Positions 1-64,000 of a stretch of DNA of 64,000 nucleotides are shown here, piece after piece. The notes below the pieces were generated by a model. It searched no databases and was not told the origin of the DNA. It saw only the letters and a program-made list of their open reading frames with translations. Each line of letters begins with the position of its first letter. The first letter of the stretch is position 1. The DNA lies in contig NZ_NISK01000005.1 of assembly GCF_002205675.1 (NCBI RefSeq), positions 62,001-126,000 of the forward strand. Reading direction: 5' to 3'. The translations under genes were made by a program, and so were the position numbers. This stretch comes from Sphingopyxis bauzanensis (GTDB lineage: Bacteria; Pseudomonadota; Alphaproteobacteria; Sphingomonadales; Sphingomonadaceae).

Positions 1-1
1 C

Positions 2-289
2 GCCGACGGGGCGCTGAACGGGACGCAGATCGAGCTGGTCGAGCCGATGCACGGCAACACCTCGATCGCGGGGTTTTTGGAGAAGAACCCGGCGGGGGGG
101 CAGCATCATATGTGTTACGAAGTGCCCGACATTCACGCAGCCAAGGCGGCGTTCGAGGCGCTGGGCAAGCGGGTGCTGGGTGAGCCGCGCATCGGGGCGC
201 ATGGGACGTTGATCTTTTTTCTGCACCCCAAGGATATGGGCGGGGTGCTGACTGAGATTATGGAGACGCCGAAGGGCGATCACCGATGA
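2..289 (+). CDS. mce: methylmalonyl-CoA epimerase, C-terminal part (cut by window edge)
   Basis: The reading frame is open from the window edge, so the N-terminus lies outside. The 95 visible residues match the C-terminal half of the vicinal-oxygen-chelate epimerase: QHHMCYEVPDI supplies a metal-ligand His, and the end (GTLIFFLHPKDMGGVLTE) carries the last beta strands and the ligand Glu in LTEI. The family enzyme interconverts (S)- and (R)-methylmalonyl-CoA, between propionyl-CoA carboxylase and the mutase encoded 0.6 kb downstream. Its stop overlaps the next start as ATGA, indicating one transcript. The order and neighbours make the assignment secure despite truncation. Confidence 0.9.
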   Translation, partial: ADGALNGTQIELVEPMHGNTSIAGFLEKNPAGGQHHMCYEVPDIHAAKAAFEALGKRVLGEPRIGAHGTLIFFLHPKDMGGVLTEIMETPKGDHR

Positions 290-900
290 TCTTTTACGAC
301 ACTCCCAATCCCGCTCCCAACCCACGCCGCGTTCGCATTTTCGCTGCCGAAAAGGGCATCGACCTCCCGAGCGAGACGATCTCCATTGTCGCGGGGGAGC
401 ATAAGGTGCCAGCATATCTCGCGATCAACCCGCGCGGCCAGACCCCGGCGCTGAAGCTCGACGATGGGACAGTGCTCACTGAAAGCGTCGCGATCTGCCG
501 CTATCTTGAGGCGCTGCATCCGGGCACGCCGCTGTTCGGCACCACGCCTGCCGAAATCGGCGCGATCGAAATGTGGATTCGCCGCATCGAGCTGATGGTG
601 ATGGAGCCGATCGGCAAGATATGGGTCCACACCCACCCGTTTACGGCACGACTGCCGATCCAGCGGTTTCCCGAATATGGCGAGAGCAATCGCGCGCGCG
701 CGCTCGACGGGTTTGCGATGTGCGATGCGGCGCTTGGATCGTCGCCATGGCTCGCGGGTGATGCGTTTAGCATGGCGGATATCCTGCTGCTCACAACCGT
801 CGATTTTGCCGCGTTCATCGGCATTCCGCTCCCCGAAGACCTCGCCCATTTGCGCGCATGGCACGACCGTGTGTTGGCTCGCTCCAGCGCGAAGGCTTGA
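286..900 (+). CDS. glutathione S-transferase family protein
   Basis: This 204-residue protein has the GST layout: an N-terminal thioredoxin-like half with NPRRVRIF in the first helix and the glutathione-contacting turn [12 protein letters not shown] near residues 65-76, then an all-helical C-terminal half with the N-capping-like [11 protein letters not shown] segment. The family conjugates or reduces substrates with glutathione in the cytoplasm; the substrate cannot be read from sequence. The start overlaps the epimerase stop and the gene ends 11 bases before the mutase, so it is co-transcribed with propionate genes, an unexplained but clear linkage. The long opposite-strand frames here are shadows. 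Confidence 0.88.
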
Positions 901-911
901 AAGCAAAGATC

Positions 912-3059
912 ATGACCGACAAACCCACCCTCGACCAATGGGTCGCCGCCGCCGCCAAGGAAGTCAAAGGCAAGGACCTGACCTGGCACACCGCCGAAGG
1001 GATCGACGTCAAGCCGCTCTATACCGCGGAGGATGTCACCGCCGACCCCGGCCTGCCCGGTTTCGCGCCCTTTACCCGCGGCGTGCGCGCGTCGATGTAT
1101 GCGGGGCGGCCTTGGACGATCCGGCAATATGCGGGCTTTTCGACCGCCGAGGAATCGAACGCTTTCTATCGCCGCAACCTCGCCGCCGGCCAAAAGGGTC
1201 TCAGCGTCGCGTTCGACCTCGCCACCCACCGCGGCTATGACAGCGACCATGTGCGCGTCACCGGCGATGTCGGCAAGGCGGGGGTCGCGATCGACAGCGT
1301 CGAGGATATGAAGATCCTGTTCGACGGCATCCCGCTCGACCAGATGTCGGTGTCGATGACGATGAACGGCGCGGTGATTCCGATCCTGGCGTTCTTCATC
1401 GTCGCGGGCGAGGAGCAGGGGGTCGATCGCAAGCTGCTCGACGGGACCATCCAGAACGACATTCTGAAGGAGTTCATGGTTCGCAACACCTACATCTACC
1501 CGCCCGAGCCGAGCATGCGGATCATCAGCGACATCTTTGGTTACACGTCGCGCGAGATGCCCAAGTTCAACAGCATCTCGATTTCGGGCTATCATATGCA
1601 GGAAGCCGGCGCGACGCAGGTGCAGGAGCTGGCCTTCACCATCGCCGACGGCATGGAATATGTGAAATATGGCGTCGCGTCGGGGCTCGACATCGACAAG
1701 TTCGCCGGACGGTTGAGCTTCTTTTTTGCGATCGGCATGAATTTCTTCATGGAAATTGCCAAGCTGCGCGCGGCGCGGGTGCTGTGGCATCGCGCGATGA
1801 CGACATTGGGCGCGCAGGACGAGCGGTCGAAGATGCTGCGCACGCATTGCCAGACGTCGGGCGTCTCGCTGACCGAGCAGGATCCATACAACAATGTGAT
1901 GCGCACGACGATCGAGGCGATGGCGGCGATGCTCGGCGGTACTCAGTCGCTGCACACCAACGCGCTCGACGAGGCGATCGCGCTGCCGACCGATTTCTCG
2001 GCGCGCATCGCGCGCAACACGCAGATCGTGATCCAGGAAGAGACGGGGATGACCAAGGTCGTCGATCCGCTCGGCGGATCCTATTATGTCGAGGCGCTGA
2101 CGCAGGAGCTGGTCGACAAGGCGCAGGAAATCATCGACCGCGTCCAGGCCGAAGGCGGCATGGCCAAGGCGGTCGCAGCGGGCTGGCCCAAGGCGATGAT
2201 CGAAACCGCGGCGGCGGCGCGGCAAGCACGCGTCGATCGCGGTGACGATGTGATCGTCGGGGTGAACAAATATCGCAGGCAAGACGAGGATCTGCTCGAA
2301 ACGCTGGAGGTCGATAACGCCAAGGTGCGCGAAGGCCAGATTGCGCGGATCAGGAAGACCAAGGCCGAACGCGACGAGGCGGCGTGCCAGGCGGCGCTGA
2401 CGGCGCTGCGCGAAGGCGCGGCAAAGCCGTCGAGCATCGAGAATAATCTGCTGGCGCTCGCGGTCGAAGCGGCGCGCGCACGCGCGACGCTCGGCGAGAT
2501 TTCGTCAGCGATGGAGGAAAGCTTCGACCGTTACGGCACGCAGCCGACCCCGGTGAAGGGTGTCTATGCAGCGCCCTATGAGGGCGATACGCGCTGGGCG
2601 CAGGTGGTGGACGGGGTCGAGGCGGTCACCCGGCGGCTCGGTCGCAAACCCAAGCTGCTCGTCGCCAAGATGGGGCAGGACGGCCATGATCGCGGCGCTA
2701 ATGTCATCGCATCGGCGTTCGGAGACATGGGGTTCGACATCGTGTCGGGACCGCTGTTCCAGACCCCTGACGAGACGGTAGTGCTGGCGCTCGACAGCGG
2801 CGTCGACGTTGTCGGCGCTTCGAGCCTGGCGGCGGGACACAAGACACTTATCCCCGAACTTATCCACAAACTGCGCGAGGCCGGGCGCACCGACATCAAG
2901 GTGATCGCAGGCGGGGTGATCCCGCCGCAGGACTATGATTTCCTGCGCGATGCGGGAGTGCAGGGGATTTATGGGCCGGGGTCGAATGTTGTGGAGTGTG
3001 CAGCCGACGTGCTGCGCTTGCTGGGGCATAATATGCCGCCGATTGGAGAAGCTGCGTGA
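912..3059 (+). CDS. mcm: methylmalonyl-CoA mutase (adenosylcobalamin-dependent)
   Basis: This 715-residue protein has the length of a full single-chain mutase. The TIM-barrel part carries RQYAGFST and [11 protein letters not shown], with His228 at the place of the conserved active-site His. The C-terminal cobalamin-binding domain shows DGHDRG (His592 would ligate cobalt), then ASSLAAGH and AGGVIP. It isomerises (R)-methylmalonyl-CoA to succinyl-CoA. I chose ATG 912 over an in-frame ATG at 858, because 858 lies inside the GST gene and [10 protein letters not shown] fits the family N-terminus. The gene overlaps bioB by 4 bases. No MeaB-like chaperone gene is visible in the window. Confidence 0.97.
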
Positions 3060-4168
3060 ACCTGAATACGACCCGTTCCCCGGCGCAAGCCGGGGCCCAG
3101 AGCGACATGGCACCGGCGGTTCTGGACCGCCCTGAACCCCGGCTTGCGCCGGGGAACACACAAGAAGCGCGCACTGACTGGACCCGCGACGAAATCTCGG
3201 AGCTGTTCGACCTGCCGTTCGACGAACTGATGTGGGAAGCGCAAAGCGTTCACCGCCGCCACCACGCGCGCGGCGAAATCCAGCTCTGCACCCTGCTCAG
3301 CATCAAGACCGGCGGCTGCGTCGAGGATTGCGGCTATTGCTCGCAGTCGAAGAGCGCCGATAGCGGGCTGAAGGCGACCAAGCTGATGGACGTCCGCGCG
3401 GTCCTGCAAGCCGCGGCGCAGGCGAAGGATTCGGGATCGCAGCGCTTCTGTATGGGCGCCGCGTGGCGCAACCCCAAGGACCGCGACATGCCCGCGATCG
3501 TTGAGATGGTCGAGGGCGTGCGCGCGATGGGCATGGAAACCTGCATGACGCTGGGGATGCTCAGCAAGGAACAGGCGCAGACGCTGGCGGTTGCGGGGCT
3601 CGATTATTACAACCACAACATCGACACCTCGCCGGAAAATTACGGCAATGTCATCACGACTCGGACCTTTCAGGAACGGCTCGACACGCTGGAAGAAGTG
3701 CGCAGCGCCGGGATCAACGTCTGTTCGGGCGGCATCGTCGGCATGGGCGAGACGCGCACCGACCGCGTCGGCTTCATCCACGCGCTCGCGACCCTGCCCG
3801 AACATCCGGGCAGCGTGCCGATCAACGCGCTGGTGCCGGTGAAGGGGACCGTGCTCGGCGACATGCTGGCCGACACCCCGCTCGCCAAGATCGACGATAT
3901 CGAGTTCGTCCGCACCGTCGCCGTCGCGCGCATCACCATGCCGCTGAGCATGGTGCGGCTCAGCGCGGGGCGCGAGAGCATGTCCGAGGCGACGCAGGCG
4001 CTCTGCTTCATGGCGGGCGCGAACAGCATCTTCACCGGCGACAAGCTGCTGACGACGGCGAATGCGGGCGACAGCAAGGATGCGGCGTTGTTTGCCAAGC
4101 TGGGGCTGCGGCCGATGGAGAGCGAAGAGCCGATGCGGCAGAGCGCGCAGATGGAGGCGGCGGAGTGA
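3056..4168 (+). CDS. bioB: biotin synthase
   Basis: A radical-SAM enzyme that inserts sulfur into dethiobiotin. The cluster motif C88-x3-C92-x2-C95 lies in [20 protein letters not shown] and the GETxxDR region further on are typical of BioB. GTG 3056 overlaps the mutase stop and has GGAG about 8 bases upstream. Homology to known BioB begins only near residue 40 ([12 protein letters not shown]). The preceding residues are encoded by a palindromic repeat, and no in-frame ATG, GTG or TTG lies between the repeat and the homologous core, so the product must carry part of it. Placement with a biotin-dependent carboxylase suggests cofactor supply matched to demand. Confidence 0.95.
3075..3157. repeat. 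palindromic repeat element inside the bioB reading frame
   Basis: Two perfect 21-base inverted arms (3075-3095 and 3137-3157, core CCCCGGCGCAAGCCGGGG) flank a 41-base centre. The centre holds a smaller hairpin (GGCGGT at 3115-3120, ACCGCC at 3126-3131). The element lies wholly in the 5' end of bioB, is read without a stop, and contributes about 27 residues. Repeats with this core are scattered in sphingomonad genomes, mostly between genes. Confidence 0.85.
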
Positions 4169-4557
4169 TATTCTCGGCGCTCCTGCTGCTTGCCGCGACC
4201 GCAGACGATCCATCGATCGACTGCGATAACCAGCGCTATCAGGTCGAGATGAACTATTGCGCGGGCAAGGATTATGAAGTCGCCGATGTTGCGCTCAACG
4301 CGCAGTGGAAGCTGACCGCCGCGACGATGCGTGAGCGCGACAAGATGATCGACCGCCGTTACGATACCCAGCCCACCCATTATGACGCCTTGCTCGCCGC
4401 GCAGCGCGCCTGGCTGACCTACCGCGACCAGCATTGTCTGAACGAAGGCTTTGCGGCGCGCGGGGGGAGCATGGCGCCGATGCTGCACAGCGGCTGCATG
4501 GCCCGACTGACCAAGGCGCGGACCGCCGAACTCCAGGCACTTGTCGAGGAATATTGA
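4165..4557 (+). CDS. LprI-like (DUF1311) secreted protein
   Basis: This 130-residue protein has a short hydrophobic N-terminus ([13 protein letters not shown]) that looks like a signal peptide. Four cysteines follow in a DUF1311 pattern: [34 protein letters not shown] and [16 protein letters not shown]. Some family members inhibit lysozyme; others have no known role. It starts at a GTG overlapping the bioB stop and ends in a TGATG overlap with the carboxylase gene. It is therefore embedded in the propionate operon, although a periplasmic protein has no obvious part in that pathway. Confidence 0.8.
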
Positions 4558-6563
4558 TGTTCAAGAAAATCCTGATCGCCAACCGCGGCGAAATCGCTTG
4601 CCGCGTCATAAAGACCGCGCGGCGCATGGGCATCGCGACCGTCGCCGTCTATTCGGACGCCGATGCGCGGGCGCCGTTCGTGCAGATGGCCGACGAGGCG
4701 GTGCATATCGGGCCGTCGCCCGCGTCCGAATCCTATCTGGTCGCCGACAGGATTATCGCCGCTTGCAAGGCGACGGGCGCCGAGGCGGTGCATCCGGGCT
4801 ATGGCTTCCTTTCCGAACGCACCAGCTTTGCCGAGGCGCTGGCGAAGGAAAATATCGCCTTCATCGGTCCGCCGGTGAACGCGATTGCCGCGATGGGCGA
4901 CAAGATCGAGTCGAAGAAGCTGGCGAAAGAAGCGGGGGTCAACGTCGTCCCGGGTTTTGTCGGCGAGATCGACGATACCGAACATGCGGTGCGGATTTCG
5001 AACGAGATCGGCTATCCGGTGATGATGAAGGCGTCGGCGGGCGGCGGCGGCAAGGGCATGCGGCTGGCCTATGACGAAAAGGACGTCCGCGAAGGGTTCG
5101 AGGCGACCAAGCGCGAAGGGCTGAACAGCTTTGGCGATGACCGCGTATTCATCGAGAAATTCATCCTCAACCCGCGTCATATCGAAATCCAGATCCTCGG
5201 CGACCAGCATGGCAATGTGCTGTATCTGAACGAGCGCGAATGCTCGATCCAGCGCCGCCACCAAAAGGTGGTCGAGGAAGCGCCGTCGCCGTTCGTGACC
5301 GAGAAGATGCGCAAAGCGATGGGCGAACAGTGCGTCGCGCTGTCGAAGGCGGTCGGTTACTACAGCGCGGGGACGGTCGAGCTGATCGTCAGCGGCGCCG
5401 ACCCGACGGGCGAGAGCTTCTACTTCCTCGAAATGAACACGCGGCTGCAGGTCGAGCATCCGGTGACCGAGGCGATCACCGGCATCGACCTGGTCGAGCA
5501 GATGATCCGCGTCGCCGCGGGCGAGAAGTTGGAGATGACGCAGGACGACATCAGCATCGATGGCTGGGCGATCGAGAACCGTGTCTATGCCGAGGATCCC
5601 TATCGCGGCTTCCTGCCCTCGACCGGACGGCTCGTGCGCTATCGCACGCCGGTTCCGGCATGGGCGGGCAACGAAAGAGGCGAGGATGGCGTGCGCGTCG
5701 ATGCCGGGGTCGAGGAAGGCGGCGAGGTGTCGATCTTTTACGACCCGATGATCGCCAAGCTGGTGACGTGGGGCGCAACGCGCGACGAAGCTGCGGACAA
5801 GCAGATCGCGGCGCTCGACCGGTTCGAGATCGAGGGACTCGGCCATAATATCGATTTCGTGTCGGCGATCATGCAGCACCCGCGCTTTCGCTCTGGCGAG
5901 CTGACCACGGGCTTTATCGCAGAGGAATATCCCGACGGGTTCCACGGCGCCGCGACCGAGGATCATATCGTCCGCGCGCTCGCGGCGATTGCGGGCTTCA
6001 TGGCGTGCGCCGAGGCCGACCGCGCGCGCCGCACCGACGGCCAGCTCGGCGACCGGCTCGATCCGCCCGCCAAGTGGCAGGTCACCGTTGGCGGCGTGGA
6101 GCATAAGGTGAAGCTCGGCCACAAGCATATCAAGGTCGACGGCGACAAGCTCGACATCGCGCTGGAATATACTCCGGGCGACCGGCTGGTGATTGCCGAG
6201 ATCGACGGCAGCGAACTGGCGGTCAAGGTCGCGAAGACGCGCGCCGGCTGGCGCATGACAACGCGCGGGCGCATTCATGACGTGCGTGTGCTGCCGTGGC
6301 ATGTGGCGCCGCTGACCCGGCATATGATTGAGAAGATCCCGCCGGACCTGTCGAAATTCCTGATCTGCCCGATGCCGGGGCTGCTCGTCGCACTGCATGT
6401 GGGCGAAGGCGAAAAAGTCGAGGCGGGGCAGCCGCTGGCGACGGTCGAGGCGATGAAGATGGAGAATATCCTGCGCGCCGAAAAATCGGGGACGGTGAAG
6501 AGCGTCAACGCGGCGCAGGGCGACAGCCTGGCCGTCGACGCGGTCATTCTGGAGATGGAATGA
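4557..6563 (+). CDS. pccA: propionyl-CoA (acyl-CoA) carboxylase alpha subunit
   Basis: This 668-residue protein contains, in order, a biotin carboxylase domain (starting FKKILIANRGEIACRV; ATP-grasp glycine loop ASAGGGGKGM; ERECSIQRRHQK; EMNTRLQVEHPVTE), a linking BT-like region around 450-590, and a C-terminal biotin carrier domain. Lys634 in EAMKMEN is the biotinylation site. It would carboxylate biotin for transfer to propionyl-CoA by a beta subunit, which is not in the window and probably lies upstream. Context with epimerase, mutase and bioB favours propionyl-CoA over acetyl- or methylcrotonyl-CoA. ATG 4557 is preferred to an in-frame ATG at 4434 lying inside the preceding gene. Confidence 0.93.
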   Translation: MFKKILIANRGEIACRVIKTARRMGIATVAVYSDADARAPFVQMADEAVHIGPSPASESYLVADRIIAACKATGAEAVHPGYGFLSERTSFAEALAKENIAFIGPPVNAIAAMGDKIESKKLAKEAGVNVVPGFVGEIDDTEHAVRISNEIGYPVMMKASAGGGGKGMRLAYDEKDVREGFEATKREGLNSFGDDRVFIEKFILNPRHIEIQILGDQHGNVLYLNERECSIQRRHQKVVEEAPSPFVTEKMRKAMGEQCVALSKAVGYYSAGTVELIVSGADPTGESFYFLEMNTRLQVEHPVTEAITGIDLVEQMIRVAAGEKLEMTQDDISIDGWAIENRVYAEDPYRGFLPSTGRLVRYRTPVPAWAGNERGEDGVRVDAGVEEGGEVSIFYDPMIAKLVTWGATRDEAADKQIAALDRFEIEGLGHNIDFVSAIMQHPRFRSGELTTGFIAEEYPDGFHGAATEDHIVRALAAIAGFMACAEADRARRTDGQLGDRLDPPAKWQVTVGGVEHKVKLGHKHIKVDGDKLDIALEYTPGDRLVIAEIDGSELAVKVAKTRAGWRMTTRGRIHDVRVLPWHVAPLTRHMIEKIPPDLSKFLICPMPGLLVALHVGEGEKVEAGQPLATVEAMKMENILRAEKSGTVKSVNAAQGDSLAVDAVILEME

Positions 6564-6791
6564 CGCGGACAGGGCTGGCGCTGACGCGCTGAATGTCGAG
6601 ATTGTACCGGGTCGCCGTGCGGCATCGACCCGGGGGTATCGTATTCCCTGGCCGCAGTGGTCTGTTTTCCGCCGCGCCAGATGGGCACGTATCTGTCCGA
6701 AGTGCTGACGCTGGGTTTTTACGACGCGACCGGCGCGGTGATCCTGTTTGCACCCGACGTTCCGGTCCCCACCGGATCGCGCCTGTTCTGA
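6560..6791 (+). pseudogene. possible decayed or very short ORF after pccA
   Basis: The 295 bases between pccA and the next gene contain no clean gene. An ATG at 6560 overlaps the pccA stop as ATGA but closes after 10 codons. A second frame is open from 6585 to a stop at 6789-6791 and reads as a plausible protein tail (SYSLAAVVCFPP, GFYDATGAVILFAPD) with good third-position GC; possible starts are GTG 6657 or ATG 6681. This may be the remnant of a frameshifted gene at the operon end, or a small protein. I do not recognise it. Confidence 0.3.
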
Positions 6792-6858
6792 ACTTGCTCC
6801 CGGCTTGCTCCCGCTCCTTTCGCCGCTAGGCTGGCGCAAAGAAACAGAGGAGGGGACG

Positions 6859-7866
6859 ATGATCATGCTGAAAGCCGTTTTTGCTGCGGCGGCCTGCGCA
6901 ATGCTTCCACCCGTATCGGCGGTCGCCGCGGCCGCAGAGCCGGGCGACTATGACGTGCGGCTGACGCGCGATCTCGTTTATGGCCGCGCGGGTATCGAAG
7001 CGTCGCGCGATCGGCCGCGGACTCGCGACTTGTTGCTCGATGTCTATCGTCCGGTCGCCGACGGCAAGCCGCTTGCGAACCGTCCCGCCGTCATCATGAC
7101 GTTTGGTGGCGCCTTTCATCGCGGCAGCAAGCGCGAGGAACGCTTTACCGAGGATGGTGCGCAGGACAGTTCGATGGCCGATTACTGCCGGACCTTTGCG
7201 CGCAGCGGTTATGTCTGCTTCTCGATCGAATATCGGCTGACGCAAGAAGATCCGGGCCTCGCGAAATCGATCGACGAAGCGAAGCTGGTGCCCAAGGCGG
7301 TAAATTTGTCGCCCGCCGCGCTCGCGCGTATCGAAATCGTGCGCCAGCGCATGGGCTTGCCGCCGCTCGACGACGGCTCGCGCGAGCAATATTGGCGCAG
7401 CATCCTTGGCGCCGCCGACGATTTGGCGATGGCGACCGGATTTGTCCGCAGCCGCGCGCGCGATTTCGGGATCGATGCCGACCGGATCGCACTCGGCGGC
7501 TTTTCGGCGGGCGCGATCACGGCGCTCAACACCGCTTATGGGATCGGCGCGCCGGTCAAGGCGGTTTTTGCCCTGTCGGGGGGTGTCAGCGGGTATAACC
7601 TGTTCGAGACCGTGCAGCCGGGGATGCCGCCTGCGCTCTTCTTCGTCGCTCAGAATGATCTGGAGGGCATCCAGTCGGGAACCCGGATTGCCATTGCGGC
7701 GCTGACGGCCAAAGGCATCGCCGCCGAAGCTGCGTGGGTGCCCGGCTTCGGCCATTTCTATCCGATGGGTGCGGTCAGCCTGGGCGCCAACGTCAGCCGC
7801 ATTCCCGTTGAAACCCGCATCCTGGCATTCCTAGAAGCCAATCTCGGCGCCAGCGCCAACGAATGA
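6859..7866 (+). CDS. secreted alpha/beta hydrolase (esterase/lipase-like)
   Basis: ATG 6859 has a strong ribosome site (GAGGAGG, 6847-6853). The 335-residue product begins with a signal peptide (LKAVFAAAACAMLPPVSAVAAAAEP). Serine-hydrolase features are TFGGAFHRGSK near residue 80 (oxyanion region), the elbow GGFSAG with Ser216, and a late His299 in GFGHFYPMG. It resembles carboxylesterase or dienelactone-hydrolase-like proteins; substrate unknown. It stands alone, 295 bases after the propionate operon and 64 before a MAPEG gene. An upstream in-frame ATG at 6748 is rejected because the signal peptide and ribosome site fit 6859. Confidence 0.82.
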   Translation: MIMLKAVFAAAACAMLPPVSAVAAAAEPGDYDVRLTRDLVYGRAGIEASRDRPRTRDLLLDVYRPVADGKPLANRPAVIMTFGGAFHRGSKREERFTEDGAQDSSMADYCRTFARSGYVCFSIEYRLTQEDPGLAKSIDEAKLVPKAVNLSPAALARIEIVRQRMGLPPLDDGSREQYWRSILGAADDLAMATGFVRSRARDFGIDADRIALGGFSAGAITALNTAYGIGAPVKAVFALSGGVSGYNLFETVQPGMPPALFFVAQNDLEGIQSGTRIAIAALTAKGIAAEAAWVPGFGHFYPMGAVSLGANVSRIPVETRILAFLEANLGASANE

Positions 7867-7930
7867 CGGTGCCAAGCACCGAATGACCCGCTAGGCTGCG
7901 GGATCAGACCAAATTGGGGGGAGATAGATC

Positions 7931-8338
7931 ATGACTTTGCCAGTAACCGCCTTTGTCGGCGCCGTGTGCGCGCTGTTGCTGCTGTTCACCGCGATGCTGA
8001 CGGTACGCCAGCGCCTGCGTCTCAAGGCCGCGTTCGGCGATCATGGCGATGCGAAGCTTATCGCTGCCAGCCGCAGCCACGGCAATCTGGCCGAACATGC
8101 GCCGATCGTCGTCATCTTGCTCGGCCTGCTGGAAACCGCGCGCGCCAATCATATGGCACTGATGGTCATCGGGGCACTGTTCTTGATCGGCCGCGTCGCG
8201 CATATCGCCGGGCTGCACGCGCCGAGTGAGCCCGGCAAGGCGCCGGTGCCGCGCCAGATCGGGGTGATGGCGACATGGGTCACGCTGTTGGTGCTGGGCG
8301 CGTGGACGTTATGGATGCTGGCGACTGTGAATTTGTAA
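7931..8338 (+). CDS. MAPEG family membrane protein
   Basis: A 135-residue protein with four predicted membrane helices and the family signature RSHGNLAEHAPI (about residues 48-59) in the first cytoplasmic loop. MAPEG proteins include microsomal glutathione transferases; bacterial members mostly lack an assigned substrate. A GGGGAG ribosome site lies about 6 bases before ATG 7931. Transcription is convergent with the cyclase-family gene downstream. Confidence 0.85.
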   Translation: MTLPVTAFVGAVCALLLLFTAMLTVRQRLRLKAAFGDHGDAKLIAASRSHGNLAEHAPIVVILLGLLETARANHMALMVIGALFLIGRVAHIAGLHAPSEPGKAPVPRQIGVMATWVTLLVLGAWTLWMLATVNL

Positions 8339-8375
8339 TCGAATTTGAAGGCGGCTTTGGGGCGGAATCGACAGA

Positions 8376-8400
8376 TTTCCCTCCTTCTTAGGGAGGGGAA
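8376..8400. terminator. hairpin between convergent genes
   Basis: A 9-bp stem (TTTCCCTCC at 8376-8384 against GGAGGGGAA at 8392-8400, one wobble pair) with a 7-base loop sits between the convergent MAPEG and cyclase genes. It lacks a clear T-run on either side, so terminator function is a guess from position. Confidence 0.35.
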
Positions 8401-8460
8401 GCTGGATGCCGACGCCAGTCGATTTCAATCGTTCAATGTGGCGTAAAAGTCGCCTGAACC

Positions 8461-9228
8461 TCAATCCTCGACCAACGCCACCGCCCTAATCCACCCCGCG
8501 CTGGCGCGTTCGATCTTCACCGGAAAGCAGCTGAAGGTGAAACCCGTGGCCGGGATGGCCGACAGGTTGGTGAGCTTTTCGATCTGGTAATAGGGCCGGA
8601 TCCGCCCCGCCTTATGCCCCTCCCAGATGATTGACGGGTCGCGCGTTTCGGCCCAGCGCCGTGCGGTGTGGCTGAACGGCGCGTCCCAGCTCCACGCGTC
8701 GGTGCCGACGACCTGGACGCCGCGCTCCGTCAGATACAGCGTCGCATCGGCGCCCATGCCGCAGCCCTGATCGGTGAAATTGTCGGAGCCGTACATCGCG
8801 CCCGACTGGACGAGCACGATGTCGAGCGGTTGCAGGTCGTGACCGAGGCGCGCGAGTTCGGCCTCGACCTCGGCCCCGCTGACGACATGGCCATGCGGAC
8901 GGTCGGAGAAGTCGAGTTTCACCCCCGGACGAAAGAAGAGGTCGAGCGGCGCTTCATCGATGCTCGGCGCCGGGGTCGTGCCGCTGTCGGTGGTCGAATG
9001 ATAATGCCAGGGCGCATCCATATGCGTGCCATTGTGGGTGCTGAGCGAGAGCATCTCGACCGCCCAGCCTTCGCCATCGGGCAGGTCTTCGCGCGTCAGT
9101 CCGGGGAAGAACATCGCGATCTGTTCCCACGTATTTTCATGGGTCATATAGGTGATGTTGGGGCGCATCACCGGCGGGTCGGAGATGACGTCATTGGTGA
9201 TCGGGATCGACAGGTCGATGAACTGCAT
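8461..9228 (-). CDS. cyclase family metal-dependent hydrolase (kynurenine formamidase-like)
   Basis: This 255-residue protein carries the family signature THNGTHMDAPWHY, with candidate metal ligands His65, His69, Asp71 and His75. The family includes kynurenine formamidase and polyketide cyclase-like enzymes; no tryptophan-degradation neighbour is visible, so the substrate is open. I chose ATG 9228 (MQFIDLSIPI), since family members start at this beta strand and an upstream in-frame start at 9360 would read through a palindromic repeat. It is divergent from the transporter at 9425, with that repeat between them. Confidence 0.85.
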   Translation of the reverse strand: MQFIDLSIPITNDVISDPPVMRPNITYMTHENTWEQIAMFFPGLTREDLPDGEGWAVEMLSLSTHNGTHMDAPWHYHSTTDSGTTPAPSIDEAPLDLFFRPGVKLDFSDRPHGHVVSGAEVEAELARLGHDLQPLDIVLVQSGAMYGSDNFTDQGCGMGADATLYLTERGVQVVGTDAWSWDAPFSHTARRWAETRDPSIIWEGHKAGRIRPYYQIEKLTNLSAIPATGFTFSCFPVKIERASAGWIRAVALVED

Positions 9229-9305
9229 TTGCGCAGTCTGCCACCGGATTGCTGCCACGCCAAGAAGACTTGCGCGGCGGCGTGACACAACTAGACGTAG
9301 CGTAA

Positions 9306-9384
9306 CCATTCGTGTCGAGTGAAGTCGAGACAGCCTGGGTCGTCCATGCGCGCGAGGCATCTCGACTTCGCTCGATGCGAACGG
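9306..9384. repeat. dispersed palindromic repeat, CGAAGTCGAG family
   Basis: The left arm near 9306-9331 (CGTGTCGAGTGAAGTCGAG) and the right arm 9361-9384 (CTCGACTTCGCTCGATGCGA then ACGG) are imperfect inverted copies around a central 30 bases. Related copies lie at 47140-47220, 33993-34072 and, degenerate, 30405-30494. All are intergenic. Confidence 0.7.
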
Positions 9385-9424
9385 AAAGGAAAGAAGCCCG
9401 AACGGGTGGGGGAGCCAGAATTAT

Positions 9425-11059
9425 ATGACCGAAGCCAGTGTTGCGGGCGCCGCTTACGAACCGACGCAAAAAGAAATCCGCATGGTCATCGCCGCCTCGT
9501 CGGCGGGGACGGTGTTCGAATGGTATGATTTCTTCATTTACGGCACCCTCGCCGCGATCATCGGCAGGGCGTTTTTCCCCAGCGATAATGCGACACTCGA
9601 AACGCTGCTCGTGTGGGCGGGGTTCGCCGTCGGCTTCGGGTTTCGCCCGCTCGGCGCGGTGTTGTTCGGTTTTCTCGGCGACAGGCTGGGGCGCAAATAT
9701 ACCTTCCTCGTCACCGTCACATTGATGGGCATTGCCACCGCGGGGGTCGGCATGATCCCGTCGGCGGCGACGATCGGTATTGCGGCGCCGATCATCGTCA
9801 TCCTGCTGCGCGTGTTGCAGGGGCTGGCGCTCGGCGGCGAATATGGCGGCGCGGCAGTGTATGTCGCCGAACATTCGCCGCCCGGAAAGCGCGGCTTCTA
9901 TACCAGCTTCATCCAGGCGAGCGTCGTCGGCGGCTTTGTGCTCAGCCTGATCGTTGTTCTGGGGTGCAAGGCGCTGATGCCCGATGCCGTGTGGCAAAGC
10001 TGGGGCTGGCGCGTCCCGTTCCTGCTGTCGCTGATCCTGCTCGCGATCTCGCTGTGGATGCGGCTCAAGCTGTCCGAAAGCCCGGTTTTCCAGGCCATGA
10101 AGGCGCAGGGCGAGCTGGCGAAAAACCCGCTGAAGGAAAGCTTCACCTATCCGGGTAACCCGCGGCGGATCTTTATCGCCCTGTTCGGCATCGCCGCGGG
10201 CCTGACCGTCATCTGGTACACCGCGATGTTCTCTGGCCTGTCGTTCCTGAAAGGTCCGATGAAGGTCGAGGATACCGCCGCAGAAATTATCGTCGGCGTT
10301 GCCGCGGCGGTGGGCATGGGCTTTTTCATCTGGGCCGGGCATTTGTCCGACCGTGTCGGGCGCAAAAAGCCGATCGTCTGGGGTTATGGCGTAACGCTGG
10401 TGCTGCTGTTCCCGCTATTCTGGTGGATGGGCAGCGTCGCCAACCCGTCGCTTCAGGCCGCCGCCGAGCGCGCGCCGGTGATGGTCAGCGGGTCGCGGTG
10501 CGATTTCGATCCCTTTGCGCAGCAGCAGGAAACGGCGTGTGGCAAGACGCTGGGCGAACTCACTAGGCTGGGTGTGCCTTACACCGTCACCGCGACCGAT
10601 AGCGGGTTCGACAGCGTCACGATCCGCATCGGCGACCGCGAGGTCGCGAGCGAGGATCCGGCGTTGCTCCAGCCTGCGCTGGAAGCAAGCGGCTATGATT
10701 TTGCCAAACAGTTCCCCGGCTGGGGCAGCATTGCGGTCATCTTCCTCGCGCTGCTCGGGCTCAGCGCGCTGTCGGGTTTCACCTATGGCCCCGTTGCGGC
10801 GCTGTTGTCGGAGATGTTCCCGCCGCACGTCCGCTATTCGTCGCTGTCGATCCCCTATCATATCGGTACCGGCTATTTCGGTGGTTTCCTGCCGCTGATC
10901 GCGAGCTTCATCATCGCCAAGACCGGCGATGCCTATTCGGGGCTGTGGTACACATGGTTCGTCGTGCTGCTCGCTTTCCTCGTCACCGCGTTCATGCTCA
11001 AGGATCCGGTCGAGGGGCAGTGGGACAAGGCATCGTCCGGCGCGCCGCCCGCGGCCTGA
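9425..11059 (+). CDS. MFS transporter, metabolite:H+ symporter (ProP/KgtP-like) type
   Basis: This 544-residue protein has about 12 membrane helices and MHS-family motifs: SSAGTVFEWYDFFIYG at the first helix, GFLGDRLGRKYTF in the 2-3 loop, RVLQGLALGGEYGGAA in helix 4 and GHLSDRVGRKKP in the middle loop. The family imports compatible solutes or dicarboxylates; specificity is unknown. It is about 100 residues longer than typical members owing to a soluble, Cys-containing insert around residues 345-435 (with SRCDFDPF and ETACGKTL) between two late helices. It is followed by alr without obvious functional linkage. Confidence 0.85.
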   Translation: MTEASVAGAAYEPTQKEIRMVIAASSAGTVFEWYDFFIYGTLAAIIGRAFFPSDNATLETLLVWAGFAVGFGFRPLGAVLFGFLGDRLGRKYTFLVTVTLMGIATAGVGMIPSAATIGIAAPIIVILLRVLQGLALGGEYGGAAVYVAEHSPPGKRGFYTSFIQASVVGGFVLSLIVVLGCKALMPDAVWQSWGWRVPFLLSLILLAISLWMRLKLSESPVFQAMKAQGELAKNPLKESFTYPGNPRRIFIALFGIAAGLTVIWYTAMFSGLSFLKGPMKVEDTAAEIIVGVAAAVGMGFFIWAGHLSDRVGRKKPIVWGYGVTLVLLFPLFWWMGSVANPSLQAAAERAPVMVSGSRCDFDPFAQQQETACGKTLGELTRLGVPYTVTATDSGFDSVTIRIGDREVASEDPALLQPALEASGYDFAKQFPGWGSIAVIFLALLGLSALSGFTYGPVAALLSEMFPPHVRYSSLSIPYHIGTGYFGGFLPLIASFIIAKTGDAYSGLWYTWFVVLLAFLVTAFMLKDPVEGQWDKASSGAPPAA

Positions 11060-11104
11060 TCGACCCCATTGGCGGCGTCCGCGAACCCGTATAGGGGCAC
11101 AGCC

Positions 11105-12142
11105 ATGATCGCCGTGCCGTCACCGCTCCGCCTGCGCCTTTCGTCTGAAGCGCTCGTTGCCAACTGGCGCTGGCTGGCGCGGCAAAGCGGCGCGGCGGCG
11201 TGCGGTGCGGCGCTCAAGGCCGATGGCTATGGTCTCGGCGCGAGCGCTGTGATGCGGCATCTGTCGGCCGCTGGATGCTGCGACTTTTTTGTTGCGACAT
11301 GGGCCGAGGCAGTAGCGCTGATGCCGCTCCCCGCGGGCGTGTCGCTATCGGTCCTGCACGGGGTAGGCGAGAGCGACATGGTCGCCGCGCGGCTGCTTCC
11401 AGCGCGCCCGGTGCTCAACAGCGTCGAACAGGTGCGGCGCTGGCGCGAGGCGGGCGAGGGGCGGCCGTGCGACGTGATGATCGATACCGGCATGAACCGG
11501 CTGGGGCTACGCGTCGAGGAGGCGCTGAGCGGCGCGCTCAATGGGCTGACGATTGAAACGCTGCACAGCCATCTCGCGTCGGCCGATGAGGACAGCGACC
11601 AGAATGTGCGGCAACTCGCGGCGTTTCGCGCAATCCGCGAGCAAATCCCGGCGCGGCGCTACAGCCTTGCGAACAGCGCGGGTATTTGCCTCGGCTCCGA
11701 CTTTGCGTTCGACCTGACGCGGCCCGGCATTGCGCTTTACGGCGGGACGCCGCGCGGCGAGGCGCGGGGTCATATCCAGCAGGTCGCTTTTCCCGAAGCG
11801 CGCGTGCTGCAAGTGCGAGCGGTGCCGGCGGGCGAGACGGTCGGTTATGGCGCGTCGTGGACCGCTTCGCGCGACAGCCGCATCGCGGTGGTCAATTTGG
11901 GCTATGCCGACGGCTATCGGCGCTGCCACGCGGGCAGCGGTGGTGGAACATGGCAGGGGCAGGCGCTGCCGCTTGTCGGCCGCGTGTCGATGGATTTGAC
12001 GGCATTCGATGCCAGCGAAGCGGTTGGGATAGGCGAGGGCGATTGGCTCAGCCTCGATTATGAGCTGCTGACGGTTTCGGCGCAGAGTGGCCTGTCACAA
12101 TATGAACTGCTGACGGGGTTGGGGAAGCGGTTCGAGCGCTAA
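11105..12142 (+). CDS. alr: alanine racemase
   Basis: The 345-residue product starts at ATG 11105. Lys38 in CGAALKADGYGLGA is the PLP-binding lysine. The second-half motifs GYGASWTA and LGYADGYRR, and RVSMDLTAFD, match the beta domain of Alr. It makes D-alanine for peptidoglycan. It is slightly short compared with 360-370 residue homologues, without loss of key motifs. An in-frame start at 11069 is less likely, as it lacks homology. Confidence 0.93.
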   Translation: MIAVPSPLRLRLSSEALVANWRWLARQSGAAACGAALKADGYGLGASAVMRHLSAAGCCDFFVATWAEAVALMPLPAGVSLSVLHGVGESDMVAARLLPARPVLNSVEQVRRWREAGEGRPCDVMIDTGMNRLGLRVEEALSGALNGLTIETLHSHLASADEDSDQNVRQLAAFRAIREQIPARRYSLANSAGICLGSDFAFDLTRPGIALYGGTPRGEARGHIQQVAFPEARVLQVRAVPAGETVGYGASWTASRDSRIAVVNLGYADGYRRCHAGSGGGTWQGQALPLVGRVSMDLTAFDASEAVGIGEGDWLSLDYELLTVSAQSGLSQYELLTGLGKRFER

Positions 12143-12175
12143 CACGTAGCGACATTTCTGATTTTTGGGAAAACG

Positions 12176-12204
12176 GGAGGCCGCCTTTCGACGGCCTCCG
12201 ATTA
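12176..12204 (-). terminator. Rho-independent terminator of the TonB receptor gene
   Basis: A perfect 8-bp stem (GGAGGCCG at 12176-12183, CGGCCTCC at 12192-12199) with an 8-base loop. Read on the minus strand it follows the receptor stop and is followed by CGTTTTCCC, so it suits termination in that direction. It may also act on convergent alr, but the plus-strand side has few Ts. Confidence 0.7.
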
Positions 12205-12220
12205 TTCCGGTGGTCTAGGC

Positions 12221-15200
12221 TTAGAGCGAAGCCTCAAAGCCTGCGTAGAAGAAGCGACCCTGAACCGGGAAGATGCCGCTGCCGGCACCGGTCCCCGTTG
12301 TGTCAAACGGGGGGCGCGTGTTGAACACATTGTCAACGCCGAAGTAGAAGCGATACTTGTCGATCGGCTCAAAGCCCACGCGGAACGCGTGATAGAGGCG
12401 GTCCGGATACTTCTTGAACGGGAATGCATCCGGGTTCGTCGGTGCGCGTCCCTGATGCGAGTGTTGGGTTTCCCAAGCATCAACGGACTGCTTCCCGATG
12501 TAGCGGGCTGAATAGCCGATATCGATCGAGCCGAAATCAACATTCGCGTTGAAGTTCGCCGCCCAAATCGGGTCACCAAGCGTTCCGTGGATACGCGTCG
12601 AACGCTCGGGTGCGGTGATGAACGAGAAGTCTTCACGCTTCATGTTGTAGGTCGCAACACCCCGCAGATTCATCGTGACGCCATTGTCGAACTGACGACG
12701 ATAAGAGACGTCAAAGTCGATGCCTTCCGCTTCCCGTGCCGCAAAGTTGAACGGCTGGTTAAGGAACGCCGGGCCGAGGACAGGGAAGTTTAGGGTCGGC
12801 TGACCCGTGAAAGTGCGGTTCCCCTGTCCGTCAAAGGTGAAATTGACCAAAGGATCGGCATCGGTACGGCGGAAGACCGCATCACAGAAGGGGTTATCAA
12901 GCCCGACGGGATCGTCATAGCAGCGGTTGATGATCGCCTGCCCGGTCAGCCCTTGGATGACGTTGCTGATTTTGATTCGGTAATAGTCAACCGTAAGCGC
13001 GAAGCCGGGTACAAAGCTCGGCTGGAACACTGCGCCAACCGTCAGGCTCTTGCCGACTTCGGGGACAAGACTGGGATTGCCTTGGTTGAATCCCGACACG
13101 CCAGACGCCGGCGTATTAACCCACGGAATGGTGTTGCCATCGACCACCATAGTTGTCGGAATGCCCGCTGCCGCGCAGTTGCGCGCACGGTTCGGGTCTT
13201 GATTAATGACCGTCTGGCTGCACGGATCGACGAGCCCGTTGGCAAAGGTTTCGGCGCGCGTAGCAAACAGATTGCCCAGATTTGGTGCACGAACAGAACG
13301 AGCATAGCCAGCACGAATGCGGATGTCCGGCACCGGCGACCAGATGCCCCCGACATTGTACGCCCAGACGCCGCCGGTGTTACCGCCATAGTCGGAATAG
13401 CGAGCCGCACCCTCCAATGTCAGTTCATTTGCGAAAGGCATATCGCTCAACAGCGGAATGCGTACTTCGCCGAATGCTTCCTTGATCTCGATCGAGGGCG
13501 GATCAAAGATGTCGTTCGAATTGAGGAAGGTTGCGCCAGAACGGGTGAAGGGATCGAAGGCCGAATATGCCTTCTCCTTTCGATATTCGCCGCCGAGCGC
13601 AAAACCGACCGGACCGCCCGGCAGATTGAGGAAGGTTCCGGTGTTGCCCGTGATAAACGCAACGGCGTTAAGCTGCTCTGCCCACTGTTCGCGCGAGGAC
13701 GTGTAGAGCACATAATCCTTCGCTGCCTGTGATGGAGCGCCAAAGCCGAACGGGTTCAGCGGGACGCAGGACGGATCGTCATTCGCCGCATTCGCGTCCG
13801 CATTCACCGCGCACACGATTTGGCCTCCGCTGAGAACGGCATTGGTCGCCCGGTTAAACTTCGCGACATCGACGTTGCCGCCGGTTTCATAGTAGGTTTC
13901 GGACCGCCCAAAGTTGAGCGCGACTTCATAGCTGAGATTGGAGCTGGTGCCGATATCGCCGCGAACACCGGCGACGACGCGATAGGTTTCACGCTTGTGA
14001 TCCTCGGCCCGGGTACCGAGGTCATTGTTGAAGCGCTGCATTTGGAACGTCGTAGCACCTGGCGCGAGGATGTTAACCAGCGTGGCGCGCGCCTGGGGCG
14101 TCAAGAACGGATTGTTGATCGAAAAGATCGGGTTCAGCGCGCTTGCGATGAAAGTCGGCTGGGTCGACTGCTGCGTCGCATTGATGTGGACATATTTTGC
14201 CTCGACGAATGGAACGAAAGCCGGCGAAATCTCGACATGAAACAGCAGATTGCCTGCCATTCGCTCGATGCCCGGCAGAAGCATTGCGTCCTCAAGACCC
14301 GAAGCGCCCAAGCCAAACAGTGCTGAACCACCTGCTCCGCGATTGTCGACCAGTCCGTTTTCAGGCCCGTTACGAAGCAGAGTGCCGTCCGGTTGGAAAG
14401 CATAATTGTAGGAGAAGCGGCCGCCCGACGTGGGCGACAGCTCGCCCGTGCAGACTGCAGCGACGCGTGCTGCGTTACCTGCTACGGGTGCCGGGCAGGT
14501 CGTCAGGACCATGCCGCCAAGCGACACGGTGTTGAAGGTGAAACCGGACGGCAGGAAGCGCGTATTGGGAATACCATTGTCGTTGCGATTCGGAACCGCA
14601 ACCGGGACGCCATTGACCAAACGAAATGTCGGCTCAACGACCTCAAAACCCGCGGGGCCGACGCCGGTCTGCGCGCCCAGATAATCGCGATCCGAGAAGA
14701 AAACGGCGTTGGCACGTGCATATTCACCAGCGAAGGCGATGTTTGCCCGTCCGTCCATGAAGTTTTTGCCGGCAATGCCCGAGATGAAATAGGAACCGCG
14801 ATCCCCATAGGTCGATGTGCCACCCTGGCCGCGCAGCTTGATCCCATCAAAGTCGCGCTTTGTAACGAAGTTGACGACGCCAGCGACCGCGTCTGAGCCG
14901 TAAATCGCCGAATTGCCGCCGGTGATGACGTCAACGCGCTCAAGCAGGTCCACTGGGATGGTATTGGTATCGACGTCATACGAGCCCGGTGAAGACGTCA
15001 CATGCCTCCGACCATTGACCAGAACCAGCGTCCGCTCGGTGCCCAGGCCACGAAGGTCGAGCAAGTTGATGCCAGCGGTGCCGATGAAGCGGGTCGAGTT
15101 CGCCTGGCTAAATGTCGCGCGCAGCGCTGGGAGTTCGTTCAGCGCATCGCCAAGCTGGATGTCGCCGCGGTCAGTCAAGTCGCCCACGGGCACGCTGGTC

Positions 15201-15391
15201 AGCGGCACGCTAGATTCAAGATTGGGGCGCGCAATACGCGAGCCGGTGACAACAATCGTATCGCGATCCGCATCGTCGGGCGCTGCCGTTGCGTCGACCG
15301 ATTCCTCGACTTGTTGAGCGAAGGCTGGCTGGCTTACAGACGCGGTCACTGCAAACGCAGCGACACCCATAAGTAGGTGCGACTTGGTCAT
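12221..15391 (-). CDS. TonB-dependent outer-membrane receptor
   Basis: This 1056-residue protein begins with a signal peptide ending ...SQPAFAQQ, then the plug domain (DTIVVTGSRI, GTERTLVLVNGRRHV, IYGSDAVAGVVNFVTKR) and a long 22-strand-type barrel (SYFISGIAGKNFMDG, PVPDIRIRAGYARSVRAPN). Its length and style fit the sphingomonad oligosaccharide/peptide-type receptors rather than siderophore receptors, but the ligand cannot be told. ATG 15391 follows GGGGAG. No adjacent transporter, FecR or sigma factor is present. It ends 17 bases before a terminator hairpin. Confidence 0.92.
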   Translation of the reverse strand: MTKSHLLMGVAAFAVTASVSQPAFAQQVEESVDATAAPDDADRDTIVVTGSRIARPNLESSVPLTSVPVGDLTDRGDIQLGDALNELPALRATFSQANSTRFIGTAGINLLDLRGLGTERTLVLVNGRRHVTSSPGSYDVDTNTIPVDLLERVDVITGGNSAIYGSDAVAGVVNFVTKRDFDGIKLRGQGGTSTYGDRGSYFISGIAGKNFMDGRANIAFAGEYARANAVFFSDRDYLGAQTGVGPAGFEVVEPTFRLVNGVPVAVPNRNDNGIPNTRFLPSGFTFNTVSLGGMVLTTCPAPVAGNAARVAAVCTGELSPTSGGRFSYNYAFQPDGTLLRNGPENGLVDNRGAGGSALFGLGASGLEDAMLLPGIERMAGNLLFHVEISPAFVPFVEAKYVHINATQQSTQPTFIASALNPIFSINNPFLTPQARATLVNILAPGATTFQMQRFNNDLGTRAEDHKRETYRVVAGVRGDIGTSSNLSYEVALNFGRSETYYETGGNVDVAKFNRATNAVLSGGQIVCAVNADANAANDDPSCVPLNPFGFGAPSQAAKDYVLYTSSREQWAEQLNAVAFITGNTGTFLNLPGGPVGFALGGEYRKEKAYSAFDPFTRSGATFLNSNDIFDPPSIEIKEAFGEVRIPLLSDMPFANELTLEGAARYSDYGGNTGGVWAYNVGGIWSPVPDIRIRAGYARSVRAPNLGNLFATRAETFANGLVDPCSQTVINQDPNRARNCAAAGIPTTMVVDGNTIPWVNTPASGVSGFNQGNPSLVPEVGKSLTVGAVFQPSFVPGFALTVDYYRIKISNVIQGLTGQAIINRCYDDPVGLDNPFCDAVFRRTDADPLVNFTFDGQGNRTFTGQPTLNFPVLGPAFLNQPFNFAAREAEGIDFDVSYRRQFDNGVTMNLRGVATYNMKREDFSFITAPERSTRIHGTLGDPIWAANFNANVDFGSIDIGYSARYIGKQSVDAWETQHSHQGRAPTNPDAFPFKKYPDRLYHAFRVGFEPIDKYRFYFGVDNVFNTRPPFDTTGTGAGSGIFPVQGRFFYAGFEASL

Positions 15392-15885
15392 TATATACTC
15401 CCCGGTTGCCCGTCCGACAAAGCAGGACGGCTTGGTGACTAGAAAGCGCGAAAATGACAACCGCACAAGGGATTGATGGCAGAAATCTTACACTGGGGCG
15501 CATACCATCGGCCGCTGTGCCATTTTTGCAACAAGCCTGCGCGAATGCGGGGGCGATCAGTCTTACGGCGCATTTGGTCGAACTGTGCAATGAACAGCTT
15601 GTTGTGACCAATGCGTAGCTTCGTTTATGTCGACCAATCGGTTTCGCAGGAAACGATCTTGCTTAACGGGGAGTGAGTCGGGATGTCGCAAGCAACGGAA
15701 GTCGGGCGTCGCGCCAAACCGTCCAAGGAGCCAAACCCGATGATCGGGGAACGCGCCGCCGAATCGGGCTGCGCCCGAGACGCCATGTTGCGATGCATCA
15801 TAAATTGATGCTATTGACCGGGCTTGGTCATTACGCCCGACGCGACGAAGTAGATTGTAGCAAGGGTCATGGGAGCACAACAGGC
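15392..15885. other. 494-base noncoding region between divergent TonB receptor and phaR
   Basis: No gene is supported here; short frames on either strand lack homology-like composition. It must hold both promoters. Seen directly: two small hairpins with related arms (CCCGA-TGA-TCGGG at 15736-15748 and TCGGGC-TGC-GCCCGA at 15764-15778) and an inverted repeat GCATCA-TAAAT-TGATGC at 15795-15811, about 75 bases before phaR. Any of these could be regulatory; PhaR is known to autoregulate in other bacteria. Confidence 0.4.
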
Positions 15886-16422
15886 ATGGCGAAGTCGAAG
15901 ACGACAGCGGACGATGGCGTCGTCACGATCAAGAAATACGCCAATCGGCGGCTCTATGACACCGAACGCAGTTGCTACATCACGCTCGAGGATCTCGGCA
16001 CGATGGTGCGCGACGGGCGCGAGTTTCGCGTTGTTGATGCCAAAAGCGGCGATGACATTACGCACAATGTGCTGACGCAGATCATCATGGATGAGGAAAC
16101 CCGCGGCGAGACGTTGCTGCCGGTCAATTTCCTGCGCCATCTGATCGGCATGTACGGCGACAAGATGCAGTCGATGGTGCCGCAATATCTGGAAGCGTCG
16201 ATGACCGCGTTCCGCAAGAACCAGCAGGATGTTCGTGCCGCATTCGACGGCGTACTTGGGTCGAACCCGCTTGCCGAGCTGACGCGGCGGAATATGGAGA
16301 TGTTCCAGCAGGCGGCGGGCGCCCTGATCCCGGGCGTCGGCGGCGCCAAGGCAAAGGATGCCGAAATCGCGGCTCTGAAAGCCGAAGTGGCGGCGCTCAA
16401 GGCCGAACTCGCCAAGAAATAA
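15886..16422 (+). CDS. phaR: polyhydroxyalkanoate synthesis repressor PhaR
   Basis: The 178-residue product has the PHB/PHA accumulation regulator DNA-binding domain at the N-terminus (IKKYANRRLYDTERSCYIT, residues 14-32), the two following PHB-accumulation segments (VLTQIIMDEETRGETLLP; FLRHLIGMYGDKMQ) and a C-terminal heptad-like coiled coil (EIAALKAEVAALKAEL). It represses phasin and its own gene in related bacteria and senses polymer granules. ATG 15886 is chosen because homology begins there. No pha genes are adjacent; proS follows after 45 bases. Confidence 0.93.
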   Translation: MAKSKTTADDGVVTIKKYANRRLYDTERSCYITLEDLGTMVRDGREFRVVDAKSGDDITHNVLTQIIMDEETRGETLLPVNFLRHLIGMYGDKMQSMVPQYLEASMTAFRKNQQDVRAAFDGVLGSNPLAELTRRNMEMFQQAAGALIPGVGGAKAKDAEIAALKAEVAALKAELAKK

Positions 16423-16467
16423 ACGGATCGGGCGCTCCTCCGCCCCCAGCGACAGAAATCGGATTAT

Positions 16468-17994
16468 ATGGTCAAACATGCGCTCAGCGTAACCCGGCAG
16501 GCCGACTTCGCGGCCTGGTATCAGGATGTCATTGCCGAAGCCGACCTGGCCGAGGAATCGGGCGTACGTGGCTGTATGGTGATCAAGCCGTGGGGTTACG
16601 GCATCTGGGAACGCATCCAGACGGTGATGGACGCCGCGATCAAGGATGCCGGGGTCCAGAACTGCTATTTCCCGCTGTTCATCCCGCTCAGCTTCTTTGA
16701 GAAGGAAGCCGACCATGTCGATGGTTTTGCCAAGGAAATGGCAGTCGTCACCCACCACCGCCTGATCCAGGACGGCAAGGGCAAGCTGATTCCCGATCCC
16801 GAGGCGAAGCTGGAAGAGCCGCTGATTGTCCGGCCGACCTCTGAAACCGTGATTGGCGCCGCGATGAGCCGCTGGGTGCAGAGCTGGCGCGACCTGCCGC
16901 TGAAGGTCAACCAGTGGGCGAATGTCGTGCGCTGGGAAATGCGCACCCGCATGTTCCTGCGCACCAGCGAATTCCTGTGGCAGGAGGGCCATACCGCGCA
17001 CGCCGACAAGGCCGACGCAATGGCCGAGACGCTGCGCGCGCTCGAAATGTACCGCGCCTTTGCCGAGGACGTGCTGGCGATGCCGGTGGTTGCAGGCGAA
17101 AAGCCCGAGAATGAGCGCTTTCCGGGCGCGGTCGCGACCTATTCGATCGAGGCGATGATGCAGGACGGCAAGGCACTGCAGGCCGGCACCTCGCATTACC
17201 TCGGCACCGGTTTTGCCGAGGCGGCGGGCATTCGGTATCAGGACAAGGACGGCGGCCATAGCCTCTGCCACACGACGAGCTGGGGCACGTCGACGCGGAT
17301 GATCGGCGGCGTCATCATGACGCATGGCGACGACGACGGGCTGCGCTGTCCCCCGCGCATCGCGCCGCACCAGATCGTCATCGTACCAATGCTGCGCGAC
17401 AATGAAGAGGATCAGGCGATCCTCGACTATTGTGCTGCGCTGCAGGCCGAACTGAAGACGCTCGATGCGTTTCGCGAGCCGCTGCGCGTCCATCTCGATG
17501 CGGGGGCGAACAAGGCGCAGACCAAGCGCTGGGGCTGGGTCAAGAAGGGCGCGCCGGTCATCCTCGAAATCGGTCCGCGCGACGTCGCCGGCGGCAATGT
17601 TGCGGTGATCCGCCGCGACCGGCTGTACAAGGACGATGGCAAGCTCAATTCGGCGTTTATCGCGAAGGGCGATTTTGTTGGCCAAGCGGTCGCGACGCTG
17701 GAGGATATCCAGACGAGCCTTCATGCCGAGGCAAAGCAGCGCCTCGACGCCAATATCCGCCGCGACGTCACCGACCTTGCCGCGCATTTCAAGGGCGACG
17801 ACAAGTTCGTCGGCTGGGCCGAAGTGCAATGGTCGCGCCCGACCGGCGCGGCGCTCGACAAGATCGTCGAGCAGTTGAAGGCGTTCAAGCTGACGATGCG
17901 CAACACCCCGCTCGACGCCGCACCCGCTGACGGCAAATGCTTCTTCACAGGCGAACCCGCGATCGAGCGCGTGCTGGTCGGCCGAACCTACTGA
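16468..17994 (+). CDS. proS: prolyl-tRNA synthetase, archaeal/eukaryal type (ProS type 3)
   Basis: This 508-residue class II synthetase has GCMVIKPWGYGIWE (motif 1 region), RWEMRTRMFLRTSEFLWQEG (motif 2) and GDDDGLRCPPRIAPHQ leading into the anticodon-binding domain. A type-3 C-terminal domain ends in a tyrosine (VLVGRTY). This is the compact archaeal/eukaryal architecture, not the bacterial form with an editing insertion or the short alphaproteobacterial form. It charges tRNA-Pro. Whether the genome carries a second bacterial-type proS cannot be seen here. Confidence 0.93.
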   Translation: MVKHALSVTRQADFAAWYQDVIAEADLAEESGVRGCMVIKPWGYGIWERIQTVMDAAIKDAGVQNCYFPLFIPLSFFEKEADHVDGFAKEMAVVTHHRLIQDGKGKLIPDPEAKLEEPLIVRPTSETVIGAAMSRWVQSWRDLPLKVNQWANVVRWEMRTRMFLRTSEFLWQEGHTAHADKADAMAETLRALEMYRAFAEDVLAMPVVAGEKPENERFPGAVATYSIEAMMQDGKALQAGTSHYLGTGFAEAAGIRYQDKDGGHSLCHTTSWGTSTRMIGGVIMTHGDDDGLRCPPRIAPHQIVIVPMLRDNEEDQAILDYCAALQAELKTLDAFREPLRVHLDAGANKAQTKRWGWVKKGAPVILEIGPRDVAGGNVAVIRRDRLYKDDGKLNSAFIAKGDFVGQAVATLEDIQTSLHAEAKQRLDANIRRDVTDLAAHFKGDDKFVGWAEVQWSRPTGAALDKIVEQLKAFKLTMRNTPLDAAPADGKCFFTGEPAIERVLVGRTY

Positions 17995-18065
17995 GCGCAC
18001 GAGCGGCTTGCGCTGTACGCGAGGCACCATTACCCTGACTGCCGAGGGGCAGAAGGAGACTGGCA

Positions 18066-18416
18066 ATGCGTTTTCCCATGCTGATCGCGGCGGTGGCCCT
18101 GGCCGCTACCGCGCTTCCCGTCGCCGCGCACCACGGCTGGTCGTCGTATGACGAGAGCAAGCCGGTGACATTGAATGGATCGTTTGCAGAACTGTCGTGG
18201 GGCAACCCGCACGGCGCCGCCAAGATGCGCTGGAAAGGCAAGCTGTGGGATGTAATCCTGGCGCCGACCAGCCGGATGGAAGCGCGGGGGCTGTCGCGCG
18301 CCGAAGTCGAGCCCGGCAAGCGGGTTCGCCTGACCGGGTACATCCGGCGCGATGGCACCGCCGAAATGCGGGTCGAACGCGTGATGATCGGCGACAAGAC
18401 GGTCGAACTGCGCTGA
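18066..18416 (+). CDS. DUF6152-like secreted protein
   Basis: A 116-residue protein with a clear signal peptide (MLIAAVALAATALPVAAHH) followed immediately by HHGWSSYDESKPVTLNG and later GYIRRDGTAEMRVERV, the pattern of the DUF6152 family, a small periplasmic beta protein with an N-terminal His-His. Function is unknown; the mature N-terminal histidines could bind metal (inference). It is followed after 10 bases by a membrane protein of DUF6644 type, with which this family is often paired. Confidence 0.75.
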   Translation: MRFPMLIAAVALAATALPVAAHHGWSSYDESKPVTLNGSFAELSWGNPHGAAKMRWKGKLWDVILAPTSRMEARGLSRAEVEPGKRVRLTGYIRRDGTAEMRVERVMIGDKTVELR

Positions 18417-18426
18417 GCGAGGCGGC

Positions 18427-18912
18427 GTGGAACCGCTGCTGACCGCCGCCGCGACCTGGCTCGATGCCGTCGGCATCGGGCCGTGGGCGCGCGGATCGTC
18501 GCTGGTCTATCCGGTGGCCAACACGCTCCACCTGCTGGGGCTAGTGATGCTGGTTGGCGGGATCGGTGTTGTCGATTTGCGCATCGTCGGCCTGTGGCGG
18601 ACGCTGCCGATCGGGGCACTGTCGCGCGCATTGACGCCGATCGCGATTGGCGGGCTGTTGGTAATGGCCGCGAGCGGGACGATATTGTTCGCGGCGGACG
18701 GCGACGCGCTGGCCAGGTCACAGACCTTTGCGCGCAAGCTGATCGTGATTGCGCTGGCGCTGGCCAATGCGGCCGCCTTCCGCCTGCTCTGGTGGACGAA
18801 GTTCGACGACTGGCGCGGCGCAGTGCCGGGGGCTGCGCGCGCGATGGCGGCGCTGTCGCTGGCCTTGTGGCTGACGGCTGGGGCATTGGGCCGCTGGATT
18901 GCCTATAGCTGA
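18427..18912 (+). CDS. DUF6644-like integral membrane protein
   Basis: A 161-residue protein with about four hydrophobic helices (YPVANTLHLLGLVMLVGG, ALTPIAIGGLLVMAAS, LIVIALALANAAAFRLLWW, MAALSLALWLTAGALGRW). Starts at GTG 18427. It sits directly after the DUF6152-like gene, suggesting a two-gene unit of unknown purpose. The HLLG and WW-flanked helices are not enough for a functional call. Confidence 0.65.
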   Translation: MEPLLTAAATWLDAVGIGPWARGSSLVYPVANTLHLLGLVMLVGGIGVVDLRIVGLWRTLPIGALSRALTPIAIGGLLVMAASGTILFAADGDALARSQTFARKLIVIALALANAAAFRLLWWTKFDDWRGAVPGAARAMAALSLALWLTAGALGRWIAYS

Positions 18913-18976
18913 CCCGTGCGGCTCACCGCCGTTGATCGCTTGGTAAAGTCCGTGGGCGGGCCTATAGTCACGCGCA

Positions 18977-21283
18977 ATGAACAAGCGTCCGAACCTCTCG
19001 CCCGGGCTGCCCAGCAGCCAACAGATCATCGATTTTATCACCACGTCGAACGAGGCGGTCGGCAAGCGCGAGATCGCCAAGCATTTCGGATTACACGGGG
19101 CCGAAAAGATCGCGCTGAAGGCGTTGCTCAAGGACATGACCGACGAGGGGCTGGTCGATCTGGCGCCCGGACGCGCCTTTCACAAGCATGGCGGGTTGCC
19201 GCGGGTGACGGTGCTGCGGGTCGCGGCGATTGATGGCAGCACGGTCTGGGCAGTTCCTGAACATTGGGAAGGGGCTGGACCGGCGCCGCGCCTTCGCGTG
19301 ATGGAACAGGGGCGCAAGGGCGCGCTGGGCATGGGCGACCGCATCCTCGCGCGCACCGAGGAGCGCGGCGGCGGCCATATCGCGCACCCGATGAAAAAAT
19401 TGCAGGCGGGCGGCGAGACGGTGATCGGGGTGCTGGTCGAGGATATGGGACCCGGCGGCAAACCGATCCTGTGGCTGCGCCCGGCCGACAAGCGCGCGCG
19501 CCATGATTTTGCGGTCGCCGACAAGGGCGACGCCAATATCGGCGACCTGGTGCGCGCCGAACTGACCGGGCGCGGTCCGGCGATCAAGGCAAAGGTCGTC
19601 GAGCGTCTGGGCGATCCGTTTGCGCCGAAGTCGCTGAGCATGATCGCGATTGCGCGGCACGAAATCCCGCATGTGTTCGGCGCTGAAACGCTCGCCGAGG
19701 CGGAGATCGCTGCGAAGCTGCCGCTGACACCCGACGGGCGCGAGGATCTGCGCTACCTGCCGATCATCGCGATCGACCCGATCGATGCGCGCGACCATGA
19801 CGATGCAGTGTGGGCTGAGCCTGACACCGACGGCCCCAACAAGGGCGGCTTTCGCGCGATCATCGCGATCGCCGATGTCAGCTACTATGTACGCCCCGAT
19901 GGCGCGCTCGACCGCGAGGCGCGGCGGCGCGGCAACAGCGTCTATTTTCCTGACCAGGTTGTGCCGATGCTGCCCGAAACGCTGTCGGCGGGCGTCTGCT
20001 CGCTGAAAGCCGGGCAGGACCGCGCCGCGCTGGCGTGCCACCTGGTTATCGACAAGCAGGGCAAGGTGACGTCGTGGCGGTTCACCCGCGCGCTCGTGCG
20101 GCTGCGCGCGAATATCGCCTATGAACATGCGCAGGCGGCGTATGACGACGGTGCGCCGCGCGAGGATTGGGATGCCGACGTGCTCCCGGCGCTGCAAAAC
20201 CTGTGGGCTTGCTGGGTGCTGCTCGCCAAGGCACGCGCTGCCCGCGCGCCCCTCGACCTCGATCTGCCCGAACGGCAGGTCGTTCTCGACGAGCAGGGCG
20301 GGATCGCCGAAATCCGCGTCCGCGACCGGCTCGATTCGATGCGGCTGATCGAGGATTATATGATCGCGGCGAACGTCGCGGCGGCAAAGGCGCTCGAGGC
20401 GAAGAAATCGCCGGTGATGTACCGCATCCACGAACCGCCGAGCCGCGAAAAGCTGGTAAGCCTGAAGGATTATCTCGAAACCTTTGAACAGAGTTTCGCG
20501 CTGGGGCAGGTCATCACGCCGGCGGTGTTCAATCGACTGATTGATGGCTTTTCCGAAGACGACCGCTTGCCCGAGATCATGCAGGCGATCCTGCGCAGCC
20601 AGACACAGGCCTATTATGGCCCCGCCAATGCAGGCCATTTTGGGCTCGCACTCGGCAGTTACGCGCATTTCACCTCGCCGATCCGCCGCTACGCCGACCT
20701 GATCGTCCACCGCGCGCTGGTGGATGGCTACAAGCTCGAAGTCCCGGGCAAGCCCAAGGGTTTGCCCGAACGCACCGGGCTGGGCGATGCCGACGCCAAG
20801 GGGCTGTCGCGCATCGGTGAGGCGATCAGTGCGCTCGAACGCCGCGCGATGGAGGCCGAACGCGAAACGGTCGATCGTTATGTTGCCGCCTACCTGTCGA
20901 ACAAGAAGGGCGAAATCGTCCAGGCGCGGATCACGGGGGTGCAGCCGTTCGGCTTCTTTGCGACAGTTGACGGGCTGGGCGGCGACGGGCTGGTCCCGGT
21001 GTCAACCTTGGGCAACGAGCGTTTTTTCTATGATGAAAAGGCGCGGACGCTCGACAGCGAGCATGGCCGGGTGAGCTTTACCGTCGGCGAGCGGCTCGAA
21101 CTGCGGTTGATCGATGCCAATCCGATCAGCGGCGCGCTGCGCTTCGAACTGCCCGATGCGCCCGAGGGCGGATATCGCAACCGCCCGCCGCGGCGTGACG
21201 GAATGAAGGACAAAGCGGGAAAACATGTCGTCGGCAAGCGCGGGCGGCCGGCGAATATCAAGCACAAGGGGCGGCGGCGCTAA
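18977..21283 (+). CDS. rnr: ribonuclease R
   Basis: This 768-residue exoribonuclease has an N-terminal winged-helix region (residues 10-75), cold-shock domains, the RNB catalytic domain with DPIDARDHDDAVW (about residues 266-280, metal-binding Asp cluster), and a C-terminal S1 domain (KGEIVQARITGVQPFGFFAT). A basic tail (GKRGRPANIKHKGRRR) follows. It degrades structured RNA 3' to 5' and takes part in rRNA and mRNA turnover. Length and order are normal. A palindromic repeat follows the stop. Confidence 0.95.
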   Translation: MNKRPNLSPGLPSSQQIIDFITTSNEAVGKREIAKHFGLHGAEKIALKALLKDMTDEGLVDLAPGRAFHKHGGLPRVTVLRVAAIDGSTVWAVPEHWEGAGPAPRLRVMEQGRKGALGMGDRILARTEERGGGHIAHPMKKLQAGGETVIGVLVEDMGPGGKPILWLRPADKRARHDFAVADKGDANIGDLVRAELTGRGPAIKAKVVERLGDPFAPKSLSMIAIARHEIPHVFGAETLAEAEIAAKLPLTPDGREDLRYLPIIAIDPIDARDHDDAVWAEPDTDGPNKGGFRAIIAIADVSYYVRPDGALDREARRRGNSVYFPDQVVPMLPETLSAGVCSLKAGQDRAALACHLVIDKQGKVTSWRFTRALVRLRANIAYEHAQAAYDDGAPREDWDADVLPALQNLWACWVLLAKARAARAPLDLDLPERQVVLDEQGGIAEIRVRDRLDSMRLIEDYMIAANVAAAKALEAKKSPVMYRIHEPPSREKLVSLKDYLETFEQSFALGQVITPAVFNRLIDGFSEDDRLPEIMQAILRSQTQAYYGPANAGHFGLALGSYAHFTSPIRRYADLIVHRALVDGYKLEVPGKPKGLPERTGLGDADAKGLSRIGEAISALERRAMEAERETVDRYVAAYLSNKKGEIVQARITGVQPFGFFATVDGLGGDGLVPVSTLGNERFFYDEKARTLDSEHGRVSFTVGERLELRLIDANPISGALRFELPDAPEGGYRNRPPRRDGMKDKAGKHVVGKRGRPANIKHKGRRR

Positions 21284-21289
21284 ACACCT

Positions 21290-21392
21290 CGTCATGGCGA
21301 GGAGCGAAGTGACGCGGCGTTCAAGTATGTGCGTAAACCGGGCTGGATTGGTTGGCCTACGGCCGCCTTCGGCCCGCTTCGCGCGCAATGAC
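21290..21392. repeat. imperfect palindromic repeat, CGTCATGGCGAG / CGCAATGACG type
   Basis: The left arm CGTCATGGCGAGGAGCGAAG and the right arm ending GCGCGCAATGACG face each other across the short gap between convergent rnr and the XRE regulator. This is a second repeat class, distinct from the CGAAGTCGAG family. It may serve as a transcription end by position. Confidence 0.55.
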
Positions 21393-21400
21393 GAACCCTG

Positions 21401-22195
21401 TTACCGCCCCGCGAGCTTCTGCAACAACGCCGCGCTCGCCTCATCCGCCGGAAAAAACGCCTCGATCGCCAGCTCCGACAGCGTGATATCGACCGGCGTC
21501 CCGAAAATCGTCACCGTCGACACGAACGAAATCCGCCCCGCATCGGTGTTCAGGATCAGCGGCACCGCGATGCTGCTGGCATGGCTATCGCGATGCTCGG
21601 CGCGGTGGTCGTCGCTTCGCACCGCATAGCCCGCCAGCTCGTCGCGTAGCGCGATCAGCCCGGCATCGGCGCTCGCCGCAATCTGGACGTCCATCCGCTC
21701 CAGGATATGCGCGCGCCATTCGCCATAGTTGACGATCTGCGGTGCCAGCCCTTCGGGATGCAGCGCGATGCGCAGCACATTGACCGGCGGCGCGAGCAGG
21801 GCAGGGGACACCTGCGCGATCAGGATCGCAATCGCCTCGTTCGCGGCGATCATGTTCCAGTGGCGATCGACCGCGAGCGCCGGATAGGGCTCATGTCCCT
21901 TCAGCACATGCTCCACAATCGCGCGCACCCCGGCCATTTCGGGACTGTCGAGCGGGCGTTCCTGATAATCGGGGGCGTAACCCGCGGCGAGGAGCAGCGC
22001 GTTGCGCGCGCGGTGCGGGACTTCGAGCCGGTCCGCGATCCGCTGCAACATTTGCGCGCTGGGTTTGGATCGCCCGGTTTCGATAAAGCTCAGATGCCGG
22101 GTCGACATGTCAGTATCGAGCGCCAGATCCATCTGGCTCATCCGGCGGCGGCTGCGCCATTCGCGAAGTTGGGTGCCGAGCGGTGCGGGTTGCAT
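21401..22195 (-). CDS. XRE-family regulator with MmyB-like ligand-binding domain
   Basis: The 264-residue protein has an N-terminal helix-turn-helix (LREWRSRRRMSQMDLALDTD, then MSTRHLSFIETGRSKPS) and a C-terminal PAS-like MmyB ligand-binding domain (ALAVDRHWNMIAANEA). ATG 22195 is the start giving the usual short N-terminus. It is transcribed away from a small membrane protein gene with a 120-base shared promoter region containing an inverted repeat, a common arrangement for a local regulator and its target. The ligand is unknown. Confidence 0.88.
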   Translation of the reverse strand: MQPAPLGTQLREWRSRRRMSQMDLALDTDMSTRHLSFIETGRSKPSAQMLQRIADRLEVPHRARNALLLAAGYAPDYQERPLDSPEMAGVRAIVEHVLKGHEPYPALAVDRHWNMIAANEAIAILIAQVSPALLAPPVNVLRIALHPEGLAPQIVNYGEWRAHILERMDVQIAASADAGLIALRDELAGYAVRSDDHRAEHRDSHASSIAVPLILNTDAGRISFVSTVTIFGTPVDITLSELAIEAFFPADEASAALLQKLAGR

Positions 22196-22243
22196 GATCG
22201 TCTCCTTTGCCGCGAGAGCTATACCCCGGCTTTCTGCTTTTCC

Positions 22244-22260
22244 ATTACCTCGCGCGTAAT
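22244..22260. promoter_or_regulatory. candidate operator, ATTAC-N7-GTAAT
   Basis: A 17-base inverted repeat with perfect 5-base arms (22244-22248 and 22256-22260) in the 120-base intergenic region between the divergent XRE regulator and membrane-protein gene. Position and symmetry suit a helix-turn-helix dimer. No footprint is implied. Confidence 0.45.
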
Positions 22261-22315
22261 CGACTGGTCGCATTTTCGGCGGCAGATGGAGCGGGCAATC
22301 GAAAGGAGAACCCCA

Positions 22316-22708
22316 ATGTCCCTCTTCAATCTCAAGAACACGCTGATCATCGATGCCATCACCTGCACCGGATTGTTCGTCTTTTGCGTCTTTGCGACTG
22401 CGACGGTCGCCACCCTGCTCGGCCTCCCCTCCGCCGTGGTGACCGTCGCAGGCTGGATCGGGCTGCCGTCGGCGCTGCTGATGCTGTTCGTCGCCAGCCA
22501 GAAGGTGCCAAGCAAGGGGCTGGCGAATTTGATCGCGGTCGGCAACCTCGGCTGGGTGCTCGCCAGCTTCGCGGTGCTGGCGATCTTTGCGGGCCAGATG
22601 ACCGGGCTTGGCATCGCGGTCGTCATCGTCCAGGCGATCGGCGTGCTGGTTTTCGCGATCTACGAGGCCAAGGGCGCGGCCGTTTTGCCGCGCACGGTTA
22701 CCGTCTAA
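22316..22708 (+). CDS. small integral membrane protein (function unknown)
   Basis: A 130-residue protein with four hydrophobic helices (DAITCTGLFVFCVFATATVA, VAGWIGLPSALLMLFVA, LIAVGNLGWVLASFAVLAIF, LGIAVVIVQAIGVLVFAIY). It starts at ATG 22316 behind GAAAGGAG. I do not recognise a named family beyond a general four-helix SPW/DoxX-like shape. It is probably controlled by the divergent XRE regulator. Its stop overlaps tail-to-tail with that of the opposite universal stress protein gene. Confidence 0.75.
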   Translation: MSLFNLKNTLIIDAITCTGLFVFCVFATATVATLLGLPSAVVTVAGWIGLPSALLMLFVASQKVPSKGLANLIAVGNLGWVLASFAVLAIFAGQMTGLGIAVVIVQAIGVLVFAIYEAKGAAVLPRTVTV

Positions 22709-23160
22709 CTCAGCGCATCGAGCCGGGCGAGGTCGATGCCGCCCGGCACGATCATCACCGGGCAGGGCAGCGTTCCGGCGTCCTGTCCGGTGAAATGCGC
22801 GACCAGCGGCCCCGGCGCGCCGTTGGCCGCGGTGGCCAGCACCAGCGCCGCAATCTCGTCGCTGGCGTTGATCACCTCGCGCACGACATCGGCGGGTTTC
22901 CCAGATTTCACCATGATTTGCGGCGTCACCCCGGCTTCCTGCACGACGGCGTCGGCGGCGGCGGCGACCAGCTCCTCCGCATGTTCGCGTGCTTCGGCTT
23001 CGATCGTGGCCTGCACGGCGCCAAAGGCGACGAAGTCCTGCGGCGTCACGATCGCCAGCACTGCGACTCCGCCGCCAGTCCGTGCCGCGCGCCGCGCCGC
23101 AAAGCGCAGCGCCAGCGTCGCCTCGGGGCTGTCGTCGATCACCACCAGATACGTCCGCAT
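22705..23160 (-). CDS. universal stress protein (UspA family)
   Basis: A 151-residue single-domain Usp: the first strand YLVVIDDSPEATLALRFAA carries the nucleotide-contacting Asp, and the end CPVMIVPGG is the usual last strand. The canonical G-x2-G-x9-G(S/T) ATP loop is weakly kept (ATAANGAPGPLVAHFTG). ATG 23160 is chosen because the domain starts there. Its stop overlaps the stop of the convergent membrane-protein gene. Confidence 0.85.
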   Translation of the reverse strand: MRTYLVVIDDSPEATLALRFAARRAARTGGGVAVLAIVTPQDFVAFGAVQATIEAEAREHAEELVAAAADAVVQEAGVTPQIMVKSGKPADVVREVINASDEIAALVLATAANGAPGPLVAHFTGQDAGTLPCPVMIVPGGIDLARLDALS

Positions 23161-23320
23161 GCCCCGACCCCCATTATGCTTTTTGCGAGTGGAGAGTGCG
23201 TCACATTCGTATGAAAGGCAAGTTTGCCCCGCTGGACCTTGACCGCCACAATGCTTAAGGCAAGGAACAAGCCGTAGCGGCAGGCACCGCCTGCAAGACT
23301 GACAGGGAACATGTCTTACC

Positions 23321-24652
23321 ATGCCAATCGAACTGAAAATGCCCGCCCTCTCGCCGACGATGGAGGAAGGCACGCTGGCCAAATGGCTGGTCAAGGAGGG
23401 GGACACCGTCAAATCGGGCGACCTGCTGGCCGAGATCGAGACCGACAAGGCGACGATGGAATTTGAAGCCATCGACGAGGGGGTGGTCAGCCAGATCCTG
23501 GTCGCCGAGGGCACCGATGGGGTGAAGGTTGGCACCGTGATCGCGGTAATTACGGGTGAGGGCGAAGATGCGAGCGCGAAGGCGGCTCCGGCACCGGCAC
23601 CTGCCGCGGCTGCACCGGAGGAGAAGGCGGAAGTCCCCGCACCAGCCAAAGACGTCGCTTCAGCTCAAGCTGGGGCTGCCTCCGTCAGCGCACGCACGCC
23701 AGCGGCTTCCACTGGCACGACGGAAAAAGGTGATCGCATCAAGGCCAGCCCGCTCGCAAAGCGTCTCGCCGCCGAACGCGGCATCGACCTGTCGACGATC
23801 ACCGGCACCGGCCCTGGCGGGCGCATCGTCAAGGACGACCTTGACGGCGCCCCGGCAGGTGCCGCTGCGCCCGCAGCCGCACCCAGCGCAACCGCACCCG
23901 CCGCAGCAGCGCCCGCTGCAACGACGGCTCCCGCCGCCGCAGGTCCGATCCCCGATTTCGGCATCCCGCACGAGGACACCAAGCTCAGCGGCATGCGCAA
24001 GACGATCGCGCGCCGCCTGACCGAGTCGATGCAGCAATCGCCGCACATCTACCTGACCGTCGATATCCGCCTCGACGCGCTGCTCAAGCTGCGCGGCGAA
24101 CTCAACGCCAGCCTTGAAAGCCGCGGGGTCAAGCTCAGCGTCAACGACATGCTGATCAAGGCGCTCGCGGTCGCGCTCGAACGCGTGCCGGCGTGCAACG
24201 TCAGCTTCGGCGGCGACGTGATGCGCCAGTATAGCCGCGCCGACATCTCGGTCGCGGTCAGCATCCCCGGCGGGCTGATCACCCCGATCATCACCGACGC
24301 GGGCGGCAAGTCGATGTCGAAAATCTCGACCGAAATGGCCGAGCTCGCGGGACGCGCGAAGGAAGGCAAGCTCCAGCCCAGCGAATATCAGGGCGGCACC
24401 GCCAGCATCTCGAACATGGGCATGATGGGGATCAAGCAATTCACCGCGGTGATCAACCCGCCGCAGGCGATGATCATGGCGATCGGTGCGGGCGAGAAGC
24501 GCCCCTATGTGGTCGACGACGCGCTCGCGATCGCCACCGTGATGTCGGCGACCGGCAGCTTCGACCACCGCGCGATAGATGGGGCGGATGGCGCGCTGCT
24601 GATGAAGACCTTCAAGGAGCTTGTTGAAAGCCCGCTGGGACTGGTGGCGTAA
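23321..24652 (+). CDS. pdhC: pyruvate dehydrogenase complex E2, dihydrolipoamide acetyltransferase
   Basis: The 443-residue protein has one N-terminal lipoyl domain with Lys43 in [11 protein letters not shown], an Ala/Pro-rich linker (about residues 85-110), a peripheral subunit-binding domain ([16 protein letters not shown]), a second Ala/Pro linker, and the catalytic domain ending [13 protein letters not shown] (His416 and Asp420). It transfers acetyl groups to CoA in the multienzyme core. It is followed 2 bases later by the E3 gene. The E1 genes are not in the window, so this pdhC-lpd pair is separated from them. Confidence 0.95.
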
Positions 24653-24654
24653 AC

Positions 24655-26052
24655 ATGGCTGACACCAACTACGACCTCATCGTCCTCGGCTCGGGGCCCG
24701 GCGGCTATGTGGCAGCGATCCGCGCGGCTCAACTGGGCCTGAAAACCGCGATCGTCGAGCGCGAAAATCTTGGCGGTATCTGCCTCAACTGGGGCTGCAT
24801 CCCGACCAAGGCGCTGCTGCGTTCGGCGGAAATCTATCATTATATGCAGCACGCCGGCGATTACGGCCTGATCGCGCAGCAGATCAGCGCCGACATCGAC
24901 GCGGTGGTAAAGCGCAGCCGCGGCGTTGCAAAGCAGCTAAGCCAGGGCGTTGCCTTCCTGATGAAGAAGCACAAGATCACCGTCCATATGGGCGAGGGCA
25001 AGCTGACCGCGCCGGGCAAGCTGGACGTCAAAGGTGAGAAGGGCATCGAAACCCTCACCGCCAAGAATATCATCGTCGCCACCGGCGCCCGCGCGCGCGA
25101 CCTGCCGTTCGCGCCCGCCGACGGCAAGCGCATCTGGACTTATCGCCACGCGCTCGTCCCGCCCGAAATGCCCAAGAAATTGCTCGTCATCGGATCGGGC
25201 GCGATCGGGATCGAATTTGCGAGCTTCTACAGCGACATGGGCGCCGAAGTAACCGTCGTCGAAATGCTCGATCGGCTTGTCCCGGTCGAGGATGCCGATG
25301 TGTCGGCCTTCCTGGAAAAGCAGCTCAAGAAACAGGGCATGACGATCTTCACCGGCGCCGGGGTCGAGGAACTGAAGGCGACCGCCAACGGCGTCACCGC
25401 GAAGATCAAGACCAAGGACGGCAAGACCGAGAGCGCCGAATTCAGCCACGCGATCGTCGCGATCGGGATCGTCCCGAACACCGAGAATATCGGGCTGGAG
25501 GCGCTCGGCGTGACGACGACCAAGGGCCATATCGACACCGACGCGATGTGCCGCACCAATGTCCCCGGCATCTGGGCGATCGGCGACGTCACCGCGCCGC
25601 CGTGGCTGGCGCACAAGGCGATGCACGAATCGGTCATTTCGGTCGAGGCGATCGCGGGCAATCACCCGCACGCTATGGACCCGCGCAACATTCCCGGCTG
25701 CACCTATTGCCGCCCGCAAATCGCCAGTGTCGGCCTGACCGAGGCGAAGGCGAAGGAACTCGGTTACGAGGTCAAGGCCGGAACCTTCCCCTTCATCGGC
25801 AACGGCAAGGCGATAGCGCTCGGCGAATCCGAAGGCTTCACCAAGACCGTGTTCGACGCCAAGACCGGCGAACTGCTCGGCGCGCACATGATCGGCGCCG
25901 AGGTCACCGAGCTGATCCAGGGCTATACGATCGGCAAGACCGCCGAGCTGGTCGAGGATGATTTCATCGGCACCGTCTTCCCGCATCCGACATTGAGCGA
26001 GACGATGCATGAGGGCGTGCTGGCGGCGTTTGGACGGCCGCTACATATCTAG
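24655..26052 (+). CDS. lpdA: dihydrolipoyl dehydrogenase (E3)
   Basis: The 465-residue flavoprotein has the FAD-binding GSGPGGYVAAIRAAQLG, the redox disulfide Cys43/Cys48 in GGICLNWGCIPTKALL, the NAD-binding GSGAIGIEFASFY, and the catalytic His444 in FPHPTLSETMHE. It reoxidises dihydrolipoamide of 2-oxoacid dehydrogenase complexes; its position 2 bases after pdhC ties it to pyruvate dehydrogenase, though it may serve others. Confidence 0.96.
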   Translation: MADTNYDLIVLGSGPGGYVAAIRAAQLGLKTAIVERENLGGICLNWGCIPTKALLRSAEIYHYMQHAGDYGLIAQQISADIDAVVKRSRGVAKQLSQGVAFLMKKHKITVHMGEGKLTAPGKLDVKGEKGIETLTAKNIIVATGARARDLPFAPADGKRIWTYRHALVPPEMPKKLLVIGSGAIGIEFASFYSDMGAEVTVVEMLDRLVPVEDADVSAFLEKQLKKQGMTIFTGAGVEELKATANGVTAKIKTKDGKTESAEFSHAIVAIGIVPNTENIGLEALGVTTTKGHIDTDAMCRTNVPGIWAIGDVTAPPWLAHKAMHESVISVEAIAGNHPHAMDPRNIPGCTYCRPQIASVGLTEAKAKELGYEVKAGTFPFIGNGKAIALGESEGFTKTVFDAKTGELLGAHMIGAEVTELIQGYTIGKTAELVEDDFIGTVFPHPTLSETMHEGVLAAFGRPLHI

Positions 26053-26218
26053 CAATTAACGTCAGGGCGGGCGACGATGGACCGGTGCGCTGCCGCGCCT
26101 TGCCTCCGTTGCCCGCGCCTTTCAACGTTCCGGATCATGACGCAAATCCGTCGCTTTGCCGCGCCGGCCGACATACGACGCCGATCGAGCGTGGGCGGCC
26201 GCCGCTGACCGTCGTTGA

Positions 26219-26908
26219 TTGCGCTATGAACCGCCTTTGGCCATAAACGATGGCGTGAAAGCTGCACCCTCCCGCACCGCCATCATCCGCAACGCCCTGA
26301 TCGCCACGCTATTGCTGTTCGCAATGGTCAGCGCCGTGGTCGCGGCGGGCTTGGTCGATGGCCTCGACCAGCAGATCAGCGCCGCGCTGGTGATGACCGT
26401 GGACACCGCGCCAAGCTGGTGGATCCTGTTTATGCAGGGTGTCAGCTGGATCGGTGGCGGGCTGCCGCGGTGGGGGATCGTCATCCTGCTTTGCGCGCTG
26501 GTCTGGCACTGGTGCGGGCCGCGCTGCGCGGCGGCGCTGGGCGGAGCGTCGTTGATCGCCAATTTTGCCTCGAGCGTGCTGAAAATGTCCTTCGGGCGCC
26601 CGCGTCCCGATCTGGTGCCGCATCTTGATCATGTCGGTAGCGCTGCCTACCCCAGCGGCCATGCGACGAGCGCGGCGGTGGTCTATCTCCTCCTTGCCTG
26701 GCTTGCACCGCTGCGCTGGCGGACGGCGGCCTGGGCGCTGGCGGCGACCATGATCATCTTCAACGCCTTTTCGCGCATCATGCTGGGCGTGCATTGGGCG
26801 AGCGACATTGTCGGCGGGACGTTGCTCGGGGCGGCCTTTGCGCTGCTCGGCGCGTGGTGGGTCGGCGCGCGCCGCGAGCGGAACGGCGGCGCACTAAGGG
26901 AATCGTAA
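26219..26908 (+). CDS. PAP2-family membrane phosphatase
   Basis: The three phosphatase motifs are complete: KMSFGRPRPD, YPSGHATS and SRIMLGVHWASDIVGG, set among five or six membrane helices. Family members dephosphorylate phosphatidate, undecaprenyl diphosphate or similar lipids at the membrane. The start is uncertain: TTG 26219 gives 229 residues, GTG 26255 gives 217; no in-frame ATG exists near the N-terminus. A 166-base gap without genes precedes it. Confidence 0.85.
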   Translation: MRYEPPLAINDGVKAAPSRTAIIRNALIATLLLFAMVSAVVAAGLVDGLDQQISAALVMTVDTAPSWWILFMQGVSWIGGGLPRWGIVILLCALVWHWCGPRCAAALGGASLIANFASSVLKMSFGRPRPDLVPHLDHVGSAAYPSGHATSAAVVYLLLAWLAPLRWRTAAWALAATMIIFNAFSRIMLGVHWASDIVGGTLLGAAFALLGAWWVGARRERNGGALRES

Positions 26909-26952
26909 ACTGTCGCTGCTATCGAGGCGCGCGCAATTGCGGGAGCTTCGGT

Positions 26953-27243
26953 ATGGACATTTCCCCTGTCATCATATTTTTCCTGGTCGGCGGGCTGTTG
27001 CTTGCGCTGCCGCTGATCATCAAAAAATTGCGCGCTACCGTTAGCAGCGATGACGCGGCAGGTGTGGGCTTCGAAGCGAGGCTGAAACCCGGTGAGGTCG
27101 TCGTTGAACCGGCGTTCGATCCCGATGCCGCCTTCGCCAATTACATGCGCAAACGCGAAGCAGGGCTGGCGGGCGACGTGTCGGTCGATCCGCTGGAAGA
27201 CGTGCCCGCACGCCCCGCCAGCTTTGGCCGCAAGGCGATCTAG
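26953..27243 (+). CDS. small membrane-anchored hypothetical protein
   Basis: A 96-residue protein with one N-terminal helix (PVIIFFLVGGLLLALPLII) and a charged tail with FDPDAAFANYMRKREAG. No family is recognised with certainty. It lies 44 bases after the PAP2 gene and 48 before an aminotransferase gene, on the same strand. Codon use matches its neighbours, supporting a real gene. Confidence 0.65.
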   Translation: MDISPVIIFFLVGGLLLALPLIIKKLRATVSSDDAAGVGFEARLKPGEVVVEPAFDPDAAFANYMRKREAGLAGDVSVDPLEDVPARPASFGRKAI

Positions 27244-27291
27244 CCGCCGCTTCGCTCTCGACAGCCGCGCGCCATCGGTTACGAATGCGTC

Positions 27292-28212
27292 ATGGCGCAA
27301 GGCACCCATGATTTCGTCCGCGATCCGCGTAACGACGCGATCCTGATCAACGTCAGCGGCACGCTCGTGCCGCGCGCACAGGCCAGCGTGTCGGTGTTCG
27401 ATAGCGGTTTCATGCTCGGCGACGGGGTGTGGGAGGGGATTCGCGTCCACAAGGGGCGCATGGCGTTCCTCGACCAGCATCTTGACCGGTTGTGGGAGGG
27501 GGCCAAGGCGATCGCGATGGACATCGGCATCGACCGTGTGGCGCTCACCCAGCGGCTCTACGATACGATCGAAGGCAATGGCATGGACGCCTGCCACATC
27601 CGCTTGATGGTGACGCGCGGTATTCGGTCGACGCCCTATCAGGATCCGCGCGTCGTCATCTCGCCCGCGACGATCGTGATCATCGCCGAATATAAGGATC
27701 CGCTGCCGTCGACGGTCGAGAAAGGCCTGTCGCTGTTCACCGTGCATGTGCGCCGCGGCGACCCGGCGGTGCAGGATCCCAAGCTCAACTCGCATTCGAA
27801 GCTCAACTGCATCACCGCGTGCATTCAGGCGGCGCAGGCGGGCGCCGACGAGGCGCTGATGCTCGACCCCCACGGCTTTGTAGCGACGTGCAATTCGACC
27901 CATTTCTTCATCGTCCGCAAGGGCGAGGTATGGACGTCGAGCGGGGATTATTGCCTAGCGGGGATCACGCGCAGCAATGTCATCCGCATCTGCCGCGAGA
28001 ATGATATCCCAGTGTTCGAGAAGAATTTCTCACTGACCGAGGTCCATGGCGCCGATGAAGCGTTTGTGACCGGCACCTTTGCCGGGGTCGTCCCGGCGCA
28101 CACGATCGACGGGCGGGTACTGACCGAGGGGCGCGGGCCGATGGTCGAGCGGTTGCAGGGCTTGTACAAGGCATTGATCGAGCGGGATATTGCGGGGCGC
28201 GGCCGCCCGTGA
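27292..28212 (+). CDS. class IV (branched-chain / D-amino-acid) aminotransferase
   Basis: The 306-residue protein shows the fold-type IV PLP features: VFDSGFMLGDGVWEGIRV, Lys170 in NSHSKLNCITA as the Schiff-base lysine, EALMLDPHGFVATCNSTHFF and a late TGTFAGVVP. Branched-chain and D-amino-acid aminotransferases share these; sequence reading alone does not settle the substrate. Its stop overlaps the next start (GTGA), implying a joint role with the sulfotransferase-like product. Confidence 0.85.
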   Translation: MAQGTHDFVRDPRNDAILINVSGTLVPRAQASVSVFDSGFMLGDGVWEGIRVHKGRMAFLDQHLDRLWEGAKAIAMDIGIDRVALTQRLYDTIEGNGMDACHIRLMVTRGIRSTPYQDPRVVISPATIVIIAEYKDPLPSTVEKGLSLFTVHVRRGDPAVQDPKLNSHSKLNCITACIQAAQAGADEALMLDPHGFVATCNSTHFFIVRKGEVWTSSGDYCLAGITRSNVIRICRENDIPVFEKNFSLTEVHGADEAFVTGTFAGVVPAHTIDGRVLTEGRGPMVERLQGLYKALIERDIAGRGRP

Positions 28213-28943
28213 CCGACTGCATCCGTATCGCGATGTGGTCGGGACCGCGCAATCTCTCGAGGGCGATGATGCGCAGCTTCGGCAGCCGCGCTGATACCCA
28301 TGTCACCGATGAGCCTTTCTACGGCGCCTATCTGAAATCGACCGGCGATCCGCAGCCGATGGCGGACGACGTCCTGGCTTCCATGGACTGCGACTGGCAA
28401 AGCGTCGCGCGCAGCATGACCGGGCCGAACCCGGCGGACACGCCGATCTGGTATCAGAAACATATGGCGCACCATATGGTCGGCCCGATCGCGCACGACG
28501 ACCTGCCGGGCCTCCGCCACGCCTTCCTGATTCGCGATCCGGCGCGCGTTATTGCGAGCTATGCGGCCAAGCGCGTGGCGGTGCGGCCCGACCATCTGGG
28601 GACCGACAAGCAGGTCGAATTTTTCGACCGCGAAGCCGATCGGCTGGGCCATGCGCCGCCGGTGATCGATAGCGCCGACATGCTGGGCGATCCGGCGGCG
28701 ATGCTGCAGAAATTATGCGCGCTGCTGGGGATTGAATGGGATCCGGCGATGCTGTCTTGGGAGGCCGGATTGCGGCCAACCGACGGCATATGGGCGAGCC
28801 ATTGGTATGACGCGGTCGCGGCGAGTACGGGCTTTGGCGCACCCGACAAGCCGCAGCCCGAGCTGACGTCGGAGGCCCAAAGCGTGGCCGACGCCTGTCG
28901 ACCCGACTACGACTATCTGGCGCAGCACAGGATCAAAGCCTGA
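28209..28943 (+). CDS. sulfotransferase-like P-loop protein
   Basis: The 244-residue protein begins IRIAMWSGPRNLSRAMMRSF, in which the WSGPRN/LS segment stands at the 5'-phosphosulfate-binding loop of sulfotransferases. A later LIRDPARVIASYAAKR resembles the 3'-phosphate motif RDP..v.aS. These proteins are commonly found beside class IV aminotransferases; their substrates are largely unknown. The GTG start overlaps the aminotransferase stop. Confidence 0.75.
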   Translation: MTDCIRIAMWSGPRNLSRAMMRSFGSRADTHVTDEPFYGAYLKSTGDPQPMADDVLASMDCDWQSVARSMTGPNPADTPIWYQKHMAHHMVGPIAHDDLPGLRHAFLIRDPARVIASYAAKRVAVRPDHLGTDKQVEFFDREADRLGHAPPVIDSADMLGDPAAMLQKLCALLGIEWDPAMLSWEAGLRPTDGIWASHWYDAVAASTGFGAPDKPQPELTSEAQSVADACRPDYDYLAQHRIKA

Positions 28944-29062
28944 TCCTCGTTATAGCTGCGCAACGGCGAGGAACAATTGCACGCCGCTCTCATTTTCCGC
29001 TGTCCTATTAAGTCCCGCTTTGCCATCTAGTTTGCCGGCACCAACAACAGGGCGGGTCAAAC

Positions 29063-30388
29063 ATGCAATCGCGAGTGAAGTTTGGCAGTTTTCTGCGGGG
29101 AATCGGTTTGGGCTCGGCGGCGCTTTTCGCTGCATCAGCGGTAGCGCAGGAACCCAGCGGGCAGACGGTCATAACCGCCGCACGCTATGTCGATGTGCTG
29201 ACCGGCAAGACGGTCGAATATCCAGCGATCTTCGTCGGCCCCGATGGCCGCATCACCAATATCGCCGATGCGCGGGTCATCAAATGGGGCAGCGACGTCA
29301 AACATATTGACCTCGGCGACAAGACGCTGGTTCCCGGCCTGATCGACATGCACGTCCACCTCGACGGTCCCGCCGACATCGGCGGCTATCGCGGGCTGGA
29401 ATTCACCGACAGTTTCTGGGGCATGACCGCGGTCAAAAATGCGCGCGACATGCTCGATGCCGGGTTCACCACCGTGCGCAACGTCGGTGCGGGCGATCGC
29501 AACGATATCGGGCTGAAGCAGGCGATCGACGCCGGCTATGCCGTGGGACCGCGTATCGTCCCTGCGGGCTATGCGCTGGGCGCGACCGGCGGCCATTGTG
29601 ACAGCACCTTCCTGCCCCCCAGCATGGAAAAGGAGAATGCCAAGGAAGAGGGGATCGGCGATACCCCCGACGAGCTGCGTTATCAGGTCCGCCGCCAGCG
29701 CAAATATGGCGCCGAAGTGATCAAGGTGTGCGCGACCGGCGGCGTCTTCTCGCGCAACACCGAACCCGGTCAGTTGCAGGTGCCCGAGTCCGAGCTGCGC
29801 GCGATCGCCGACGAGGCGCATCAGTGGGGGCTGCGCGTCGCCGCCCACGCGCATGGCGGCGCAGGGATCCGCGCCGCGATTGCTGCCGGGATCGATACGA
29901 TCGAACATGCCAGCCTCGTCGACGACGAAGGCATCCGCATGGCGGTGGCGCGCAAGCAGCCGGTGTGGTTCGCGATGGACATCTTCAACACCGAATATAC
30001 CCAGGCCGAAGGCGCCAAGAACGGGGTGCTCGAGGATAATCTGCGCAAGGATCGCGAGATCGCGCAGATTCAGCGCGACAATTTCCGCAAGGCGCACCGC
30101 GCCGGGGTGCGGATGGTTTTTGCGTCTGACGCCGGGGTGATGCCGCACAGCCAGGTCGGCGGCCAGTTCCGCGTGATGGTCGAATATGGAATGACCCCGC
30201 TGCAAGCCATTCAGGCGGCGACAAAGAACGCCGCCGAGGCGCTGGGGCGCGAGAAGGACGTCGGGGCGATCGCGGTGGGGCGTTATGCCGATCTGGTCGC
30301 GGTCGAAGGCGATCCGCTTACCGATGTGCGCCAGCTGGAAAGCGTCGATGCGGTGGTCAAGGGCGGAGTGCTGGTGAAGGGGGAGTAG
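29063..30388 (+). CDS. secreted amidohydrolase (Xaa-Pro dipeptidase/imidazolonepropionase-like)
   Basis: The 441-residue product has a signal peptide (FLRGIGLGSAALFAASAVAQ). The amidohydrolase barrel motifs are LIDMHVHL (His97, His99), a Lys in GAEVIKVCATGG, HAHGGAGIRAAI, TIEHAS and FASDAGVMPH. These metal enzymes hydrolyse cyclic amides or Xaa-Pro dipeptides; export suggests scavenging in the periplasm. It is monocistronic with about 120 noncoding bases on each side, the downstream gap holding a degenerate repeat. Confidence 0.87.
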   Translation: MQSRVKFGSFLRGIGLGSAALFAASAVAQEPSGQTVITAARYVDVLTGKTVEYPAIFVGPDGRITNIADARVIKWGSDVKHIDLGDKTLVPGLIDMHVHLDGPADIGGYRGLEFTDSFWGMTAVKNARDMLDAGFTTVRNVGAGDRNDIGLKQAIDAGYAVGPRIVPAGYALGATGGHCDSTFLPPSMEKENAKEEGIGDTPDELRYQVRRQRKYGAEVIKVCATGGVFSRNTEPGQLQVPESELRAIADEAHQWGLRVAAHAHGGAGIRAAIAAGIDTIEHASLVDDEGIRMAVARKQPVWFAMDIFNTEYTQAEGAKNGVLEDNLRKDREIAQIQRDNFRKAHRAGVRMVFASDAGVMPHSQVGGQFRVMVEYGMTPLQAIQAATKNAAEALGREKDVGAIAVGRYADLVAVEGDPLTDVRQLESVDAVVKGGVLVKGE

Positions 30389-30404
30389 TCACGCCCACCT
30401 GAAG

Positions 30405-30494
30405 CCGTTCGTACCGAGCTTTTTTGAAGCACCGTAGTTCTTCGCTGCAACGGTGAAGGGAAGGACAGCCCTTCGACAAGCCCAGGGCGACGGA
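30405..30494. repeat. degenerate palindromic repeat
   Basis: CCGTTCGTACCGAG at 30405 and CTTCGACAAGCCCAGGGCGA ending near 30491 resemble worn arms of the CGAAGTCGAG repeat class. It lies between convergent genes. Confidence 0.45.
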
Positions 30495-30505
30495 AATTTG
30501 GTTGC

Positions 30506-31294
30506 TCAATACACCACCAGCTTCTCCACGATCGCATCGCGCATGTCTGGGGTGAAGTTCAGCACCGCCTCGGCATAGGTTGCCACATCGCCATGATCGC
30601 GGCGCACCGTTGCCAGTGCGGCGTCGAGGAAGATTGGGTTCACCGACATCAAGGTGCGGATCGCGTCGTCGTGGATTTCGGAATTGTAACGGGCGCGGAT
30701 GACATCGCCGCCCTGCGCAATCCGCTCCTCGATCTTGCCCGCGCTGTTGGTGAGCAGATAATCGTGCATCAGATCATCCTCATGCACTCCAAGCAGCCGG
30801 TGGACGATCGCAACCGCAAAGCCGGTACGGTCCTTGCCCGCGACGCAATGGACCAGGCTGGGCGCGTCATATTCGGCGAGCGCAGCAAGATAGAGGCGCA
30901 GCGTGTTCACCAGCACCGGACGGTAGGGCATCCCGGCATAGACATCGATCATCCGCGAGCGCGCCGTGTCGTTATCGATCGTACCTCCTGCCGCCTGCAA
31001 ATGGGGGGCGAGACCCGCGGTATTGCCTTCGGCATAGAGAACGCGCGCCGAAAAGCCTTCGGGTCGCCGACAGGGATGCAGGGCGCGTTCGTCGTCACCG
31101 CGCAGATCGATGATCGTCTCGATCCCCAGCTTGTCGATCGCCACCAGATCGTCGTCGTTAGCGTCCTGATGATGCGCCGAACGCCACAACATGCCGCTGC
31201 GCAGCCGCCCGCCGCCCTCGACCGCATAGCCGCCATAATCGCGGAAATTGTGGATACCGGTCAGGGGCAGGACGCGCTCGGCAATCATGGTCAT
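30506..31294 (-). CDS. tyrosine-protein phosphatase (Tyr_phosphatase3 type)
   Basis: This 262-residue protein has the P-loop HCVAGKDRTG (Cys150, Arg156 counted from ATG 31294) and the family N-terminus GIHNFRDYGGYA. Substrates in bacteria may be phosphotyrosine or phospholipids. ATG 31294 overlaps the crotonase stop (ATGA); ATG 31288 is the alternative, better spaced from AGGAGA. Coupling to a crotonase gene is seen but unexplained. Confidence 0.88.
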   Translation of the reverse strand: MTMIAERVLPLTGIHNFRDYGGYAVEGGGRLRSGMLWRSAHHQDANDDDLVAIDKLGIETIIDLRGDDERALHPCRRPEGFSARVLYAEGNTAGLAPHLQAAGGTIDNDTARSRMIDVYAGMPYRPVLVNTLRLYLAALAEYDAPSLVHCVAGKDRTGFAVAIVHRLLGVHEDDLMHDYLLTNSAGKIEERIAQGGDVIRARYNSEIHDDAIRTLMSVNPIFLDAALATVRRDHGDVATYAEAVLNFTPDMRDAIVEKLVVY

Positions 31295-32094
31295 TCTCCT
31301 GTAAACACCGGCGGGCGTTTTTCGACGAAGGCATTGATCGCCTCCCGGTTGTCGGCCGTTTCGTGCACAATCGCCTGATAGGCGGCGCTGAGCTCCAAGA
31401 TGTCGCTCATCCGGCTATGCTGCGCCTCGCGCAGCAGCCTTTTGGTCAGGCGCAGCGCGCGCGGCGGATTGCACACGATCCGTTCGGCAATCGCGACCGC
31501 GCGGTCGAGCAGTTCCGCGTCGGGGACGACGTCCGTGACCAGACCATATTCCTTTGCCTGCTGCGCGTCAAAGCGGTCGCCGGTCAGGAACAGTTCGGCG
31601 GCGCGGGGATAGCCCAGCACCTTCTGGAGCAACCAGGCGCCGCCGTCGCCGGGAACGATCCCGACCTTGATAAAACTGCACGCGAATTTGGCGCTTTCGG
31701 CGGCGATGCGGATGTCGCAGGTGCAAGCGAGGTCGCAGCCCAGGCCAATGGCGTGACCGTTGACCGCAGCGATCATCGGCACTTCGCAGTCCATCAGCGC
31801 GCGGATCACCGCCTGCACGCCCTTGCGATAATTGGCGCGGGTAGAGTCGGGCTGGTCGAGGACGCCGATGCCAGTGCGATCCTGCATGCCTTTGAGGTTG
31901 CCGCCGGCGCTGAAGGCCTTGCCGCTGCCGGTCAGGATGATTGCGCTGACGCCGCGATCGTCGCCAAGGGAGCGGAGCGTGTCGATGATGTCCTGGCAAT
32001 CGTCATGGGTGCCGATCGCGTTCATGCTTTCGGGCTTGATCATGGTCAGGATTGCGATCTTGCCCCGCCGCTCGACACTCAAAAATTCGCCCAT
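31291..32094 (-). CDS. enoyl-CoA hydratase/isomerase (crotonase family)
   Basis: The 267-residue product has the oxyanion-hole segments SGKAFSAGGNLKGM and AAVNGHAIGLGCDLACTCDI, and the second catalytic region FIKVGIVPGDGGAWLL (Asp at the second Glu position of hydratases, as in many isomerase-like or 6-oxocamphor-hydrolase-like members). It would hydrate or isomerise an enoyl-CoA. ATG 32094 is preferred over 32274. It is divergent from an acyl-CoA dehydrogenase gene by 50 bases. Confidence 0.88.
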   Translation of the reverse strand: MGEFLSVERRGKIAILTMIKPESMNAIGTHDDCQDIIDTLRSLGDDRGVSAIILTGSGKAFSAGGNLKGMQDRTGIGVLDQPDSTRANYRKGVQAVIRALMDCEVPMIAAVNGHAIGLGCDLACTCDIRIAAESAKFACSFIKVGIVPGDGGAWLLQKVLGYPRAAELFLTGDRFDAQQAKEYGLVTDVVPDAELLDRAVAIAERIVCNPPRALRLTKRLLREAQHSRMSDILELSAAYQAIVHETADNREAINAFVEKRPPVFTGE

Positions 32095-32144
32095 GATCAA
32101 AATTCCTTTCCTGTTGGCAAAGGCTATTGCATGGCTGCCGGGAC

Positions 32145-33284
32145 ATGCAAGGCTTTGCACTCTATCCTTTCGATCCACCTGGCGATGTCGCGGCACGGCG
32201 CGACGAATTGCGAGCATGGCTTGCGGTGAATCAACCGCAAGGCGACATCGTTGCGCGCGCCAATTGCTGGGCAAGCTTCGATGCCGATTTCAGCCGTGCG
32301 CTGGGCGCTGCGGGCTATGTCGGGATGACACTCCCGGCGCGGTACGGCGGCGGCGACCGGCATCCGCTTGAACGCTATGTGGTGATCGAGGAATTGCTGG
32401 CGGCGGGTGCGCCGGTTGGTGCGCACTGGATCGCTGACCGCCAGACGGGTCCGCTGATCCTGCGCTATGGCAGCGAGGAGCAGCGCGAACGCTATCTGCC
32501 GGGAATTGCCAAGGGCGAGCTTTACGCGTGCATCGGCCTGTCCGAACCCGGTGCAGGTTCCGACCTAGCCGCGGTGCGCACGACAGCGCGCGAAACCGCC
32601 GCGGGCTGGCGCATCAACGGCCAGAAAATCTGGACCACCGGCGCGCATTTTTCGCACATCATGCTGGCACTTGTCCGCTCCGAAGAGGGCAGCGAGCGAG
32701 GCGCGGGATTGAGCCAGCTGCTAATCGATCTCGACACCCCCGGGATCACGATCCGCCCGATCATCGACATGGCGGGTCATCATGATTTCAACGAGGTGTT
32801 TTTCGACGATGTGCTGGTGCCGCACGGCGCCTTGGTCGGGACGCGCGGGCAGGGGTGGCAACAGGTTACCGCCGAGCTGGGTCTCGAACGATCCGGGCCG
32901 GAGCGCTATCTGTCGAGCCACGCGCTGCTTGCCGCGCTGATCGATGCAGCGGGCGCCGATCCCGATCCGGCGGTCGCGTCGCTGATTGGCGAACTGGCGG
33001 CCGAAATGTGGACGCTGCGCCGACTGTCGATGTCGACCGCGGCGAAGCTGGCGGCGGGCGAGGATCCGATGGTCGAGGCGTCGGTGGTCAAGGAATTGGG
33101 CAATGCGTTCGAGCAGGACATGCCGCGCCGGGTGCAAGCGATCGTGACAAGCGGCTGGGACGACCCGGACGATCTGGCGCGCCTGCTCCGCGCCCTGCTG
33201 ATCGCATCGCCCAGCTTTTCGCTGCGCGGCGGGACGCGCGAGGTGATCCGCGGGATCATCGCACGCGGACTGGGCCTGCGATGA
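32145..33284 (+). CDS. acyl-CoA dehydrogenase
   Basis: A 379-residue flavoenzyme with the FAD/acyl-binding middle-domain motifs GLSEPGAGSDLAAVRTTA and KIWTTGAHFSH, and VFFDDVLVPHGALVG. The C-terminal helical domain is present, ending SLRGGTREVIRGIIARGLGL, as in members acting on bulky acyl-CoAs. It starts at ATG 32145 (TTG 32127 possible) and overlaps the next gene by 4 bases, so the two products probably form a heteromer, as for steroid-type FadE pairs (inference). Confidence 0.9.
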   Translation: MQGFALYPFDPPGDVAARRDELRAWLAVNQPQGDIVARANCWASFDADFSRALGAAGYVGMTLPARYGGGDRHPLERYVVIEELLAAGAPVGAHWIADRQTGPLILRYGSEEQRERYLPGIAKGELYACIGLSEPGAGSDLAAVRTTARETAAGWRINGQKIWTTGAHFSHIMLALVRSEEGSERGAGLSQLLIDLDTPGITIRPIIDMAGHHDFNEVFFDDVLVPHGALVGTRGQGWQQVTAELGLERSGPERYLSSHALLAALIDAAGADPDPAVASLIGELAAEMWTLRRLSMSTAAKLAAGEDPMVEASVVKELGNAFEQDMPRRVQAIVTSGWDDPDDLARLLRALLIASPSFSLRGGTREVIRGIIARGLGLR

Positions 33285-33976
33285 GCGCGGCGCGCGAGAT
33301 GCTGTGTGATACCGCGCGGGCGGTGTTCGCCGAGGCGGCGCCGGCGGGGATGGGCCCCATTGAGGAAGCCGGTTTTGCGTTGTTGCTGGTGCCGGAAGAC
33401 GCGGGCGGCTTTGGCGGTGACTGGGGCGACGTGAATGCGGTGCTGCAGATTGCCGGAGTCGTGGTTCCCGACCTGCCGGTTGCCGAGCTGATCGTGAATG
33501 ATGCGCTGCAACCCGCCGCGACCGTGAGCCTGATGGCGGGAGCGATGGGTCAGGCGCTGGCGCTGTCGATCGAGCATGTGAACACGCGCCAACAGTTCGG
33601 GCGGCCGCTGGGGAAATTTCAGGCGGTGCAGCAATCGCTGGCGGTGATGGCGTGCGAGGTGCGCGCGGTCGAAGCGGCAGCGGCGGCGCTGGCGGCGCGG
33701 CTGGATGCGGTGGGTCTTGATGTCGCTGCAGCGGAATTCGAGATTGCTGCGACGAAGCTGCGTGCGAACCGCGCGGTCGGGGTCGTCACCGCGATCGCGC
33801 ACCAGGTGCATGGCGCGATCGGCTTTACCCGCGAATATGAACTCAGCCGGGTCACGATCCCTCTGATGCGCTGGCGCGGCGCGCATGGGAATGATGCGTA
33901 TTGGGCGCAGCTACTCGGGCGGCAGGTTGCGGAGTTTGGCGGCAAGGGGCTGTGGGAAGCACTAACCGCGCGTTGA
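33281..33976 (+). CDS. internally shortened acyl-CoA dehydrogenase-like protein
   Basis: At 231 residues this is far shorter than the usual 370-400. A stretch of the N-terminal helical domain (EEAGFALLLVPEDAGGFG, VVVPDLPVAELI) runs directly into the C-terminal helical domain (ALSIEHVNTRQQFGRPLGKFQ and HQVHGAIGFTREYELSRVT); the middle beta domain, about 150 residues, is absent. The frame is open throughout and the start overlaps the preceding dehydrogenase stop, so it is probably expressed. It may be a non-catalytic partner or a decaying paralogue. Confidence 0.8.
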   Translation: MSAAREMLCDTARAVFAEAAPAGMGPIEEAGFALLLVPEDAGGFGGDWGDVNAVLQIAGVVVPDLPVAELIVNDALQPAATVSLMAGAMGQALALSIEHVNTRQQFGRPLGKFQAVQQSLAVMACEVRAVEAAAAALAARLDAVGLDVAAAEFEIAATKLRANRAVGVVTAIAHQVHGAIGFTREYELSRVTIPLMRWRGAHGNDAYWAQLLGRQVAEFGGKGLWEALTAR

Positions 33977-33992
33977 GCTCCTGCAATATATT

Positions 33993-34072
33993 CCGTTCGC
34001 AGCGAGCCAAGTCGAGATGCCTTTGGGCGATGCGCCACGTCAGGGTGTCCCGTCTTCGCCCGGCACGAACGG
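33993..34072. repeat. diverged palindromic repeat, CGAAGTCGAG family
   Basis: CCGTTCGCAGCGAGCCAAGT and, at the other end, GTCTTCGCCCGGCACGAACG form worn inverted arms, matching the better copies at 9306 and 47140. It lies between convergent genes. Confidence 0.6.
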
Positions 34073-34082
34073 AGGTTGGCAA

Positions 34083-35213
34083 TTACCGCACCGCGCCACC
34101 TTCGCGCAGCGCCCTAATCCGTGCTGCGTCATAGCCGAGGCCCGCCAATACCGCATCGCCATCGGCGCCGACAGCCGGGGCGGGGCGCGGGGCGTCGTTG
34201 ACCGTTGCGGAATAGCGCGGCGCGGGAGCGGGCTGGACCGCGCCGCCGATTTCGACAAACGTCTCACGCGCTACGTTATGAGGGTGCTGGGGCGCTTCGC
34301 TCAGCGACAGGATCGGCGCGAAGCAGACGTCGGTCATCTCCATGATCGCGCACCATTCGTCGCGGGTCCTGGTCGCAAAAATCGCGGTCAGTTTTTGCTT
34401 GAGCGATTCCCATTGCGAAGGATCCATTTGAGCATCGAAGGAAGGGTCGTTTTGCAGTCCGGTCTTCTCGCGCAGCAGCGCATAGAATTGCGGTTCGATC
34501 GATCCGATCGAGATGAATTTGCCATCGGCGCAGACATAGCTGTCATAGAAATGCGCGCCGCCGTCGAGCATGTTGACCCCGGCCTCGTCCTTGAGTCGAC
34601 CAGCCGCGTGGAACCCCCAGCTCATCCCGGCGAGCAGCGCCGATCCGTCCGTCATCGCGCAATCGATCACCTGACCCTCGCCGGTACGCGCCGCATGGAC
34701 GAGCGCACTCGACATGCCGAACGCCAGCATCATCCCACCGCCGCCAAAATCGCCGACATAATTGACCGGCGGCACCGGCTTTTCGCCCGCGCGGCCGATG
34801 CCGTGAAGGACGCCCGACAGCGAAATATAATTAATGTCGTGGCCTGCTGCCTGCGCATAAGGTCCATACTGGCCCCAGCCCGTCATGCGGCCATAAACAA
34901 GCTTCGGATTGTCGGCGAGCAGCACATCTGGGCCAAGCCCGAGCCGTTCCATCACGCCCGGGCGATAGCCCTCGATGATCCCGTCGGCGCTTTTGCAAAT
35001 ATCACGCGCGATCGCGACCGCTTCCGGGTTCTTCATATCGAGCACGATCGAGGTCCGGTTGCGGCTGAGCGGATCGCGCGGGTCCATGAAACCGCCGGGG
35101 CGGTCGATGCGGATCACCTCGGCGCCATGATCGGCGAGCATCATCGCGCAAAAGGGACCGGGACCAATGCCCGCAAATTCGATGATTTTGATTCCGCGCA
35201 ACGGTCCTGACAT
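34083..35213 (-). CDS. alpha-methylacyl-CoA racemase (CaiB/BaiF family)
   Basis: The 376-residue protein begins GPLRGIKIIEFAGIGPGPF, as family III CoA-transferases and racemases do. His125 in AGHDINYI and Asp155 in YVGDFGGGGM correspond to the His/Asp acid-base pair of alpha-methylacyl-CoA racemase, which favours racemase over CoA transferase. Its role would be to convert (2R)- to (2S)-methylacyl-CoA so that beta-oxidation of methyl-branched chains can proceed, releasing propionyl-CoA. It stands alone on the minus strand inside the acyl-CoA cluster. Confidence 0.88.
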   Translation of the reverse strand: MSGPLRGIKIIEFAGIGPGPFCAMMLADHGAEVIRIDRPGGFMDPRDPLSRNRTSIVLDMKNPEAVAIARDICKSADGIIEGYRPGVMERLGLGPDVLLADNPKLVYGRMTGWGQYGPYAQAAGHDINYISLSGVLHGIGRAGEKPVPPVNYVGDFGGGGMMLAFGMSSALVHAARTGEGQVIDCAMTDGSALLAGMSWGFHAAGRLKDEAGVNMLDGGAHFYDSYVCADGKFISIGSIEPQFYALLREKTGLQNDPSFDAQMDPSQWESLKQKLTAIFATRTRDEWCAIMEMTDVCFAPILSLSEAPQHPHNVARETFVEIGGAVQPAPAPRYSATVNDAPRPAPAVGADGDAVLAGLGYDAARIRALREGGAVR

Positions 35214-35331
35214 ATCTTGCTCCCTGTTTGCTCATATTCGATTGTAGGCGGCGAGTGCGGCCCGGTTGTCTTTGAAGTGTCCCAATGCGATTCTAGCGCG
35301 TCATTGATCCCGAACGGAGAGGTTTCCTAAA

Positions 35332-36669
35332 ATGCTCAATCGCCGCCAGTTTTCCATGACCGCCTTTGCCTTTGCGGGCCTTGCCATGCAGAGCCGCGCC
35401 GCGGCGGGTGGACTGATGGCGACCGCGCCCGGTTATGGTCCGCTGCAAAGCGACCCCGCGGGGCTGATCGACCTGCCGCCCGGGTTTTCCTACCAGATTG
35501 TCTCGCAGTTGGGCGACGCGATGAACGACGGGTGCCGCGTCCCCGATCGCGCTGACGGCATGGGCTGTTTCCGCCTCGATAGCGGCAAGCTGGCGCTGGT
35601 GCGCAATCACGAGCTCGGACCGCAGCATATCGCCAGCGGGCCTTTGAATGCTGGCGCGGCGGTGCCGCAAGGCACATTCGACCGCGTTGGCGGCGCGGCC
35701 ATTCCGGGCGGCACGACGACGCTGGTGCTCGATGCCAGCACACTGAAGGTTGAGCAGGAATATCTCAGCTTGCTCGGTACGATCCGCAACTGCGCGGGCG
35801 GGGTGACGCCTTGGAACAGCTGGCTGTCGTGCGAGGAAAGCGTCGCTGGCCCTGCTGATGGCGTCGGGCAGCCGCATGGCTGGATTTTCGATGTACCCGC
35901 CGGCGCCGGAAAGCTTGTCAAGGCCGAGCCGTTGAAAGCGATGGGTCGTTTTGTGCGCGAGGCCGCGGCAGTCGATCCGCGCACCGGCATCGTCTATATG
36001 ACCGAGGATCGCGACGACAGCCTGTTCTACCGTTTCCTGCCTGACGTTCCGGGGTCGCTCCACCGCGGCGGGCGATTGCAGGCGCTGGCCTTTTTCGACC
36101 AGAGCATCGGCGACAGCCGCAACTGGACGACGCCGGTGATGCAGCCGGGAAGCTGGCATTTCGCCGCCTGGATCGACCTCGACGACCCCGAAAGCCCCGC
36201 CGACGACCTGCGCCTGCGCGGCGCGACCAAGGGCGCGGCCCGATTTGCGCGCGGCGAAGGCATCCATTGGGGCGACGATGAGCTTTATTTTACCTGCACG
36301 TCGGGCGGCCCCGCAAAACAAGGCCAGATCATGCGCTATCGCCCCTCGCATGATGAGGGGACGCCGCAGGAACGATCGAATCCCGGGCGGTTGCAATTGT
36401 TCCTCGAATCGTCCGATCCCGCGCAATATTGCTTCGGCGACAATCTGACGGTCGCACCCAACGGGCATCTGATCGTCTGCGAAGATCAATATGGCGATGT
36501 CGTCGACAACCATCTGCGCGGCGTCACTCCTTATGGCGAGGTTTATGCCTTTGGCCGGATACGGACGCAGACCGAGCCGGCAGGGGTGTGTTTTGCCCCC
36601 GACGGCAAGACCATGTTTTTGAATCTGTACAGTCCGACCAAGACGCTGGCGATCCGTGGCCCGTTCTGA
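35332..36669 (+). CDS. PhoX-like (DUF839) Tat-exported protein
   Basis: The 445-residue protein starts with a twin-arginine-like signal (NRRQFSMTAFAFAGLAM). The body matches PhoX-like beta-propeller proteins: LVRNHELGP, WNSWLSCEESV, VYMTEDRDDSLFYRFLPD, EGIHWGDDELYFTCT and FGDNLTVAPNGHLIVCEDQ, acidic loops suited to calcium/iron binding. PhoX is an alkaline phosphatase, but many DUF839 members have unproven activity. It interrupts the acyl-CoA cluster without obvious linkage. Confidence 0.8.
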   Translation: MLNRRQFSMTAFAFAGLAMQSRAAAGGLMATAPGYGPLQSDPAGLIDLPPGFSYQIVSQLGDAMNDGCRVPDRADGMGCFRLDSGKLALVRNHELGPQHIASGPLNAGAAVPQGTFDRVGGAAIPGGTTTLVLDASTLKVEQEYLSLLGTIRNCAGGVTPWNSWLSCEESVAGPADGVGQPHGWIFDVPAGAGKLVKAEPLKAMGRFVREAAAVDPRTGIVYMTEDRDDSLFYRFLPDVPGSLHRGGRLQALAFFDQSIGDSRNWTTPVMQPGSWHFAAWIDLDDPESPADDLRLRGATKGAARFARGEGIHWGDDELYFTCTSGGPAKQGQIMRYRPSHDEGTPQERSNPGRLQLFLESSDPAQYCFGDNLTVAPNGHLIVCEDQYGDVVDNHLRGVTPYGEVYAFGRIRTQTEPAGVCFAPDGKTMFLNLYSPTKTLAIRGPF

Positions 36670-36679
36670 GCCGACGTGA

Positions 36680-37930
36680 TCAGATCCGTTCGATGATGAT
36701 CGCGGGCGCCATGCCGCCCGCGGCGCACATGGTGACGAGGCCGTAGCGACCGCCCGAGCGTTCGAGTTCGTCGAGCGCGGTGCCGATCAGGATCGATCCG
36801 GTAGCGCCGATCGGATGGCCGAGCGCCATCGCGCCGCCGTTAATGTTGACCTTTTCGCGGTCGAGATCGAGATCGCGGATGAATTTTTCGGCGACGACGG
36901 CAAAGGCTTCGTTGATTTCCCAGACGTCGATGTCGTCCTTGGTGAGGCCGGCCTTTTCGAGCACTTTTTTCGCCGCCGGGACCGGGGCGTTGAGCATCAG
37001 CGTCGGATCGTCGCCGATATTGGCATAAGCGACGACGCGCGCACGCGGCTTCAGGCCATGCTTGTCGGCATATTCTTTGGACGCGAGCAGGATCGCCGCA
37101 GCGCCATCGACGACGCCCGAGCTGTTCCCGGCATGGTGGAAATGCTGGATCTCGACATCGGGATAGCGGCGATTGACCTGCTTGCGGAAGGTGAAGCCGC
37201 CGCCAAGGTCGAAGTCGGCGAGACCGGTGAAGGCGGGCTTGAGCGAGGCCAGTCCTTCGGCGGTGGTTTCGGGGCGGGGGAATTCCTCATGATCGAGTGC
37301 GACACTGCCGTCGGTATTCAGAACCGGGACGACCGATTTGGTGAAACGGCCTTCCTTGATCGCCTGGTCGGCGCGCTGCTGGCTGACCAGCGCGAGCGCG
37401 TCGAGCGCCTCGCGGCTGATCCCCTCGATGGTGGCGATCGCGTCACCGCATACGCCCTGATGCGACTGGGGGTGGAGTTCGTCGAGCGCTTCATGCCCCG
37501 ATCCCATCAGCCGCGGCGGCAGCCCGGCGTTCGCCTGTTCGGCGGCGAAAGCGGTGGTGTAGCTCATCATCTCGGTGCCGCCGGCGATGACGCAATCTTC
37601 CATGCCGCTCATCACGCTGGCCGCGGCGAGATTGACCGAGGTGATACCGCCGCCGCAGAAGCGGTCGAGCGTCGTCCCCGACGCCTTGGTGTCATAACCC
37701 GCCGATAGCGCCGCCATCCGGCCAAGATCGCCGCCCTGCTTGCCATTCTGGCTTGATGTCGACCAGATGATGTCGTCGACGGTTGCGGTGTCGAGCTTGT
37801 TGCGGTCCTTGATCGCCTTCAGCACCGTCGCGGCAAGATGCTGCGGGTGGAGGTGCGACAAGGCGCCCTTGCCGGGTTTGCCGACCCCGCGCGGGGTGCG
37901 GACGGCGTCGATAATATAGGCTTCGGCCAT
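36680..37930 (-). CDS. thiolase, acetyl-CoA C-acyltransferase
   Basis: This 416-residue thiolase has the nucleophile Cys92 in DRFCGGGITSVN, the GHP motif with His372 in AMALGHPIGATG, and Cys402 in MCAAGGMAPA. It would cleave 3-oxoacyl-CoA in the last step of beta-oxidation or condense acetyl-CoA. It lies directly downstream of the SDR gene and two acyl-CoA dehydrogenase genes on the minus strand, supporting a degradative role. Confidence 0.93.
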   Translation of the reverse strand: MAEAYIIDAVRTPRGVGKPGKGALSHLHPQHLAATVLKAIKDRNKLDTATVDDIIWSTSSQNGKQGGDLGRMAALSAGYDTKASGTTLDRFCGGGITSVNLAAASVMSGMEDCVIAGGTEMMSYTTAFAAEQANAGLPPRLMGSGHEALDELHPQSHQGVCGDAIATIEGISREALDALALVSQQRADQAIKEGRFTKSVVPVLNTDGSVALDHEEFPRPETTAEGLASLKPAFTGLADFDLGGGFTFRKQVNRRYPDVEIQHFHHAGNSSGVVDGAAAILLASKEYADKHGLKPRARVVAYANIGDDPTLMLNAPVPAAKKVLEKAGLTKDDIDVWEINEAFAVVAEKFIRDLDLDREKVNINGGAMALGHPIGATGSILIGTALDELERSGGRYGLVTMCAAGGMAPAIIIERI

Positions 37931-37954
37931 GAGATATTCCTTTCGGGGCGTGTT

Positions 37955-38737
37955 TTAACGAGGGGCCATGCGGATCGCGCCGTCGAGGCGGACGGCTTGG
38001 CCGTTGAAATAGGTGTTGCGGATCATTTCCATTGCGAGGCTGGCATATTCCTCCGCCTTGCCGAGCCGCTTGGGGAAGGGGACCGAGGCTTCGAGGCTTT
38101 CCTTCACCTTCGGGTTCATATTGCCCAGCAGCGGCGTGCCGAACACGCCGGGCATGATCGCGTTGACGCGGATGCCAAGGTCCATCAGGTCGCGCGCCAT
38201 CGGCAGCACGAGGCCGTTCACGCCTGCCTTTGCCGAGCCATAAATGACCTGCCCGATCTGCGCGTCCTGCGCCGCGACCGAGGCGGTGAAGATGATCGCG
38301 CCGCGTTCGCCGTCGTCCATTTCGGGCAGCGTTGCCATGCCCTCGGCGGCGATCGACCCGATGCGATAGCTTGCGGTCAAAATCCCCGCCACGCCATAAG
38401 CATAATCTTCGGTCGGGGTGCGCCGGAAGGTCCGGCTTTCCTTGTCATAGGCGAGCGTTTTGCCGCGCCGTGAGGTCATCGCGCAATGGACGCAAATCCG
38501 TTCCTGGCCGTGCGCCGCGCGGGCCTTGGCATAGCCGTCGAGGACCGACTGTTCATCGGTGATATCGACCTTGCAGAACAGGCCGCCGATCGATGCCGCG
38601 ACCTCTTCGCCCAGCGCTTCGTTGATGTCGAAAATCGCGACCTTCACGCCCGCGGCCGCCAGCGCTTCGGCGGTGGCACGGCCAAGACCCGATGCGCCGC
38701 CTGTGACAACCGCCGCGGTGGTGGAATCGAACTTCAT
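37955..38737 (-). CDS. SDR-family 3-hydroxyacyl-CoA dehydrogenase-like
   Basis: The 260-residue short-chain dehydrogenase has the dinucleotide loop TGGASGLG (residues 12-19), an Asp at the end of beta-2 (IFDIN) that favours NAD over NADP, Ser153, and Tyr166-x3-Lys170 in IYGSAKAG. It resembles the 17-beta-HSD10/3-hydroxyacyl-CoA dehydrogenase group. ATG 38737 follows GGAGG. It lies between dehydrogenase and thiolase genes, where it would oxidise 3-hydroxyacyl-CoA. Confidence 0.9.
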   Translation of the reverse strand: MKFDSTTAAVVTGGASGLGRATAEALAAAGVKVAIFDINEALGEEVAASIGGLFCKVDITDEQSVLDGYAKARAAHGQERICVHCAMTSRRGKTLAYDKESRTFRRTPTEDYAYGVAGILTASYRIGSIAAEGMATLPEMDDGERGAIIFTASVAAQDAQIGQVIYGSAKAGVNGLVLPMARDLMDLGIRVNAIMPGVFGTPLLGNMNPKVKESLEASVPFPKRLGKAEEYASLAMEMIRNTYFNGQAVRLDGAIRMAPR

Positions 38738-38751
38738 TTGGCTGCGCCTCC

Positions 38752-39957
38752 TCAGGCCGGAATCTGATTGAAGGGGATGCCCTTGTCGGGGCGATGGTCC
38801 TGCGGCAGGCCGAGCACCTTTTCGGCGATCGTGTTGAGCAAAGTCTCGTCCGACCCGCCGGCAATGCGACCCGTCGGGGCGTTGATCCAGCTCGACGCCC
38901 AATCCTCCTTTTGCGAGGCATGCTCGTCAAAGGCGAAGCCGTCGCTGCCCTGCAAATCGATCGCAAGTTCAGAGAGCTTCTGGCGCGAGCGGACCGCGAC
39001 CAGCTTGTTGAGTGATCCTTCGGCACCCGGGATCATCCCGGCCTGCATCATCAGCCGCGCGCGGACGTTGATCGAATCGAGCCCCGACCGCATCGCGTGG
39101 TTGCGCGCGATCTGGTGGCGAATGCGGCCATCCTCGATCGCGGGTTTGCCATTGAGCAGCGTGTCTTTGGCCAGATCGACAAACAGGTCGAGGTGCGGAC
39201 CGAAGCCCGCGCTATCCGTCGCGACATAGCGTTCGATCATCAAGGTCGTGATGGCGACCGCAAAGCCGCCGCCGACGGGCGACATGCGGTGGTCGTCGCT
39301 AATCTTCACATCGTCGAAGAAGACTTCGTTGACATGGCTGTCACCGCCCGCAAGCTTGATCGGGCGGACGGTGACCCCCGGCGCCTTCATGTCGACCCAG
39401 AAATAGGTGAGGCCTTTGTGCTTGGGGACGGTCGGATCGGTGCGCACGACGATGACGCCATAGTCGCTGTAATGCGCCCAGCTGGTCCACACTTTCTGGC
39501 CGTTGATCTTCCACCCGTTGCCGTCGGGCTCGGCCTTGGTGCGCAGGCCCGCGAGATCCGAGCCACCCGAGGGTTCGGAAAAGAGCTGGCACCAGATTTC
39601 CTCGCCTTGCAGCGCTTTCAGCACCCGTTCCTTGACGAAATCCCGGTCGCTGCCGAACTGCATCAGCACCGGCACCGGCATGCCGAGCGAGATACCGAAA
39701 TAGAAATTGGGAAAGCCGTGCTTCATCTCTTCGGCGTCGAAGGTGACCTTTTCGAGATGCCCGAGCCCCTGACCGCCATATTCGGTCGGCCAGTTGATCC
39801 CGGCAAAACCCGCGTCGAACTTCGCCTTCTGATAACGGCGGCCGAGCGCAAGATCGTCGGCTTCGGCCAGACCCTTGCGCGCCTCACGCCCATAGGTCGG
39901 CGCCATGGATGCAAGCCACGCCGCGGCTTTGGCGCGATAGGTTTCCAGATCGCTCAT
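38752..39957 (-). CDS. acyl-CoA dehydrogenase
   Basis: A full-length 401-residue enzyme with FSEPSGGSDLAGLRTKA and KVWTSWAHYSDYGVIVVRT, VFFDDVKISDD and a C-terminal end GGSDETLLNTIAEKVLGLP. It is typical of FadE members working on long or bulky acyl-CoAs. Its start overlaps the stop of the preceding dehydrogenase gene (39954-39957), implying translational coupling and probably a heteromeric enzyme. Confidence 0.92.
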   Translation of the reverse strand: MSDLETYRAKAAAWLASMAPTYGREARKGLAEADDLALGRRYQKAKFDAGFAGINWPTEYGGQGLGHLEKVTFDAEEMKHGFPNFYFGISLGMPVPVLMQFGSDRDFVKERVLKALQGEEIWCQLFSEPSGGSDLAGLRTKAEPDGNGWKINGQKVWTSWAHYSDYGVIVVRTDPTVPKHKGLTYFWVDMKAPGVTVRPIKLAGGDSHVNEVFFDDVKISDDHRMSPVGGGFAVAITTLMIERYVATDSAGFGPHLDLFVDLAKDTLLNGKPAIEDGRIRHQIARNHAMRSGLDSINVRARLMMQAGMIPGAEGSLNKLVAVRSRQKLSELAIDLQGSDGFAFDEHASQKEDWASSWINAPTGRIAGGSDETLLNTIAEKVLGLPQDHRPDKGIPFNQIPA

Positions 39958-41048
39958 GCGGCTTCTCCTGCCAGTCGGTCGACGAGCACATCTTCCCAGA
40001 ACAGGCTGCTGCCCTGCTCGATCGCGAGGCTGCGCGCGCGCCGCATATGGAGGTGGAGCCCGAGATCCCAGGTCACGCCGATGCCGCCATGGATCTGCAC
40101 ACAGTCCCGCGCCGCGGTGTCATAGGCCTCGGTCGCCGACAGGCGTGCCGCGGCGGCGGCGGTGATGAAGTCGGCTGCGCCCTCGCGCGAGGCGGCGTGG
40201 ATGCAATTGGCGCGCGCCAGTTCGACCAGCCCGTAAAGCTCGGCAATGCGGTGCTTCACCGACTGGAAGGCGCCGATCGGCTGGCCAAAGGCGCGGCGGG
40301 TCAGCGCGTAATCGCGCGCGATTTCCATCAGCACCTCGGCGCCGCCGGTCTGCTCGTGCGCGGTGACGACGGCCTGAAGGGCCAGAATGTGGAGCGCCGC
40401 ATCGCGTGCTGCGGTTCCGACCGCCAGCGTTTCGGCTCTTACGCCGGCAAAGCCCAGATTGGCGACGCAGCGGCTGTTGTCGAAGCTTGGCACCGCGGTG
40501 CGCTCGACGCCGGTCAGATCGACGAGGGCCAGCACCGGCATGCCGGGACCATTGGCCAGCACGATCGCGACATTGGCCGCCAATCCGCCGGAGACGCCGC
40601 GGGCGATGCCGCTCAGTCGGTCGTCGGTTAAGGTGACATCGGGCTGGGCCGGCAGCGTGTCGGGACCAGCGGCAAAGGCAATGGCGCCGATGCTCTCACC
40701 TGAAGCCAGCTTGGGCAACCAGCGCGCCTTTTGCGCATCGGACCCGTAAAGCTCGATCGCCTTCGCTGTGCCAAAACCCGACGTCAGAAACGGCGCGCCG
40801 CTGAGCGATCGGCCCGCCTGATGCGCGATCAGCCCGAGTTCGATCAGACCGAGGCCCAGACCATCATGCGCTTCGGGAAGCGCGAGCGCGGTCCAGCCCT
40901 GTTCCTTTGCCGTGTCCCAGAACGGGCGATGATATTCGCCGACCGATTCGAGCAGCGGCAGCAACGCGTCCTTGCTGATTCGGGCTTCGAGCACCCGCCG
41001 CGATTCGGTCGCGATCGCCTGTTGGCCTTCATCATAGAGGATCGTCAT
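39954..41048 (-). CDS. acyl-CoA dehydrogenase (partner subunit)
   Basis: The 364-residue protein keeps the overall fold (ALALPEAHDGLGLG, DYALTRRAFGQPIGAFQSVK, QIHGGIGVTWDLGLHLHMRRA), but the middle-domain FAD motif is weak (FAAGPDTLPAQP in place of a S-E-P-G-A-G-S-D segment). This is typical of the less catalytic subunit in two-gene acyl-CoA dehydrogenases. ATG 41048 is preferred to an in-frame start at 41204, which would read through the promoter palindrome. It is the first gene of a four-gene minus-strand operon. Confidence 0.88.
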   Translation of the reverse strand: MTILYDEGQQAIATESRRVLEARISKDALLPLLESVGEYHRPFWDTAKEQGWTALALPEAHDGLGLGLIELGLIAHQAGRSLSGAPFLTSGFGTAKAIELYGSDAQKARWLPKLASGESIGAIAFAAGPDTLPAQPDVTLTDDRLSGIARGVSGGLAANVAIVLANGPGMPVLALVDLTGVERTAVPSFDNSRCVANLGFAGVRAETLAVGTAARDAALHILALQAVVTAHEQTGGAEVLMEIARDYALTRRAFGQPIGAFQSVKHRIAELYGLVELARANCIHAASREGAADFITAAAAARLSATEAYDTAARDCVQIHGGIGVTWDLGLHLHMRRARSLAIEQGSSLFWEDVLVDRLAGEAA

Positions 41049-41098
41049 GGCCGCATCTGTCCCGCTCCCATTATCTTGTCTTGCCAATGAACCGGACG

Positions 41099-41114
41099 TT
41101 GACGTAAACGTCAA
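41099..41114. promoter_or_regulatory. perfect 16-bp palindrome TTGACGTAAACGTCAA in the divergent promoter
   Basis: Seven-base arms TTGACGT and ACGTCAA flank a 2-base centre, between the minus-strand dehydrogenase operon (start 41048) and the plus-strand flavoprotein gene (start 41182). The shape resembles operators of MerR-type regulators of branched-chain and acyl-CoA degradation (LiuR-like), a comparison made from memory. No regulator gene of that type is in the window. Confidence 0.65.
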
Positions 41115-41181
41115 GTCAATTCCGGCGCGGCGGCGACGTAGCGTCATTTTGTTGCGACCGACATTGGGGAAGGGACTGACG

Positions 41182-42162
41182 ATGGCTTTCAAGACACGCA
41201 TCACCGAAATGCTGGGGATCGCACATCCGATCGTGCAGGGCGGGATGCAGAGCGTCGGCTATGCCGAACTGGCGAGCGCGGTATCGAACGCGGGCGGGCT
41301 CGGCATCATCACCGCGCTGACCCAGCCGAGCCCCGCGGCGCTCAGCGCCGAGATCGAGCGCTGCCGCGCGATGACCGACAAGCCGTTCGGCGTGAACATG
41401 ACGGTCTTCCCGACGATCAATGCGCCCAATTACAAGGCCTATGCACAGGCGATCATCGACGGCGGGGTCAAGATCGTAGAAACCGCAGGTACCCCCGCGG
41501 TGCGCGAGATCTGGGAGATGCTCAAGCCGCATGGCATCGCGATCCTGCACAAATGCACCGCGGTGCGGCACGCCTTGTCGGCGGAACGCGCCGGCTGCGA
41601 CATCATCTCGATCGACGGTTTCGAATGTGCTGGCCATCCCGGCGAGGACGATATTCCCGGGCTGATCCTGATCCCTGCCGCCGCCGACAAGGTGAAGATC
41701 CCGATGCTGGCGTCGGGCGGGTTCGGCGACGGCCGCGGGCTTGTCGCCGCGCTTGCGCTGGGTGCCGAAGGCATCAACATGGGCACCCGTTTCTGCGCGA
41801 CGGTCGAGGCGCCGATCCACGACAATGTGAAGCAGGCCTATGTCGATAATGACGAGCGCGGATCCTATCTGATCTTCCGCAGCCTCAAGAACACCGCCCG
41901 CGTCGGCAAGAGCGCGGTGAGCGAAGAGGTCGTGCGCCGCCTCGCCCAGCCCGACGCGACGTTCGCCGATGTGGCTGAACTGGTGAATGGTAAGGCCGGG
42001 CGCGAGTTGCTCGAAACCGGCGATCTGTCAAAGGGCGTGTTCTGGGCGGGGATGGTGCAGGGGCTGATCCACGATATTCCGACCTGTCAGCAACTGATCG
42101 ACCGCATCATTGCCGACGCCGACGCGATCGTTGATCAGCGGCTGGCGTCGTTGCGGCGGTAG
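41182..42162 (+). CDS. nitronate monooxygenase-family flavoprotein (NAD(P)H-dependent oxidoreductase)
   Basis: This 326-residue TIM-barrel FMN protein has HPIVQGGMQSVGYAELASAV, NAGGLGIIT, FGVNMTVFP, His152 in FECAGHPGEDD (the catalytic His position of class I nitronate monooxygenases and related quinone reductases), and ASGGFGDGRGLVAAL. Homologues inside acyl-CoA clusters include IpdC-type enzymes of steroid ring degradation, so a CoA-ester substrate is possible. ATG 41182 is downstream of the palindrome. Confidence 0.85.
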   Translation: MAFKTRITEMLGIAHPIVQGGMQSVGYAELASAVSNAGGLGIITALTQPSPAALSAEIERCRAMTDKPFGVNMTVFPTINAPNYKAYAQAIIDGGVKIVETAGTPAVREIWEMLKPHGIAILHKCTAVRHALSAERAGCDIISIDGFECAGHPGEDDIPGLILIPAAADKVKIPMLASGGFGDGRGLVAALALGAEGINMGTRFCATVEAPIHDNVKQAYVDNDERGSYLIFRSLKNTARVGKSAVSEEVVRRLAQPDATFADVAELVNGKAGRELLETGDLSKGVFWAGMVQGLIHDIPTCQQLIDRIIADADAIVDQRLASLRR

Positions 42163-42276
42163 GCCGCGGCGATATGCTGGCGCGGCGCGCGTGCTTTCGA
42201 TATGATCCGATTCTTCGCAATTTGATCAGTTCGTTGCCCACGGCGTTCTCGCCCGCCGGTGCGCCAGGGGGGATGT

Positions 42277-43368
42277 TTGAGCGTCATCGAATACAAGGGT
42301 TTCGGCGGCGTCCCGCTGTCCGCCGACGTGCTGGGCGACGACAACGACCCCGCGGTGTTGCTGATCCCCGACATTGGGCAGCAGCGCAGCGCGTGGCGCG
42401 CGGTGGCCGATGGCCTGGCATTGTCGGGGCGCCGGGTGGTCAGTCTCGACTTGCGCGCGTCCGGCGGCGTTGACCAACTCGCCGCCCATGTCGAAGATTT
42501 GCGCCTCGTCCTCGCGCAGATGGGGTCGCGCCCGGTGGTGGTCGCCGCGCGGCACGGTGGCTGGATCGCGACGCGCGCGCTCGCGACCGACGGCATATTG
42601 TTGGCGGGCGGCCTGGTACTGGTCGATATGCCCGACGATGCCGACGCCGTTGCCGAAGGCATTGCGGCGCGACAAGCGCTGCCGACGCTGGTCGTGCGCG
42701 GCGGCTTTGCGGCGGCGCCGATTACTTCCGAGTGCGATGTGTTTGCTGCCGCGCTGCCGATCGGCGAACAGGCCGACATCGACGATAGTGATCTGGCGCT
42801 GGACGCCGACCGGACCGAGGCATTACTGGGGCAGCTGCTCGAATTTCTCGAACGCCGCCAGCCGCGCGAGGCGACCGAGTTTCAGGCGGGCTCCGATCCG
42901 CGCACGCTGCGCGATGCGATGGGATGTTTCGCCACCGGCGTCACCATCGTCACCGCGCTTGACGCGGCGGGAGTGCCGGTGGGGCTAACCGCGAATAGTT
43001 TCACATCGGTATCGCTCGACCCGCCGCTCTTGCTGGTGTGCATCGCCAATTCGGCGGGGACGGCTCCCGCCCTGCGCGAGGCGGGCCATTTTGGGGTCAA
43101 TGTGCTGCAAATTGGCCAGCAACCCGCGTCGAACCGCTTTGCGACGCGCGGCGAGGACCGGTTCGCCAACCTGCCCTGGGCGCCGGGACAGACTGGGGTG
43201 CCGCTGCTCGGCAGTTCGCTGGTGTCGTTCGAATGCCAACGCGAATCGCTGCACGAGGCGGGCGATCATTTCATCATGGTCGGCCGCGTCGTGCGCGCGC
43301 AGTTCGAACCGCACCGCGACCCGCTGCTCTACTTCCGCGGCAAATATCGCCGGCTGCATTTCGCTTAA
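42277..43368 (+). CDS. fusion of degenerate alpha/beta hydrolase and flavin reductase domain
   Basis: Residues about 1-200 follow an alpha/beta hydrolase fold (LLIPDIGQQRSAWRAVADGL, VVSLDLRASGG), but the nucleophile elbow reads AARHGG, with His where Ser belongs. Residues about 205-363 are a flavin-reductase-like FMN domain (RDAMGCFATGVTIVTALDAA, LTANSFTSVSLDPPLLLVCI, ending YFRGKYRRL). The reductase half would supply reduced flavin to an oxygenase. TTG 42277 (MSVIEYKGF) follows a G-rich ribosome site; GTG 42259 is the alternative. It is downstream of the flavoprotein gene, probably in one transcript. Confidence 0.82.
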   Translation: MSVIEYKGFGGVPLSADVLGDDNDPAVLLIPDIGQQRSAWRAVADGLALSGRRVVSLDLRASGGVDQLAAHVEDLRLVLAQMGSRPVVVAARHGGWIATRALATDGILLAGGLVLVDMPDDADAVAEGIAARQALPTLVVRGGFAAAPITSECDVFAAALPIGEQADIDDSDLALDADRTEALLGQLLEFLERRQPREATEFQAGSDPRTLRDAMGCFATGVTIVTALDAAGVPVGLTANSFTSVSLDPPLLLVCIANSAGTAPALREAGHFGVNVLQIGQQPASNRFATRGEDRFANLPWAPGQTGVPLLGSSLVSFECQRESLHEAGDHFIMVGRVVRAQFEPHRDPLLYFRGKYRRLHFA

Positions 43369-43394
43369 GGGCTGTGGCCGGACCGGACGGTCGA

Positions 43395-43405
43395 TGGCGG
43401 AGCGG
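43395..43405 (+). repeat. putative distal attachment-site copy
   Basis: A direct copy of the last 11 bases of the tRNA-Ser gene (TGGCGGAGCGG on the plus strand), 27 bases after the flavin-reductase fusion stop and just where base composition turns AT-rich. The match ends at 43406. Confidence 0.55.
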
Positions 43406-43552
43406 AAGCTATTTTAGAGTATAAATTATTTATTTTATATATCTTTCTAAATACTCATGCTTCAAGTTCGGTCGCACGCAAGTCCCTCTGCGCGCATGAA
43501 TTCATCATTCATTCCATAAAGCCCCTACGCCAGATTGCGTCATTGTTGTCTA

Positions 43553-44401
43553 GGCCGTGTTGACAAAAGGGATTCCCAATCGCGTCGACTTCTGATTCAA
43601 GACTGCTTTTTGAGGAGCAGTCATGGGTCGCGGGGATTTGTCGGAAGCGGAGTGGGATCTGATTGGGCCGCTGCTGCCGCCTGAGCGCGGTCGTTGGGCG
43701 CGGCCGGCGGGCGATAACCGGCGGTTCCTCAATGGAATGCTTCACGTGCTGCGGGTCGGCTGCCCCTGGCGCGACATGCACGAGCGCTACGGCAAGTGGA
43801 ACTCGGTCTATGTCCGCTTCCGGCGCTGGGCCGAACAGGGTGTCTGGGATGCCCTGCTGCAAACACTGGTCGATCTGGGTCTAACCGACGACTGGCAACA
43901 CATGATCGACAGCACCAGCGTTCGCGGCCACGTCTCGGCAGCGGGCGGAAAAGGGGGGCTTGTGCGAACGCTCTTGGTCGATCACGCGGCGGCTTTACGA
44001 GCAAAATCCACGCCCGCTGCGACAATCAAGGACTGCCTGTCGGCTTCATCCTGACCGGCGGCGAGGCTTCCGATTACACTGCTGCCGAACCGCTGATGGC
44101 GATCCCCGTCGCCACACCCAAGGCGCTGCTCGCGGACAAGGGATATGATGGTGATCGCTTCCGGGAAAGCCTGCTGGTCCGGGGCATCCTGCCGATCATC
44201 CCGCCTCGCTCGAACCGCAAGGTGCCAGAGCATCCCGACTATCGCCGCTACAAGGACCGCAACCGCGTCGAGCGCATGTTCGGCAAGCTAAAACAGCAAC
44301 GACGCATTGCAACACGCTATGACAAAACCCTGCTCTCGTTCGAGAGCTTCCTCAACCTCGCCGCCATGCGACTATGGCTGAAATCTTTTGTCAACACGAC
44401 C
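43553..44401 (+). mobile_element. IS5-family insertion sequence (IS427-like group), 849 bp
   Basis: The ends are near-perfect inverted repeats: GGCCGTGTTGACAAAAG at the left and, inverted at the right, GGTCGTGTTGACAAAAG. A TA dinucleotide flanks both sides (43551-43552 and 44402-44403), the target duplication expected for this group. The element contains one transposase gene in two overlapping frames and looks intact. It lies within the AT-rich part of the tRNA-Ser island. Confidence 0.9.
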
Positions 44402-44404
44402 TAA
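43623..44404 (+). CDS. IS5-family transposase, two frames joined by -1 frameshifting
   Basis: Frame A (from ATG 43623) encodes the N-terminal DUF4096-type part (DLSEAEWDLIGPLLPPERGR, CPWRDMHERYG) and the first catalytic Asp in HMIDSTSVRGH. At AAAAGGGGGG (43949-43958) a -1 slip enters frame B, which continues ACANALGRSRGGFTSKIHA, the second Asp in LADKGYDGD and the Glu in RNRVERMFGKLKQ. Frame A alone runs on to a stop at 44052-44054. The slippery run is the usual programmed site in this group, so the gene is probably functional rather than broken. The TAA stop (44402-44404) is formed from the target duplication. Confidence 0.88.
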
Positions 44405-44556
44405 AATCATTTGTACTTCTACGAAGCGTTCCGATCAGGGTAGTTGGACGGCAACCGTCTTACGGCCATCGTGGCGCCAGCGACAGCGAAGGCTTACCCG
44501 ATGTTTACCGTCGGCCGGTAGCGGTGCACCACATGCGACAAACTCTCTCCACTGTG

Positions 44557-44584
44557 TGAAACGTCGGTAGCGACGTCCGTTTCA
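44557..44584. repeat. inverted repeat downstream of the nucleotidyltransferase gene
   Basis: TGAAACG at 44557-44563 faces CGTTTCA at 44578-44584, with an alternative inner stem CGTCG-GTAG-CGACG (44562-44575). It starts 16 bases past the minus-strand gene's stop and may end its transcript, though no T-run follows. Confidence 0.4.
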
Positions 44585-44599
44585 TATAGGGTCGGGAAT

Positions 44600-45526
44600 T
44601 CAGGTGCGCGAGGCGTTGGCATCAAGTTCGGCGATCCGCTCGGAGCAGATCGCGTGGACCGCGCGGCCGAGTTCTTCGACGCGCTCGCCGAGCCAGCGCA
44701 GTTCCTCTTCGGTGATCCGGTAATGTTTTGAGTAGCGCGCTTTCACATAGGCTTCTTTGAGCTTCTCGAAGCGTGAACGATCAGCCTTCATCTCGCGGGG
44801 CCATGCATCGACAAGACGCATGTCGATCCGCTCGGCCTGGGTGCGCAGAAAGCCGAGATTGTGGACGTGCGGGCTATAGAAGGTGCAGACCAAGAGTACG
44901 CAGTGGTAAAGGCGCTCGGTAGCCTGATGTAGAATGAAGGCCGCATCTCGAAGTTCGTTTTGCGATATGAAGAAATGAAACCCCTTCTGCGCACTGGCAG
45001 CGAGCGGAATCCATTCGTCAAAATATTCCTGCGCCATGGCCAGAGCCTGCTCGGGGGTCTTGGGTTTCGGCTTGTGCAGTTCCTTATCGTCAAATTCGTA
45101 AAGCGCGATGCCGTCCTTGGCGACGTCCATGAAAAAATAGCGCCCGTGCGCGAGCCCATCGTTCACTTCCTGAATCGTGTGGACGATGAAGTTGACCGGC
45201 GTATGGAGCGTCTTGTCGATCGCCAGCTCGCGGTTGAGCCGGTCCTCAAGCTTCAGCCAATAATCCACCTTGTCGGTAAGCCGCTTGTCGCTGACGATAA
45301 TCAGCAGGTCGAAGTCCGAGCGGTAGCCCTTGGCGGTATGCGGTTCGTCGACCCAGCCGCCGCGCGAATAACTGCCATAGAGAATGAGCTTGTCGATCCG
45401 GCCCTTCTTCTTCCAACTCATCGTCGCGAGCGCGATGCTGTCGGCAAATTCTTCGAAGATGATCTGCTTTACGCGCTCAAGTTCGCGCTGCTTGTTGGCC
45501 GGGAGATGATCGAGGTCGGTTCTCAT
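44600..45526 (-). CDS. nucleotidyltransferase-HEPN fusion protein
   Basis: The 308-residue protein has an N-terminal Pol-beta-like nucleotidyltransferase domain (LYGSYSRGGW at residues 49-58, then the metal site SDFDLLI with Asp71 and Asp73) and a C-terminal HEPN domain (residues about 170-290), with FILHQATERLYHC and ARYSKHYRI (Arg264, His268) matching HEPN motifs. In toxin-antitoxin pairs of this kind the two domains are separate: HEPN is an RNase toxin and the nucleotidyltransferase AMPylates it. Here both are in one chain. ATG 45526 lies 50 bases inside the upstream sigma-like gene. Confidence 0.85.
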   Translation of the reverse strand: MRTDLDHLPANKQRELERVKQIIFEEFADSIALATMSWKKKGRIDKLILYGSYSRGGWVDEPHTAKGYRSDFDLLIIVSDKRLTDKVDYWLKLEDRLNRELAIDKTLHTPVNFIVHTIQEVNDGLAHGRYFFMDVAKDGIALYEFDDKELHKPKPKTPEQALAMAQEYFDEWIPLAASAQKGFHFFISQNELRDAAFILHQATERLYHCVLLVCTFYSPHVHNLGFLRTQAERIDMRLVDAWPREMKADRSRFEKLKEAYVKARYSKHYRITEEELRWLGERVEELGRAVHAICSERIAELDANASRT

Positions 45527-45899
45527 TGCTGGCGGCACCCTGTCGGCGCAGCGGCTGGTTGGCAAGATCGAAGCGGTGTAATCGCCGCCAGAACTGCCAC
45601 CACCTGCGGTTCTTTCCATCGACCGTCTGAGCGATGATGCGCAGACTGCGGATCATCGCCTGTTCGACCTCGGCAACGCTGACGCCATGGCGCTCGACAA
45701 GTTCGCGATAGCTCAGCTCCGCGACGCGGTGGCCGAGAAAGATCGCGCGATACCCCTCGTCGATCCGATCGACGGCGCGCTCGTACTTACGGAGCAGGTG
45801 GCGCCGCGCGCGGGTGTAACGGCTCACCGATTCCTCCCACCGCAATAGTTCGCCCAATCCTCCATCATGACGCGCCGCTTTTCGAGACGGTTTCACCAC
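45477..45899 (-). CDS. sigma-70 region-4-like helix-turn-helix protein
   Basis: A 140-residue protein with a region-4-like helix-turn-helix in its middle (FLGHRVAELSYRELVERHGV, then SVAEVEQAMIRSLRIIAQ); there is no region 2, so it is not a complete sigma factor. The C-terminal 40 residues are basic and low in order. GTG 45899 has GGGAGG 10 bases upstream. It overlaps the nucleotidyltransferase-HEPN start by 50 bases, so the two are expressed together. It may act as a regulator or promoter-binding partner of the island genes. Confidence 0.7.
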   Translation of the reverse strand: MVKPSRKAARHDGGLGELLRWEESVSRYTRARRHLLRKYERAVDRIDEGYRAIFLGHRVAELSYRELVERHGVSVAEVEQAMIRSLRIIAQTVDGKNRRWWQFWRRLHRFDLANQPLRRQGAASNENRPRSSPGQQAART

Positions 45900-45919
45900 C
45901 GGTAGGCCGCCTCCCTTGA

Positions 45920-45947
45920 ATGATAAGATTTAGTCATACATTGGCAA
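45920..45947 (-). promoter_or_regulatory. sigma-70-like promoter of the island gene pair
   Basis: On the minus strand a -35 box TTGCCA (45942-45947) and a -10 box TATCAT (45920-45925) are separated by 16 bases, within an AT-rich patch, about 20 bases before the GTG start of the sigma-like gene. Both boxes are close to consensus. Confidence 0.55.
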
Positions 45948-46054
45948 AATGTCGGACTGGACGACGTCGGACGCGCAGGGATACGAAGCGCCCTTCAAAC
46001 CCGCAGCTAAGCTGGAGTCTTGGGGACGGTTCGGGAGAGAGTGGGATTAGAACT

Positions 46055-46145
46055 TGGCGGAGCGGGTGGGATTCGAACCCACGATAGGCTTTTGACCTAT
46101 ACTCACTTTCCAGGCGAGCGCCTTCGACCACTCGGCCACCGCTCC
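46055..46145 (-). tRNA. tRNA-Ser (anticodon GGA)
   Basis: Read on the minus strand: acceptor GGAGCGG pairs with CCGCTCC followed by discriminator G and encoded CCA. The anticodon loop CTGGAAA gives GGA. The long variable arm (TATAGGTCAAAAGCCTAT) is typical of serine tRNA, and GGTTCGAATCC is the T-loop. Length is 91 with CCA. Its 3' end points into the accessory island and is duplicated at 43395. Confidence 0.97.
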
Positions 46146-46218
46146 GCATGCTTGGAACGCGCGCCCTAATCGCTGGACGGGGCTTTCGCAAGTCGGTTGA
46201 GCATGGCAGACAGGCGGC

Positions 46219-47130
46219 ATGAAACATCTGCTCCTGGCCGCCGCTGCCGCTTCGCTTACCCTTCCGGCTACCGCGCAGGAACCTGCGCCGATCCCGTCGC
46301 CCGGCGAGATCACAGCTGCCGCGCCGGCGAGCGACTGGATTGCGATTGCCGCGGCGGACCTGTTGGTGATGGACTTGGCGCCCGACGCTAAGGGCAAGGC
46401 GCGCCGCGTGGTGATCCAGCTTATGCCCGCACCGTTCAGCCTGGGGTGGATCGGCAATATTCGCAAGCTTGCCGCGGCGCAATGGTGGGACGGGACGAGC
46501 ATTAACCGGGTGCAGGACAATTATGTCGTGCAGTGGGGCGACGCGACCGAGAAGAAGGCGTTGCCGGAAGGTTTGGTGACGGTACCGGAGAGCGCGTATC
46601 TCTCGGAGCGTAAGCGTGGCGCAACGACGTGGTTGCCGTCTGCTAATGGCTCATACGCTCCTCATCATGGTGTTCTGGCGGGTTGGCCGGTCGCTTGGAA
46701 TGCCGACGCGGTGTGGCCCGTCCATTGCTATGGCATGGTTGGTGTCGGCCGGAACTTTTCGCCCGACACCGGCAGCGGTGCTGAGCTCTATACGGTGATT
46801 GGCCACGCTCCGCGTCATCTGGACCAGAATATCGCTCTTGTTGGCCGCGTGGTCAGCGGGATCGAGCATCTGTCGAGCTTACCGCGCGGGACCGGCGCGC
46901 TGGGCTTCTATGAGGATGAAAAGGAGCGGGTGCCGATTACGTCGGTCCGGATCGCTACCGAACTGGATGTGAGCGACCAACCGCGCTTCGAATATCTGTC
47001 GACCGAAAGCGACAGCTTTGCGCGCTATGCCGACGCCCGCGCCAATCGCCGCGATCCGTTTTTCATCAAGCCTGCTGGCGGTGCTGACATCTGCAACATT
47101 CCGGTGCCGGTGCGATCGGTCGAAAAATGA
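46219..47130 (+). CDS. secreted cyclophilin-type peptidylprolyl isomerase
   Basis: A 303-residue protein with a signal peptide (MKHLLLAAAAASLTLPATAQ). The central part is a divergent cyclophilin: WWDGTSINRVQDNYVVQWGD stands for the FxRvi.fm.QgGD segment, and HLDQNIALVGRVVSGIEHL for the end of the barrel. The chain is longer than a minimal cyclophilin (about 165 residues), with an insert around residues 110-190. It would help fold exported proteins. It follows tRNA-Ser on the opposite strand. Confidence 0.85.
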   Translation: MKHLLLAAAAASLTLPATAQEPAPIPSPGEITAAAPASDWIAIAAADLLVMDLAPDAKGKARRVVIQLMPAPFSLGWIGNIRKLAAAQWWDGTSINRVQDNYVVQWGDATEKKALPEGLVTVPESAYLSERKRGATTWLPSANGSYAPHHGVLAGWPVAWNADAVWPVHCYGMVGVGRNFSPDTGSGAELYTVIGHAPRHLDQNIALVGRVVSGIEHLSSLPRGTGALGFYEDEKERVPITSVRIATELDVSDQPRFEYLSTESDSFARYADARANRRDPFFIKPAGGADICNIPVPVRSVEK

Positions 47131-47139
47131 TAGTCCCCA

Positions 47140-47220
47140 GCGGTTCGCATCAAGCGACGTCGAGGTGTCCTGGCGTCGTGCGCTCCGACTGGGTGTCTCG
47201 ACTTCGCTCGACACGAACGG
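47140..47220. repeat. dispersed palindromic repeat, CGAAGTCGAG family
   Basis: The right arm (47197-47220, CTCGACTTCGCTCGACACGA then ACGG) is the clearest copy of this family in the window. The left arm (near 47140-47164) is diverged. It lies between the isomerase and DUF1905 genes. Confidence 0.7.
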
Positions 47221-47232
47221 ACTAAGCGAAAG

Positions 47233-47547
47233 GTGGAAAGCTTTGTCGTCACCACCCCGCTCTGGCGCTGGCAGTCCGCGACTGCCCCCGCGGCGTGGTT
47301 TTTCGTCACGATCACGGGCGACGCAGCCGACGCGATCCGCATCGCGGCGATCAGCGGACAGTGGCTGAACGGGCGCAAGGGATTCGGATCGGCGCGGGTC
47401 GATGTCATGATCGGCGAGACAAGCTGGCAGACATCGGTGTTCCCGCACAAGGAAAGCGGCGGGTGGCTGCTGCCGGTCAAGGCTGCGGTGCGCAACGCCG
47501 AGGGGCTCGTCGAGGGCGATGAGGTGACGGTGACCGTCAGTCTTTAA
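47233..47547 (+). CDS. DUF1905 domain protein
   Basis: A 104-residue protein matching DUF1905, a small beta barrel: WFFVTITGDAADAIR, GFGSARVDVMIGETSWQTSV, GGWLLPVKAAVR and GDEVTVTVSL. Function is unknown. The GTG start at 47233 is preceded by GAAAGG. Its 3' end overlaps by 11 bases the end of a small minus-strand gene. Confidence 0.85.
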   Translation: MESFVVTTPLWRWQSATAPAAWFFVTITGDAADAIRIAAISGQWLNGRKGFGSARVDVMIGETSWQTSVFPHKESGGWLLPVKAAVRNAEGLVEGDEVTVTVSL

Positions 47548-47677
47548 CCGGGGTTTCGGCCTTGGCATCGCGCGACTGCGCCTTGCGCTTGCGCAGATTG
47601 TCGCGCAGCGCCTCCGCCAGGCGGCGTTCGCGTTCGATGTCGGCGGGGGAGGGCGGCTTGCTCACAATAGCGGCCAT
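47537..47677 (-). CDS. short conserved-looking basic protein, 46 residues
   Basis: An ATG at 47677 opens a 46-residue frame beginning MAAIVSKPPSPADIERERRL and ending AKAETPVKD. It is a single predicted amphipathic helix rich in Arg, Lys and Glu (EALRDNLRKRKAQSRDAK). Third-position GC bias is strong in this frame. Similar short proteins occur in sphingomonads as far as I recall, without known function. It overlaps the convergent DUF1905 gene by 11 bases. Confidence 0.65.
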   Translation of the reverse strand: MAAIVSKPPSPADIERERRLAEALRDNLRKRKAQSRDAKAETPVKD

Positions 47678-47783
47678 GCCCGCGAAATTGCCCCATCGTC
47701 AAGTCTCGCGCCTTGACAGGCGCGGGGCGCCCCGCCATAGGCCGCGCCTGCCCAGCGAACAGGCGTTTGCGGGCGTTTCGGTT

Positions 47784-47858
47784 GCTGCTGTAGCTCAGTG
47801 GTAGAGCGCGTCATTGGTAATGACGAGGTCGGGAGTTCAATCCTCCCCAGCAGCACCA
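47784..47858 (+). tRNA. tRNA-Thr (anticodon GGT)
   Basis: Acceptor GCTGCTG pairs with CAGCAGC, followed by A and encoded CCA. D-arm AGCTCAGTGGTAGAGC, anticodon stem CGTCA/TGACG with loop TTGGTAA (GGT), T-arm with GTTCAATCC. Length is 75 with CCA. Confidence 0.97.
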
Positions 47859-47968
47859 TTTCCCCCACGCTGGACATTTTGTGGCAGGCGGCTTGGGAAC
47901 CTTCACGCGCGAACGCCGTACAACGGGTCAGGGCGATATTTGCCCCTGACGGAGTCAATGACATCGAG

Positions 47969-48136
47969 ATGAGATTATGGGTCGCCTACGGCCTGATCGC
48001 CCTGATGGTGGCGGCCGCGGTCGCCGGCGTCGCCTATATTCGGCACAATCGCCCCGATCGCAAATATCTTCGTCGGCGCGAGCGCGAAGATCAAAAGAGC
48101 CGCGATCGCCTTGAGGCCAGCAATGCGCCCGAATAA
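47969..48136 (+). CDS. small membrane protein, 55 residues
   Basis: ATG 47969 opens MRLWVAYGLIALMVAAAVAG, a single membrane helix followed by a highly charged tail (RPDRKYLRRREREDQKSRDR). It lies about 110 bases after tRNA-Thr. It is too short for a family assignment; the hydrophobic-then-charged pattern supports a real gene. Confidence 0.5.
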   Translation: MRLWVAYGLIALMVAAAVAGVAYIRHNRPDRKYLRRREREDQKSRDRLEASNAPE

Positions 48137-48171
48137 CTTGGTCGGACGCAGCGGTTGAACTGCAAAGGGTG

Positions 48172-49071
48172 CTAAATCTTCGCCGCGAGCAGCCAGTCGT
48201 GGAACAGCTTGACCGCCGGTTGGCGCAATGCGCGCGGGCGGCAAACGAACCAGTAGCTGTACGGGCTGTCGACGTCGAAATCGAACAGACGCACCAGGCG
48301 CGGGTCGTGCGCGTCGTCGAAATGGTGGCCGTGCATGAAGGCGACGCCGATGCCTTGCGCCGCGGCCTCGAGCATCAGCGGTCCCGAATCGAAATAATCG
48401 ATCCCCGCCGGTTCCAGATACGGCATGCCGATCGCCTTTTTCCACTCGCTGAATGTCTCAGGCATCTCGCGGTGGAGGAGGACGGTCATGCGCTGCAATT
48501 GTTCGGGCACCACAAACGGCCGATCGCCATCGGTCAGCGTCCTAGCGGCGATCGGGAACACCTTGTCCTGATCGAGCCGCGCGGCATAGAGCGCCGGGTC
48601 GATCGAGCGTGCTAGGGCGATCGCAGCGTCGATGCCGTCGCCCAGCCGTGCTTCGGCGTGTGACATGGTGTCGATGTCGATATGCAGTTCGGGATGCTCG
48701 CGGCGCAGTTCGGGCAGGCGCGGGAACAGCCGCTGCTGGGCGAAGAGTGGCAGGACGTTGAGGTGCAGGCGTAACGATGCCTCGGGGCTGCCGACCTGGC
48801 CGATCACGGTCCGCAATTCGTCGAGAATCGGCGCTAACTGGCCTTGCAGCGCGCGGCCCGCCTCGGTCAGGCTGAGCCCGTGATGGTGGCGGTTGAACAG
48901 CGGGCGGCCGACGGCATGTTCGAGCGTCTGGATCCGCCGCGACAGCGCGGGCATCGACAGGCCGAGTTCGATCGCGGCAGCCTTGACGGTGCCGTAGCGG
49001 GCGACCTCGAGAAAGGCCTCCATGCTGCTGAGGGGAGGAAGGCGTGGCATATCCGGCACCGATGATGACAT
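48172..49071 (-). CDS. LysR-family transcriptional regulator
   Basis: The 299-residue protein has the LysR helix-turn-helix (MEAFLEVARYGTVKAAAIEL, ALSRRIQTLEHAVGRPLF) and a periplasmic-binding-like effector domain resembling the GcvA group (AAAQGIGVAF). ATG 49071 is used; ATG 49050 is an alternative. It is divergent from the CDC48-type ATPase gene with 132 bases between starts, so it may regulate it (positional inference). Confidence 0.9.
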   Translation of the reverse strand: MSSSVPDMPRLPPLSSMEAFLEVARYGTVKAAAIELGLSMPALSRRIQTLEHAVGRPLFNRHHHGLSLTEAGRALQGQLAPILDELRTVIGQVGSPEASLRLHLNVLPLFAQQRLFPRLPELRREHPELHIDIDTMSHAEARLGDGIDAAIALARSIDPALYAARLDQDKVFPIAARTLTDGDRPFVVPEQLQRMTVLLHREMPETFSEWKKAIGMPYLEPAGIDYFDSGPLMLEAAAQGIGVAFMHGHHFDDAHDPRLVRLFDFDVDSPYSYWFVCRPRALRQPAVKLFHDWLLAAKI

Positions 49072-49203
49072 GAGCCCGCGCGACTTGCCACAATTTTGTG
49101 CAGTGCGGCAAAGGGCGGCGAGGGGCCAAGCAACGGGCGGGGGTCGCAAATCGGGAACGACAACCCTATCTTCGGCATATCGAGTTTTTGAAGGAGACGC
49201 GCC

Positions 49204-51531
49204 TTGGCCGATGCAGCGGTAAAAGAAAAACAGGTGAAACTGCAGGTCGCGAATTCGCGCGCCGAGGAAAGCGGCGGCGGGATTGCGCGCATTCCGCGTT
49301 CCACGATGGCCGAACTGGGCGTCACCGAGGGTGATATCATCCAGATCAGCGGCAAGCGGCAGACGGCATCGCGCGTGGTGCTGCCCTATGCCGAGGATGA
49401 AGGGCTGGAGGTGATCCGTCTCGACGGTTTGCAGCGCGCCAATGCGGGCGCGGGCGCGGGCGACATGGTGATGTTGAGCCGGGTCGAGACGCGCCCGGCA
49501 ACGCGCGTCGTGTTCGCCCCGGCGCAGGAAAATCTGCGGCTGCAAGGATCGGCGAACGCGCTGAAGCGCAGCTTTTTCGGGCGCCCTGTCGTCGCAGGCG
49601 ATACCGTCGCGACCGCGGGGCAACAGCGGCTGGAATCGGGCGACATGCCGCCGCAGCTGCGCCAGATGCTCAACGCGCCTGCCTATGCGCTGGCCGAGGT
49701 GCGCCTGCTCGTCGTATCGGCAGCGCCCAAGGGCGTGGTGTTTATCGATGAGAACACCGAAATCGAATTGCTGCCCGAATATCAGGAGCCGCAGGACGCG
49801 CGCCGCACCGATGTCACCTATGACGATCTCGGCGGGCTCGGCGAAACGATCGATCAGCTACGCGAGATGGTCGAACTGCCGCTGCGCTACCCCGAATTGT
49901 TCCGCCGCCTGGGCGTCGATCCGCCGCGCGGGGTGCTGCTGCATGGCCCGCCGGGAACCGGCAAGACGCGGCTGGCGCGCGCGGTCGCGAACGAGAGCGA
50001 AGCGCAGTTTTTCCTGATCAACGGCCCCGAAATCATGGGGTCGGCCTATGGCGAATCCGAAAAGCGGCTACGCGACATTTTCGAGCAGGCCGCCAAGGCA
50101 TCGCCGTCGATCCTGTTCATCGATGAGATCGATTCGATCGCGCCCAAGCGCGGGCAGGTGACGGGCGAGGCCGAAAAGCGCCTTGTCGCGCAGCTGCTGA
50201 CGCTGATGGACGGGCTCGAGCCGCGCACCAATCTCGTCATCATCGCTGCGACCAATCGTCCCGACGCCATCGACGAAGCGCTGCGGCGTCCGGGCCGTTT
50301 CGATCGTGAAATAATCATCGGGGTTCCCGACGAAGGCGGGCGGCGCGAGATATTGGGCATCCATACCCGCGGCATGCCGCTCGCAGAAGATGTCGATCTG
50401 GCCGAACTGGCACGCACGACCTTTGGCTTTGTCGGCGCCGACATGGCGGCGCTGACCCGCGAGGCAGCAATCGAGGCGGTGCGGCGGATCATGCCCAAGC
50501 TCGACCTCGCCGAAGGAACGATCCCGCCCGAGGTGCTGGAGGAACTGCGCGTGACGCGCGATGATTTCAGCAATGCGCTGAAACGCGTGCAGCCATCGGC
50601 GATGCGCGAAGTGATGGTGCAGGCGCCGACGACCCGGTGGAGCGATATCGGTGGGCTCGACGCGGCGCGTGAGAAGCTAATCGAAGGCATCGAACTGCCG
50701 CTGAAGCATCCCGAGGCGTTCCGGCGGCTCGGGATCCGTGCTGCCAAGGGTTTCCTGCTCTATGGCCCGCCAGGCACCGGCAAGACCTTGCTCGCAAAAG
50801 CCGCCGCGCGCGAATCGGATGCCAATTTCATCTCGATCAAGTCTTCGGACCTGCTGTCGAAATGGTATGGCGAGAGTGAGCAGCAGATTGCGCGGCTGTT
50901 CGCCCGCGCGCGCGCCGTGGCGCCGACGATCATCTTTATCGACGAACTCGATAGCCTGGTGCCAGCACGCGGCAGCGGCACGTCGGGCGAGCCGCAGGTG
51001 ACCGAGCGCGTCGTCAACACGATCCTGGCCGAGATGGACGGGATCGAGGAGATGCAGTCGGTGGTCGTCATCGGCGCAACCAACCGCCCCAACCTGATCG
51101 ATCCGGCGCTGCTGCGCCCGGGACGGCTCGACGAACTGATCTACGTGTCGGTGCCCGACAGGGAAGGCCGCCGCCGGATTTTGGAAATCCAGACCGGCAA
51201 GATGCCGCTGGCGGACGACGTCGATCTGGCGGTTTTGGCAGAAAAATCGGACCGGTTCACCGGCGCCGATCTGGAAGATCTGACCCGCCGTGCCGGTCTG
51301 GCGGCGCTCAAGCGGTCGATCAACAGCGATACGGTGACGATGGCTGATTTCGACGCGGCGCTGAAGGACACCCGCGCCTCGGTCACCGAAGCCATGGAAA
51401 AGGATTATGAAAAGATCCAGGGCGAGATCAAGCAGCAGGCGATGAGCGTCAATCCGATCGGCTTTTTCGCGCCCGGCATGCTCAAGCCGGTGCGCGAGCA
51501 GAAGCATGGCGACGACGTCGTGAAGGATTAA
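49204..51531 (+). CDS. CDC48/VAT-type AAA+ ATPase
   Basis: The 775-residue protein has the full archaeal CDC48 layout: an N-domain (double-psi barrel then beta clam; [20 protein letters not shown], residues 28-47), and two AAA modules with Walker A GPPGTGKT at 248-255 and about 521-528, Walker B ILFIDEID and IIFIDELD, and sensor/Arg-finger segments ([21 protein letters not shown]). It unfolds protein complexes for degradation or disassembly. The start is TTG 49204 behind GGAG. The gene is unusual in bacteria but known in scattered lineages. Its stop overlaps that of the convergent MFS gene. Confidence 0.92.
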
Positions 51532-52838
51532 GCGGTGGGCTGGTCCAGCCGCAAAGCGGACCAGCCCCACAGCACCAGCCAGCCGCAGAATCCCGCCATC
51601 AGCCCATAGGCGACCATCGGGTGCCAGTTGTAGAGCAGGACGCCGATCGCAGGCGACACAATATAGGCGGACCCATTGATTGACGCGGTCATGCCCGCGA
51701 CGCTGCCCTGATCGCGCCGCGGCACCGATAGCGACGCGCCCGCGGTAAAGCCCGGGCGAAACAGCCCGAAACCGAGCGATGCGAGCGCGAAGCCGATCAC
51801 GATGCCGTGGAGATCCTGCGCTACTCCCGTGATGATGAGCCCACTGGCGCCGAGCGCTGCGCCGATCAGAACCGCGGTGCGCGCCGACAGTTTGAGCAGC
51901 GGGATCAGCCCCCACTGCGACAACAAGGTTGCGAAGGCGCCGGCCATCAGCACGATGCCGGTCATTGCGGCGCCTTCGTCGGGGCGGGGGCGAAGCTCGA
52001 GCCGATCAAGGATCAGGAAGCCGATGACGCCGAGCATCATCGCCTGCGCCTGACCGCCGCAGAGCCCGGCGAGCATCCATGGCCGAACGCGTTTGTCGGT
52101 CCAGCGCAGCGGCGTCGCGGCGGGGGCATCGCGATCCTCAACGTCTTCGTCGCTGTCCTCGCTCGCCGACGCTGTCGATCCGGCAGCGGTCGGATAGGCC
52201 GCGATCGCGCCGCGCGCGGCGAACCGCGGGACATCGTCGGGCAGCCGCCAGCGCAGCATGATCAGAACGATTAAGCCGATCAGGGCGAAAACCAGCAACG
52301 GTCCCGAAAGCCCGACAAAGGGCAGGATGAACAACGGCGCGATCGCAGGGCCGATCACAGTCCCCAGCCCGAACGACGACGAGACGAGCGATAATGCCTG
52401 GGTGCGTTCCTCAGGGTCGGTGCGCGACGCGACATAGGCCTGGACTGCCGGGGGCGCCGCCGATCCGAACCCGCCGTACAGGCTGCGGAACAGCGCGAAG
52501 ATCACGAACGTCGTTCCCGCGGCGAGATAGCCGGCCAGCCCGGCCCACAGCGCCAGTCCGCACAGCGCCATCGACAGCATGAAGCCGATCACGCCGAGCG
52601 CCATCAAGGCTTTGCGCCCGCGTTTATCCGACTGGCGCGCCCAATAAGGCGCGGTCATCACCCATAATAGCGCCGACCAGCTGAACGCCAGACTGACCCA
52701 CACGTCGGGAATGTCGAGCTTGGCGCCGATGGCAGGCAGGATCGACTGCATCGCGGTATTGCCCGCGGCAGCGACCAGCATGACCGCGAACAGGACGGCC
52801 ATGCGATCGGCGGGGATCGAGCGCGATAATGTCGCCAT
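51528..52838 (-). CDS. MFS transporter (TetA/drug exporter-like)
   Basis: This 436-residue protein has 12 predicted helices with the signature WARQSDKRGRKALMALGVIG between helices 2 and 3 and the motif SSSFGLGTVIGPAIAPLF in helix 5, which is characteristic of the 12-helix drug:proton antiporters. An acidic central loop (about residues 205-240, ASEDSDEDVEDRD) separates the halves. The substrate is unknown. It is divergent from the methyltransferase gene. Confidence 0.87.
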   Translation of the reverse strand: MATLSRSIPADRMAVLFAVMLVAAAGNTAMQSILPAIGAKLDIPDVWVSLAFSWSALLWVMTAPYWARQSDKRGRKALMALGVIGFMLSMALCGLALWAGLAGYLAAGTTFVIFALFRSLYGGFGSAAPPAVQAYVASRTDPEERTQALSLVSSSFGLGTVIGPAIAPLFILPFVGLSGPLLVFALIGLIVLIMLRWRLPDDVPRFAARGAIAAYPTAAGSTASASEDSDEDVEDRDAPAATPLRWTDKRVRPWMLAGLCGGQAQAMMLGVIGFLILDRLELRPRPDEGAAMTGIVLMAGAFATLLSQWGLIPLLKLSARTAVLIGAALGASGLIITGVAQDLHGIVIGFALASLGFGLFRPGFTAGASLSVPRRDQGSVAGMTASINGSAYIVSPAIGVLLYNWHPMVAYGLMAGFCGWLVLWGWSALRLDQPTA

Positions 52839-52989
52839 GCCGAAAATCCCCTTAGCCGTTCAGCGTCCGCAATCGGGCCTTTCCCTACACGCGAGCGCTC
52901 CCCTGTCCAGAGTCAAGACAGACTCTTTCCTTGCGCCAACGCGCTGTTTTTGCCACGCCAACGGCAACCGCAACAACGCGAAAGCCAAT

Positions 52990-53628
52990 ATGACCAATCC
53001 GCGGGCGCAGGCCCAAGAAAAGAAAGCTCCGCTGGGCCGCCGGGTCCGCGAGGGCCTCAAGCGCTTTTTCGGACCGTGGGGCATGTTTGTCCGTGGTTTT
53101 ATCAAGCATCCGGTCATGGTCGGGTCGATCGTGCCATCGTCGCCGACGCTGATCCGCCACATGCTGAAGCCCGTCGATTGGAAGAACACCAAGCTGTTCG
53201 TCGAATATGGCCCAGGGGTTGGCACCTTTTGCCGTCCGGTGCTCGAACGCATGGCGGGTGACGCGACGTTGATCGCGATCGACACCAACGAAGATTTTAT
53301 CGATTATCTGCGCAAGGATATCCGCGACAGCCGCTTTATCGCGGTTCACGGCTCGGCTTCCGAAGTTGAAGCGATCATCGCAGCGCACGGCTTTGAAAAA
53401 GCTGACTATGTCCTGTCGGGTCTGCCTTTCTCGACGTTGCCCGCCGGCGTCGGCCCGGCGATTGCGGCGGCAACGCACCGCGTTCTGCGCCCCGGCGGCG
53501 CGTTCCTTGTCTATCAGTTCCGCGCCCGCGCGCGCGATTTCCTCGCGCCGCATTTTGCCCGCATCGACAATGCGTTCGAGTGGGTCAATGTGCCGCCCTG
53601 CTTCCTGTTCTGGGGCTGGAAGGACTAA
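52990..53628 (+). CDS. phospholipid N-methyltransferase-like (PmtA family)
   Basis: A 212-residue SAM-dependent methyltransferase: a basic N-terminal amphipathic segment (LGRRVREGLKRFFGPWGMFV), VGSIVPSSP, SAM motif I VEYGPGVGTFCRPVL, and SGLPFSTLP at the position of the PmtA-type motif IV. PmtA methylates phosphatidylethanolamine towards phosphatidylcholine at the membrane; rRNA-dimethylase-like relatives exist, so the substrate is probable rather than certain. ATG 52990 is chosen from homology. It is tail-to-tail with a phospholipase-D-family gene. Confidence 0.8.
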   Translation: MTNPRAQAQEKKAPLGRRVREGLKRFFGPWGMFVRGFIKHPVMVGSIVPSSPTLIRHMLKPVDWKNTKLFVEYGPGVGTFCRPVLERMAGDATLIAIDTNEDFIDYLRKDIRDSRFIAVHGSASEVEAIIAAHGFEKADYVLSGLPFSTLPAGVGPAIAAATHRVLRPGGAFLVYQFRARARDFLAPHFARIDNAFEWVNVPPCFLFWGWKD

Positions 53629-54821
53629 ACTTCCAGATCGGGATCGGCGTCTCCAAGACCGAAATTGAGCCGCCGCGACACCGTATAGTCCGCGGCGCCA
53701 ACGACAAACCATGCGAGCGTCCAGCGCAGCCGCGTCAGCCATCCGGCTCGCGCCTTGTGCTTGGCGGCGGTGATGTCGTCGCAATCCGCCTGCTGCGCCG
53801 CGATGAAGCCCCGCATCTGCTCGGCAAAACCGGCGTCGGCGACGCGCAGCATCACCTCGACATTCACGAACAGGCTGCGCATGTCGAAATTAGCGGTACC
53901 GATATAGACGACATCGTCGATCACGATCAGCTTCATGTGCAGCTTGCAGGGGCGATATTCCCAGACCTGCGCCCCTTTGCGCAGCAGATAGCCATAGAGC
54001 AGCCGCGAGGCACCGATCGTTGCCGCATTGTCAGATTTCGCCGCCATGATGAAGCGCGCTCGGCCATGCCGGGCGACGCGGCTAAGGCGCCGCAGCATGC
54101 CTTGGCCCGGCGAGAAATAGGCCATCACCATGTCAAGTTGGCGCGCGCCGACCAAATCGGTGCGCACCGCTTGCGCCCATGGCGACAGCCGCTGGGTCGG
54201 GCCGCCGACCAGCCAGGTCACCGGCCCCGCCTCCACCGGCCATTCACGGATCAGGCGGCGGAGCATCAGCAGCTTGCCGTCGTTGGTCACGGTGTAGTCG
54301 TGGATTTCCTCGAACCACGCGACCATCCGCGCCACCGAGGACCCGCGTACGATGATGCCAAGATCAAACCAGCAATTGTCCAGCTGTGTGCCCAGATAGG
54401 GAGCCGCGATGTTGAACCCGCCGGTCACCGCCACCTCGTCGTCGATCAACAGCAATTTCTGGTGGTTGCGGATCAGATAGCTCGATCGCCAGCGCCGCGA
54501 GAAAAACGTCACGCTGCCGCCCGCTTCACGCAGCGGAACAAAGATGCTGTCCGCGATGCCCGATGAGCCGAAACTGTCGATCACCGCACGCACCCGTACG
54601 CCGCGCCGCGCGGCCGCGGTCATGGCATCGAGGACGCGCGTTCCGGCAGCGTCGTGCTCGAAGATATACATGATGATGTTGATGCTGCGGATGGCGCCAG
54701 CGAGCAGGGCGAGGATGCGTTCGAGCCTCTGGTCGCCGTCGACGATGACCTCCAGCCGGTGACCGGCGACGTCAGCGGTTAGCGTATCGAGATCGCTGGC
54801 AGGGCTGGATGCATCAGTCAT
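53625..54821 (-). CDS. phospholipase D-family enzyme (cardiolipin synthase-like)
   Basis: Both HKD motifs are present in the 398-residue chain: RNHQKLLLIDDEVAVTGGFN (His120, Lys122, Asp127) and KLHMKLIVIDDVVYIGTANF (His295, Lys297, Asp302). Two PLD modules without an N-terminal membrane anchor fit ClsB/ClsC-type cardiolipin synthases. The stop overlaps that of the PmtA-like gene on the other strand, placing two phospholipid enzymes together. Confidence 0.88.
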   Translation of the reverse strand: MTDASSPASDLDTLTADVAGHRLEVIVDGDQRLERILALLAGAIRSINIIMYIFEHDAAGTRVLDAMTAAARRGVRVRAVIDSFGSSGIADSIFVPLREAGGSVTFFSRRWRSSYLIRNHQKLLLIDDEVAVTGGFNIAAPYLGTQLDNCWFDLGIIVRGSSVARMVAWFEEIHDYTVTNDGKLLMLRRLIREWPVEAGPVTWLVGGPTQRLSPWAQAVRTDLVGARQLDMVMAYFSPGQGMLRRLSRVARHGRARFIMAAKSDNAATIGASRLLYGYLLRKGAQVWEYRPCKLHMKLIVIDDVVYIGTANFDMRSLFVNVEVMLRVADAGFAEQMRGFIAAQQADCDDITAAKHKARAGWLTRLRWTLAWFVVGAADYTVSRRLNFGLGDADPDLEV

Positions 54822-54961
54822 CGCCCGCTCATAGGCGGGGCGATACAAGCGCCGCAAGGGCAGCGCTTCGATTGACAGCGGCGGGCCGTCCTGCTAGCGC
54901 GCAGCGCTTGCCGCCACGCCTTCAAAAAGGGCTGGTCTCTCCGATATTCTAAGGAAACAAC

Positions 54962-55306
54962 ATGGCCCGCGTTACCGTCGAGGATTGCGTCGACAAGATT
55001 CCCAACCGTTTCGACCTGGTCCTGCTCTCCGCGCACCGCGCGCGCGAGATTTCAGGCGGTTCAGAGCTGACCATCGACCGCGACCGCGACAAGAACCCCG
55101 TCGTCGCGCTGCGCGAGATTGCCGAGCAGACGGTGCGTCCGAAGGATCTGAAGGAAACGCTGATCACGACGCTGCAGAAGGTTGTGATCGACGATGACGA
55201 TACGCCCGATGAAATCAGCTCGATCAGCCGCTCGGCCGAAGCCCTCCGCCTGACCGCCGCCGCGCCGCCGCGCAGCCCCGCGGGTGGGGGCAGCGACTTC
55301 GAATAA
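54962..55306 (+). CDS. rpoZ: RNA polymerase omega subunit
   Basis: The 114-residue protein starts [20 protein letters not shown] and contains [10 protein letters not shown] and [10 protein letters not shown], the conserved omega core; the last 40 residues are an acidic then Ala/Pro-rich tail. It helps assemble RNA polymerase and is one ppGpp-binding contact. AAGGAAA precedes the start. A terminator follows the gene. Confidence 0.96.
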
Positions 55307-55328
55307 GCGCTGCGACATGTGAACGAAG

Positions 55329-55355
55329 GGGCTGCGGGAAACTGCGGCCCTTTTT
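55329..55355 (+). terminator. Rho-independent terminator of rpoZ
   Basis: A 7-bp stem (GGGCTGC at 55329-55335 with GCGGCCC at 55344-55350, one wobble pair), an 8-base loop, then TTTTT at 55351-55355. It starts 23 bases after the rpoZ stop. Confidence 0.8.
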
Positions 55356-55358
55356 GTG

Positions 55359-55964
55359 TCAGCCGAAATCCTTGAGTTCGGCCACGCGGATCGCTTTCGA
55401 TGCCAGCATCGGTTCGATGATTCGCTGGATCCGGTGCGCGCGGGGTGAGCCGGCGGCAATGTTGAACAGGCTGTTGGCAATGACGTCGGCGATCTGTACC
55501 CCGTCGCTGCGGTGGCTTTCCGCCAGAGAGGCACGGCCCCACGCGCCGAGGCCCGCCTGAATCTCTTCGCGAACCTTGCCGAGTATCACTGGATCATAGC
55601 GGCCATCGTCGATCACGACATCGGTGCATACGCCGCCGGTTTCGGGCAGCCACCGCCCGACTGCGAGGTTGAGCAGCGCGGCATAGACCGACAGGTCGCT
55701 GGGAACGGCGCCACCAGGCTTCCCGCCGATCGTGTCGCGCCTCGCCATCGCAACCCAGGCGCGGCCACCGGCGCGATCGAAAAGTTCTAGCAGGTAGGCG
55801 CGCTCGACGAGGCTGATCCGGCTGCCTTTGAGTTCGCCGCGCAGGCCGGTGACGCTGCGAAACCGCGCATGAATGTCGGCGGCGACCTGCGGCGACAACA
55901 TGACCGCGGCAAACGTCATCGCACCGGCATTGAGCCCACCCGATTCGTCACAGTAAATCGTCAC
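55359..55964 (-). CDS. DUF3800 family protein
   Basis: The protein carries the family's near-N-terminal acidic motif YCDESGGLNAG and the later SHRSDGVQIADVIANSLF (the S..D.GvQ.AD segment), a fold related to RNase H-like nucleases, though activity is unproven for most members. GTG 55964 puts the motif at the start, as usual; ATG 56039 or 56060 would overlap the preceding gene. DUF3800 genes are often accessory, and some sit in defence loci, but no partner is seen here. Confidence 0.75.
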   Translation of the reverse strand: MTIYCDESGGLNAGAMTFAAVMLSPQVAADIHARFRSVTGLRGELKGSRISLVERAYLLELFDRAGGRAWVAMARRDTIGGKPGGAVPSDLSVYAALLNLAVGRWLPETGGVCTDVVIDDGRYDPVILGKVREEIQAGLGAWGRASLAESHRSDGVQIADVIANSLFNIAAGSPRAHRIQRIIEPMLASKAIRVAELKDFG

Positions 55965-55983
55965 CGGCGGCGGGGCCGATGGG

Positions 55984-56472
55984 TCACCGGACGCGGCCGA
56001 AGAAGGCGACCGAGCGGCTTTGCCCCGCGGGGACAGCATCACTCCACAGCCAGCGGACATGCGTGACGTCTCTCGCGGCGGCAGGCCGCTCTGCCGCGCC
56101 GGGGACGGCGACTGTCAGTGCAGCGAGCGCCCCATAGGTCTTGCCGCCATCGACGGAAACGGCAAAACCTGCGGTGTCATTTGTGCCATCAAAGATCAAC
56201 GCCTCGGGAATCGGGTTGGTCAGATTGACCCCCGCCGCCGGGGCGGCGCCATTGTTGGTGAAGGTGAGGGTCAGGCGAATGCGGTCGCTGGGCACGACGA
56301 CATCGGGCGTGGTGTAGGTCTTCTCGCCCTCGCGGCCATCAACGCCCGGTCCCGATCTTTCCAGTTCGAGCTTGTTCGTCAGCGCGCCGGTGCCCTGTGC
56401 CGCGGCGGGCAGAGCGCCCATCGCCAAGGCGGTGGCCAGCGTCACTATCGTCCACGATTTACGGATCATCAC
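55984..56472 (-). CDS. secreted DUF11-like repeat protein
   Basis: A 162-residue protein with a signal peptide (LATALAMGALPAAAQG) and one DUF11-like Ig-fold domain (SDRIRLTLTFTNNGAAPAAG, LTNPIPEALIFDGTND). Such domains occur in surface or periplasmic proteins, usually as repeats; this one has a single copy. It sits 20 bases before the DUF3800 gene, possibly in one transcript. Confidence 0.7.
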   Translation of the reverse strand: MMIRKSWTIVTLATALAMGALPAAAQGTGALTNKLELERSGPGVDGREGEKTYTTPDVVVPSDRIRLTLTFTNNGAAPAAGVNLTNPIPEALIFDGTNDTAGFAVSVDGGKTYGALAALTVAVPGAAERPAAARDVTHVRWLWSDAVPAGQSRSVAFFGRVR

Positions 56473-56502
56473 CGTCTCCTATGTCGATCGCTCCATGGCG
56501 GA

Positions 56503-56913
56503 TCAGGCAGGGCAGGGGTAGCGTTTCTTCATCAGCGCATCGAATGCCGTGTGGATGCTGACGCGCTTGCGCACCGGCGCGGGGTAGGAGCGTAGGTGGC
56601 CCAGCCACTGCTCGGGAGTCAGCGTTCCCGATTCGGGCGGGCAGCTGGTGGTTTTGCGCCCGGCGCGGCGATCGGCGTCAATACGCGCCTTGTAGCGTTT
56701 GCCCGCGGCGATCACCTCGCCTTTCAACTGATTGCCTTGCGGCGTCGCGAGCGCCAGGGGGCCGAGGCGGGCGAGCGAGTCGGCTCGCATCAGGAACGCG
56801 GCAACGCTCATGTCGCCCGGCGCCATCGCGCACAGCAGCGGCGCGGTCAGCAAGACAGGCAAGATGCGCGCGCGTTTCCCCAGGGTCATGCGCCGCAACT
56901 TGCCGTCAGCCAA
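56503..56913 (-). CDS. hypothetical secreted protein
   Basis: A 136-residue protein (start 56913, or 56889 giving MTLGKRARILPVLL) with a signal-peptide-like segment (ILPVLLTAPLLCAMAPG) and two later cysteines (TSCPPES, KRYPCPA) that could form a disulfide. I recognise no family. It follows ftsH by 38 bases on the same strand. Confidence 0.6.
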   Translation of the reverse strand: MADGKLRRMTLGKRARILPVLLTAPLLCAMAPGDMSVAAFLMRADSLARLGPLALATPQGNQLKGEVIAAGKRYKARIDADRRAGRKTTSCPPESGTLTPEQWLGHLRSYPAPVRKRVSIHTAFDALMKKRYPCPA

Positions 56914-56951
56914 TGAATACCCCCTGAATCGAGCGCGCCAGGTCGATCAGC

Positions 56952-58898
<1,947 letters not shown>

Positions 58899-58944
58899 GC
58901 GAGTACTTTCCTAATCGGCGCGGCGAGTGCGCTCCTATCCCGAC

Positions 58945-58972
58945 AAGATAGGATAATCAGGTTAAATGACAA
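58945..58972 (-). promoter_or_regulatory. promoter of ftsH
   Basis: Minus-strand -35 TTGTCA (58967-58972) and -10 TATCTT (58945-58950), 16 bases apart. An inverted repeat CCTATC/GATAGG (58934-58952) overlaps the -10 box and could be an operator. The promoter lies between the tilS stop and ftsH, so ftsH need not depend on read-through. Confidence 0.6.
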
Positions 58973-58980
58973 TGAGCCAA

Positions 58981-59991
58981 TCAGCCCTTTTTGGGCAGTT
59001 TCCGGCGCGGTGCATCAGAAATGCGCCATATAGCCCCTTCAAAGCCGCGAACGGGGTCGATCAGCAGGGCGCCGACCATCGCGCGCTTGCCCTTGTGCAT
59101 GGCCGCGATCACGCCTTCGAGCGAGCCACCACGGATCGCCAGCTGGGCGGCATTGGCGCGCAGGCGTTGAGCGACGATGCGGCGGAACATCTCGGGCGGA
59201 TAGGATTCGTTGCGGATCACCGCGATATCGGAGGCGTCGGGCCAGGAGGCGATCAGGCGCTCGACCGCCCAGTCGAGCGCCTCGTCGGCCTCGGCGAGCC
59301 AGCCCGCCGAGCGCGCGGCGGCGGCGGGATCGAGGATCGTCTGCGATGTCAGCGCCTGCCGTAGCCGGGCGCGATCGAAACGATCGTCGCTGTTCGACGG
59401 GTCATCGACAAAGGGCAGGTCATTTTCGAGCGCCAGACCGACCAGATCGCTGCGCCGCCAATGCAGCAACGGCCGCATCACGGCACCATTACGCGAGCGA
59501 ATCGCCGACATGCCGCCGACGCCGCTGCTGCGGTTCAGCCGCATGACAATCGTTTCCAGCTGATCGTCGGCATGATGCGCGGTGAGGATATGGTCGAGCG
59601 CATTGGCGCCGCGCCACTGGTCGAGCAGATGATAGCGCTCGGCGCGCGCGGCCGCCTGCAGCGATCCTTTGATCGGCGCGGCGGGGCGCAGGGTTGAATG
59701 CGGGATATGTTCGCGATTGCAAAAGCTCGCAACCATGCGCGCTTCCTGGTCCGACCCCTTGCGCAGGCCATGATCGACAGTGGCCGCCCAGACCTGTCCG
59801 GGCAGCAGCGTCGCCATCAGCCAGAGCAGCGCCATGCTGTCGGGACCGCCCGACACGGCGACGCCATAGTGCAATTGGTGCCATTCGGGTCCGGCGAGCG
59901 CGCAAAGGTCGCTCGCCAGCCGATCGGCGCGGTCGCGGTCGCGGTCAGCAACCTGCTTTTGTTTTTGCGGCGGCTGCATCGGTTCGGACAT
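58981..59991 (-). CDS. tilS: tRNA(Ile)-lysidine synthase
   Basis: The 336-residue protein has the PP-loop AVSGGPDSMALLW and further N-type ATPase motifs (VDHGLR, TAHHADDQLETIVMRL, RPLL.. and FVDDPSNSD). It modifies C34 of tRNA-Ile(CAU) so it reads AUA. The C-terminal part is short for the family, as common in alphaproteobacteria. ATG 59991 is chosen; 59979 is possible. The start lies within the end of cpoB, so the genes overlap. Confidence 0.92.
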   Translation of the reverse strand: MSEPMQPPQKQKQVADRDRDRADRLASDLCALAGPEWHQLHYGVAVSGGPDSMALLWLMATLLPGQVWAATVDHGLRKGSDQEARMVASFCNREHIPHSTLRPAAPIKGSLQAAARAERYHLLDQWRGANALDHILTAHHADDQLETIVMRLNRSSGVGGMSAIRSRNGAVMRPLLHWRRSDLVGLALENDLPFVDDPSNSDDRFDRARLRQALTSQTILDPAAAARSAGWLAEADEALDWAVERLIASWPDASDIAVIRNESYPPEMFRRIVAQRLRANAAQLAIRGGSLEGVIAAMHKGKRAMVGALLIDPVRGFEGAIWRISDAPRRKLPKKG

Positions 59992-60880
59992 CCTGCGGAG
60001 CCTTGTCACCATAGACGTCTTCGAGCTCGCGGAACGCCTTGCAGGCATCGGCCTTGCGGCCCAGCTTGTCGAGCGCGACGCCCATGAACATCAGGCTGTG
60101 CGGCGCGCGGGCGCCGCTGGGGCGGTCCTTGTAATTATTATAGAATGCGACGGCGGCCAGGCTGGGCTTGCCTTCGTCGAGGTAAGCGCGGCCCAGCAGA
60201 TTCTGGGCAAAGCTGGCGTGGCTGCTGTTCGGCCATTTGGTCACGACCTGTTTCAGTTGCGCCTGCGCTTCGGGGTAGAGCTTGGCCTCCCATAGCCGAA
60301 ACCCATAATCATATGCGTCCTTGGTTTCATTGCCGGTCGCGGGGATTTCAACCGTTTTGACCAGCGCGAGCCGTGCCGCGTTGGGCGTTGTCGCGGCGGG
60401 TTTGGCAGCCGTGGCCGGGGGCTTCTTCGCCGGCGTGGCGGCTAGCGTCGACGTCGTTGTCGGCGCCGGAGCAGGGGCAAGGTTGGCGGGCGTTGCAGTG
60501 GCCTCGGGATCGGCGAAACGCTGATCCATTTGGGCTTTATAGGCGGTGAACTGCTTTTCGAGCTCGCGCAGCTGGAAGGCGTTCTGCTCAGCCTGGCCGG
60601 TCAACGTCTGGAGCTGGCTTTCCAAGGCGTCGACCCGCGCGGTCAGGTCGATTACCGGGGCGTTGCTACGCGCGCGTTCGCCAGGGGAGTTGTCGGGCGC
60701 AATCTCGCCCTCGAAAAAGGTTGGGCTGCCGCCGGGGAATACGGAGCGCTGGACCGCCCGCATTTCCTTTTCCAGCCGTTCGACGCGCTTGCCGATGGCC
60801 GCCTCTTGCGCGGGCGCGGGCATCGTCGCGGCAAGCGCAATCGTCGCGGCTCCCAGGAAAGTGATCTGACGCATTTTCAT
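59945..60880 (-). CDS. cpoB: Tol-Pal associated cell-division coordinator CpoB (YbgF)
   Basis: The 311-residue protein has a signal peptide (FLGAATIALAATMPAPAQ), a trimerising coiled coil (RVERLEKEMRAVQ; LTARVDALESQLQTLTG), a Pro/Ala/Thr-rich linker (about 135-170), and C-terminal TPR repeats (AYDYGFRLWEAKLYPEAQAQ; PNSSHASFAQNLLGRAYLDE). It links outer-membrane constriction with peptidoglycan synthesis. Overlap with tilS and order cpoB-tilS-ftsH match other alphaproteobacteria, but tol-pal genes are not upstream here. Confidence 0.92.
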   Translation of the reverse strand: MKMRQITFLGAATIALAATMPAPAQEAAIGKRVERLEKEMRAVQRSVFPGGSPTFFEGEIAPDNSPGERARSNAPVIDLTARVDALESQLQTLTGQAEQNAFQLRELEKQFTAYKAQMDQRFADPEATATPANLAPAPAPTTTSTLAATPAKKPPATAAKPAATTPNAARLALVKTVEIPATGNETKDAYDYGFRLWEAKLYPEAQAQLKQVVTKWPNSSHASFAQNLLGRAYLDEGKPSLAAVAFYNNYKDRPSGARAPHSLMFMGVALDKLGRKADACKAFRELEDVYGDKAPQDVRTDAAAAKTKAGC

Positions 60881-60994
60881 TTGCCGTTCGGCCCCCACCA
60901 ATTAACCATTTTGTCGTTCATAACGCCGCAAAGTGCGGCAGCGCAAACCCAATTCGGTGCGCTGCCGTTCGTGCCGACCCAAAAGATGGCCGGT

Positions 60995-61861
60995 TCAGCC
61001 CTTCGGAAGCGGGGCTGTCGCAGGCGCCGCAGTGCTGGGCGCGCCGTTTCCTTCAGCGCGCGCCACCAGATCGGCAGGCTTGAGCGAAACGCCCTTTACC
61101 AGCGTATCGGCGGGGCCGATCGCCCCAACGTCGCGGCCGCCAACGGTGACTTTCAACGCCTGCGGAATGCTGGTGCGCAGCGTGAACTGGTCGATATATG
61201 CCGGCGGCACCTGATAGGTTTCGCCCGGGTCGAGCGTGCGCCAGTTTTCGGTTTTGCCCGTCGCATCATCGAACCCGATCCACACCTCGGAAAGGCCGGT
61301 CAGCACCACCGGCGCGTCGGCGGCGATGGCCAACTGTGGAGAACCGGTCTTGCTTGTCGGCGGCGCTGCGGCGTCGCTTTGCGGTGCTTCGGAGGCATCG
61401 GCGGCGCGGTTCTGCGCGGCAATCAGCGCTTCGCCCGGTTCGACCGACAGGAAGCGCCAAACGCCATAGGCCGAGGCGAGCAGCAAGGCGATAATCACCA
61501 GCGTCCATGTCATCCGCGCGGTGGGCAGGCGGGTCGGGTCGGTCGGCTCATAAGCTTCGTAAAGCGGCCGCGCGCCATTCGCGTCTTCTTCGAGCTCGCG
61601 GCGCACCGCGGCGCCGACTTCGGCTTCGGGAAGGTCGACCGCGCGGGCATAAGCGCGGGCGAAGCCGGTGACATAGGTTCGGCCCGGAAGTTCCGAAAAA
61701 TCGGACTTTTCGATCGCGGACAGGTGGCGCTGGGTGATCCGAGTGCGGGTCGCCACATCGGCAAGCGACAATCCCGCAGCTTCCCGCGCCAGCCGAAGCC
61801 GGTCGCCGGTGCGCGTGATCGCCAGCTCGCCCTGTTCCGGGGCGACATCCTCGTCTGTCAT
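60995..61861 (-). CDS. RodZ-like helix-turn-helix membrane protein (DUF4115)
   Basis: The 288-residue protein has an N-terminal Xre-like domain (LRLAREAAGLSLADVATRTR, HLSAIEKSDFSELPGRTYVT, residues about 20-75), one membrane helix (TWTLVIIALLLASAYGVW), and a periplasmic DUF4115 domain (LSEVWIGFDDATG, VGGRDVGAIGPADTL). RodZ anchors MreB and affects cell shape. ATG 61861 is chosen; 61909 is possible. It lies between hslU and cpoB. Confidence 0.87.
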   Translation of the reverse strand: MTDEDVAPEQGELAITRTGDRLRLAREAAGLSLADVATRTRITQRHLSAIEKSDFSELPGRTYVTGFARAYARAVDLPEAEVGAAVRRELEEDANGARPLYEAYEPTDPTRLPTARMTWTLVIIALLLASAYGVWRFLSVEPGEALIAAQNRAADASEAPQSDAAAPPTSKTGSPQLAIAADAPVVLTGLSEVWIGFDDATGKTENWRTLDPGETYQVPPAYIDQFTLRTSIPQALKVTVGGRDVGAIGPADTLVKGVSLKPADLVARAEGNGAPSTAAPATAPLPKG

Positions 61862-62004
61862 TACTGTCTCCGCGCCGGTCGATTGCAACCCGTGTCGACC
61901 GCGTCGCACCGTTCATCGCATTGACGGGCCGAAAAAGTCAAATGAAGTTCGGCAAACGACCGGCTGAAAAGAGTATGAATTACGCTCGTCGGAACGAGAT
62001 GCGT

Positions 62005-63306
62005 TCAGAGCACATATTTGCTGAGGTCGGTATCGCCGACAATCTCCGACAGCTGGCGTTCGACATAGGCGGCATCGATGGCGAGGGTGGTGCCTGACAT
62101 GTCTTCGGCGCCGAAACTGACCTCTTCGACCAGTTTCTCCATGATCGTCTGGAGCCGCCGCGCGCCGATATTTTCGACGCGTTCGTTGACCTCGGCGGCG
62201 AGTTTGGCGACGCGGGCGATCGCATCGTCGGTGAACGACAGGGTGACGTCCTCGGTGCCGAGCAGCGCCGAATATTGTTCGGGCAGTCCCGCCTTGGTCT
62301 CACTCAAAATGCGGACGAAATCGCTTTCGGTGAGGGCATTCAACTCGACGCGGATCGGCAGGCGGCCCTGAAGCTCGGGGAGCAGGTCGCTGGGTTTGGC
62401 GACATGAAAGGCGCCCGATGCGATGAATAATATATGGTCGGTCTTCATCGGACCATATTTGGTTGCGACGGTGGTGCCCTCGATCAGCGGCAGGAGGTCG
62501 CGCTGGACGCCTTCGCGGCTTACCGAGCCGCCGCGCACGTCGCTGACCGCGATCTTGTCGATTTCATCAAGGAAGACGATGCCATTGGCTTCGGCATCGG
62601 CGAGCGCGATGCGGGCGACGTCGTCCTGATCGAGGCGCTTGTCCTGCTCCTCCTCGATCAACCGCGTCGCGGCTTCGATGACCTTGAGCTTGCGGCGCTT
62701 CTTCGGCGCGCCGCCCATCGCCTTGCCCAACATGTCGGACAGGTTGATCATGCTCATCTGCCCGGGCTGACCGGGCAGTTCGAAGGGCATGCTGGGTGCG
62801 TCGGCAACCTCGATTTCGACCTCGCTATCGTCGAGATGGCCTTCGCGGATGCGTTGGCGAAAGCTCTGGCGCGTGGCCTCGCTCGCGCCCTTGCCGGTCA
62901 GCGCATCGAGCAGCCGTTCCATCGCGGCCTCTTCGGCGGCGGCGCGCACCGCTTCGCGGCGGCGGTCTTTTTCCAGCCGCACCGCTTCCTCGACCAGGTC
63001 GCGGGCGATCTGTTCGACGTCGCGGCCGACATAGCCGACCTCGGTGAATTTGGTCGCCTCGACCTTGATGAACGGTGCGTCGGCAAGCTTGGCCAGACGG
63101 CGCGAAATCTCGGTCTTGCCGCAGCCGGTGGGGCCGATCATCAGGATGTTCTTCGGCGTCACTTCGTCGCGCAGATCGGCAGACAGCTGCTGGCGGCGCC
63201 AGCGATTGCGCAGCGCCACCGCGACCGCGCGCTTGGCGGCATCCTGGCCGATGATATGCGTGTCGAGCGCAGCGACGATCGCCTTGGGAGTCAGGTCTTT
63301 GTTCAT
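62005..63306 (-). CDS. hslU: HslUV protease ATPase subunit HslU
   Basis: The 433-residue AAA+ unfoldase has Walker A GPTGCGKT (58-65), [18 protein letters not shown], Walker [13 protein letters not shown], and the C-terminal tail LSKYVL that docks into HslV. The I-domain (about residues 105-240) is present. It unfolds proteins for HslV. It follows hslV by 5 bases on the same strand. Confidence 0.97.
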
Positions 63307-63311
63307 CTGTC

Positions 63312-63878
63312 TTACGCCTGCGTTTCGAGTGTTTCTTGGGTGAACTGGTCGTTGGTGTAGACGCAGATGTCGGCGGCGACCTGCATCGCCTTGCGAACCA
63401 GCACTTCGGCGTCCTTTTCATATTCGGCTAGCGCGGTGGCGGCGGCGAGGGCGTAATTGCCGCCCGACCCTATCGCGGCAATGCCGCCCTTGGGTTCGAG
63501 CACATCGCCGTTGCCGGTGATAACCAATGTCACCTCCTTGTCGGCGACGATCATCATCGCCTCGAGGTTGCGCAGATATTTGTCGGTGCGCCAATCCTTG
63601 GCAAGTTCGACCGCGGCGCGCAGCAGCTGGCCGTTATGGCGCTCAAGCTTGGCTTCGAGCCGCTCGAACAGCGTAAACGCATCAGCGGTCGCGCCGGCAA
63701 AACCGCCGATGACGCTGCCGTCGTGGAGGCGGCGCACCTTGCGCGCGTTGGGCTTCATCACCGTCTGGCCCATCGACACCTGCCCATCGCCGATGACGAC
63801 GACCTTGTCAGCGGTGCGGGCGGAGAGGATGGTGGTTCCGTGCCAGGGCGCGGCACTTTGCGCGTGAGAATTGGTCAT
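63312..63878 (-). CDS. hslV: HslUV protease peptidase subunit HslV
   Basis: The 188-residue N-terminal nucleophile protease has the segment [10 protein letters not shown]. Cleavage after Gly14 would expose Thr15 as the catalytic residue, leaving a 14-residue propeptide typical of alphaproteobacteria. [13 protein letters not shown] and [15 protein letters not shown] are conserved. ATG 63878 is chosen over 63914, which adds a non-conserved basic stretch. The first gene of the hslV-hslU pair. Confidence 0.95.
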
Positions 63879-63933
63879 GCGGCGGGATATGGGAGATAGC
63901 GGGCGGAGCCGCAAGGGGAGGGCGATGCGCCGG

Positions 63934-63999
63934 TCAGGCGGCCCAGCATAGAACGGCGCGGCCGCCGGGTGCGATCTCTATCAACGATGCGTCGTCGAG
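63934..63999 (-). CDS. C-terminal end of an unidentified gene (cut by window edge)
   Basis: A minus-strand frame open from the window edge encodes [20 protein letters not shown] plus one residue and stops at 63934-63936. Codon use is GC3-rich like its neighbours. Too short to identify; it could be chance. Confidence 0.35.
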
Positions 64000-64000
64000 C

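Follow-up and report, generated by a model that had tools for sequence, protein, structure and literature searches.

What is the segment at positions 43395–46065 of this Sphingopyxis DNA, and how did it come to lie against a tRNA-Ser(GGA) gene? Within the 64,000-nucleotide stretch that we analyzed (the window), these ~2.66 kb are bounded by two copies of an 11-mer, TGGCGGAGCGG. The original prediction, made from the sequence itself, was that of a remnant genomic island, and our comparison with other genomes of the genus supports it: the repeat is present twice, some relatives show an empty site, one relative carries an integrase between the same two ends, and a stump of the integrase gene is left in the window. 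We conclude that 43395–46065 is almost certainly a decayed genomic island at tRNA-Ser(GGA).

The tRNA-Ser(GGA) gene, the target of insertion, is intact and occupies 46055–46145 on the minus strand (ARAGORN; Rfam RF00005). Its CCA end lies at 46055 and points left, so that the 3' end faces the segment, as had been proposed. The right 11-mer (46055–46065, plus strand) lies inside this 3' end and marks the near attachment site. The left 11-mer (43395–43405, plus strand) matches it exactly and in the same orientation, the displaced 3' end of tRNA-Ser at the far attachment site, and the window holds no third copy. The segment thus has the layout of a tRNA-gene island, with an intact tRNA at one end and, at the other, a direct repeat of the tRNA 3' end. 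An Rfam scan of 41–49 kb gave nothing above gathering score except two tRNAs. The predicted turn toward AT-rich sequence at the left 11-mer is also present: GC content is 0.374 at 43406–43552, against 0.639 in the left flank (1–43394) and 0.643 in the right flank (46146–64000), and 0.58 across the segment as a whole (43406–46054). Two genes outside the island frame the locus. On the left is a flavin-reductase-like gene (42259–43368, plus strand; 369 aa, with the domain, Pfam PF01613, at the C-terminus), and on the right a cyclophilin-type peptidyl-prolyl isomerase gene (46219–47130, plus strand; Pfam PF00160) that adjoins tRNA-Ser(GGA) in congener loci as well.

If the segment is an insertion, the flavin-reductase gene should directly adjoin tRNA-Ser(GGA) in some relatives, and only a single 11-mer should be present there. 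We examined the tRNA together with the right-hand isomerase gene in 63 congener loci, 33 in a first set and 30 in a second (41 of 44 genomes matched in the second set and 30 yielded loci, one of which, L154, ends inside the tRNA). The predicted empty site was found in five of the 63 (genomes G021, G029, G071, G085, and G095), each with the flavin-reductase gene at most ~30 bases from the tRNA and one copy of the 11-mer. The spacer before the 11-mer ends in GTCGA in G021, G029, and G095, the same flank that precedes the left 11-mer of the window; the spacers of G071 and G085 differ from it. Alignment places the junction at the 11-mer in both G021 and G029, where it had been expected. On the G021 locus (L044), the match to the left flank runs through position 15115, where the left 11-mer ends, and the match to the right flank sets in at 15105, so that the two share 11 bases; the tRNA at this empty site is identical to that of the window over 91 bases. 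Other DNA lies between the flavin-reductase gene and the tRNA in G010 and G023, and likewise in G022, with a distant homolog of the gene. G030 has the window's spacer followed by TGGCGGTGCAGG, and the remaining 5 kb of its contig contain no tRNA. The other loci gave no flavin-reductase protein match in the stretch examined, which was up to 18.8 kb in the first set and ~1.3 kb in the second.

These five genomes might have lost an island rather than never having received one. The site is a hotspot, integrase-mediated loss is precise, and the differing spacers of G071 and G085 would fit such a history. However, the window's spacer is kept in three of the genomes and the distance from gene to tRNA is at most ~30 bases in all five, and we regard states left by excision as rather unlikely, if a credible account. 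That account is compatible with a decayed island in the window, and the choice between states before insertion and after excision does not change what the segment is.

The congener with the isomerase most similar to the window's (96%), G010, carries the gene module at this site without a left 11-mer. Its HEPN gene is only 81% identical to the window's, and three neighboring genes are 91–98.5% identical, a pattern which indicates that the history of the tRNA-Ser(GGA) site was not one simple insertion.

A full-length relative of the segment is found in G005. A DNA search with the left 164 bases matched one other genome of 80, G005, at 83% identity, and there the 11-mer stands at both ends of a 10.86-kb element (G005:C1:1523761-1534617). 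From left to right, this element consists of a left end, cargo, a nucleotidyltransferase-HEPN gene (82% identical to the window's), a small gene resembling sigma-70 region 4 (sigma4-like), an integrase, and a right end. The integrase, which we take to be of the P4 type, has Arm-DNA-bind_3, Phage_int_M, and Phage_integrase domains. Domains in the cargo include NERD, HNH, DUF2726, and HTH_17/AlpA-like, with some matches under curated cut-offs; because the HNH protein matches PADLOC effector endonuclease models, the cargo may be defensive. The AT-rich left end of the window's island (43406–43552) aligns with the left end of the G005 element, and it also aligns with left ends in G002 and G024. The right, tRNA-side end (45910–46054) is 94% identical to that of G005 and 76–84% identical to sequences in G092, G002, G024, G035, G079, G021, G097, and G011, with partial matches in G013, G086, and G026 (this query included 26 bases of the tRNA). 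The two repeats of the G005 element agree over 15 bases (TGGCGGAGCGGGAGG), and on this comparison the 11-base repeat of the window looks eroded from a longer one, probably of about 15 bases at first. The present tRNA-Ser(GGA) of G005 lies 66.6 kb from this element, and the intervening DNA includes another integrase gene close to the tRNA; a later island therefore seems to have entered there, displacing the older element.

Alignment with G005 also reveals what happened to the integrase. Relative to G005, 1,062 bases are missing from the window between GGCCGCCTC and CCTTGAAT, amounting to nearly all of the gene, and the deletion joint falls at 45913/45914. Left behind are 31 C-terminal codons (45827–45919, minus strand) with one internal TGA, 74% identical to residues 317–347 of the G005 integrase, so that the integrase gene usually sought inside such an island is present in full in G005 and as this stump in the window. 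The earlier statement that no integrase remains is corrected by this stump. That statement went with a choice between a non-autonomous and a decayed island, and the segment is decayed rather than non-autonomous, because an internal deletion removed the integrase. The remnant would probably no longer be able to excise by itself.

Alternatively, the segment could be a minimal cassette that was never autonomous and relied for its movement on the integrase of some related element acting in trans. Both ends are kept, the HEPN reading frame is intact, and integrase-bearing relatives with the same ends exist in congeners, all of which would suit such a cassette. Yet the stump sits where an integrase is expected and shows that a gene has been lost by deletion, and the repeat retains 11 of 15 bases. 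The genome of the window also lacks another integrase of this clade: its best other full-length integrase matches are 31–34% identical, so mobilization in trans by the same clade seems unavailable now. We therefore consider a cassette of this kind very improbable and retain the decayed island. A similar remnant is present in G013, where the module is accompanied by an 84-base integrase trace (79%) and by a right end whose degenerate repeat lies 127 bases ahead of the tRNA.

The remaining sequence between the repeats includes an insertion sequence and two genes. An IS5-family element of 849 bases (43553–44401, plus strand; NCBIfam NF033580, Pfam, and its ends) makes up about a third of the segment. 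It has an IS5-type transposase in two overlapping frames, both matching NF033580, terminal inverted repeats of 17 bases (GGCCGTGTTGACAAAAG and GGTCGTGTTGACAAAAG, 16 of 17 alike), and a short target repeat, TA, at 43551–43552 and 44402–44403. Homology of the left end to G005 breaks off exactly at this element. Contig C27 ends in 124 bases of the same insertion sequence. A stretch of 208 bases (44402–44609) separates the insertion sequence from the cargo genes. This stretch has no match elsewhere among the congener loci compared, an observation which, together with the detection of the left end in a single other genome, counts against reading the segment as an island. The nucleotidyltransferase-HEPN gene (44600–45526, minus strand) is an intact reading frame of 308 aa with Pfam Polbeta and HEPN matches slightly below cut-offs, and above them in the G005 relative. 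The sigma4-like gene (~45477–45827, minus strand) matches Pfam Sigma70_r4_2 above its cut-off and has a probable GTG start that overlaps the stop codon of the integrase remnant (GTGA). The corresponding overlap is ATGA in G005 and either ATGA or GTGA in G035, G024, G097, G021, and G002; in G027, whose integrase is less similar, the two codons do not overlap.

Relatives of the G005 integrase occur at several tRNA-Ser genes. A Pfam integrase census of 36 genomes served solely for the choice of queries, and the match rows int:L075_0, which overlap the HEPN genes, and int:L069_0 were left out of account. Integrases 87–95% identical to that of G005 adjoin tRNA-Ser(TGA) in G097, G021, G024, and G002, where the right end is also of the same kind, and G092 has an N-terminal integrase stretch (83%) at that tRNA. 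In G035, a 95% identical copy lies ~6 kb from tRNA-Ser(TGA), with another integrase gene between them. A 73% identical integrase is found at tRNA-Ser(CGA) in G027, and 66–69% identical ones at tRNA-Ser(GCT) in G026 and G086. The G002 element lies between the flavin-reductase gene and tRNA-Ser(TGA), and its left repeat, TGGCGGACAGGGTGG, is the 3' end of that tRNA. The same repeat follows the flavin-reductase gene in G024, where the same right end stands at tRNA-Ser(TGA), ~24 kb apart. As the left repeat in both genomes is a 15-base copy of the tRNA-Ser(TGA) 3' end, the repeat follows the target tRNA. The flanks of the two tRNA-Ser genes appear to have been exchanged between species.

Two further islands are present at tRNA-Ser(GGA) itself. 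G027 carries one of 4.02 kb; alignment shows the site empty in G012 and G032, and the flank shows the same for G026. G006 carries one of 14.55 kb, with empty sites in G028 and G014. One might instead suppose that the 11-mer was repeated by chance and that IS insertion and random gene gain built up the segment, since an IS lies inside it and the genome contains 12 exact copies of the 11-mer (both strands counted). However, with the 10 other genome copies as background, a one-sided stretch of 2,660 bases should contain 0.003 copies on the same strand, which makes a chance origin of the second copy unlikely. Both islands just described obey the same rule, the same end sequences stand beside both copies in G005, and the empty-site junctions at the 11-mer settle the question, leaving this reading rejected with next to no probability.

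A decayed island thus remains our explanation, and we propose the following history, in an order that is probable from the comparisons above. The ancestor would have inserted into the 3' end of tRNA-Ser(GGA) by means of a P4-type tyrosine integrase from a clade that uses several tRNA-Ser genes, probably with a crossover near the shared TGGCGGA. Insertion would have duplicated the tRNA 3' end, probably over ~15 bases at first, of which 11 still match. An internal deletion, 1,062 bases when measured against G005, took nearly all of the integrase, an IS5-family element landed in the left part, and most of the cargo either was lost or had never been common with G005. Of the island, the two ends survive together with the sigma4-like and nucleotidyltransferase-HEPN genes.

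The two surviving genes are not peculiar to this locus. Of 80 genomes of the genus, 66 encode proteins resembling the nucleotidyltransferase-HEPN protein. The window's own genome is among them, with 18 matches, of which 11, including the window copy, are near full length. Among the best 80 of 107 such loci in named genomes, a sigma4-like frame stands directly upstream in 45, and an integrase of this type, the only type sought, lies at most 900 bases upstream in 14, with a few loci ending early on that side. In 13 of these 14, the locus also contains a gene for a Ser, Thr, Phe, Leu, or Gly tRNA. The other 66 of the best 80 copies lack such an integrase immediately behind them, an argument against a fixed unit.

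The nucleotidyltransferase motif is GS ... DxD, and the HEPN RNase motif is Rx4-6H. We aligned 80 of the proteins, that of the window and those from 79 of the 80 loci (one was left out for a stop). The nucleotidyltransferase motif expected of a HEPN-MNT module is present, with GSYARG and SD.D kept in at least 95% of the sequences; the window reads GSYSRG. No Rx4-6H appears among the 95%-conserved columns of the 80 proteins, the nearest being RYSKH, an Rx3H. This absence agrees with PMC3710099, which describes MNT-fused HEPN domains as typically devoid of the RNase residues. In PADLOC, the HEPN protein of the window had weak matches only (best E 1e-4, to candidate models), and the sigma4-like and integrase proteins had no match.

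How does the locus compare with known systems? Islander defines genomic islands in tRNA genes, according to the excerpted text of PMC4383910. Like such islands, ours has a regenerated tRNA at one end, a displaced 3' fragment at the other, empty sites, and a tyrosine integrase in its G005 relative; unlike them, its own integrase is a 31-codon stump and only 2.66 kb are left. As in islands with P4-type integrases, the G005 relative has the integrase at its tRNA-side end, but here the integrase is followed by the sigma4-like gene and then by the nucleotidyltransferase-HEPN gene. HEPN-MNT toxin-antitoxin modules, as far as the excerpts of PMC11586414, PMC4621449, and PMC3710099 describe them, share the combination of both domains and the conserved nucleotidyltransferase motif; the protein here differs in being a single fused chain without a conserved Rx4-6H. 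The titles and abstract openings examined contained no description of this three-gene arrangement or of islands at tRNA-Ser in Sphingopyxis.

As a tRNA-gene island, the feature is ordinary and of a kind already known. Less ordinary is that integrases at several tRNA genes are followed by the sigma4-like/nucleotidyltransferase-HEPN pair, and that the flanks of two tRNA-Ser genes appear to have been swapped between species. The pair might have a control role. More broadly, it is possible, and we suggest it tentatively, that the pair is no random cargo but a regular component of a large island family in sphingomonads, following integrases of different tRNA specificity (with overlapping codons in the tRNA-Ser clade) and controlling integrase expression, excision, or maintenance, and that the same integrases recombine tRNA-Ser genes and exchanged the 3' flanks of tRNA-Ser(GGA) and tRNA-Ser(TGA) in the lineage of this genome. 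The locus itself is a cleanly bracketed case of island decay: with an empty site, a full-length relative, and the remnant all available, the loss of the integrase can be followed at single-base resolution. It marks tRNA-Ser genes as an island hotspot in Sphingopyxis and points to an integrase-linked pair of genes that is present in multiple copies across the genus.

We compared the flavin-reductase gene and its neighbouring tRNA-Ser genes at 42259-43368 and 46055-46145 of the window and in fetched loci L222-L228, L231, L236, L237 and L322-L332. The flavin-reductase gene, which lies just left of the island in the window, directly adjoins tRNA-Ser(TGA) in eight fetched Sphingopyxis congeners (G014, G006, G020, G016, G008, G031, G025 and G005) and is separated from it by an insert in G002 and G011; in G010, G021, G023, G029, G071, G085, G095 and the window's own genome (G000), tRNA-Ser(GGA) is nearby instead. 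The left flank of tRNA-Ser(TGA) in G029, G030 and G085 matches sequence located 5.9-7.2 kb to the left of the tRNA-Ser(GGA) gene of G001, G012, G026 and G032, and the corresponding flank in G023 matches a region of G019 that begins roughly 10-11 kb to the left of its tRNA-Ser(GGA) gene. The same comparison yielded no DNA match for the tRNA-Ser(TGA) left flank of G071, G095 or G000. It looks as if the flanks of the two tRNA-Ser genes were swapped, with reciprocity that is not exact at the junctions.

A second island is likely present in the window's genome at tRNA-Ser(TGA) (G000:C22:349056-391461; L332 and L333). The 3' half of this tRNA gene is altered. At a distance of 42 kb lies a 62-base fragment that is oriented like the gene and identical to the 3' part of the standard tRNA-Ser(TGA).

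Separately, at G000:C22:498000-517900 (L117), a cluster that carries at least two tyrosine recombinase genes is bracketed by two oppositely oriented nucleotidyltransferase-HEPN genes.

The older element of G005 (G005:C1:1523761-1534617), a full-length relative of the window's decayed island, carries cargo (L116:7097-14501) that includes genes for an HNH protein resembling effector endonucleases of defence systems and for two further proteins, one NERD-like and one with DUF2726. Here (G005:C1:1534617-1601257) and likewise in G035 (G035:C1:1779119-1785597), a stretch containing another integrase gene separates the respective older element from its tRNA-Ser. Both arrangements seem to be tandem islands, each at one tRNA gene.
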